From IMG/VR virus record IMGVR_UViG_3300025930_000027, positions 1-30,308 of that record: DNA of 30,308 nucleotides. The stretch is one strand, 5' to 3'. Under the pieces are notes generated by a model. The model was not told the DNA's origin. It saw only the letters and a list, made by a program, of their open reading frames with translations, and searched no databases. The translations under genes and the position numbers were made by a program. Shown here piece after piece: positions 1 through 30,308 of this stretch; positions within the stretch are counted from its first letter, which is position 1, and each line of letters starts with the position of its first letter. Source of the DNA: a virus.

Positions 1-1
1 G

Positions 2-118
2 AGCCAGGGCGGCAACGCCGCGACCCAGACCATGACGGTCGCGGTGCGCGCCCTGGCGACCCGCGAACTCGGCTCCAACAACGCGCTTCGCGTTGTCATG
101 CGCGAGGCGTTGGTCGGC
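2..118 (+). pseudogene. Fragment of MgtE-family magnesium transporter (not phage)
   Basis: Frame 2 is open from the window edge and reads GGNAATQTMTVAVRALATRE followed by NALRVVMREALVG. This matches the conserved membrane-domain segment of MgtE magnesium transporters (GGNAGTQT...VRALATREL...R..RE). Both ends are missing, and it runs in frame into an unrelated DNA glycosylase segment at 107-118. A ~39-residue internal piece cannot work as a transporter. It is most likely a chimeric read or assembly piece from a bacterium, not a gene carried by this phage. Confidence 0.7.
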
Positions 119-310
119 AAGTCGGTGCGCAGCTTCCGGGCACCACGGATCCAGGGCGAACGACCGCACGTCGACACCACGATCGAGTCGGTCGAGGCGG
201 TTGGCAAACACCTCTTGATCCACTTCGATGACGGGCTGACGTTGCAGACCCACATGATGATGTCGGGTAGCTGGCACCTGTATCGGCCGGGCGAGCGCTG
301 GCAACGACCG
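107..310 (+). pseudogene. Fragment of Fpg/Nei-family DNA glycosylase (not phage)
   Basis: The frame-2 product contains ALVGKSVRSFRAPRI, then TIESVEAVGKHLLIHFDDGL and THMMMSGSWHLYRPGERWQRP-like text. This is the N-terminal beta-sandwich of formamidopyrimidine-DNA glycosylase/endonuclease VIII proteins, and it resembles actinobacterial Nei2-type enzymes. The catalytic N-terminus (Met-Pro-Glu-Gly) and the helix-two-turn-helix and zinc-finger C-terminus are absent. The segment begins inside the MgtE fragment and stops where the phage repeat protein begins, so it is a non-functional fragment. Its apparent stop at 326-328 belongs to phage sequence read in the wrong frame. Confidence 0.7.
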
Positions 311-1149
311 ACGCAGACGACACGCTAGCCGCAACCGGGGGGCCAACCCCCAACTATGCCACCGCATCGATCACCGAGTCCGACGACAGCCTAACCGCTA
401 CCGCCGCCCTGCTCATTTCCGCTGCACTGAGTTCAACCGAAGAGGCCGATACTAGCATCAGCGCCGCTGCGGTGGCGATTGCTGGCGGTGAAGCGGGGAT
501 CGAGGCGAGTGATACGCTCTCGGCAACCGGGGCGCTTACACTTTCCGGCGCCTTGGCTGCGAATGAGGGCGACGATAACCTCGCCGCTGTTGCCCGCCTT
601 GCCATTGCTGGCTCTGGGGCAATTGCAGAAGCCGACGACACGCTTGTGGCCCAATCGGCCTTGGCGATCAAGGCCACGGCGGCACTCGTTGAAGCGGACG
701 ATAGCCTTGTTGCAGTATCGAGTGAAACCCGGTCGGCTTCGCTTGCGGTCACTGAAGCCAACGACACTCTGGCCGCTAGCGGGTTGCTGCCGATCACTGC
801 GGCGCTTGCGGCCAATGACAATGACGACAGCCTTGTTTCTACCGGGTCGCTGCCGGTTCTCGGCGCGGCCAATGTCACGGACGATGACGACAGCGTAACG
901 GCCATTGCGACGCTCCCACTGACGGGATCGCTGGCTGCCAACGAAGCGAACGACACGATTGCCTCGACCGGGTTCAAATGGGGCCATCTCCCCGTTTCGG
1001 CCCGGCGAACACAGACCCCGGCGCGGATTGCGAACAGCGCGACACCGGCAGGGCGGACATCGGTGGCAACACCAGCACGGCGCCAGACAAGCGCATCGGT
1101 GTCGAGCAGCAGGCGGGTGGCAACACCAGCACGACGGTTAGGGGGTTAG
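295..1149 (+). CDS. 21-residue-repeat virion protein, 5'-truncated
   Basis: Frame 1 is open from inside the chimeric junction to a TAG at 1147-1149. From about 316 to 970 the product is eleven tandem units of 21 residues (one of 22), with the pattern ALAAxEADDTLxATGxLxIxG. It is rich in Ala, Thr, Ser and Asp and has no cysteine, as expected for a beta-rich fibrous or solenoid virion protein. The tail after ~1000 is basic and Ser/Ala-rich, with VATPARR repeated 18 residues apart. Position just before the head-tail connector genes suggests a head-fibre, decoration or neck appendage protein; similar repeat proteins sit there in other tailed phages, but I assign no precise function. The start codon is lost to the left-end chimera, so the true N-terminus and repeat number are unknown. 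Confidence 0.7.
   Translation, partial: ALATTDADDTLAATGGPTPNYATASITESDDSLTATAALLISAALSSTEEADTSISAAAVAIAGGEAGIEASDTLSATGALTLSGALAANEGDDNLAAVARLAIAGSGAIAEADDTLVAQSALAIKATAALVEADDSLVAVSSETRSASLAVTEANDTLAASGLLPITAALAANDNDDSLVSTGSLPVLGAANVTDDDDSVTAIATLPLTGSLAANEANDTIASTGFKWGHLPVSARRTQTPARIANSATPAGRTSVATPARRQTSASVSSSRRVATPARRLGG
316..972 (+). repeat. Tandem 63-bp coding repeat (11 units)
   Basis: The acidic pair that opens each unit (D/N/S/A-D-T/S/N-L) falls at 316, 382, 445, 508, 571, 634, 697, 760, 823, 886 and 949. Spacing is exactly 63 bp except for the first, which is 66 bp. DNA identity between units is modest while the protein pattern is kept, so this is an old, selected protein repeat and not a recent duplication or a polymerase slippage tract. 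Confidence 0.85.
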
Positions 1150-1150
1150 C

Positions 1151-1924
1151 ATGGCTCTACGGTGGGAAGCCAAGCGCCCGACAGAGGTGCGGGACTATCA
1201 GATCGATTGGTCCGAGTTTCTTGGCGATGACACTATTGCCTCGCAAACGACAGTTGCCAGCGGCATCGACATCCTTTCCGATGGGATCGACGACGACAAC
1301 CAGCACATCACCATCTGGGTTGAGGGGGGCGTGGCAGGAACGATCGCCACGCTCACCAACACGATTGTCACAGCCAACGGCAATATCGAAACCGACACGA
1401 TCTATCTGCCGATCGTCGCCCAGGAAGAACCGGTCAGCCTAGCCGAAGCCAAGATCCAGTGCCGCTATTTTGCGGACGATCGTGACGCCGACCTGGCAAT
1501 GTGCATCGCCGATGCGCGCGCAATGGTGGAAGAGCGGTCGGGCTGCATCTTGGTGCAGCGCCAGTTTGTGAAGCAATACAGTCCTGTGCGCGGGCGGATC
1601 AGCTTGTTTGAGGCACCATTGGTCTCGATCGACGAGGTTTCCTACCTCGACGGCAGCGGGGCATCTGCAGCCTATGTAGGCGCGCGCATTGACAATAACT
1701 CATTCATAGTTCCGGCGCTGGGTGAGGTTTGGCCGACGCCATATTATGGCGAGCAATTCACTGTGACCTACACTGCCGGCTATTCCGAGATCGAGATCCC
1801 GAATGTGCTCCGTCGCGCTGTTCTTCTCGCAATCGTCCCCTTGTTCGAGCGCCGCCCCATGTCGGAGGAGGAAAAGTGCTCGTTCGACAGCCTGTGTGAT
1901 TACCGCAGGTTGGTGACTGTATGA
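1151..1924 (+). CDS. Fibre-tail-adaptor-like domain fused to gp6-type head-tail connector
   Basis: The 257-residue protein has two parts. Residues 1-92 contain KRPTEVRDYQIDWSEFL and a beta-rich TIASQTTVASGI...TIWVEGGVAGT region, like phage proteins annotated as fibre-tail adaptors or Ig-like proteins. Residues 94-257 begin PVSLAEAKIQCRYF and continue with the helical DADLAMCIADARAMVEERSG and TYTAGY segments typical of gp6-like head-tail connector proteins (HK97 gp6/SPP1 gp15 group), which form a ring under the portal. The start ATG lies two bases after the previous stop. The end overlaps the next gene as ATGA. The fusion of the two parts is inferred from one uninterrupted frame. Confidence 0.75.
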   Translation: MALRWEAKRPTEVRDYQIDWSEFLGDDTIASQTTVASGIDILSDGIDDDNQHITIWVEGGVAGTIATLTNTIVTANGNIETDTIYLPIVAQEEPVSLAEAKIQCRYFADDRDADLAMCIADARAMVEERSGCILVQRQFVKQYSPVRGRISLFEAPLVSIDEVSYLDGSGASAAYVGARIDNNSFIVPALGEVWPTPYYGEQFTVTYTAGYSEIEIPNVLRRAVLLAIVPLFERRPMSEEEKCSFDSLCDYRRLVTV

Positions 1925-2316
1925 ACCCGCCTCGCCTCATCCAAGCTGGGAACTTGAAGCACTTGGTCCGCATTGAGCGGCCAGTCCCCAGCGAGGACTT
2001 CGATGGGCCAGGACGAGGCACTTGGGAGCTAGTCGCCAATGTCGCGGCGGAGATCCAGGACATGCTGCCCAGCCGGGGCGAGCGGCTTGCAGAAGGATTG
2101 AACATCGCCACCCGCCCCGCGCGCGTGCGTATCTGGCACCGCACCGATGTCACATCGGCCATGCGCATTGTGCGCGGCGCAGTGGTGGACGGCGACGATG
2201 TTGACTACAGCACTGCGCGCATCATGCAGATCATCACTCCGCCCGCTGACATTGATGGTGACAGGGGGTTGGAATTCATGGTCGAGGAATATTCGACCGC
2301 TGGGTCTGGCGCCTAG
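1921..2316 (+). CDS. Head-tail adaptor / head closure protein
   Basis: The 131-residue product begins MNPPRLIQAGNLKHLVRIERP and has a central VAAEIQDMLPSRGER segment. It continues with RVRIWHRTDVTSAMRIV, the layout of the SPP1 gp16/HK97 gp7-like head-tail adaptor family. These proteins close the connector after DNA packaging and give the docking surface for the tail. Length fits the family (about 100-130 residues). The ATG overlaps the preceding stop as ATGA, indicating coupled translation with the connector. Confidence 0.8.
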   Translation: MNPPRLIQAGNLKHLVRIERPVPSEDFDGPGRGTWELVANVAAEIQDMLPSRGERLAEGLNIATRPARVRIWHRTDVTSAMRIVRGAVVDGDDVDYSTARIMQIITPPADIDGDRGLEFMVEEYSTAGSGA

Positions 2317-2318
2317 GG

Positions 2319-2843
2319 ATGGCCACTGTCAAGGGTCGCACCCGCGTCAAGGAATATATCGCCAGAACACCTAAGCAGGTGGCGAATGTTCTGCGCGGTG
2401 CTGGCAGAGTGGCAGCGAATGTGGTGGCTGAGGAAGCGCGTCACCGCTCTGTCTCCAGCGAAGTCTCTGGCGCTATCAAGGTCAGTGTTAAGGCTGAAGG
2501 CTCTATCATCACCGCTAGGGTGCTCGTCAAGGGCAAGGGGGCATACCTCGCCCCTTGGCTAGAGTATGGCACCTCTCCTCACTTCATCAGCGTCGACGAC
2601 AGCCAGCGCAGAGGGATGAGCATCGGCAAGTTGAATAAGCTAGCCAAGGAACCAGACAGCAATCACTCGCTCGTCATAGGCGGCAATTTCGTCGGCAAGA
2701 CAGTGCTTCACCCAGGTGCTCGTCCATACCCGTTCCTTCGTCCTGCTCTCGATGTTAAGGCTGGAGATGCAGTGGCAGCGGCTCAGAAATACATCAATAG
2801 CCATATCGGTCCAGCAGGCATCACCGAAGGGGCTGACAAGTGA
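2319..2843 (+). CDS. HK97 gp10-like neck / tail completion protein
   Basis: The 174-residue basic protein begins MATVKGRTRVKEYIARTPKQ. It has a helix with AARVAANVVAEEARHRS-type sequence, a beta-rich IIITARVLVKGKGAYLAPWLEYGT-like core and a C-terminal TVLHPGARPYPFLRPALD segment. The WLEYGT...HPG..P.PFLRPAL pattern is characteristic of HK97 gp10-family proteins, which sit between head closure and tail terminator genes. It starts two bases after the preceding stop, and its end overlaps the next GTG start as GTGA. Confidence 0.8.
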   Translation: MATVKGRTRVKEYIARTPKQVANVLRGAGRVAANVVAEEARHRSVSSEVSGAIKVSVKAEGSIITARVLVKGKGAYLAPWLEYGTSPHFISVDDSQRRGMSIGKLNKLAKEPDSNHSLVIGGNFVGKTVLHPGARPYPFLRPALDVKAGDAVAAAQKYINSHIGPAGITEGADK

Positions 2844-3241
2844 CAGGCTCTGACATCATAGGTGCGCTGCTCCTGGCCGACAGTGCGATCACTGACAAGG
2901 TTCCGGCCGCACGCATCAAAGAGGATGCGCTGCCTGACGCCATCGCGCTTCCGGCGTTACTTGTTCGGGACAGGAGTTCGGTCGAGCGTATCGAGTTGAG
3001 GCGCGAAGGCACCGTCAGGGCGCGCGAGCGGGTTGAGGTCACAGTCCGCGCTGGCAACTCGCGCGACCGCAAGGAGATCATGGCGCTAGTGCGCCAGTGC
3101 TGCGCAGGCAAGGTCGGCAGCGTAGGCGGCGGCACCAACGTCTATATTCAAGCTGCTGGGCGCGGTCCAAGCCTGCAAGGTCCGGCTATGTCATTCGAGC
3201 AATCTGACGACTTCATGGTGTCATTCGACACTGATGCTTGA
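2840..3241 (+). CDS. Tail terminator-like protein
   Basis: The 133-residue product starts at GTG within a GTGA overlap. It begins TGSDIIGALLLADSAITDKV and continues RIKEDALPDAIALPALLVR, then strands VRARERVEVTVRA and a helix RDRKEIMALVRQC. The size, the position between gp10 and the tail tube, and the fold pattern fit the tail terminator/gpU-like or DUF3168 group, which stops tail-tube growth and joins the tail to the head. The assignment rests more on position than on a unique motif. Confidence 0.6.
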   Translation: MTGSDIIGALLLADSAITDKVPAARIKEDALPDAIALPALLVRDRSSVERIELRREGTVRARERVEVTVRAGNSRDRKEIMALVRQCCAGKVGSVGGGTNVYIQAAGRGPSLQGPAMSFEQSDDFMVSFDTDA

Positions 3242-3261
3242 TCCATCACGAGGAGGTAACA

Positions 3262-3459
3262 ATGACTGAATCTGCGAGAAAGCGTGCTTTTGTTCTGCGC
3301 TCGTTCACCGATGCCGGCACGGAAGAGAATTTCGAAGCCGACAGCACGCCGCTGATTGAGCTGGGTGCATTCGCAAATTACGAGGCTGCTGGCCTGGTCC
3401 GTGCACATTCGGACAAGGCAGAGGAAGCCGAAACGCCATCGCGCACCGCGCGTAAGTAA
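3262..3459 (+). CDS. Small conserved tail-region protein, unknown function
   Basis: The 65-residue product begins MTESARKRAFVLRSFTDAG and has an acidic middle and a KAEEAETPSRTARK tail. The ATG at 3262 was chosen because AGGAGG at 3251-3256 precedes it by five bases; an upstream in-frame TTG at 3238 has no such site. Small acidic proteins just before the tail tube gene are common in siphoviruses, sometimes annotated as tube-associated, but no catalytic or binding motif is visible. Confidence 0.65.
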   Translation: MTESARKRAFVLRSFTDAGTEENFEADSTPLIELGAFANYEAAGLVRAHSDKAEEAETPSRTARK

Positions 3460-3483
3460 TTCAGCCCGAGAGGGGTGAATATC

Positions 3484-3498
3484 GCCGGATCGTCCGGC
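3484..3498 (+). other. Short stem-loop upstream of tail tube gene
   Basis: GCCGGA-TCG-TCCGGC forms a perfect six-base stem with a three-base loop in the 58-base gap before the tail tube start. It ends nine bases before the AAGGAGA ribosome site. No U-tract follows, so it is more likely an mRNA-end or processing structure than a terminator. Confidence 0.45.
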
Positions 3499-3517
3499 TC
3501 GCCACAAGGAGAATGAA

Positions 3518-3967
3518 ATGGGCTATACTACGGCGGCGGGCACGGCGCTCGCTATCTCTGCTGCTCATCCCGCTACGCAGGATGCAGCTGGCTTTGTTGC
3601 ACTGACCTACACCACCATCTCGAAGGTCGACAAGATCGGCACCTTCGGCGGCACCTTCGCCAAGGTCGAGTTCCAGCCTTTGGTTGGTGGTAAGCTGAAG
3701 CTGAAAGGCTCGGTCGATTACGGCACGCTCAACCCGACGATGGCGCGTGATCCTTCGGACGCCGGGCAGACGCTGCTTCAGACGGCGGCGAACAACACCA
3801 CGAACACCAACTATTCGTTCAAGATCACCCGCCAGGACGGATCGATCGTCTATTGCGAGGGTCTGGTGTTCGGCTTCCCCGAAACGATCGACGGGGCGGA
3901 CACGGTCAACACGGCTTCGCCGACGATCGAGATCAGCAATCAGCCGATCTACGTCGCCGCTCCCTAG
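3518..3967 (+). CDS. Major tail tube protein
   Basis: The 149-residue product begins MGYTTAAGTALAISAAHPAT and contains TTISKVDKIGTFGGTFAKVE, then VDYGTLNPTMARDPSDAGQTL and ITRQDGSIVYCEGLVFGF. The short N-terminal strand, the sigma-like TYTTISKV(D)xIGxFG motif, length and position are typical of siphovirus major tail proteins, which polymerise in hexamer rings around the tape measure. It has the best ribosome site of this region (AAGGAGA before ATG) and is isolated by structured spacers on both sides, in keeping with high expression. Confidence 0.85.
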   Translation: MGYTTAAGTALAISAAHPATQDAAGFVALTYTTISKVDKIGTFGGTFAKVEFQPLVGGKLKLKGSVDYGTLNPTMARDPSDAGQTLLQTAANNTTNTNYSFKITRQDGSIVYCEGLVFGFPETIDGADTVNTASPTIEISNQPIYVAAP

Positions 3968-3975
3968 CTAGACTG

Positions 3976-3998
3976 ATCCGGTGCCCGCGACACCGGGT
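3976..3998 (+). terminator. Possible attenuator hairpin after tail tube gene
   Basis: CCGGTG (3978-3983) pairs with CACCGG (3991-3996) around a seven-base loop, with A-T and T-G extensions on the outside. It begins nine bases after the tail tube stop and is followed by GTTCAACTTT, only weakly U-rich. This would reduce read-through from the abundant tube mRNA rather than stop it fully. Confidence 0.4.
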
Positions 3999-4029
3999 TC
4001 AACTTTGGGTGCCAGCTCGTTCTTGCCGT

Positions 4030-4060
4030 CGCGGGTCGGGGACGGGTTGGCACACCCGCG
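4030..4060 (+). promoter_or_regulatory. Hairpin next to ribosome site of tail chaperone
   Basis: CGCGGGT (4030-4036) and ACCCGCG (4054-4060) are perfect complements with a 17-base loop. The right arm touches AAAGG (4061-4065), the ribosome site for the ATG at 4072. The stem could limit translation of the chaperone relative to the tube protein. Confidence 0.4.
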
Positions 4061-4071
4061 AAAGGTTTATC

Positions 4072-4494
4072 ATGTTCGATATCACCACTCAGGCTGTGAA
4101 CGATACGGCCACCATCCATGTCAAGAATGCCGCTGGCGAACCGCTCTATGATTCAGACGGCAAGCCTGTCCAGATCGTCATCTATGGCCCTGGCAGCAAG
4201 GCCCACGCCACGGTTGAAGCCCGTCAATCCGCCCGCGCCATCAAGCGCATGCAGGACAATGACGGCAAGATCACCGTACCGACTGCGGAAGAGCGCATCA
4301 AGGAAGCTGCCGAGGATCTGGCCGCACTGACTGTGCGGTTCGAAAACCTTAGCTATCCGCCAGCTGGCAATGCTCAGGGCACCGAACTGTTCGAGGCAGT
4401 CTACCGCGATCCCACGATTGGCTTCATCGCCCGCCAGGTCACCAAGACTGTGGGGGATTGGGGCAATTTTTTGCACGCCTCAAACGCGAGCTAA
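4072..4494 (+). CDS. Tail assembly chaperone, short form (gpG-like)
   Basis: The 140-residue product begins MFDITTQAVNDTATIHVKNA and has ILVIYGPGSKAHATVEAR-type strands and helices. It ends DWGNFLHASNAS. Proteins of this size between the tail tube and tape measure genes are tail assembly chaperones that coat the tape measure before tube polymerisation. The ATG at 4072 has AAAGG eight bases upstream. The last 37 bases overlap the next reading frame, and a slippery heptamer lies 21 bases before the stop, so a minority of ribosomes should make a longer G-T fusion. Confidence 0.8.
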   Translation: MFDITTQAVNDTATIHVKNAAGEPLYDSDGKPVQIVIYGPGSKAHATVEARQSARAIKRMQDNDGKITVPTAEERIKEAAEDLAALTVRFENLSYPPAGNAQGTELFEAVYRDPTIGFIARQVTKTVGDWGNFLHASNAS

Positions 4495-4940
4495 CGCTGC
4501 ACGTAAGGTATCTGGCTTGGCTCCACGCCACGCCTAAACCACCAGAAGGAAGCAGGCAAGCCGATCCCAAATTCCAGCGGGAAAGGCTTAGCCGCATCGC
4601 CCAAATGAAGAAGGACAAGATCCCCATCCTTACACCGCCTAACCCAGCCCCATTCATCGTCGGACGATTGATGGAAATGGGTCTGACTGAGGCGGCTGGG
4701 ATGGGGGTTGCGCCCCTCAGTTGGCTGACCATCGACGCATGGCAGCGGGTGACTGGTGTGCCGCTCCCGTCCTGGGAAGCGCGGTTGATACGTCAATTAT
4801 CTCTGGAGTATCTTTCCGAGAGCCAGAAGGCAGAGGACATCAGCTGTCCACCGCCTTGGCGCTCAGAGATCACTCAAGCTGAAAAACAGGCCGAAGACGA
4901 CGGCTTGGCGGCACTAGCTGCATCTGCAAAACGCCAATAG
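4458..4940 (+). CDS. Tail assembly chaperone T extension, made by -1 frameshift
   Basis: This frame continues the chaperone after a -1 shift at 4467-4473. From GCA at 4473 the product reads ARLKRELTLHVRYLAWLHAT and runs to 4940, giving a G-T fusion of about 289 residues. The extension is charged and helical, and its C-terminus (ITQAEKQAEDDGLAALAASA) suits binding to the tape measure. The only independent start would be TTG at 4458 without a convincing ribosome site, so I treat this as the frameshift product and not a separate gene. This G/GT layout is conserved in long-tailed phages. Confidence 0.75.
   Translation: MGQFFARLKRELTLHVRYLAWLHATPKPPEGSRQADPKFQRERLSRIAQMKKDKIPILTPPNPAPFIVGRLMEMGLTEAAGMGVAPLSWLTIDAWQRVTGVPLPSWEARLIRQLSLEYLSESQKAEDISCPPPWRSEITQAEKQAEDDGLAALAASAKRQ
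4467..4473 (+). promoter_or_regulatory. Slippery heptamer T TTT TTG for -1 frameshifting
   Basis: In the chaperone frame the codons are AAT TTT TTG CAC, so bases 4467-4473 form the X XXY YYZ heptamer T TTT TTG. Slipping back one base re-pairs both tRNAs and enters the frame that stays open to 4940. The unshifted frame ends only seven sense codons later. Confidence 0.75.
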
Positions 4941-4956
4941 ATAGGGAGGCTTCAAC

Positions 4957-7900
4957 TTGAACGACGAAGATGGCGCAACCCTATCTGTTGGCTTCACCAT
5001 CGACACCGAAGGCTCGGTAGAGGAACTGGCGCGTCTTCAGAAGGTGATGGACTCCACAGAAGCAAAAATATTGGGAGATGCCAAGAGCATCGAACGCGCC
5101 ACTGCTGGTATGCTCAATCTGGAAGGCGGAACAGCCAAGCTGTCTACTTTCGGTGCCGCTGCAACGCGAGAAATGGAAAGTGCTCGCCGCGCGACCAACA
5201 ATGCAGAGAAGGCCGGTGAGAGCCTGATCAAGCAGCTTGAGCGCCAGATCCAGACCTACGGCAAGACTGCCTCAGAGATCCGCAACATGCGCGCTGAGCA
5301 GAGGGCGCTGGCGGCTGAAGCCCAAGGGCTGACAGAACTGGCAGCGCGTGTTCGCGCGACAAATGCCGAGATGGTCATGCTGGAATCTGGCACTGGCAAA
5401 GTCAACGCCAGCATGGGCAGGAACCGCGCTGCGATGGCTGGCGCCAGCTACCAGTTGCAGGATTTCATGACGCAAGTGTCGATGGGTGCTAACCCGTTGA
5501 ACGCTTTCGCGGTGCAGGGCGGTCAGCTTGCTGGCCAGTTCTCCATGATTGAGGGCAAGGCCGGCAACGTGGCTCGGTTCTTCATGGGGCCATGGGGCTT
5601 GGCCATCACTGCTGGCCTGATGGTGCTTGGCCCGTTGGTCTCTAAAATAATGGAAGGTAACAACGCGCTCGACGATGCAGTCGACAAGCTGAAGAAGGAC
5701 GCGCGCGAAACAGAAGCCACACGTGAGGCCAAGGAACGGTTCAAGACGACTGCCGAGGGTGTTGCCGCCGCCATTCGCGACGGGACGGAAGCGACACAGC
5801 AGTCCATCAACAAGTTGAAGGATGCAGCGGAACAGGCTAACATCGATGCGCGGGTCAATCTCGCTCGTGAAATTCAAATTCGCAAAACGACGATGGCCTT
5901 GCTAGACCAAGCCAAGGCGGAAGCTGCCATCGCCAATGGCACAGCCTTCGGTGCCGCTGGTGGTGCTGGTGCCGGTGCTGCCCAGAGCATTTACGCTGGC
6001 CGCGCTCTGGCGTTTGAGGGTCTTGTCAAGGAACAAGGCGATCTCATCATCGAGGCAGAGCGCCGGGTGAATGTGACGCGCGTCGACCTGGCTATGGATG
6101 CTGCCAAGCGCATGAACGACCCGGTCGAGCGTATCAAGAAGCAGTGGAACGATCAGATCAAGGCAGCGCAGCAGGCAGCTTACGCCCACGCACAGGCGGG
6201 CGGGGTTATCGACAATGCCCTGACGCGCCAGATCGCCGTCCTGGAGCGCAACCGCGACGCCGCTGTCAAGGCGGAAGAGGACAAGCAAAAAGCCCTGAAG
6301 GAAACCGCCAACCAGATCGGTCGCAACATCTCGCTGGCCGAAGGGCGGGGCATCGCCCAGAGCATCGGCGGCACAGTCACGAGCGATCACCGCGACAGCG
6401 CAACGCAAGCCGCGCTGTACAAGAAATATATGGACTACAAGTCCGGCAATGGGCCATGGGCTGCGCTCGCTGCCAAGCCCGGCACGAGCATGCACGAACT
6501 TGACCAGGCTGTTGATGTCGCCAAGAAGGACGGTGTCACGCTCAAGAAGCTGATCGCTGCCTATCGCGCTGCCGGTGTTAAAGTGGTCGAGGCGCTGGAC
6601 GAGGGAAGCCACTTCCATATTGCTTGGGGCAAGGTCGGCAGCGCTGCCAAAGAGCAAACCGCAGCCGCTACTGCTGCCGCGCGCGAGATCCGCGAAGCCA
6701 AGCAGGCTGCCAAAAAGCAGGTCGATGATGCGGTCAGCTTCGCCTCGAACTTGGAAGACGAGACCGACAAGATCGGCAAGACTGCTATCGAGATCAAGCG
6801 CATCGAGGTTGCTGCCGCAGCAGCAGCCGCCCCAATCGGCGTAATGCGCGACAGAATATATGAGGCTGGTTCGGCCTGGGAGACTGCAACCGCAATGAAG
6901 GAGATTGGTGTCGAGAGCCTGCTCGGTGATCTGAAGGACCTCACGACCAACGACCTAGGCCTAGGCAATGTGCTTGACCCTGAGTTCTTGCTGGGCCGGC
7001 AGAACGAGCTGATCGACAAGATGCGGGAAGTCGCGGACAGTGCGCGACTTGTCGGTGATGCCTTGGCAGAAGCGTTCGGGCGCGGTGGACAGGCCCTGGG
7101 CGGACTGATCGACAACTTTGCCAACTATGCCGAAAAGCAGGCAGAGCTCCGCAAGGTGATGGATTCGGGCGATACCAAGAAAGCTGCAGAGGCAGAGCGC
7201 CAACTTGCCTTGCTCAAGGTCAAGACGACTGGCCAAGCGATCAGCGGCATCAAGAACATGTTCAATGAGCACAGCAAAGCCTACAAGGTCATGCAGGCTG
7301 TCGAAAAGGCTTATGCTGTATTCCAAGCCGTTCAGTCGGTTGCTTCCATCGCTCGCACCCTGACCGAGACGACAGTCGAAGTTGGCGCAGCTGCAACCAA
7401 GACTGCCGCAAACACTGCGGCAGGTGCATCAAAGATATTCTCCCAGTTGGGCTGGCTGGCTTTCCCGGTCGTGGGGGCTATGATCGCCCTGCTCGCTTCC
7501 CTCGGCGGCAAGGGAGGCGGCGGTGGATCCGCGCCATCGATACCGAGCGCAGAAGACATTCAGGACCGCACTGGCACTGGTACTGTCCTCGGTGACAGCA
7601 AGGCCAAGTCGGACAGCATCGCGCGCAGCCTCGAAATCGTCGCCTCCAACACGAACAAGGATCTTGAATACTCCAACCAGATGCTCAAGGCACTGCATTC
7701 AATCGACACGTCCATCGCCAAATTGGCAGGCACCGTCGCGCAGCAGATCACTGTCTCTGGCTCTCTGTTCGACACCTCGAAGCTCAACTTGGGCACTAGC
7801 GGTTCGGGCGGCTTCCTAGGTCTGTTCTCATCGTCCACCACAAAGACGCTGTGGGACGCTGGCCTCAACTTCGCTGCCACCACCGTGGCAGATGTGCTCA

Positions 7901-9282
7901 ATGGCAGCATCAGTGGCACGAGCTACCAGACAGTCCAGAAGATTAAGAAGAAGAGCGGCTTCCTCGGCATCGGTGGCGGCACCAAGACGAGCTACCAAAC
8001 CACCACTGGCGCGATCGACAGCAACATCACAGCGGCAGTGGCCGATGTCATCACCTCACTGCGCAATGGGTTGGTAGCCGGTGCTGATGTCATCGGGCTG
8101 TCGGGCGCACAAGCCATCCTCGACGCCTTCCAGGTCAACCTCGGGACGATCAGCCTGAAGGACATGACTGGCGAGGAAATTGAAGCGCAGTTCCAGGCGG
8201 TGTTCTCCAAGCTGGGTGACCAGATGGCCACGGCGCTTCTGCCGAGCCTGTCGTCTATGCAGCTTGTCGGCGAAGGGCTATTCGAGACCTTCATGCGGGT
8301 TGCCCGCGAATATGAGGTTGTCGACATTGCTCTGAAGACGATCGGCAAGACGTTTGGCGCGGTCGGGCTGGCGTCCATCGCCGCGCGCGATAATCTTGTG
8401 CAGCTGTTCGGCTCGCTCGACGAATTCGTTGAGCAGACTTCCTTCTTCGCCGACCAGTTCATGTCCGACGCCGAGCGCATTGCCCCTATCCAGGCTGCAG
8501 TGACAGCAGAGCTAGCTCGCCTCGGCATGGCCGGGATCAAGACGCGCGACCAGTTCAAGCAGGCAGTTCTCGGTCTTGACCTCACGACGCAAGCTGGGCG
8601 CGACATGTATGCCTCTCTGCTCGCTGTGGCGCCGGGCTTCGACAAGGTGCTGGACTATTTCGACCAGGCTAACAAGGCGATGGAATCATCGCTCAAGTCG
8701 ACCGCCGATCAGTTCCGAGGCTTCGTCACCTCGCTCACCAAGTTCCGCGAGAGCCTGTTCGGTGCTGGCAGTGCTTCTGCCACCTACCAGCAGCTGCGCT
8801 CGAAGTTCAACGCGACAGCGACCCTCGCCGGAACTGGCGATGCAACGGCGCTCGGCGGGCTTGAAGCTGCGGGCAAGGCATTCCTCGACAGCGCCAAGAA
8901 CAACGCATCCTCGCTGGTGGATTATCAGCGCGATGTGGCGCTCGTGGCACAGGGCGTCGACAAGGGCATCTTTGCGGCAGACGCGGTTGCCGACTACGCC
9001 CAGCTGCAACTCGACGCGCTCAACAACGCGACTTCGATCCTCGGCAACATCAACACCAACACTGCCGCCACTGCGACAGCGCTGGGCGCAGCGCCAACGC
9101 TGGTCGCCCCGTCCGGCGACAGCAACTACCGCTTGGTCGAGCAGAATGACACGATCATCCGGCAGAATGCCCTGGTCGTGGAAAGCCTGACCAAGCTTGA
9201 GCGTTACTGGAGCCGGATTGATGGCGACGGACTGATCGTCCGCACCGACGCCGACAGCCCCCTCAACACGGTGAGCGCATAA
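4957..9282 (+). CDS. Tail tape measure protein with M15-type peptidase domain
   Basis: At 1441 residues this is the longest gene in the window, and it directly follows the chaperones, as tape measure genes do. It is mostly helical and Ala/Lys/Gln-rich, with hydrophobic stretches near residues 205-230 (GPWGLAITAGLMVLGPLV) and 828-850 (LGWLAFPVVGAMIALLASLG). Around residues 455-560 lies a domain with SMHELDQAVDV (H513, D520) and SHFHIAW (H552, H554), the zinc-ligand pattern of M15/VanY-type muramyl peptidases. It probably cuts peptidoglycan as the tail tip crosses the wall. The start is TTG at 4957, preceded by AGGGAGG at 4943-4949. The end overlaps the next ATG by one base. Confidence 0.9.
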   Translation: MNDEDGATLSVGFTIDTEGSVEELARLQKVMDSTEAKILGDAKSIERATAGMLNLEGGTAKLSTFGAAATREMESARRATNNAEKAGESLIKQLERQIQTYGKTASEIRNMRAEQRALAAEAQGLTELAARVRATNAEMVMLESGTGKVNASMGRNRAAMAGASYQLQDFMTQVSMGANPLNAFAVQGGQLAGQFSMIEGKAGNVARFFMGPWGLAITAGLMVLGPLVSKIMEGNNALDDAVDKLKKDARETEATREAKERFKTTAEGVAAAIRDGTEATQQSINKLKDAAEQANIDARVNLAREIQIRKTTMALLDQAKAEAAIANGTAFGAAGGAGAGAAQSIYAGRALAFEGLVKEQGDLIIEAERRVNVTRVDLAMDAAKRMNDPVERIKKQWNDQIKAAQQAAYAHAQAGGVIDNALTRQIAVLERNRDAAVKAEEDKQKALKETANQIGRNISLAEGRGIAQSIGGTVTSDHRDSATQAALYKKYMDYKSGNGPWAALAAKPGTSMHELDQAVDVAKKDGVTLKKLIAAYRAAGVKVVEALDEGSHFHIAWGKVGSAAKEQTAAATAAAREIREAKQAAKKQVDDAVSFASNLEDETDKIGKTAIEIKRIEVAAAAAAAPIGVMRDRIYEAGSAWETATAMKEIGVESLLGDLKDLTTNDLGLGNVLDPEFLLGRQNELIDKMREVADSARLVGDALAEAFGRGGQALGGLIDNFANYAEKQAELRKVMDSGDTKKAAEAERQLALLKVKTTGQAISGIKNMFNEHSKAYKVMQAVEKAYAVFQAVQSVASIARTLTETTVEVGAAATKTAANTAAGASKIFSQLGWLAFPVVGAMIALLASLGGKGGGGGSAPSIPSAEDIQDRTGTGTVLGDSKAKSDSIARSLEIVASNTNKDLEYSNQMLKALHSIDTSIAKLAGTVAQQITVSGSLFDTSKLNLGTSGSGGFLGLFSSSTTKTLWDAGLNFAATTVADVLNGSISGTSYQTVQKIKKKSGFLGIGGGTKTSYQTTTGAIDSNITAAVADVITSLRNGLVAGADVIGLSGAQAILDAFQVNLGTISLKDMTGEEIEAQFQAVFSKLGDQMATALLPSLSSMQLVGEGLFETFMRVAREYEVVDIALKTIGKTFGAVGLASIAARDNLVQLFGSLDEFVEQTSFFADQFMSDAERIAPIQAAVTAELARLGMAGIKTRDQFKQAVLGLDLTTQAGRDMYASLLAVAPGFDKVLDYFDQANKAMESSLKSTADQFRGFVTSLTKFRESLFGAGSASATYQQLRSKFNATATLAGTGDATALGGLEAAGKAFLDSAKNNASSLVDYQRDVALVAQGVDKGIFAADAVADYAQLQLDALNNATSILGNINTNTAATATALGAAPTLVAPSGDSNYRLVEQNDTIIRQNALVVESLTKLERYWSRIDGDGLIVRTDADSPLNTVSA

Positions 9283-10172
9283 TGAAAATCGTTCGCTCTG
9301 CACCCATCACCGACGCTACACTGGTCTCATCCAGCATCGGCGAAAACATTGACTATCCGACCTACAGCGGCGCAACGACTTATGGCCTAGGTGATATCGT
9401 GATCGGCGTAGACCATCACGAATATGAAAGCCTGTCGGCCGGCAATGTTGGGCACGCGCTGACCGATGCAGCATTCTGGCTGGACCTGGGGATGAACCGC
9501 CGCTGGCGAATGTTCGATCTGTCAAACAGCACACAGTCTTACGACACCGACGAGATTGATGTCACTGTCGGCGTCAGCGGTCGCGCCAATGCCGTCTCGC
9601 TGCTCAACATCGCCGCCGACACAGTCCAGATCATCGTCACAACTGTGACCGATGGCGAGGTTTATAACGAGACATTCAACCTGACGTCTGACAGCGGCGT
9701 CAACAATTGGTATGACTATTTCTTCGAGCCTATCATCCGCAGGGGCGACCTCGTTGTGACTGACTTGCCGATCTACGGCAATCCGATCATTCAGGTCATT
9801 GCGACTGCCGACGGCAGCACGGTGCGGATCGGCACGATGGTCATCGGTCAATCGCTCTACATTGGCATCTCGCTGGCTGGAGCGCGCGTCGGCATTCAGG
9901 ACTACAGCCGCAAGGTCGTCGATGAGTTTGGCAATTGGACGATCGTCCAGCGCGCATTCTCTAAAAGGGCCGACTACAAGGTTTGGGTGGAAAATGCCAA
10001 GGTCGACCCTGTGGCCGAATTCCTTGCGACTATCCGTGCCACACCATGCGTATTCAGCGCAGACAGCGATTTCACCTCCTTGCAGATCTTCGGTTTCTTC
10101 AAGGACTGGTCAATCGAAATTCCTGGCCCGAATGAATCCTACTGCAATCTCAGCATCGAGGGGCTGACCTGA
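9282..10172 (+). CDS. Distal tail protein with carbohydrate-binding-like N-terminus
   Basis: The 296-residue protein directly follows the tape measure, where distal-tail or tail-tip proteins lie. Residues ~25-65 read [20 protein letters not shown]...[12 protein letters not shown], resembling the small beta fold of chitin-binding-type (CBM5/12) modules in many phage tip proteins. The rest is beta-rich, with repeated aromatic-acidic strands and no enzymatic motif. It overlaps its neighbours by one base at both ends (TAATG and TGATG), so it belongs to the tail operon. The exact role (Dit-like ring or tip protein) is not resolved. Confidence 0.6.
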
Positions 10173-11050
10173 TGCCATTCCCGACAATTACCACAGCCCC
10201 TGATGCACCCACCAGGTCGATGGAGCCTGCAGAGTTCATTGAGGCTGCGGACGCATTCGTCGCATGGCTGTCGACGCTCGACGACCAGATCAATGCCTGG
10301 TCGGCTTATGCGGCGGCGTTCGGTGCATCCCTCGGCGTTTCAGGGGCAGACGACGAGCTTTTAGCTCTTTCTGGGTTGACATCGGCAGCGAACAAGCTGC
10401 CCTATTTCACCGGAGCAGGGACAGCATCGCTGGCCGACTTCACTGCTGCCGCTCGTACACTGCTTGACGACGCGACTGTATCGGACATGCTGACCACGCT
10501 GGGCCTGACCGCCAACGGCAAGTCGCTGGTCACTGCTGCGGACTATGCGGCGATGCGGACGTTGCTCAGCCTCTACACCTCGGCGCAAACCGACAGCGCT
10601 ATCTCGGCAGCGGTGGGCGCGGTGGCGTCGGTCCCGACCGGCGCAGTGCAGCAGTTCGCGCAGAACAGCGCGCCGACAGGTTGGCTCAAGTGTAATGGGG
10701 CGGCGGTTTCGCGCACGACCTACTCTGCCCTGTTCGCAGTAATCGGTACGACATATGGCGTCGGCAATGGATCTACCACTTTCAATGTCCCTGAAGTGCG
10801 CGGTGAGTTTGTGCGTGGCTGGGACGATGGCCGTGGCGTTGATTCGGGCCGCGCGATCGGCAGTACGCAGGCCGACGAGCTCGAGGCGCACACCCACACC
10901 TTCCCTGTCTCGGACGGCGACGCGAACAACGGCAGCTACGCCGACGGAACGCCGACCGCTACCTCGTCGGGCACGGTGACGACCAGCTCGACTGGCGGCA
11001 GTGAGACGCGGCCTCGCAACATCGCATTCTTGTTCTGCATCAAGACATGA
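10172..11050 (+). CDS. Tail collar-domain fibre protein
   Basis: The 292-residue protein has three parts. The N-terminus (~1-50) begins [20 protein letters not shown] and is shared with the fibre at 11307. A helical/beta stalk follows. From ~157 comes a phage tail-collar domain: [20 protein letters not shown], then [21 protein letters not shown], and an ending [10 protein letters not shown]...[13 protein letters not shown]. The W-K-C-N-G-A and P-R-N-I-A-F-x-x-C-I-K signatures are standard for this family of fibre tips. The first part presumably anchors to the tail and the last binds the host surface. Confidence 0.85.
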
Positions 11051-11307
11051 CGAAGCAACTGCTAGATCAGTCAGCGCATGTCGCTGCAGCTCTCGTCGGC
11101 TTGGTGCCACTCGCGCTGGCGCCGTCGCCGCTCACCGGGGTGTGGGCAGGCTTCCTAATGGGGCTCGTGCGCGAACTGACCGAGGAAGGGTCGCGCGTTC
11201 GCCTGGCCCATTTCGGCGCTGTCGCGCGCTCCGCTGCCTCGCGCCTTGATATCGCATTCTGGACGCTCGGCGGGTTCATCGCCGGTACGATGAAGGAATT
11301 AATCTGA
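11047..11307 (+). CDS. Small membrane protein within the tail fibre cluster
   Basis: The 86-residue product starts at ATG in an ATGA overlap with the collar fibre. It has two hydrophobic stretches, [16 protein letters not shown] (about 13-28) and [14 protein letters not shown] (about 69-82), separated by a charged [19 protein letters not shown] segment. Two membrane spans in under 90 residues would fit a holin-like or membrane-associated phage protein, but a better holin candidate lies at 14228. The REL(T)EE segment recurs in small phage proteins of unknown function. Confidence 0.6.
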
Positions 11308-12095
11308 TGCCCGCGCCCACGATCAGCACTGCCCCGCCACCACCTTTGCGGAGCGAGAGCGGCGCGACGTTCGCGACCAAGGCAGAAGCATTCGTCGAGT
11401 GGATGGCGGGTGCGCCGGATGAATTCAATGCGCTGGCGGAATACTTAGAAGGGGCAACCGGCTCTGCGGGGCCGATCACATCGACCGCGCTGACAATGGC
11501 CACGGCGCGGCTGCTTGGGCGCACCACAGCGGCTGCTGGGGCTGTCGAGGAGATCTCAGTCGGCCCGGGACTGACGCTTGCCGGGGGCACGCTATCGGCG
11601 AGCGGTTCGACCTATACCGACGAGATGGCTCAGGATGCGGTCGGCACGATTCTGACCGACAGTTCGACCATCGACTTCACCTACAACGACGGCGCGAACA
11701 CGATCACCGCCGCTGTCATCGCCAGCGCAGTCAAGCCGACCGAAAGTCTCATCATTGCCTGCTCGGACGAGACGACGGCAATCACGACCGGCACGGCCAA
11801 GGTCACCTTCCGGATGCCCTATGCCTTCACGCTGTCGGCGGTGCGGGCGAGCGTCACAACCGCACCGACCGGCTCGACCATCCTCATCGATATCAACGAG
11901 GGCGGGACCACGATCCTCTCGACCAAGCTGATGATCGACGCGAGCGAAAAGACTTCGACCACGGCGGCAACCCCTGCGGTCATCTCCGACACGGCGCTGG
12001 CCGACGATGCGGAAATCACGATCGATTTCGACCAGGTTGGCTCGACCATCGCCGGGGCCGGGGTGAAGGTCTATTTGATCGGCTCGCGCACGTGA
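11307..12095 (+). CDS. Second tail fibre, paralogous N-terminus
   Basis: The 262-residue protein begins [20 protein letters not shown] and continues ATKAEAFVEWMAGAPDEFNA, closely following the N-terminus of the collar fibre ([10 protein letters not shown]...[11 protein letters not shown]). The remainder is Thr/Ala/Ser-rich beta sequence, with a segment ITTGTAKVTFRMPYAFTLSA and later ILIDINEGGTTILSTKLMID that resembles fibre C-terminal domains. The shared beginning is likely the tail-docking module and the divergent rest the receptor-binding part. Its start overlaps the preceding stop as TGATG, and its end overlaps the next gene as GTGA. Confidence 0.7.
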   Translation: MPAPTISTAPPPPLRSESGATFATKAEAFVEWMAGAPDEFNALAEYLEGATGSAGPITSTALTMATARLLGRTTAAAGAVEEISVGPGLTLAGGTLSASGSTYTDEMAQDAVGTILTDSSTIDFTYNDGANTITAAVIASAVKPTESLIIACSDETTAITTGTAKVTFRMPYAFTLSAVRASVTTAPTGSTILIDINEGGTTILSTKLMIDASEKTSTTAATPAVISDTALADDAEITIDFDQVGSTIAGAGVKVYLIGSRT

Positions 12096-13057
12096 GCATG
12101 ATGGTCCGGCCCTTTGGCTTTGGAGCGGTTGACCCATCCCTCCAGCCTCACCGATATTGGCGGATTTACGTCACGGCGGCGGACGGTGGATCGAACATCG
12201 CCTTGCTCGAATGCCACATGCGCACGAGCAAGCATGGTGCTAATTTAGCGGCGACACCGGGGCAGGCTTATACGAGCAGCAGCGTTCTCTCCCATGACGC
12301 AATGTACGCATTTAACGGCAGTTGGGGCGGAGATGGGCCCGGCGCGGTATGGGCATCGTCAACCAATGCAAACGAATGGCTGGCGTATGATTTTGGCGCG
12401 GGAACGCCGCAAGCTATCGTGGCCGTTGATATGTGGGCACGGCAGAATAGCTCGTATTTGAACCAAGCACCTAAAGACTTTTCCGTTCAATATTCCGACA
12501 ACAACTCCACCTGGACGACAGCATGGACGGTCACAGGATCGACCGGATGGCGGACGCGGGAGCATCGCAAGTTCGTCAACCCAGCCTATACCGAAACCGT
12601 CTTCAGCATGGGCAGCCACACCTACTGGAGGTTGATGATAACTGACAACTGGGGCGCTCCGAGCAACACTGGCATCGGTGAAATCGAGTTCCGGTCGGTT
12701 GTCGGCACGCCACAGGGCTCAACTGGTGGTACGGCGTCTGCATCTAGCCAAATATCCTCCACCTATTCGGCAGATAAGGCTTACGCCGGGGACGGTGGCA
12801 CGACCTTCTGGGTGAGCGTCGAGGCCGCTAATGGAACGACAGTTTCATTCAACCAGTACCAGCACGCCTCGGCGCGCACGGTCAACCAACTCATGCTGAC
12901 CTCGCGCAACGACGCATTCCAGAGCGAATGCCCTAAGTATTTCCAGCTGATGTGGTCGGATGACGGCAGCACATGGACGCATGGCGCCGACTGCTCGCAA
13001 ACCGCCGCAATCTGGACCGCCAACCAGACCATCCTATTCGACGTGACACCGGCTTGA
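12092..13057 (+). CDS. Tandem discoidin (F5/8C-like) fibre protein
   Basis: The 321-residue protein starts at GTG 12092 (or ATG 12098). It contains two similar ~140-residue halves beginning YWRIYVTAADGGS (residue ~22) and YWRLMITDNWGAP (~176). Each has A-x-D-G, a W-x-x-x-D-x-G-type strand and repeated YSDNNSTWTTAW / WSDDGSTWTHGA motifs. This is the galactose-binding-like discoidin fold, common in glycan-binding domains. The protein is therefore expected to bind host surface polysaccharide as a fibre or fibre-associated tip. No catalytic residues are recognised. Confidence 0.75.
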   Translation: MSMMVRPFGFGAVDPSLQPHRYWRIYVTAADGGSNIALLECHMRTSKHGANLAATPGQAYTSSSVLSHDAMYAFNGSWGGDGPGAVWASSTNANEWLAYDFGAGTPQAIVAVDMWARQNSSYLNQAPKDFSVQYSDNNSTWTTAWTVTGSTGWRTREHRKFVNPAYTETVFSMGSHTYWRLMITDNWGAPSNTGIGEIEFRSVVGTPQGSTGGTASASSQISSTYSADKAYAGDGGTTFWVSVEAANGTTVSFNQYQHASARTVNQLMLTSRNDAFQSECPKYFQLMWSDDGSTWTHGADCSQTAAIWTANQTILFDVTPA

Positions 13058-13122
13058 GCAAGCACATCTAATACCACACCCATTTCCGCGCGCCCTTTGT
13101 GTAACGAGTTTGAGGTAGTGAA

Positions 13123-13668
13123 ATGCTTAGTAACCTTACCGGAACTGCAGCATCTTGGACACTTGTCGGCATCGCTATCACCTCATTCTTCACTGCCCTA
13201 GGTATATGGTTCAAGCATGGCCCTGACCGGCTACGCGCTGCCAATGAAGCCATCGCCAATGCAGCACAAGCAGCAATCACGGCAAAAGCAGCCGAGACGA
13301 GCGAGATGGAGAAAGTGCTCGCTAACTATGGCGCACAGATAAAAGATTTCAGGGACGAGGTTCACAAGTATCGCAATGAGATACAGGCCGTTCGCGGCGA
13401 ATTATGGGCGAGTGATAGAGTGAGTCAACAGCGTGGTGAGCGTATTAGTACGATGGAAATAATCATCGAGTTGCTAATCGCCGAACTTGATCCCAACAGC
13501 TTCGCAGTTAAGCAGGCAAAGATCATGCTGCATCGCCTCAGCGGCGGAGATCCGCACAAGAGCGAAGCGCTGAACAATGCTGAGCACGCAGTGGCGGACG
13601 CAAAGCAGACAGTGCGCTCGGCCAGCGCAGCCAGAGACGATGTCAAAGATGCAGAGGCTAAGAAATGA
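13123..13668 (+). CDS. Membrane-anchored coiled-coil protein of lysis region
   Basis: The 181-residue protein has one N-terminal membrane segment (WTLVGIAITSFFTALGIWF, about 12-30). A long charged heptad-like region follows (about 45-115, with DEVHKYRNEIQAVRGEL), then an Ala/Lys/Glu-rich tail. This is the shape of a membrane-tethered periplasmic or cytoplasmic coiled coil. It ends in an ATGA overlap with the endolysin, so it belongs to the lysis cassette. It may help lysis or be a second holin-like or anti-holin factor; no family is certain. Confidence 0.6.
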   Translation: MLSNLTGTAASWTLVGIAITSFFTALGIWFKHGPDRLRAANEAIANAAQAAITAKAAETSEMEKVLANYGAQIKDFRDEVHKYRNEIQAVRGELWASDRVSQQRGERISTMEIIIELLIAELDPNSFAVKQAKIMLHRLSGGDPHKSEALNNAEHAVADAKQTVRSASAARDDVKDAEAKK

Positions 13669-14216
13669 CCAATGTCCCACCTCAATATGCCTGGCTCGCC
13701 AAGCTTGACCCATTGCCGCGTATGGTCGCCGAAGGGCTGAAGCTGCTCGGAACGGTCGAGACGCCAGGGCCAAAGAGCAACCCTACCATCATGAGCTGGC
13801 GGGAAGAGATCAAGAAGTCTGGCGGTGTCAATGTCGATGGGTACAGCGCGGACAGCGTGCCGTGGTGCGGCCTGCTGATGGCAGTGCTCGCTGTCCGCGC
13901 CGGCAAGGCTCCGCCGCGTTATCCGCTATGGGCACTCAACTGGTCCGGCTTTGGCCAGCCCGGCAATCAGCCATGCCTAGGCGATGTGCTGACCTTTGTC
14001 CGCTCAGGCGGCGGTCACGTGGCGCTGTACATCGCCGAGGACAAGGCGGCATATCATGTCCTCGGCGGTAATCAGTCGGACAGCGTGTCGATCACCCGCA
14101 TCGACAAGAAGCGCCTCAACTCGGTGCGCCGCCCGACTGTCCAGTTCGCACCCGCGCCTACCGCGATCCCCTACGTCGTCGCCGCGTCCGGCAAACTCTC
14201 CACCAACGAAGCGTGA
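13665..14216 (+). CDS. Endolysin, NlpC/P60-CHAP-like (TIGR02594-type)
   Basis: The 183-residue protein reads ...KLLGTVETPGPKSNPTIMSW..., then SADSVPWCGLLMAVLAVRAG and, further on, LGDVLTFVRSGGGHVALYIA and HVLGGNQSDSV. This matches the TIGR02594 family of cell-wall peptidases, with C68 in the VPWC motif, H118 in GGHVALY and N136 in GGNQSD as the likely triad. It cuts peptidoglycan for host lysis. No signal peptide is seen, so release to the periplasm would need the holin. The final ~25 residues are Pro/Ala-rich. Confidence 0.85.
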   Translation: MTNVPPQYAWLAKLDPLPRMVAEGLKLLGTVETPGPKSNPTIMSWREEIKKSGGVNVDGYSADSVPWCGLLMAVLAVRAGKAPPRYPLWALNWSGFGQPGNQPCLGDVLTFVRSGGGHVALYIAEDKAAYHVLGGNQSDSVSITRIDKKRLNSVRRPTVQFAPAPTAIPYVVAASGKLSTNEA

Positions 14217-14227
14217 AAGGAAAAGCC

Positions 14228-14536
14228 ATGTCCGACCAGAATGAAACTCCGCCGGTCCAAATCCCGGCTAACGCTGCAATCACCGACACACTCGCCGCTG
14301 CAGTGCGCCTCGTCACCATCGTCATCACCTCGGTTCCGGTGCTGCTCGCGATCATCGGCAAGCGCGACCTGATCGCATTCATCACCTATCTGCAGGGTGC
14401 GGACGGGGTGGCGCTCATCAGCGCAATCACTGGCCTCGGCGCGATGGCATGGGCTCTGTGGAAGACGCTGCACCGTGCGCGCCAGTCTGTCTCGGTTGCC
14501 GCTGATCCGCGCAACCCGGCCTCGGCGCTGAAGTGA
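14228..14536 (+). CDS. Putative holin
   Basis: The 102-residue product starts at ATG 14228, with AAAGGAAAA just upstream; a GTG at 14213 lies over the endolysin stop and lacks a site. It has two membrane spans: TLAAAVRLVTIVITSVPVLL (about 21-42) and ADGVALISAITGLGAMAWAL (about 58-78). The N-terminus is short and acidic and the C-terminus ALWKTLHRARQSV is basic. Size, topology and place directly after the endolysin and before the spanin genes fit a holin that permeabilises the inner membrane. Confidence 0.7.
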   Translation: MSDQNETPPVQIPANAAITDTLAAAVRLVTIVITSVPVLLAIIGKRDLIAFITYLQGADGVALISAITGLGAMAWALWKTLHRARQSVSVAADPRNPASALK

Positions 14537-15006
14537 AGCTGCTCAAGTTCATCAGCCTCGCACTGCTGATCGCGGGGCTGATGATCGCGCTGGCGTTCTC
14601 TCGGCGACAAGTGGCGGACCTGACCGACGCACGTGCCAAAGACGCAGCCAACTTCAAGAAGGCAGAGGCTAAGGCGAAGGCACTCAACGATGCACAGATT
14701 GCGCGCATCATCGAACAGCGCAATGCCAGCGACGAAAGGGTAGTGCATGAGGCTCGTGAGAATATCATCATCTATCGCGATCTCTCTGCTCGCGGCCAGT
14801 TGCGCCCCAGCTTTACAGCCGATCAAGGTCGCGCCGGAAGCGCCAAGACAAGCCTCGGCGTGGAAGCCCCCTGCCGAGCTATTGATCCGGCCTGGGTGTG
14901 TGTGGCGCCCGAAATCGTCCTGCGATCTGCTGAAAACGAAGAACGGCACGACCGGCTCATCGACGCCGTAGAGGGACAAGCCGCGATCGATCCGAACGCG
15001 CCATGA
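14533..15006 (+). CDS. i-spanin (Rz-like)
   Basis: The 157-residue product begins with a type-II membrane anchor (MKLLKFISLALLIAGLMIAL) and has a charged coiled-coil region (KDAANFKKAEAKAKALNDAQ and onward, ~35-75). Its position after the putative holin and the fully nested o-spanin frame are diagnostic for an Rz-type spanin. The start is GTG in a GTGA overlap with the holin. It would span the periplasm together with the lipoprotein partner to fuse the membranes during lysis. The C-terminal third also codes for the nested gene, which constrains it. Confidence 0.75.
   Translation: MKLLKFISLALLIAGLMIALAFSRRQVADLTDARAKDAANFKKAEAKAKALNDAQIARIIEQRNASDERVVHEARENIIIYRDLSARGQLRPSFTADQGRAGSAKTSLGVEAPCRAIDPAWVCVAPEIVLRSAENEERHDRLIDAVEGQAAIDPNAP
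14747..14971 (+). CDS. o-spanin lipoprotein (Rz1-like), nested in Rz
   Basis: In the +1 frame inside the i-spanin gene, ATG 14747 is preceded by AAAGGG (14735-14740). The 74-residue product MRLVRISSSIAISLLAASC has a lipoprotein signal with LAASC as lipobox (C19). A proline-rich stretch (PALQPIKVAPEAP, KPPAELL) follows, as in Rz1 proteins. It would be lipid-anchored in the outer membrane and bind the i-spanin C-terminus. The completely embedded arrangement matches lambda Rz/Rz1. Confidence 0.75.
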   Translation: MRLVRISSSIAISLLAASCAPALQPIKVAPEAPRQASAWKPPAELLIRPGCVWRPKSSCDLLKTKNGTTGSSTP

Positions 15007-15062
15007 AGTGGGCTCTCATCGCGCTGGCCCTGCTGTTCCTCGCCGGTCTGCCGAACGCTTGA
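15003..15062 (+). CDS. Tiny hydrophobic peptide (19 residues)
   Basis: MKWALIALALLFLAGLPNA starts at ATG in an ATGA overlap with the i-spanin and ends in a TTGA overlap with the next small frame. It is essentially one membrane span or signal-like segment. The tight coupling on both sides supports translation, but at 19 residues it could also be chance. Confidence 0.35.
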   Translation: MKWALIALALLFLAGLPNA

Positions 15063-15172
15063 CCTATCTCCTCCGCGCCGCGCTATGGACTTGCTGGGTT
15101 GCCCTGATCCTGTTCGGCGGGGCGGTTCTTTATGCGCTGGTGGTGGTGCCGGATCTCACCGGCGCTCCTTGA
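15059..15172 (+). CDS. Small single-span membrane peptide (37 residues)
   Basis: The product begins at TTG in a TTGA overlap and reads MTYLLRAALWTCWVALILFG, then a second hydrophobic run AVLYALVVVPDLTGAP. It is the last plus-strand frame of the late region and overlaps the converging minus-strand gene by 17 bases. It may be a small lysis-modulating membrane peptide; the function is unknown. Confidence 0.35.
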   Translation: MTYLLRAALWTCWVALILFGGAVLYALVVVPDLTGAP

Positions 15173-15416
15173 TACGGGTGGCGGTGGCCGTTGCCTTCTC
15201 AGCGTAGCCAGTCATGGTCTTGCCGCTGGATGGATAGCCGACCCCGGTCAGAATGTTGGCCGCTTCGGTCAGAGCCTTCGCGCAATCTAGCAAAACACCC
15301 TCCACCTCATCCAGCGATACGGTGGGATCAGGGGTGGTCATAGCCTTACGTTCCCAATAAATGCGCGCATCTTCGAGACAGGCATCGCATACGCAGTCCT
15401 TGTGGCGCTCCTCCAT
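15156..15416 (-). CDS. Small early protein, unknown function
   Basis: The 86-residue product begins MEERHKDCVCDACLEDARIY and has a CVCDAC cysteine cluster near the start. It continues with helices (LDEVEGVLLDCAKALTEAAN) and a basic end TATRIKERR. The ATG at 15416 was chosen over GTG 15419 because AAGGAGAG precedes it at a proper distance and it forms a TGATG overlap with the upstream stop. It is the last gene of the minus-strand run, with its 3' end overlapping the converging late-gene end. Confidence 0.55.
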   Translation of the reverse strand: MEERHKDCVCDACLEDARIYWERKAMTTPDPTVSLDEVEGVLLDCAKALTEAANILTGVGYPSSGKTMTGYAEKATATATRIKERR

Positions 15417-15631
15417 CACTTCTCTCCTTCGGGGGTGGCGAGGGCTTGGCGGGCCTTAGCTTCGTGCCAGTTCTTTTCGTGCCATGCGCGCACGTTATCC
15501 GCGTTCTCCTCTGCCAATCGTTCGACAACCTCGCATCGCTGCCAAACGTGCTGTGCCAAGCCGCGAAGGTCGAAGCCAGTGTCGCCGCACCATTGGCAAA
15601 CGTCAGGATCGAAAGTTGGGTCGTCCACCAT
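15416..15631 (-). CDS. Zinc-knuckle-like small protein
   Basis: The 71-residue product begins MVDDPTFDPDVCQWCGDTGF and contains CQWCGDTG...QHVWQRCEVV, a possible CxxC...H...C metal site, followed by a charged helix (AWHEKNWHEAKARQALATPE). AAGGGGG precedes the ATG at 15631, which overlaps the upstream stop as TGATG. Small proteins of this type often bind nucleic acids or host proteins in phage early regions; no function is assigned. Confidence 0.55.
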   Translation of the reverse strand: MVDDPTFDPDVCQWCGDTGFDLRGLAQHVWQRCEVVERLAEENADNVRAWHEKNWHEAKARQALATPEGEK

Positions 15632-15909
15632 CACGCATCCCCCTTCGCATCAGGATCATTGACCGGCTCGGTGCTGTCACCGGGAAAGAAGCCTTCCTCG
15701 AATGGATCGGCGTCATTTGGCCCGGTGCTGTCCGACGCAATGGGGTTGGGGGTGAGGGCTTCAAGGGCGCGATTAAGATTGTTCTTCACGCTGTTGAAAC
15801 CGTAGTCCGTGATCGTCCAGTCGGGTCCATTGCCCTGCCGATAGGTCATTGCCGCCAATGTTTTGCGGGCATCCCGAACGGCGTCGAGCGCTTGATTTGC
15901 GTCCATCAT
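15631..15909 (-). CDS. Small acidic early protein, unknown function
   Basis: The 92-residue product begins MMDANQALDAVRDARKTLAA, with a helical middle (YGFNSVKNNLNRALEALT) and an acidic, proline-rich tail (DPFEEGFFPGDSTEPVNDPD). Two tandem ATGs (15909 and 15906) follow a GGAG site, and the second forms a TGATG overlap. Nothing indicates enzymatic activity. The order and tight overlaps show co-translation with its neighbours. Confidence 0.5.
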   Translation of the reverse strand: MMDANQALDAVRDARKTLAAMTYRQGNGPDWTITDYGFNSVKNNLNRALEALTPNPIASDSTGPNDADPFEEGFFPGDSTEPVNDPDAKGDA

Positions 15910-16241
15910 GCTTCTCCATTGTCAGATTGACTTGGGGAGAGGGCTGCGAGGGCGGCTCGGGCCATGGCGCGATACTTCTGGCGGTGTAGCTCCTGCGTCT
16001 TCTCAACGCCGAGATGATCCTCAACAAAGTCTGTCTCTGCATGGTCTATCGCCCGCGCTACTCGCTCAACAGCATCCGTGGATTGACTGTCTGTACGGGT
16101 TGCGAAGTCAGGGTCTAATGCCTTCATGGCGAGGTAGGCTTGCGCCAATCCCTTCGCGTGTGCGTGGCCAGAAAACTCGTTCGTGTAGTAGGCAATTCTG
16201 CCAGCCTCGATCTGCGCTTCGGTAGGTTCACTCTGTATCAT
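15906..16241 (-). CDS. Small helical early protein, unknown function
   Basis: The 111-residue product begins MIQSEPTEAQIEAGRIAYYT. It has helical segments (KGLAQAYLAMKALDPDF; DAVERVARAIDHAETDFVED) and ends in RAMARAALAALSPSQS. The pattern of 'T-x-x-x-I-x-A-(G)-R ... RAAL' resembles small phage proteins of unknown role that are widespread in proteobacterial phages. The start at 16241 has a CGGAG site eight bases upstream; a longer frame to 16460 would run through the next gene and is not supported. Confidence 0.55.
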   Translation of the reverse strand: MIQSEPTEAQIEAGRIAYYTNEFSGHAHAKGLAQAYLAMKALDPDFATRTDSQSTDAVERVARAIDHAETDFVEDHLGVEKTQELHRQKYRAMARAALAALSPSQSDNGEA

Positions 16242-16500
16242 GGGTAGGACTCCGGGATGGTAGGCGGGCGGCATCGGCCTCCCACAGCGGGCATTCTTTC
16301 GCGAGCTGATAGTCGTGGCATGGATGCTCCGGCACAAACGAATTGAGGTTAACGAACGCGCTCTTGCCGCGCGGACCTCTGAGAAATGTTCCTGTGAAGG
16401 CTGGGACCAAGGGCACAGCCAAGCACAGCCAAAAATCCCCGCCCTGATCGTCGAAGCCATGAACTTTCTCGCGTAGCTTGCAGGTCGTGCAGTTGCCCAT
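16228..16500 (-). CDS. Cysteine-rich small protein, probable zinc site
   Basis: The 90-residue product begins MGNCTTCKLREKVHGFDDQG and contains further cysteines at FWLCLAV, EHPCHDYQ and AKECPLW. The CxxC near the start with later C/H residues suggests a zinc-stabilised fold. An AGGAG site precedes the ATG at 16500; a longer start at 16539 would begin within sequence adjoining the helicase stop and lacks a site. It overlaps the next gene by 14 bases. Confidence 0.55.
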   Translation of the reverse strand: MGNCTTCKLREKVHGFDDQGGDFWLCLAVPLVPAFTGTFLRGPRGKSAFVNLNSFVPEHPCHDYQLAKECPLWEADAARLPSRSPTHDTE

Positions 16501-16535
16501 GCTAAGCTCCTGTCGATGATGTGAGACCGGTGATC

Positions 16536-18173
16536 TCAAAAGACATCGAACGCATCCTCGATGTCACCTAGGCTCAGGGCAGATATGCCCTTTTTCTTCT
16601 TGAGGTTGCGCAAGATGTAACGGTCAGTAGAGCCTTTGCCAATTAGGTCGGTGTAAACCGACCCACCGATCATGCCACGCCGGTCAATGCGGTCCTCGCT
16701 CTGCCAGCGGTCAATGGCATTGAAGCTGTTGCTGTAATAAAGCGCCTGGGTGCAGACTGTCTGCAGCCCGTCCAGCCCGGTGCCGGCCGATTGTGGATTG
16801 GCCAGAAAGCAGCGCACCTCTGGGTCATGGATGAAACTCAACTTTGCCTCATGTCGCTGGCGATCACTGCCGGTGTATTCGGCAAAGTTGATGCCCGCCG
16901 CGTCCAGCGCCTCGCCAACTATGGCCCTGTCTTCAGTGAACCGGGTCCAGATCACTGCCTTACCATCATGGCTGTCCAGCCATTCCAGCGCTGCTATGGC
17001 GCGTGGGTTCTTGTCCACCGGCATCAGCCTTATGACCTTTTCATCCTCGTCGATCAAGAACCCATTGGCTATCTGCTGCACCTTCATGAATGCTGAAGTG
17101 GCGGATGAAATTGGCACACTGTCGCCGTTGGTCAATTCTGCCATTAGCTCTTGCTTGATCTGCCGCACCAGCCGCAACTGGTCCGCCGACAGATCGTAAA
17201 TCCATTCCCCATAATGCTTGGGGATGTAACCTATCTCGGCCTTGGTCACCCGATAGGTGTAGCGTGCTGTGCGCCGCTTGAACTCGTCCATATTCTTATG
17301 GCCGACGACCGCTCTCCCCTCGTAGCCTCCCATGATGCAATATTGCGCCCGGAATGTCGTCAGATATTTCGCACCCAATATATTCTCGTCCAGCCATTTC
17401 AACTGGGCCCACTGGTCCGTCAGATCCTTGCCCATCGGGGTGCCGGTCAGCAATAGGCGGTGGCTGGAATAGCCACGCAACAGCATCATTGCCTTGTGGC
17501 GCCCGCTGGTGTGGTTCATGATGCACTGGCTCTCGTCTGCAATGATCATCAGCTTGCCGCTGTGCGCTTGGCAGAACTCGGTCGCCAGCCCCATTGCCGT
17601 CTTGCTGCGCAGTGCGTCGTAGTTGATAGACAGCCACTTCAGCGCGCCCCCTTGCACCTTGAGGGCAGGGTCCAGCGGCTTGTGTCGCCAATAGTCCGCC
17701 ATGAACTCCTGCCCATGGTCCTTAGGCAACTCAGCCTCCACCCACTGGCGATGGACGCCTTTCTTAGTGACCACCAGAACTCCTGTGATCTGGCCGCGTG
17801 CGAATAGCCGGCAGCAATGGTCTATCGCTACCTTGGTCTTGCCGGTTCCCTGCTCCATGAAGTGACCGAAGAAGCGATATTTCTCGCACCTGTCCAGGGC
17901 GGTCTGCTGGTGTGGATCTGGTATGCGCTTGAACGCGAACGGGGCATGATCTGCCAGCCCATCAAACTCATCCGCCCCGACAGAAGCACCTTGCAAGTCC
18001 AAGCTTGGGAAGGATTCCCGCAGCCGCTCCACATTGTGGGGCGTATTTTCGATCCTGAGCCCACCGCCCTTGAGCCAAGTGCGCCGACCTTCCAGCTGCG
18101 GCAAAACTGCCAGAACTAGCGGTGTGGCGCGCGTCGCCAAGGTGATGGATGGACCCTCAATATTGGCTTGCAC
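16536..18173 (-). CDS. SNF2-like superfamily 2 helicase
   Basis: The 545-residue product has the SF2 helicase motifs in order. These are HQQTALDRC (~88), EQGTGKTKVA with Walker A GTGKT (~109-113), LSINYDALRS (~181), the DESQ Walker B (~213-216), LTGTP motif III (~242-246), a helicase-C half with AVIWTRFTEDR, and QSEDRIDRRG as motif VI near the end. The layout matches phage SNF2/DEAD-like helicases, used in replication or recombination. GTG 18173 was chosen because GAGG lies six bases upstream (TTGAGGTGTGTC); a TTG at 18185 overlaps that site. It is the largest gene of the minus-strand early block. Confidence 0.85.
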   Translation of the reverse strand: MQANIEGPSITLATRATPLVLAVLPQLEGRRTWLKGGGLRIENTPHNVERLRESFPSLDLQGASVGADEFDGLADHAPFAFKRIPDPHQQTALDRCEKYRFFGHFMEQGTGKTKVAIDHCCRLFARGQITGVLVVTKKGVHRQWVEAELPKDHGQEFMADYWRHKPLDPALKVQGGALKWLSINYDALRSKTAMGLATEFCQAHSGKLMIIADESQCIMNHTSGRHKAMMLLRGYSSHRLLLTGTPMGKDLTDQWAQLKWLDENILGAKYLTTFRAQYCIMGGYEGRAVVGHKNMDEFKRRTARYTYRVTKAEIGYIPKHYGEWIYDLSADQLRLVRQIKQELMAELTNGDSVPISSATSAFMKVQQIANGFLIDEDEKVIRLMPVDKNPRAIAALEWLDSHDGKAVIWTRFTEDRAIVGEALDAAGINFAEYTGSDRQRHEAKLSFIHDPEVRCFLANPQSAGTGLDGLQTVCTQALYYSNSFNAIDRWQSEDRIDRRGMIGGSVYTDLIGKGSTDRYILRNLKKKKGISALSLGDIEDAFDVF

Positions 18174-18375
18174 GACACACCTCAAAAGTTGGCTGCATTG
18201 AAATCATTGAATAACTGTGGTTCCAAGTTCCACTTTTTCCTTGGTTTCCACAACTCCCCTACATGTTGCCAAGGTTCCACCTTCTCTCTCCTTTTCCCTC
18301 GTTGTTGTTGTTTTAAAGAAGAAGAAGATATTTATAGGGGAAAGGTGAAACAAGCGAAAAAATGGAACTTGGAAC
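18174..18375. promoter_or_regulatory. Structured intergenic region with inverted repeat, possible origin or operator
   Basis: Between the helicase start and the next gene lie about 200 bases without a credible gene. GGTTCCAAGTTCCA (18219-18232) and TGGAACTTGGAACC (18363-18376) are perfect inverse complements. Related copies lie between them (GGTTTCCAC 18243-18251; AAGGTTCCAC 18271-18280). Then come a pyrimidine-rich tract, GTT and GAA triplet runs (18301-18330) and AT-rich ATATTTATA (18329-18337). On the minus strand TATAAA (18331-18336) could be a -10 box with a weak -35. The mixture suits a replication origin or a repressor-controlled promoter. Confidence 0.5.
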
Positions 18376-18579
18376 CTATTGGGTGATCCACCTGACGAAT
18401 TCCCCGGCCAGAATCATCAGCCCAATTCCGATGATCCCGCCACAGATCAGGCCGAACATTATCAGTGCCGCCTCAATTGTCGGCACTGGCGTGCCCCCTT
18501 CATAGGGATCTGTTCGGCGATAAGCCTCTTGGATATGAGCCAGCGGCAGCGGCGGTACAGAGCGATCGTCCATGTCCAT
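18376..18579 (-). CDS. Small membrane protein
   Basis: The 67-residue product begins MDMDDRSVPPLPLAHIQEAY and ends with a single hydrophobic span (ALIMFGLICGGIIGIGLMIL) and AGEFVRWITQ. The ATG at 18579 shares a base with the upstream stop (TGATG) and has a GGAGG-like site, so a longer start inside the upstream gene is rejected. Its stop lies at the edge of the 14-bp inverted repeat. It is probably a C-tail-anchored early protein; the role is unknown. Confidence 0.55.
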   Translation of the reverse strand: MDMDDRSVPPLPLAHIQEAYRRTDPYEGGTPVPTIEAALIMFGLICGGIIGIGLMILAGEFVRWITQ

Positions 18580-19085
18580 CACCCCTCCGCCTTGACATTG
18601 CCATGGGCCAGGTCCCACCGCAGATCGTTCAGCCGTCCGCCGCGCGCCACATATTCGTCGTGGCTGATGCCGGGGTTGTCGATCACCAACTGCAGCGACT
18701 TGAAGCCGTGGCTGTTCTTACGGCGGTTGTTCTGGTAGGTGCCGGCACCCAATGCGTCGTCCGCCGCTAGCAGGGTTTCCGACGGGTAAAGGCGCTTGCC
18801 CGCACCCGTTGCCTTGCGACCGCGCTTTGCTGGCCCGTTTTGTGGGGCAGGAGCGATTGCAGCCGGTTCCTCGGTGGAAGGGGTGCTCGGCGCGTCCGCT
18901 GTGGCTCCTGCACCATTTTCGACGGCTTCTGGCGGCAGGAAGAACATCTTGCCTTCCTTGCCCTCTTGAAACGGCACATCGGTGAGGGCTTTGTACAGGG
19001 TGCTGGTCGACTTGCCAGTGAGGCGGGCAAGTTCCTTGACGGTGCGAGCACCTTCGGTCAGGAAATAGCGCAGTTCAGAGTCCAT
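18579..19085 (-). CDS. Winged-helix protein with shared C-terminal domain
   Basis: The 168-residue product begins MDSELRYFLTEGARTVKELA. Residues 1-40 are a helix-turn-helix (RTVKELARLTGKSTSTLYKA), followed by a Pro/Ala-rich linker (~60-90) with basic KRGRKATGAGKR. The last ~50 residues (SHGFKSLQLVI... ISHDEYVARGGRLNDLRWDL, HGNVK) are closely related to the end of the protein at 21030-21326. ATG 19085 is preferred over 19091 because AAGGAG lies at a proper distance. Likely a DNA-binding regulator or early nucleic-acid-binding protein; the C-terminal domain is undescribed to me. Confidence 0.6.
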   Translation of the reverse strand: MDSELRYFLTEGARTVKELARLTGKSTSTLYKALTDVPFQEGKEGKMFFLPPEAVENGAGATADAPSTPSTEEPAAIAPAPQNGPAKRGRKATGAGKRLYPSETLLAADDALGAGTYQNNRRKNSHGFKSLQLVIDNPGISHDEYVARGGRLNDLRWDLAHGNVKAEG

Positions 19086-19100
19086 GGTCATTCTCCTTCT

Positions 19101-19244
19101 TCAGTAAAATGTTGCGATGATCAAGGTCAGTATCGCTGGGGTGGTGATCAACCACCCCAACTTTGCTCGGCTACGCTTGCGCTCCCACCGGCTATGGCTT
19201 AGGCGGTGCCAAGCGTTGAGTTCTCTGGCGGCTGCGCGGGTCAT
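19101..19244 (-). CDS. Small membrane protein (47 residues)
   Basis: MTRAAARELNAWHRLSHSRW starts at ATG 19244 in an ATGA overlap with the upstream gene, with GGAG nearby. A basic stretch RKRSRAKLG leads to one hydrophobic span (WLITTPAILTLIIATFY) at the C-terminus. It has the shape of a basic-head, tail-anchored peptide. The in-frame extension upstream lies within another gene and is ignored. Confidence 0.5.
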   Translation of the reverse strand: MTRAAARELNAWHRLSHSRWERKRSRAKLGWLITTPAILTLIIATFY

Positions 19245-19705
19245 GCGATTTTCTCCACCCACCAAACCTCGGTGATCTGGAGACTCCTCTTGACGGAATA
19301 GTCGACCACTTTGCCATCGACATAGGCTGCCACATGGCCGGAGGTGAACAGCAGCATGTCTGGCTGGCCCGACCACGCGCTCTTGAAGCGGCGCGGGTGA
19401 TGAGTGGTGACATTCTTCAGCATGTTGTGCGGCTCAGGATAGGAAGCAATCATTTCCTGGATCCAATCCCGGCTGGCCTTTTCAACTGAATAGCCAAGCA
19501 GGGCCAAAGCGCGCTGGGTGGTCCAAGTGTAGGTTCCTCGGCCGATCTTCCTGCCAGCTGCTGCTAGTGCTTCCTGCACCTGCTTGGGAGGCAGCTTGGT
19601 GATTGCTGCCAGTGCGATGACTGCGCAGTGGGCGCGGTCGCCGACCAGAGCCTTTTTAATCTCCTCGAACTCTTTCGGGATTTTGGCGGTCTTGCGGGTA
19701 GCCAT
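19241..19705 (-). CDS. Papain-fold-like protein, unknown function
   Basis: The 154-residue product begins MATRKTAKIPKEFEEIKKAL. It contains GDRAHCAVIALAAIT (C37), then QVQEALAAAGRKIGRGTYTW, and near the end SGHVAAYVDGKVVDYS. A Cys in an N-terminal helix followed by a G-H-V-A-x-V/Y-D-G-x-V-x-D strand pair is the layout of C39/papain-like peptidase folds, which are common in small phage proteins. Whether it is a protease or a fold relative is unknown. AAAGGAG precedes the ATG at 19705, and a strong hairpin lies just upstream of that site. Confidence 0.55.
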   Translation of the reverse strand: MATRKTAKIPKEFEEIKKALVGDRAHCAVIALAAITKLPPKQVQEALAAAGRKIGRGTYTWTTQRALALLGYSVEKASRDWIQEMIASYPEPHNMLKNVTTHHPRRFKSAWSGQPDMLLFTSGHVAAYVDGKVVDYSVKRSLQITEVWWVEKIA

Positions 19706-19718
19706 TTCATTCTCCTTT

Positions 19719-19743
19719 GGTAGGCGGTACCTCACCGCCTACC
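19719..19743 (-). promoter_or_regulatory. Perfect 10-bp hairpin next to ribosome site
   Basis: GGTAGGCGGT (19719-19728) and ACCGCCTACC (19734-19743) are perfect complements with a five-base loop. In the minus-strand mRNA the hairpin lies just before AAAGGAG and the ATG at 19705, and just after the putative promoter element at 19748-19775. It would form the 5' end of that transcript and may stabilise it or control translation. There is no U-tract, so a terminator is unlikely. Confidence 0.55.
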
Positions 19744-19747
19744 CTTC

Positions 19748-19775
19748 GTATGCCGCAATTCGACAGAAAAGAAAA
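19748..19775 (-). promoter_or_regulatory. Putative phage promoter element A
   Basis: Read on the minus strand: TTTTCTTT, a 14-base spacer, then GCATAC, ending 43 bases before the start at 19705. The same two blocks with exactly the same spacer length occur at 20945-20972 and 21371-21398. Confidence 0.5.
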
Positions 19776-19786
19776 CAGTTATTTTG

Positions 19787-19993
19787 TCACTTAGGATTCC
19801 TCCAAACCATGAGGCATCGCTTGCAGGTATAGGGGCTGCCGGGCTGAATGCGCTCATCGGCTTGGCACAGGTCCATGAAGCCATCAGCGAGGACACCGCA
19901 CAGCGTGCGGGTGGCGCCTTTTAGCCCGAGGTGCTCCACATCACTTTTGGTGCGATAGGATGACAGAACTCTCATTTGCTCCATCTCAATCAT
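19787..19993 (-). CDS. Small cysteine-containing early protein
   Basis: The 68-residue product begins MIEMEQMRVLSSYRTKSDVE, with CGVLADGF, DLCQAD and a terminal TCKRCLMVWRNPK. The final CKRC and the two earlier cysteines could bind zinc. AGAAGG lies before ATG 19993, which overlaps the upstream stop as ATGA. No function is recognised. Its end is followed by promoter element A. Confidence 0.5.
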   Translation of the reverse strand: MIEMEQMRVLSSYRTKSDVEHLGLKGATRTLCGVLADGFMDLCQADERIQPGSPYTCKRCLMVWRNPK

Positions 19994-20322
19994 GATACCT
20001 TCTCCAAGACTTCTGCAGCTAAGCTTCTCGGATCATTGTGTCCATCGCGGATCTGCTCGAGCGCAGCCATCAGCCGCTTGCCGACACGCCCGAACTTGCG
20101 AGCCTCTAATTCTTTTGCCCACTTAGCTTCATCCCTTGCCCGAACAGCGGCGCGGCGCTCGGCCACCTTTTCTGGGTTGTGTATGCCGCAATACTTCGAA
20201 CCTGGCCTCGGCTTGAAGTCGCATTGCTTGTTTCTTGGCCAATTTCCCTCGTAGTACATCACATCGGCGCGGCACCGGGTTGGGTCCACTTTGCGTCCCA
20301 GTCTTGGGACATAGTCGGTCAT
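19990..20322 (-). CDS. Small basic protein with Cys/His cluster
   Basis: The 110-residue product begins MTDYVPRLGRKVDPTRCRAD. It contains KQCDFKPRPGSKYCGIHNPE, a C-x8-9-C-x-x-H site, then a charged helical region (VAERRAAVRARDEAKWAKEL) and an end RDGHNDPRSLAAEVLEKVS. The cysteine motif resembles the short zinc-binding segment seen in small phage or HNH-like proteins, but the HNH catalytic core is absent. The start at 20322 overlaps the upstream stop as ATGA. Confidence 0.55.
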   Translation of the reverse strand: MTDYVPRLGRKVDPTRCRADVMYYEGNWPRNKQCDFKPRPGSKYCGIHNPEKVAERRAAVRARDEAKWAKELEARKFGRVGKRLMAALEQIRDGHNDPRSLAAEVLEKVS

Positions 20323-20645
20323 GACACCCTCTCCCGCTTGCGGTCCATGCCCAGCCGCGCATGGGCGGGCTTGCGCTTCAGTTCGGCTATCTTGGCGATG
20401 GGCATAGGCGTCAGCCCATAGCCTAGCGCCAGCAGGAACCGCTCGATAGTGTCGTAGCGCGGCCACATCGTTTCCTTGTAGAGCCAGCGGCTGATGGTCT
20501 GGGTTGTCGGCCCACCTTGCTCTTGCACCTGCTTCTGGGTCAGGCCAGAGTTGCGGAACAGCGCGATGCAATCGTCGCGCAAATCTTCCAGCGCCTCCAG
20601 CTGGGCACGCTGCAGCGGCTGCTTGCGTTCTTTACGACCGAACAT
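20319..20645 (-). CDS. XRE/Cro-like helix-turn-helix regulator
   Basis: The 108-residue product begins MFGRKERKQPLQRAQLEALE. A helix-turn-helix of Cro/C1 type lies at about residues 25-75: DCIALFRNSGLTQKQVQEQG, then GPTTQTISRWLYKETMWPRY and TIERFLLALGYGLTP. The basic C-terminus (RKPAHARLGMDRKRERVS) would assist DNA contact. It lies in the middle of the minus-strand early run with an ATGA overlap to the next gene. It is a candidate binder of the repeated TTCCAC motif in the intergenic regions (inference). Confidence 0.7.
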   Translation of the reverse strand: MFGRKERKQPLQRAQLEALEDLRDDCIALFRNSGLTQKQVQEQGGPTTQTISRWLYKETMWPRYDTIERFLLALGYGLTPMPIAKIAELKRKPAHARLGMDRKRERVS

Positions 20646-20646
20646 G

Positions 20647-20898
20647 TCAAGCCTCCTCATTGGTGATGAAGCCCGCCACCTTGACAATGCCAGCAGGTGG
20701 CACAAAGGTGCCGCGCAACCGCTGCGGAACATAAAGCGTCTGGAATTCACCAGCGCCATGTTCAGCGATCAAGCGATGGAAGTAGAGGGAGCCCGGTCCA
20801 TTGACCAAGGCGCGGCTGCCCTTGTCCTCGGCGCTCAGACTCAAGGCATGATCGTCGTCGACGCAGAAGATAGTGGTGCGGACTGGATATTTGGTCAT
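20647..20898 (-). CDS. Small early protein, unknown function
   Basis: The 83-residue product begins MTKYPVRTTIFCVDDDHALS and is beta-rich, with GSLYFHRLIAEHGAGEFQTL and FVPPAGIVKVAGFITNEEA. GGAG lies before the ATG at 20898. It is the first gene after the intrinsic terminator and promoter element C, so it likely opens a transcription unit running left through the HTH regulator. No motif identifies a function. Confidence 0.5.
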   Translation of the reverse strand: MTKYPVRTTIFCVDDDHALSLSAEDKGSRALVNGPGSLYFHRLIAEHGAGEFQTLYVPQRLRGTFVPPAGIVKVAGFITNEEA

Positions 20899-20944
20899 CG
20901 CGGGTCTCCGTTGGTGGGTGGCGCCTTGCCTCCCGGTTTCATCC

Positions 20945-20972
20945 TTCTGCCCCAGACTGGAGCAAAAGAAAA
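20945..20972 (-). promoter_or_regulatory. Putative phage promoter element C
   Basis: Read on the minus strand: TTTTCTTT, a 14-base spacer, then GCAGAA, ending 47 bases before the start codon at 20898. It begins three bases past the U-tract of the upstream terminator, the expected place for a new promoter. Confidence 0.5.
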
Positions 20973-20975
20973 GCT

Positions 20976-21012
20976 AAAAAACACCCACGCTGAAATATTC
21001 TTCCAGCGTGGG
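20976..21012 (-). terminator. Rho-independent terminator
   Basis: CCCACGCTG (20984-20992) and CAGCGTGGG (21004-21012) form a perfect 9-bp stem with an 11-base loop. In minus-strand RNA the stem is followed by UGUUUUUU (20983-20976). It lies 17 bases after the stop of the gene at 21030-21326 and so ends that transcript. Confidence 0.8.
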
Positions 21013-21029
21013 CTAAATGTGGAACCTTA

Positions 21030-21326
21030 TCAGTGGGTGGTGCGCTTGCCGCGCGGCGGGCCAAGCTTGACGTAGCCGTGGTCTAGGTCCCACTTCAGGT
21101 CCTGCGGCCGACCGCCTTGCGCCTTATATTCCTCGTAGCGGATCTTGCCACCAGCCTTCACCACTACATCGAACGAATGGTGTCCGTGGGTGCCGGGGTG
21201 GCGTGGGTTTTGCTTGGCCACCTGAATGATCAGGCGTCCCTTATATTCGCTGCGATGCTGCTTGTCGGCTAGGGTTGCACCCTCGTGGCTGTTGCCGTTG
21301 GAAGGGTTGCTATGAGTTGCCATCAT
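21030..21326 (-). CDS. Early protein with shared undescribed C-terminal domain
   Basis: The 98-residue product begins MMATHSNPSNGNSHEGATLA. Its last ~60 residues (QNPRHPGTHGHHSFDVVVKA, then IRYEEYKAQGGRPQDLKWDL, DHGYVKLG) align to the C-terminus of the winged-helix protein at 18579-19085: EY-x-A-x-GGR-x-x-DL-x-WDL-x-HG-x-VK. The rest is polar and disordered-looking. AAAGGAG precedes the two tandem ATGs at 21326, and promoter element B lies 45 bases upstream. An intrinsic terminator follows, so it is a single-gene unit, probably expressed first after infection. Confidence 0.6.
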   Translation of the reverse strand: MMATHSNPSNGNSHEGATLADKQHRSEYKGRLIIQVAKQNPRHPGTHGHHSFDVVVKAGGKIRYEEYKAQGGRPQDLKWDLDHGYVKLGPPRGKRTTH

Positions 21327-21561
21327 TGTCCATCTCCTTTTGGTGGGTCCTTTTCTTAGGCCCGAGAGAATTATGCGCCAGTCGAAACGGAAAGAAAACA
21401 ACCTAGATTTGCCCCATTGAAAATAAGTTCCACCTATTATCAATGACTTAGAGATTCGACATCAAAAAGGTTGAAAAAACAACTTTTCATTCAGTTCATC
21501 TTCAGCGAGGGTGAATAGGCGGTTCACCTTCTGTCCGCTCAACTGAAAAAGGTTCACATCA
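21327..21561. promoter_or_regulatory. Divergent promoter region between early and replication genes
   Basis: This 235-base gap separates the minus-strand early run from the plus-strand replication operon. Seen in it: promoter element B (21371-21398); AAGTTCCACC (21425-21434); a sigma70-like minus-strand pair TTGATG (21460-21465) and GATAAT (21436-21441) with 18 bases between; a near-palindrome around AAAAGGTTG and CAACTTTT (21464-21488); and GGTTCAC twice (21522 and 21551). The TTCCAC motif lies right next to the GATAAT box, as an operator would. No plus-strand promoter is clear. Confidence 0.55.
21371..21398 (-). promoter_or_regulatory. Putative phage promoter element B
   Basis: Read on the minus strand: TTTTCTTT, a 14-base spacer (CCGTTTCGACTGGC), then GCATAA, ending 45 bases before the start at 21326. 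It is the best match to a -10-like box among the three copies (CATAAT overlaps it). Confidence 0.55.
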
Positions 21562-22368
21562 TTGGCTAAGAAAAACGAGCTGGTCCCGGCTCCACAGGGC
21601 AACACGTCTGTCGTCGCTGCAGACGACTTCTTCCAGCAGAATGCAGGCGCAGGGCTTGACAATGTCAACGCCTCTGACATGCTGGTCCCCCGACTGACCA
21701 TCCTCCAGGGGCTGTCCCCTCAACTCAAGCCGCGCGACTCCAACTATATCGAAGGTGCCCAGATTGGGGACATCTGCGACGTTGGCACTGGCCAGCTGTT
21801 CAAGAATGGGCTGGTGTTCTTGCCGGTTTATTACCGCAAGGATTATCTGGAGTGGGCACCCCGCTCCAGCGGCGGTGGGCTGGTGCACATTCACACCGAC
21901 CCAGCCATTCTGGACCAGACCAAGCGCAACGACAAGAATCAGCCCATCCTGCCGAACGGCAACCTGATCAGCGAGACTGCCCAGTTCTTCGGTTTCAACC
22001 TGTCGGCCGGTCGGCAAATGTGCTTCATCCCCATGGCCAGCACCCAGCTGAAAAAGGCGCGCAAGTGGGTCACGCTGGCGGCCAGCGAGAAGCTGAAGCG
22101 GGCAGACGGTAGCGAATTCACTGCTCCGCTGTTCTATCGTGCCTATGAGCTGGCCACTGCTTCCGAGAGCAATGCGCAGGGTGAGTGGGCCGCTTGGACG
22201 GTGGCGCGTGGCCCGGCGCTGCCCGAGATCGACTTCGACGGTACGCCATGGCAGGTGGTAGCGCAGCAAGCGGCTGACTTCCGCCTTCAGATCATGGGCG
22301 GTGAAGCGCGCGGCGATGTGTCTGACATGAACAGCGACATCGCCCGCGACAACGACGAGGCGATGTAA
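21562..22368 (+). CDS. Putative single-stranded-DNA-binding / recombination-associated protein
   Basis: The 268-residue product starts at TTG 21562 with AAAAAGG upstream and begins MAKKNELVPAPQGNTSVVAA. It contains VPRLTILQGLSPQLKPRDSN, GLVFLPVYYRKDYLEWAPRS, LPNGNLISETAQFFGF and MASTQLKKARKWVTL. This string of motifs belongs to a conserved phage family found beside replication genes and often called ssDNA-binding or recombination-associated. It lacks enzymatic motifs, has a likely OB-type beta core and ends in an acidic tail (SDMNSDIARDNDEAM), typical of ssDNA-binding proteins. The family function is inferred. Confidence 0.55.
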   Translation: MAKKNELVPAPQGNTSVVAADDFFQQNAGAGLDNVNASDMLVPRLTILQGLSPQLKPRDSNYIEGAQIGDICDVGTGQLFKNGLVFLPVYYRKDYLEWAPRSSGGGLVHIHTDPAILDQTKRNDKNQPILPNGNLISETAQFFGFNLSAGRQMCFIPMASTQLKKARKWVTLAASEKLKRADGSEFTAPLFYRAYELATASESNAQGEWAAWTVARGPALPEIDFDGTPWQVVAQQAADFRLQIMGGEARGDVSDMNSDIARDNDEAM

Positions 22369-22370
22369 TC

Positions 22371-22937
22371 ATGGGCGCTCCTCAAGATTTCAGTTTCGAG
22401 GAGCAGGGGGTGGGTAGCGCCACCCCCGACGCTCTGGCCCTGCTCAACAAGACGCTGGTGGAGGCGATAGCTCTTAAGGAGCATGCCGACCAGATGGAAG
22501 AAGATCTGGCTGCGATCAAGAAGCAGCTGAATCAGCTGAACACAGTGGTCATTCCTGACATGATGACCGAATTGGGAATGGAGGAATGCACCCAGCGCGG
22601 CTGGAAGATCAAGGTGGGCGAGTTCGTCAGCGGCTCATTGCCGCGTGACCCTGACCTGAAGGCTAGGGCTGTGCGCTGGCTGGAAGATCACGACGGCGGC
22701 GACTTGCTCAAGACTGGGCTGTTCGTCAGCTTCACTCGCTCCCAGCACAATGAGGCGCTGGACCTGGCCGGCAAGATCTCCGAGGCAGGTTACGCACCCA
22801 AGGTGGAAAGCACCGTCCACCCGCAGACCCTGCTGGCGTTTGCGCGGGAACGGCTCAAGAACGGCGAACCGCTGGACACTGAGGTGTTGGGGCTGTACAC
22901 TGGCCGCGTGGCCAAGTTCAAGCGCGTGGGAGAGTGA
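22371..22937 (+). CDS. Conserved phage coiled-coil protein of replication region
   Basis: The 188-residue product begins MGAPQDFSFEEQGVGSATPD. It has a coiled-coil stretch (ALKEHADQMEEDLAAIKKQL, ~34-55), then VVIPDMMTELGMEECTQRGW, WLEDHDGGDLLKTGLFVSFT and VESTVHPQTLLAFARERLKN. The order of a short heptad helix, M-x-E-x-G and VHP-x-TL-x-A-F-x-R-E matches a family that follows the putative ssDNA-binding gene in many phages. It starts two bases after the preceding stop, so the two are probably made together. The biochemical role is unknown. Confidence 0.6.
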   Translation: MGAPQDFSFEEQGVGSATPDALALLNKTLVEAIALKEHADQMEEDLAAIKKQLNQLNTVVIPDMMTELGMEECTQRGWKIKVGEFVSGSLPRDPDLKARAVRWLEDHDGGDLLKTGLFVSFTRSQHNEALDLAGKISEAGYAPKVESTVHPQTLLAFARERLKNGEPLDTEVLGLYTGRVAKFKRVGE

Positions 22938-22939
22938 CC

Positions 22940-23155
22940 ATGGCCGAAAAGACAATCGTCCGCATCGGTCTCAACATCAAGCCGCGCGATGGGGAAATGA
23001 AGACAGGCGAACTTTCGGGAGCATCTTCCTTCACCATGAATGTGGACGCTCATGAGCTGGCTTTTCTCTACATCCTGCAGAGCAAGTCAGCCATATTCTC
23101 TGAACCTGGAGATCCAGTCATCAGCTATTGCGTCATCGGTAAGATTTCGGAATGA
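22940..23155 (+). CDS. Small conserved protein, unknown function
   Basis: The 71-residue product begins MAEKTIVRIGLNIKPRDGEM and is a compact beta-rich protein (ASSFTMNVDAHELAFLYILQ, VISYCVIGKISE). ATG 22940 was chosen because GGGAGAG lies six bases upstream; GTG 22934 sits too close to it. It overlaps the next gene as ATGA. No motif suggests an activity. Confidence 0.55.
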   Translation: MAEKTIVRIGLNIKPRDGEMKTGELSGASSFTMNVDAHELAFLYILQSKSAIFSEPGDPVISYCVIGKISE

Positions 23156-24099
23156 CTGTCCACATCATCGGGGCTGGCATGGCAGGGCTACTGGCTGGTG
23201 CCATGTTCCGCCGGGGCGTGGAGGTTCATGAAGCGGCCGACAAGCTGCCGAACAACCATCACGCGCTACTGCGCTTCAGGTCGGACGAGATAGCCCATCA
23301 CCTCAACATTGAGTTCAGTGAAGTTGAGGTGATGAAGATCGTCAAGCCATGGCGCAATAAGGTGGCGGACGCCGCAGCCTATTCGCTCAAGAGCAATGGC
23401 AAGGCGAGCTTGCGCTCTATCCGCTCTGCCGAGGGCAAGGTTGACCGGCGCTTCATCGCGCCGCCCGACTTCATCCAGGTCATGGCCGAGATGCAGCCAG
23501 ACATTGAGTTCGGCTGCAAGGTGGACCGCGACCTGCTGGAGTGGTTCGGCAAGCAGGGGCCAATCATCTCCACCATCCCCATGGGCTCGCTCATGCAGGC
23601 GCTGAATTACCCTGATGTGCCGGCGTTCGCCAGCCGCAGCGGCTGGGTGGTCAAGGCAGAGGTGCACATTCCCAGCGACTTGTGCGCCACAATCTACTAC
23701 CCTGACCCTGATGTGCCAGTGATCCGCGCCACCTTGACTGGCACGCTGCTGCAGATTGAGATGGTGGAGAGTTTCGACCGAGCGCTGTGGGCGGTTGACC
23801 GCATCATGGAGCATGTGCTGCCTGACTTCGGCATTCACCCTCACACAAGCCATTCGGCTGAATTGGTGCAGCAACGCTATGCCAAGATATTGCCGATAGG
23901 CGAGCGCGAGCGACGCAAGTTCATCATGTGGGCGACGGACGAGTTCGGCATTTATTCTCTCGGGCGCTTTGCAGTGTGGAAGCCTGGGTTGCTGCTGGAC
24001 GACGTATTCCACGACTGCCAGAAGATCATCTCAATGATTCGTGAAGGGCACAACTATCATGGCCGCTTGCCCAAGGCCAACCAACTACGGAGTGTGTGA
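23152..24099 (+). CDS. FAD/NAD(P)-binding protein of nucleotide gene cluster
   Basis: The 315-residue product begins MTVHIIGAGMAGLLAGAMFR, a GxGxxG Rossmann dinucleotide-binding motif at residues 7-12. It continues VEVHEAADKLPNNHHALLRF (the acidic end of strand 2), RFIAPPDFIQVMAEM and IISTIPMGSLMQAL. This layout belongs to FAD-dependent oxidoreductase-like proteins recurring in phage genomes. No substrate-specific motif is recognised. It is placed between small replication genes and ThyX, so a role in nucleotide or DNA-base metabolism is possible. Its ATG overlaps the upstream stop, and its end forms TGATG with the next start. Confidence 0.65.
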   Translation: MTVHIIGAGMAGLLAGAMFRRGVEVHEAADKLPNNHHALLRFRSDEIAHHLNIEFSEVEVMKIVKPWRNKVADAAAYSLKSNGKASLRSIRSAEGKVDRRFIAPPDFIQVMAEMQPDIEFGCKVDRDLLEWFGKQGPIISTIPMGSLMQALNYPDVPAFASRSGWVVKAEVHIPSDLCATIYYPDPDVPVIRATLTGTLLQIEMVESFDRALWAVDRIMEHVLPDFGIHPHTSHSAELVQQRYAKILPIGERERRKFIMWATDEFGIYSLGRFAVWKPGLLLDDVFHDCQKIISMIREGHNYHGRLPKANQLRSV

Positions 24100-24647
24100 T
24101 GCCAGCTTTGAGGAAACCCGACCCAGACAGAGAAGCCTTGATCGAAGACACTGTGAAGTCCTGCGAAGGCTTGAGCACTGCTGAGATATCAGAATTGCTA
24201 GGCATCGAGCGAACCACTGTCAATCGGTCCCTTGTCCGCGCGATCACAAGGGGTGTGCTGCGCCGAGAAGCAGAGATTGTTGTGTCTGAATCTGGGCACT
24301 CTGTGCGCCTGTTCCGCTACTTCAAGGGAGACGGCAAGCCGCAACCGTTGCCGCCACGCCATCGTCGTCGCAGAAGGGGCGGAGACAATGGCCAGCCAGC
24401 AGCGACCGATGCAGGGTGGCAAGCGCGCTACGAGGAAGTGCTCCACCGCCTCAAGCAGCTGGAAGAATGGCGCAGAGTGGCCATCGAGCGCCACCCCGAC
24501 CTGACTGTGCCAGATGTGGTAATTCAGGCGCGACGCATCGCTGCCAAGGCCAACCCAGACTTTGCTGATTCTCTGTTGAGCGGGGCTAAGGACGATTCAC
24601 CAATCATGCGTGCTGTGCTTGCAGCGATAGAAGAAATGTCGGACTGA
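24099..24647 (+). CDS. Winged-helix DNA-binding protein
   Basis: The 182-residue product has an N-terminal wHTH (~10-70) with GLSTAEISELLGIERTTVNR, then SLVRAITRGVLRRE and a beta wing (SVRLFRYF). A basic stretch (PRHRRRRRGG) follows, then a helical C-terminal half (EEVLHRLKQLEEWRRVAIER). GGAG lies before ATG 24099; GTG 24096 is the alternative. It is likely a sequence-specific DNA-binding factor, perhaps for the replication operon. The late or replication switch role is inferred only from position. Confidence 0.6.
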   Translation: MPALRKPDPDREALIEDTVKSCEGLSTAEISELLGIERTTVNRSLVRAITRGVLRREAEIVVSESGHSVRLFRYFKGDGKPQPLPPRHRRRRRGGDNGQPAATDAGWQARYEEVLHRLKQLEEWRRVAIERHPDLTVPDVVIQARRIAAKANPDFADSLLSGAKDDSPIMRAVLAAIEEMSD

Positions 24648-24673
24648 GCACAGACCGCCGAAGGATATATGTC

Positions 24674-25450
24674 ATGGAAGTTAAGTTGATAGACTACACT
24701 GGCGCCGGCACAGCCGACCCAGCGCGTCACGCCGCCAATGTCTTGGTGTTCACCAAGGGCACGCGGCTCAACATGGTGCCAAGTTTAATGGCTGAGATTG
24801 AAGCCAAGCCATGGTCAGAGATTGAGACCGAGTTGGAATATATGGCCAACACCATTCCGTCAAGTTGGGAGTTTGTTTCTTACACATTCCTGATCAACGG
24901 TGTGACCCGCGCCTTCACCCATCAATTTGTGCGCACCCGCACAGGCTCGTACGCTCAGCAGACGATGAGAGTGCTGGATGTGGACGGCTGGGACTATCTG
25001 ACTGGCCCCAGCATCAAGCCATCAGAAGGCCAAGACTATGTTGGCAGCCGAGAAGAGGTTTACGACTGCACCATGGGGGCCATTGACACAGCCTATCGCG
25101 CATTGATAATGAATGGCGCTAAGATTGAAGATGCGCGCGGTATATTGCCGACCAACATCCTCACCAACATAGTGGCCAAGTTCGACTTGCGCACCTTCAG
25201 TGACACCCAGCGCAAGCGTGCAAGCTCGCGCACACAGGGTGAATATCGCGATGTGATGGAAGCTATGCGCGCTGAGGTCATCCGCGTCCACCCATGGGCG
25301 ACGATGTTTTTGGAGCGCACCTTTGACAAGGCGGCTGCTGAGTTGGAAGCAGAGATCATCTCGATGAAGGGCAGAGCGCCAGAAGGCATCTCTGATGAGA
25401 AAGCCACCAACCTCATCAAACTGATCGATCAGCTGAGGATGACCGCATGA
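24674..25450 (+). CDS. thyX: Flavin-dependent thymidylate synthase
   Basis: The 258-residue product contains FVSYTFLINGVTRAFTHQFV and RTRTGSYAQQTMR (residues 87-99), the ThyX signature R-H-R-x-x-S-x6-R with the His replaced by Thr. Further on are LPTNILTNIVAKFDL and KRASSRTQGEYRDV, matching the ThyX substrate-binding end. ThyX makes dTMP from dUMP with FAD, methylene-tetrahydrofolate and NADPH, supplying phage DNA synthesis. AAGG lies about ten bases before ATG 24674. The altered signature residue means a related dUMP-modifying activity cannot be excluded. Confidence 0.85.
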   Translation: MEVKLIDYTGAGTADPARHAANVLVFTKGTRLNMVPSLMAEIEAKPWSEIETELEYMANTIPSSWEFVSYTFLINGVTRAFTHQFVRTRTGSYAQQTMRVLDVDGWDYLTGPSIKPSEGQDYVGSREEVYDCTMGAIDTAYRALIMNGAKIEDARGILPTNILTNIVAKFDLRTFSDTQRKRASSRTQGEYRDVMEAMRAEVIRVHPWATMFLERTFDKAAAELEAEIISMKGRAPEGISDEKATNLIKLIDQLRMTA

Positions 25451-25743
25451 CCTATGCACCGCATGGCCCATTCAAGATTGAGGTGGTCTTCTCCATCGAG
25501 GTCGGCAATGGTATGATGGCAGAAGCGAGCATGGATTGTCCAATTGGCAATCTGCCAACCGATCAAGATTTGGCGACCTTGGCAGAGAATGCAATGAAGA
25601 CGATCAAAGAGACCTTTCCGGATGCAAAGTGGCCAAACAGGGAAGGCTTCCTGTCTGAAGAACTATCGAAGAGGGCCATGGGGATTTCCATCGCTGTGCC
25701 AGAGCGGGATAAGCAATTTGAGCACAAGGTGTTTCAGTCATGA
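25447..25743 (+). CDS. Small conserved protein, unknown function
   Basis: The 98-residue product begins MTYAPHGPFKIEVVFSIEVG, in an ATGA overlap with thyX, and ends in an ATGA overlap with the HAD gene. It contains EASMDCPIGNLPTDQDLATL and a helix NAMKTIKETFPDAKW, followed by strands. No motif suggests an enzyme. The tight coupling on both sides suggests a role with thymidylate or nucleotide processing, which remains inference. Confidence 0.5.
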   Translation: MTYAPHGPFKIEVVFSIEVGNGMMAEASMDCPIGNLPTDQDLATLAENAMKTIKETFPDAKWPNREGFLSEELSKRAMGISIAVPERDKQFEHKVFQS

Positions 25744-26180
25744 CCAACAATGTCGTAGTGGTGGACCTGGACGGCACATTGTGCAATTCAGCCCACCGGG
25801 ATCACTTGGCTAAGGCCGGGCTGTGGGACGAATTCCACGCCAAGCTGGCAGAGGACGAACCATGGGCAGACGTCGCCAAGCTGGTGGCCACGCTGGACGA
25901 TGATGCTTACAACTTCACTGTTGTGGGGCTGACCGGTCGCAACGAGCGCTACCGTGAGGCAACGCTCAAGTGGCTCCACCTGCATCACATTCGGCTGGAC
26001 GATCTTCTGATGCGGCCGGACAATGATTATCAGCCCGACCATGTGCTCAAGCCAGCTATGCTGGAAGCAGCCTATGAGTTCCACAAGGTGTGGTTCATCT
26101 TGGAGGACCGCGACAAGGTGGTGGAGGCTTGGCGCAACTTGGGTTATAATTGCTGGCAGATACGCGCGGGAGGATATTGA
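25740..26180 (+). CDS. HAD-superfamily phosphatase (polynucleotide kinase 3'-phosphatase-like)
   Basis: The 146-residue product starts MTNNVVVVDLDGTLCNSAHR, with HAD motif I DLDGT (residues 9-13). It continues with FTVVGLTGRNERYREATLKW (motif II Thr) and KVWFILEDRDKVVEAWRNLG (motif IV ED-RD). This is the single-domain HAD layout seen in phage 5'(3')-nucleotidases and PNKP-phosphatase-like proteins. The likely reaction is removal of phosphate from nucleotides or DNA ends. It lies next to the thymidylate synthase, in keeping with nucleotide metabolism; the substrate is unknown. Confidence 0.75.
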   Translation: MTNNVVVVDLDGTLCNSAHRDHLAKAGLWDEFHAKLAEDEPWADVAKLVATLDDDAYNFTVVGLTGRNERYREATLKWLHLHHIRLDDLLMRPDNDYQPDHVLKPAMLEAAYEFHKVWFILEDRDKVVEAWRNLGYNCWQIRAGGY

Positions 26181-26181
26181 T

Positions 26182-26262
26182 ATGCCTAATGCAGAAGGTT
26201 GCTTAATCATACTGGCCATCTGGGCTGTTCTCATCACCATCATCTATTGGGCAGTGATGTGA
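26182..26262 (+). CDS. Tiny membrane peptide (26 residues)
   Basis: MPNAEGCLIILAIWAVLITI starts at ATG 26182 after GGGAGG and is a single hydrophobic span ending IYWAVM. It overlaps the next GTG start as GTGA. The good ribosome site and coupling support translation. The function is unknown. Confidence 0.45.
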   Translation: MPNAEGCLIILAIWAVLITIIYWAVM

Positions 26263-26528
26263 GCGCGGGCTTTACACCGGGGCCTTGGTCAACAGGTGTT
26301 GATGGCAACAACCGCATCTATGGTCCCGATGGCGCGGGTCTGGACAGTGGGCTTGTGGCGGTCGTTTATAAAGGGCGCGCGAACACCGACCTGATCGCCG
26401 CCGCGCCTGATCTTTACGAGGCTCTGCAATCATTGCTCGATGACCTCGACACTTATGGGTACGTCACTGTCAGGAGAGACAGCAATGCCCGCAGTGCCAT
26501 CGCTAAAGCAAGGGGTAAGCAATCATGA
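26259..26528 (+). CDS. Conserved small phage protein (HTPGPW/AAPDLYEAL type)
   Basis: The 89-residue product starts at GTG 26259 and reads SAGFTPGPWSTGVDGNN. It continues YKGRANTDLIAAAPDLYEAL and ends DSNARSAIAKARGKQS. FTPGPW ... A-N-x-x-L-I-A-A-A-P-x-L-x-E-A-L ... A-I-A-K-A is the widespread small-phage-protein pattern, whose function is not known. It overlaps both neighbours by a few bases. Confidence 0.65.
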   Translation: MSAGFTPGPWSTGVDGNNRIYGPDGAGLDSGLVAVVYKGRANTDLIAAAPDLYEALQSLLDDLDTYGYVTVRRDSNARSAIAKARGKQS

Positions 26529-26719
26529 GCAAGGAATGCACAGCCGTCCTCTTGCTCGGCGCCATCATGGAAATGTCGGATCACGCCGAAAAGATGGGCG
26601 GTTCGTTCAGCATCTCTGGTGTGGCCGCGCTGCACAAGATGCAGACCTCTCTTCAAAAGAACCGCCCGCAGGTGATCGCCCTGCTTCGACAGTGGGCCAA
26701 AGAGGAGCAACCCTCATGA
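26525..26719 (+). CDS. Small helical protein, unknown function
   Basis: The 64-residue product begins MSKECTAVLLLGAIMEMSDH. It is helical, with SISGVAALHKMQTSLQKNRP and a charged end RQWAKEEQPS. It has ATGA overlaps on both sides, so it is translated with its neighbours. No motif identifies a function. Confidence 0.5.
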   Translation: MSKECTAVLLLGAIMEMSDHAEKMGGSFSISGVAALHKMQTSLQKNRPQVIALLRQWAKEEQPS

Positions 26720-27096
26720 GCAAGTTCGTGCCAGAGGCGCTGCGCAAAGCAGCCGAAATCTATGAGCAGCGCAATGCGCTCTATGGCGACAATTATAAAA
26801 GGTTCGGCACCATCATGCATGCCCTGTTCCCAGAGGGCATTGCACAGCGGGCTGGGGTCAATGGTTCCAAGGCAGAAACTAAACAGGAATATTGGAACCG
26901 CATAGGGATCCTCGTCCAAGTGGTCAGCAAGCTGACACGCTATTGCGAGAACTTCGAGAAGGGTGGACACGCCGATAGCCTGGACGACATGGCAGTGTAC
27001 ACCATGATGCTGCGCGAGTTGGACAAAGAGGCCCAAGACAGGGACGCTGGAAAGTGGCAACCGATTTATGTTCCTGGCGGGATCGACCCAGAGTGA
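26716..27096 (+). CDS. Nmad1/DUF1599-like nucleotide-modification-associated protein
   Basis: The 126-residue product begins MSKFVPEALRKAAEIYEQRN. It contains ALYGDNYKRFGTIMHALFPE, then a helix YWNRIGILVQVVSKLTRYCE and HADSLDDMAVYTMMLRELD. The iy-x-x-R-N-x-x-YG-x-NY-x-x-x-G ... LFP-x-G and later D-x-x-D-M-A-x-Y patterns resemble the DUF1599 (Nmad1) family, named for its link to nucleotide modification genes in phages. A related all-helical nucleotide pyrophosphohydrolase fold is possible. Its end overlaps the exonuclease start as GTGA. Confidence 0.6.
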   Translation: MSKFVPEALRKAAEIYEQRNALYGDNYKRFGTIMHALFPEGIAQRAGVNGSKAETKQEYWNRIGILVQVVSKLTRYCENFEKGGHADSLDDMAVYTMMLRELDKEAQDRDAGKWQPIYVPGGIDPE

Positions 27097-27626
27097 TCGC
27101 TTTCATATTCGACACCGAAACCACTGGGCTGGTCAAGAACAGCTTGATGCCGCTGGAAGGACAGCCGCGTATCATCGAATTCTTTGGCCACCTGGTGGAC
27201 GATCTAGGGTGCTTGCACGATGAGATTGAATTCTTCTGCCACCCTGGTGTGGCGCTGGACCCAATCATCACGCGCATCACCGGCATTACTGATGAGCAAT
27301 TGAAGGGGGCCGAAAGGTTCGATGTGTATGCCGACAGGGTGAAGGAAATGATAGCGTCGGCGGATGCGGTGGTGGCGCACAACCTCAGCTTCGACATGGC
27401 ATTGGTGGAGGCAGATTGCGCACGCTGCGCTTGCGCCCCGGCTTGGCCAGAGCGTAAGATCTGCACCGTGGAGGAAACCGAATGGATGAGGGGTCATCGC
27501 CTCAGCCTGACCGCCTTACACGAGGAATTGTTCGGCGAGGGCTTCCCAGCTGCGCACCGCGCGCGCAATGACGTTGCCGCGCTGACGCGGTGCTACCTAG
27601 AATTACGCAAGCGCGGTGATCTGTGA
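27093..27626 (+). CDS. DnaQ-like 3'-5' exonuclease (DEDDh)
   Basis: The 177-residue product starts at GTG and has all exonuclease motifs: Exo I FDTETTGL near residue 6, Exo II AHNLSFDMALVE (~95) and Exo III HRARNDVAAL (~155-164), with the DEDDh His. It resembles the epsilon proofreading subunit of DNA polymerase III. Being encoded two small genes before the polymerase alpha subunit suggests it proofreads for the phage polymerase, especially as the PHP domain of that polymerase looks inactive. Confidence 0.85.
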   Translation: MIAFIFDTETTGLVKNSLMPLEGQPRIIEFFGHLVDDLGCLHDEIEFFCHPGVALDPIITRITGITDEQLKGAERFDVYADRVKEMIASADAVVAHNLSFDMALVEADCARCACAPAWPERKICTVEETEWMRGHRLSLTALHEELFGEGFPAAHRARNDVAALTRCYLELRKRGDL

Positions 27627-27793
27627 ACAAGGCCAAGAAATTGGAAACGACTTTCTCTCTGATTATGCGCGCCTCCACAGTGGTCAACTTTGCGCTCGTG
27701 CGTCGCCGGTTCAAACCCAGCGATCTGCAAGAGGCAAGAAATTGTCTGAAAGAAGCCATGTTCGAAATTGATGAGTTGATCGCTGATGCGTGA
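27623..27793 (+). CDS. Small basic helical protein (56 residues)
   Basis: GTG 27623 overlaps the exonuclease stop (GTGA), and the product begins MNKAKKLETTFSLIMRASTV. It continues VNFALVRRRFKPSDLQEARN and ends FEIDELIADA. The size and position between exonuclease and polymerase genes are the only clues. Confidence 0.5.
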   Translation: MNKAKKLETTFSLIMRASTVVNFALVRRRFKPSDLQEARNCLKEAMFEIDELIADA

Positions 27794-28028
27794 GCCACCC
27801 AAAAAGCTGAGTGTGACCGACGAGGACTATGATCCTGACGTAGGCTTCTGGGTCGTTGTCAAGGTCGATGGCCAGGAGCAGAAATATGTCGTGAGTTACG
27901 ACACAGAAGCCGGAACAGTCATCAAGTTAAAACACGATGGCGAAAGGTTTCAGCTGAATGAAGCAAAAGATGAAGTCGTCGAGGAAGTGGTTCACGGCGC
28001 AGTGACAGTGGAGTGGAAATCTTGTTGA
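27786..28028 (+). CDS. Small beta-rich protein, unknown function
   Basis: The 80-residue product begins MREPPKKLSVTDEDYDPDVG and consists of alternating strands (FWVVVKVDGQEQKYVVSYDT; GTVIKLKHDGERFQLNEA). It overlaps its upstream neighbour by eight bases and ends in a TTGA overlap with the polymerase. No known family is recognised; a processivity or accessory role is speculative. Confidence 0.5.
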   Translation: MREPPKKLSVTDEDYDPDVGFWVVVKVDGQEQKYVVSYDTEAGTVIKLKHDGERFQLNEAKDEVVEEVVHGAVTVEWKSC

Positions 28029-30308
28029 AGGTCCGCACAGGTTACAGCTTCAGGGCTGCAGCAGGCAAGATTGATCATGTGCTGGACCGGCTGCAGGCTC
28101 TGGGCCAGACCATAGCGCCAATCACTGACCGCGCCAGCACCTTCGGCTTCTACCGCTGGAAGAAGGCATGTGAGGCGCGTGGCATGACGCCAGCGTTCGG
28201 GGTGGAATTGGCAGTGACCGACTCCATCAATGCCAAGAAGCCGTCGGCGGATTATTGGACCTTTCTGGCGCAAGATTCACTTGAGGCGGTCAACCGCCTA
28301 GTGACCTTGGCCACTACGCAATTCCGCTATCAGCCATTGCTGACGCTGGACCAGGCATTGGCGGCGGAAGGTGTGTTCAAGATGACTGGTCATCGCCCGC
28401 CGATGGCGCTGTGGGACATGCAGCCGCAGAAGGACTTTGCCATAGGCTTGATGCCTAGCACGCCAGTGGGCGTGGTCAAGCGGGCAGTCGAACGGAACAT
28501 GCCGTTCGCAGCTAGCAGCGACAATCGCTACCCTTGCTCAGAGAATAAGGGCTTTTATGAAGTGCTGACTGGCCGCAATGCCGAGACCCAGACCTACCCA
28601 CAGCACATTCTTTCGCCGGAGGAATGGAAGAGGAGCATCGCTCACCATAGGCTGCCAGACGCTGCATTGGCGCTCGCCTACCTGCGCTCCAACCGATGGC
28701 TGGAGGAAAGCACCGCAACGCTGATAAAATCGTCCCTGCCCCAGTTTGCAGCCGAGCAAAGCCTATTGCAACTGTGCCAAGCTGGCGCGCGCAAGCTGAA
28801 TTGTGACCTGAGTGACCCAGTATATGATCAACGCGTAAAGCGGGAGTTATCGCTCATCAAGGACAAAGGCTATGAAGATTACTTCTACATCGTGGCGGAT
28901 ATCTGTAATTGGGCTCGCTCTCGCATGTTGGTTGGTCCTGCTCGCGGCTCTAGCTGTGGCTCCCTGGTCTGCTATCTCCTCGGCATTACCACCGTCGATC
29001 CTATCCCTTTTGGGCTAATCTTTGAGCGGTTTGTGGACATCAACCGTTCGGACATGCCCGACATTGATATTGACTTTTCCGATCAGCAGCGCGCACAGGT
29101 GTTCAAATACATCGAGCAGAAATATGGGCCGGAGCATGTTGCCCGGCTGGGCACAGTGGCGATGTTCCAGCCGCGCTCGGCGCTGGCGGAAGTTGGCATG
29201 GGCCTCAACATCCCTAAATGGATGTGTGACGCTGTGGCAGAGTCCATGATCGAGCGGTCCAGCGGCGACAGCCGCGCACTGAACAAGTTGGAGGATACGC
29301 TGGCGTCAATGCCCGCTGGCCAGCGGCTGATGAAGGAATATCCAGAGGCGCTGGTAGTGGGCGAATTTGAGGGCCATCCGCGTCACTACAGCCAGCATGC
29401 CGCTGGCGTGGTCATCAGTGCCGAGCCCATCAGCAAATTCGTGGCGGTGGACCATCGCACAGGCGCCACAATGTGCGACAAGAAGGATGCGGAAGATGGC
29501 TATAATCTACTCAAGATTGATTGTCTCGGCCTCACTCAATTGTCTGTCTTTGAAGATGCCCTGCAATTCGCTAATCTGCCGCTTGACACGCTGGAGAAGC
29601 TTCCCCTGGATGACCCCAAAGCCTTTGATGTTCTCAATGAGGCTAAATGGTCCGGCATATTCCAATTCAATGGTCAGGCGCTGCAGTCCATCACCAAGCA
29701 ATTCAAGGTCGACAAGTTCGATGACATTGTCTCAGTTACTGCGCTCGGTCGGCCAGGGCCTCTAGCCAGCGGCGGGGCGCACGAATGGATCAAGCGCCGC
29801 AACGGTACCAATCCGGTCACCTACCCCCACCCAGTGTTCAAGCCTTATTTAGAAGACACAATGGGCATCGTGCTCTACCAAGAGCAGGTGATGGAGATAG
29901 GCCGCAACATTGGCGACTTGTCGTGGGAGCAGGTCACGCTGCTGCGTAAGGCGATGAGCAAGTCATTGGGCAAGGAATATTTCGACCAGTTCGGCGACCC
30001 ATGGAAGGCCGGTGCCATTGCCAAGGGCGTAGACCCTGCAGCCACAGTCAAGATCTGGGATGACCTATGCGCCTATGGCGCCTGGAGCTTCAACAAAAGC
30101 CACTCTGTGGCCTATGGCTTGATCAGCTATTGGTGCTGCTGGCTCAAGGCACACTTCCCATTCGAATTCGCCGCCGCTACGCTGAGCCATGAGGATGATC
30201 CAGCGCGCCAGATACAGCTGCTGCGCGAGATGAAGGCAGAGGGCTATGATTATGTTCCGGTGGACCGCGATCTTAGTGAACGAAAATGGGCTGTGGGTGA
30301 TAGCGCCG
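28025..30308 (+). CDS. dnaE: DNA polymerase III alpha subunit (C-family), 3'-truncated by window
   Basis: From TTG 28025 (or 28022) the frame stays open to the window end (761 codons). The N-terminal PHP-like region (VRTGYSFRAAAG..., DRASTFGFYRWKKACEARGM, AFGVELAV) lacks the usual metal-binding His residues. The polymerase core has GPARGSSCGSLV, the catalytic pair PDIDIDF, SQHAAGVVIS, LKIDCLGL, RPGPLASG, YQEQVM and FNKSHSVAYG, all C-family hallmarks. It replicates the phage genome. The remaining C-terminus lies outside. Confidence 0.9.
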   Translation, partial: MKVRTGYSFRAAAGKIDHVLDRLQALGQTIAPITDRASTFGFYRWKKACEARGMTPAFGVELAVTDSINAKKPSADYWTFLAQDSLEAVNRLVTLATTQFRYQPLLTLDQALAAEGVFKMTGHRPPMALWDMQPQKDFAIGLMPSTPVGVVKRAVERNMPFAASSDNRYPCSENKGFYEVLTGRNAETQTYPQHILSPEEWKRSIAHHRLPDAALALAYLRSNRWLEESTATLIKSSLPQFAAEQSLLQLCQAGARKLNCDLSDPVYDQRVKRELSLIKDKGYEDYFYIVADICNWARSRMLVGPARGSSCGSLVCYLLGITTVDPIPFGLIFERFVDINRSDMPDIDIDFSDQQRAQVFKYIEQKYGPEHVARLGTVAMFQPRSALAEVGMGLNIPKWMCDAVAESMIERSSGDSRALNKLEDTLASMPAGQRLMKEYPEALVVGEFEGHPRHYSQHAAGVVISAEPISKFVAVDHRTGATMCDKKDAEDGYNLLKIDCLGLTQLSVFEDALQFANLPLDTLEKLPLDDPKAFDVLNEAKWSGIFQFNGQALQSITKQFKVDKFDDIVSVTALGRPGPLASGGAHEWIKRRNGTNPVTYPHPVFKPYLEDTMGIVLYQEQVMEIGRNIGDLSWEQVTLLRKAMSKSLGKEYFDQFGDPWKAGAIAKGVDPAATVKIWDDLCAYGAWSFNKSHSVAYGLISYWCCWLKAHFPFEFAAATLSHEDDPARQIQLLREMKAEGYDYVPVDRDLSERKWAVGDSA

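Follow-up and report, generated by a model that had tools for sequence, protein, structure and literature searches.

A repeated candidate promoter class of sigma70 geometry in an uncultured phage and its relatives

What reads a short DNA element that recurs, with fixed internal spacing, ahead of leftward genes of a phage known from environmental sequence? The stretch analysed here, called the window, comprises the 30.3 kb of an IMG/VR virus record. Tail genes lie at its left; small leftward genes form a block with a phrog_62 helicase at its end, and the replication operon runs rightward from 21562. A preliminary description of this DNA proposed a new promoter class at three minus-strand sites, in which TTTTCTTT is followed after 14 bases by GCATAA, GCAGAA or GCATAC. 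The replication operon (21562-27626, plus strand) contains thymidylate-synthase-like, polynucleotide-kinase-like, phrog_4828 and DUF7307 genes and resembles neighbourhoods in Pbunavirus and Wifcevirus; phrog_4828 is annotated as an oxidoreductase in some phages.

The three window sites and their surroundings

All three sites, termed P1, P2 and P3 (Table 1), were found at the coordinates first reported, on the minus strand and in intergenic DNA. Exact TTTTCTTT occurs in the window at these sites only. With up to two mismatches, P1-P3 are the sole matches of the element on both strands, against 0.08 expected from dinucleotide shuffles, of which 0 of 100 reached three matches; the earlier argument that chance is an unlikely source is thus borne out. 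A matrix built from the relatives only ranks P1-P3 first to third of all window positions (32.5, 28.9 and 27.8 bits, the next-best position scoring 7.6 bits), and with its last 20 columns only, leaving out TTTTCTTT, they still rank among the best 0.01% of positions in the window. That the sites resemble each other through chance could appeal to the window holding three of them only, but is contradicted by these values as well as by the recurrence in relatives and the spacing-specific database counts described below, and we consider it negligible.

The start codons following P1, P2 and P3 lie at 21326, 20898 and 19705, which are 44, 46 and 42 nt from the motif end; the 43-47 bases given in the preliminary description hold to within one base. 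As also described there, one site, P2 (from 20972), directly follows an intrinsic terminator.

Table 1. Features of the window and similar sites in cultured phages
Feature	Record	Position	Strand	Details
P1, putative promoter	window	21371..21398	-	TTTTCTTT-N14-GCATAA; mismatch scan, relatives' matrix, generic-box scan
P2, putative promoter	window	20945..20972	-	TTTTCTTT-N14-GCAGAA; mismatch scan, relatives' matrix, generic-box scan
P3, putative promoter	window	19748..19775	-	TTTTCTTT-N14-GCATAC; mismatch scan, relatives' matrix, generic-box scan
Probable degenerate fourth member, facing right	window	21484..21511	+	TTTTCATT-N14-CGAGGG, GAAAAAACAAC ahead of it; 7.6 bits
Intrinsic terminator	window	20983..21013	-	13-bp hairpin then GTTTTTT; closes P1 unit directly before P2
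P1 leader hairpin	window	21345..21363	-	GGGCCTAAGAAAAGGACCC, from predicted +1; form GGGCC...GGACCC; leader MFE -9.7, z -3.1
P3 leader hairpin	window	19722..19740	-	AGGCGGTGAGGTACCGCCT, from predicted +1; leader MFE -12.0, z -3.3
P1-unit gene	window	21030..21326	-	98-aa WDL-family protein, winged-helix-like AF2 model
P2 unit, first gene	window	20647..20898	-	83 aa, uncharacterised; relatives in G001, G003, G008
P3 unit, first gene	window	19241..19705	-	154 aa, phrog_3754, uncharacterised
Second WDL-family protein	window	18579..19085	-	N-terminal HTH, KRGRK basic linker, C-terminal WDL domain
phrog_62 DNA helicase	window	16536..18185	-	end of leftward block; query for relatives
Four copies	PaMx11 (L264)	7031, 8009, 8562, 36438		TTGCCTTTT-N14-(C/G)AGAAT
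Seven copies	CN1 (L266)	2792, 8691, 11706, 23941, 29171, 29621, 31305		TTTACTT(C/T)T with TATACT (TAGACT once); spacer 14, once 15
Three copies	FEC19 (L267)	13604, 7477, 5938		TTGCCTTTT or TTTGCTTTT with TATACT or TATAAT; spacer 13-14

The element at 21484, before the replication operon, is probably a degenerate fourth member of the class. It has the fourth-best score in the window and is recognised mainly by its position and the shared leader GGCGGTTCACCTT. Back-to-back elements of this class between leftward and rightward operons are found in the window, in the relatives G001, G006 and G008, and at locus L168.

A scan for canonical sigma70 promoters over window positions 15500-30308 gave 9 against 7.0 expected and hence no clear canonical set. 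We also note a 9-of-12 sigma70-like match upstream of P1, TTGATG-N18-GATAAT (21465-21436, minus strand), which could be a tandem early promoter, in a region where the scan gave no excess over chance.

Conservation and anatomy of the element

Relatives were collected from IMG/VR by means of the helicase, 7 and later 80 related loci; most of the records are incomplete, and the relatives form one clade. The search of relatives proposed in the preliminary description found the motif in most of these uncultured phage records. It is present in most loci with more similar helicases, often in several copies and nearly always on the strand of the downstream gene, and is mostly absent from AT-rich and more distant loci. 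The genes downstream of the sites, whose starts lie mostly 26-63 nt away, span about 40 unrelated families, and the motif is therefore not a gene-linked repeat. A promoter-like element appears to sit before early and replication genes in dozens of related, mostly uncultured phages. In the relative G005 (L155 7043-7525 and L154 10349-10939), the DNA upstream of two genes is nearly the same, GTTCCAATTTT...CCTTTTTTTGCCTCAAAGGG, and may be a repeated element of its own.

Across all IMG/VR contigs, the pattern [CG]TTTTCTTTT-N12-GGCATAA gave 95 sites, 15 of them with an A tract and a Shine-Dalgarno sequence (SD) with ATG, and 14 in loci that encode a protein of the WDL family discussed in the next section. 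The N13 pattern, one base longer in the spacer and run as negative control without the leading [CG], gave 120 sites, with one in each of these two categories; for the N14 control pattern the corresponding numbers are 103, two and none. The contrast indicates that the spacing is specific, and a search with nothing but the DNA motif leads back to the same group of phages.

The anatomy of the element was read from an alignment of 46 distinct sites, each with a downstream SD and start codon. This set was selected for the motif, with variants such as TTTCCTTTT and TTTTCATTT accepted, and part of the invariance of the box therefore reflects how the sites were chosen. Position 0 is C or G in all 46 sites, and TTTTCTTTT at positions 1-9 is near-invariant. 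T19 and G20 are followed by a -10-like CATAAT block at positions 24-29, in which the first base is C or G in the clade sites and the counts are 35 for A25, 35 for T26, 38 for A27, 30 for A28 and 25 for T29. Columns 34-35 are pyrimidines and position 36 is a purine in 42 of 46. With position 36 taken as +1, the -10 block falls at -12 to -7 (A25 at -11, T29 at -7) and TTTTCT at -35 to -30, separated by a 17-base spacer, and the A/T-rich alignment columns -25 to -21 and -9 to -4 come to lie near -60 and -45, the positions of UP elements. Of the 21 sites with a strong leader hairpin, 13 have its onset at positions 35-39.

In these terms P1 reads TTTTCT (21398-21393), N17 and CATAAT (21375-21370), with a predicted +1 at 21363. 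The -10-like blocks of P2 and P3 are CAGAAG (20949-20944) and CATACG (19752-19747), with predicted starts at 20937 and 19740. The 5' ends anticipated in the preliminary description (21364, 20938 and 19741) lie at most one base from these conservation-based starts. Its statement that the element departs from the 17-base spacing of sigma70 was mistaken, because TTTTCT-N17-CATAAT has the canonical layout, within 17 ± 1 and constant throughout the alignment; what sets the element apart is its box. TTTTCT matches TTGACA at three of six positions, which is not a close match.

The same features bear on a reading of the sites as a repeated phage-repressor operator, or as an RNA-level or terminator T-tract element, instead of a promoter. 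Terminators or T tracts often precede the sites, and HTH proteins are encoded nearby, but the T tract contains an invariant C, the ATAA block stands at a fixed distance, and the predicted YR start and hairpin onset fall at the canonical promoter distance. We judge such an element to be very improbable.

Targeted scans of cultured phages yielded the same kind of module in PaMx11 and CN1 (both Mesyanzhinovviridae) and in FEC19 (Wifcevirus). As in the window, a TTnnCTTYT box is separated by 14 bases (once 13, once 15) from the -10, and several copies per genome lie directly ahead of SD/ATG; PaMx11 leaders start with a GC-rich inverted repeat. All 14 isolate sites precede SD/ATG, compared with 0 to 0.4 in shuffled sequences. 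The isolates differ from the window in their boxes (TTGCCTTTT, TTTACTTCT and TTTGCTTTT) and in -10 elements (TATACT, TATAAT and CAGAAT) that are nearer the sigma70 consensus. Scans of R5C and RDJL1 found no module, and E215 has one possible site. Ad hoc EM motif discovery on the isolates returned mostly noise. No published description of the isolate modules was found; of 17 papers matching their motifs, the 10 listed included none on a phage.

A generic box with variable spacer gave a sharp peak at 14, comprising 30 clade sites and 12 of 12 isolate sites with SD/ATG. Together with the occurrence of the same module in the isolates, this suggests that the window class is one clade's version of a wider phage module with sigma70 geometry. 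Of the promoter class proposed earlier, the repeated class itself is upheld by conservation, fixed spacing and context, whereas the claim of a wholly new kind is not supported, as PaMx11, CN1 and FEC19 share the module. P1-P3 are very probably promoters of a repeated, conserved class; we infer the activity from sequence. The reading we favour is a phage promoter with sigma70 geometry, in a form specific to this clade, that would serve early and replication genes and be read by the host RNA polymerase.

Candidate readers of the box

The products of the P1-unit gene and of the gene at 18579-19085 share with many relatives a C-terminal domain, NPRR.G..G..S..II...G.TYE.Y...GGR..DL.WDL..G.V, termed the WDL domain, which often follows a basic RGRK-like linker. 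AlphaFold2 predicts a winged-helix-like order of elements with core pLDDT about 90. Structure searches with the domain found no confident PDB match, including to DNA-binding proteins, and sequence searches of Pfam, NCBIfam and PDB placed it in no family. The best viral structure match of the predicted protein is Gp18 of PhiJL001 (Keylargovirus, Mesyanzhinovviridae), and this resemblance suggests PhiJL001 as the nearest cultured relative. The family also occurs in L183, L115, L190, L153 and others, paralogous within genomes and fused to varied N-terminal parts and basic linkers.

In most loci the WDL domain and the motif are found together, an association confounded by descent since the relatives are one clade. 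Exceptions are G005, with the domain and no motif, and L186, L187 and L189, with the motif and no domain in partial records; because they run both ways, the assignment of WDL proteins as the factor is weak. That a phage-encoded DNA-binding factor reads TTTTCTTTT or helps sigma there is, in our estimate, about as likely as not and the most probable of the readings, and a WDL-domain protein is the leading candidate. The likelihoods attached to this and the other readings are judgements, not computed values.

Host sigma70 holoenzyme might act alone if the UP tracts are strong enough, and the -10 good enough, to offset a -35 that has drifted from TTGACT or TTGCCT to TTTTCT. The canonical geometry and UP positions agree with this, as do the boxes (TTGCCT, TTTACT) and -10 elements (TATACT, CAGAAT) of the cultured relatives, which are closer to sigma70. 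However, nine bases are near-invariant, three of them outside the hexamer, and the aligned sites of the clade contain no TTGAC variants, in a collection whose scan favoured TTTTC. Sigma70 alone may read the sites poorly, because the box matches TTGACA at half its positions and T at -7 is present in only 25 of 46 sites; unaided recognition is possible but rather doubtful.

Recognition by a different sigma factor, encoded by the phage or an alternative one of the host, with -35 and -10 preferences of its own would be in keeping with the variation of the -10 block between GGCATAA and GGCGATAA. The -10 of flagellar sigma28 is somewhat like this block and its spacing is similar. Against such a factor, sigma region 2 (PF04542, Sigma70_r2) was above cut-off in 0 of 12 records, which are partial, with the control detected in 10 of 14 genomes. 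The only protein with a Sigma70_r4_2 match above cut-off (24162-24245 in the window) has no homologue in the related loci examined, and we regard another sigma factor as distinctly improbable. A T7-like single-subunit polymerase (PF00940) was found in none of 12 partial records, in a search where no control was detected. The protein that contains the Sigma70_r4_2 match, just above cut-off, is a 183-aa winged-HTH-like product (24096-24647, plus strand); it was dropped as a candidate factor for want of a homologue in the related loci examined.

Phage T4 offers a precedent for a factor at the box. In T4 middle promoters, 12 ± 1 bp separate the -10 from the MotA box, (a/t)(a/t)(a/t)TGCTTtA (PMC2988021). 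MotA with AsiA takes the place of the -35 contact, and T4 tolerates changes in the box and demands a good -10 (PMC2988021, PMC6755090). The window class shares with these promoters a phage-specific, CTT-centred box over -35/-30 that replaces the -35 element, and a sigma70-like -10. It differs in a spacer one or two bases longer, TTTTCTTTT lying 14 from the -10 and so outside the MotA-box range, in its UP-like tracts, and in a strict box with a loose -10, the reverse of T4. By analogy, the class might function in the way of these T4 promoters.

A sigma70 -10 combined with a WDL-domain activator bound at the 9-mer, in the manner of MotA/AsiA, would draw on the resemblance to the MotA box in geometry and sequence, on the presence of the WDL family in most motif-positive loci and in those found by DNA motif alone, and on the WDL gene in the P1 unit. 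It is opposed by the two-way exceptions, by a WDL fold without confident match to any DNA-binding protein, by the reversed strictness of box and -10, and by the finding of no MotA C-terminal (PF09158) or AsiA (PF09010) homologue in 10 partial records, where no control was detected. We hold this reading tentatively, at a little under even. That WDL proteins are a new transcription-factor family, which replaces the sigma70/-35 contact at TTTTCTTTT and is unrelated to MotA/AsiA, seems unlikely to us.

In the preferred reading of a clade-specific sigma70-geometry promoter, the host RNA polymerase holoenzyme would read the sites as promoters of small early and replication units. The alpha C-terminal domains would contact the two A/T tracts, near -60 and -45, and the sigma subunit would recognise the -10-like CATAAT. 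The upstream contact would be TTTTCTTTT at -35 to -27, a presumed clade variant, with equal spacing, of the TTnnCTTTT box of the cultured relatives. RNA would begin at the purine 7 bases past the -10, and a hairpin would often form before the Shine-Dalgarno sequence. Such promoters would share with sigma70 promoters that carry UP elements the spacing of 17, the UP positions, and the predicted discriminator length and YR start; they differ in the near-invariant -35 TTTTCT plus three T, and in a -10 that starts with C or G and has its final T half conserved.

The element provides a strong, searchable signature, from which transcription units and start sites could be predicted in a large, mostly uncultured phage group. 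It also points to a family of possible regulators, and to PaMx11, CN1 and FEC19 as cultured relatives with the same module. If a phage factor does read the box, it would be another phage route to redirect the host polymerase; if WDL proteins replace the -35 contact, they would represent a second solution to sigma appropriation, in widespread uncultured phages.
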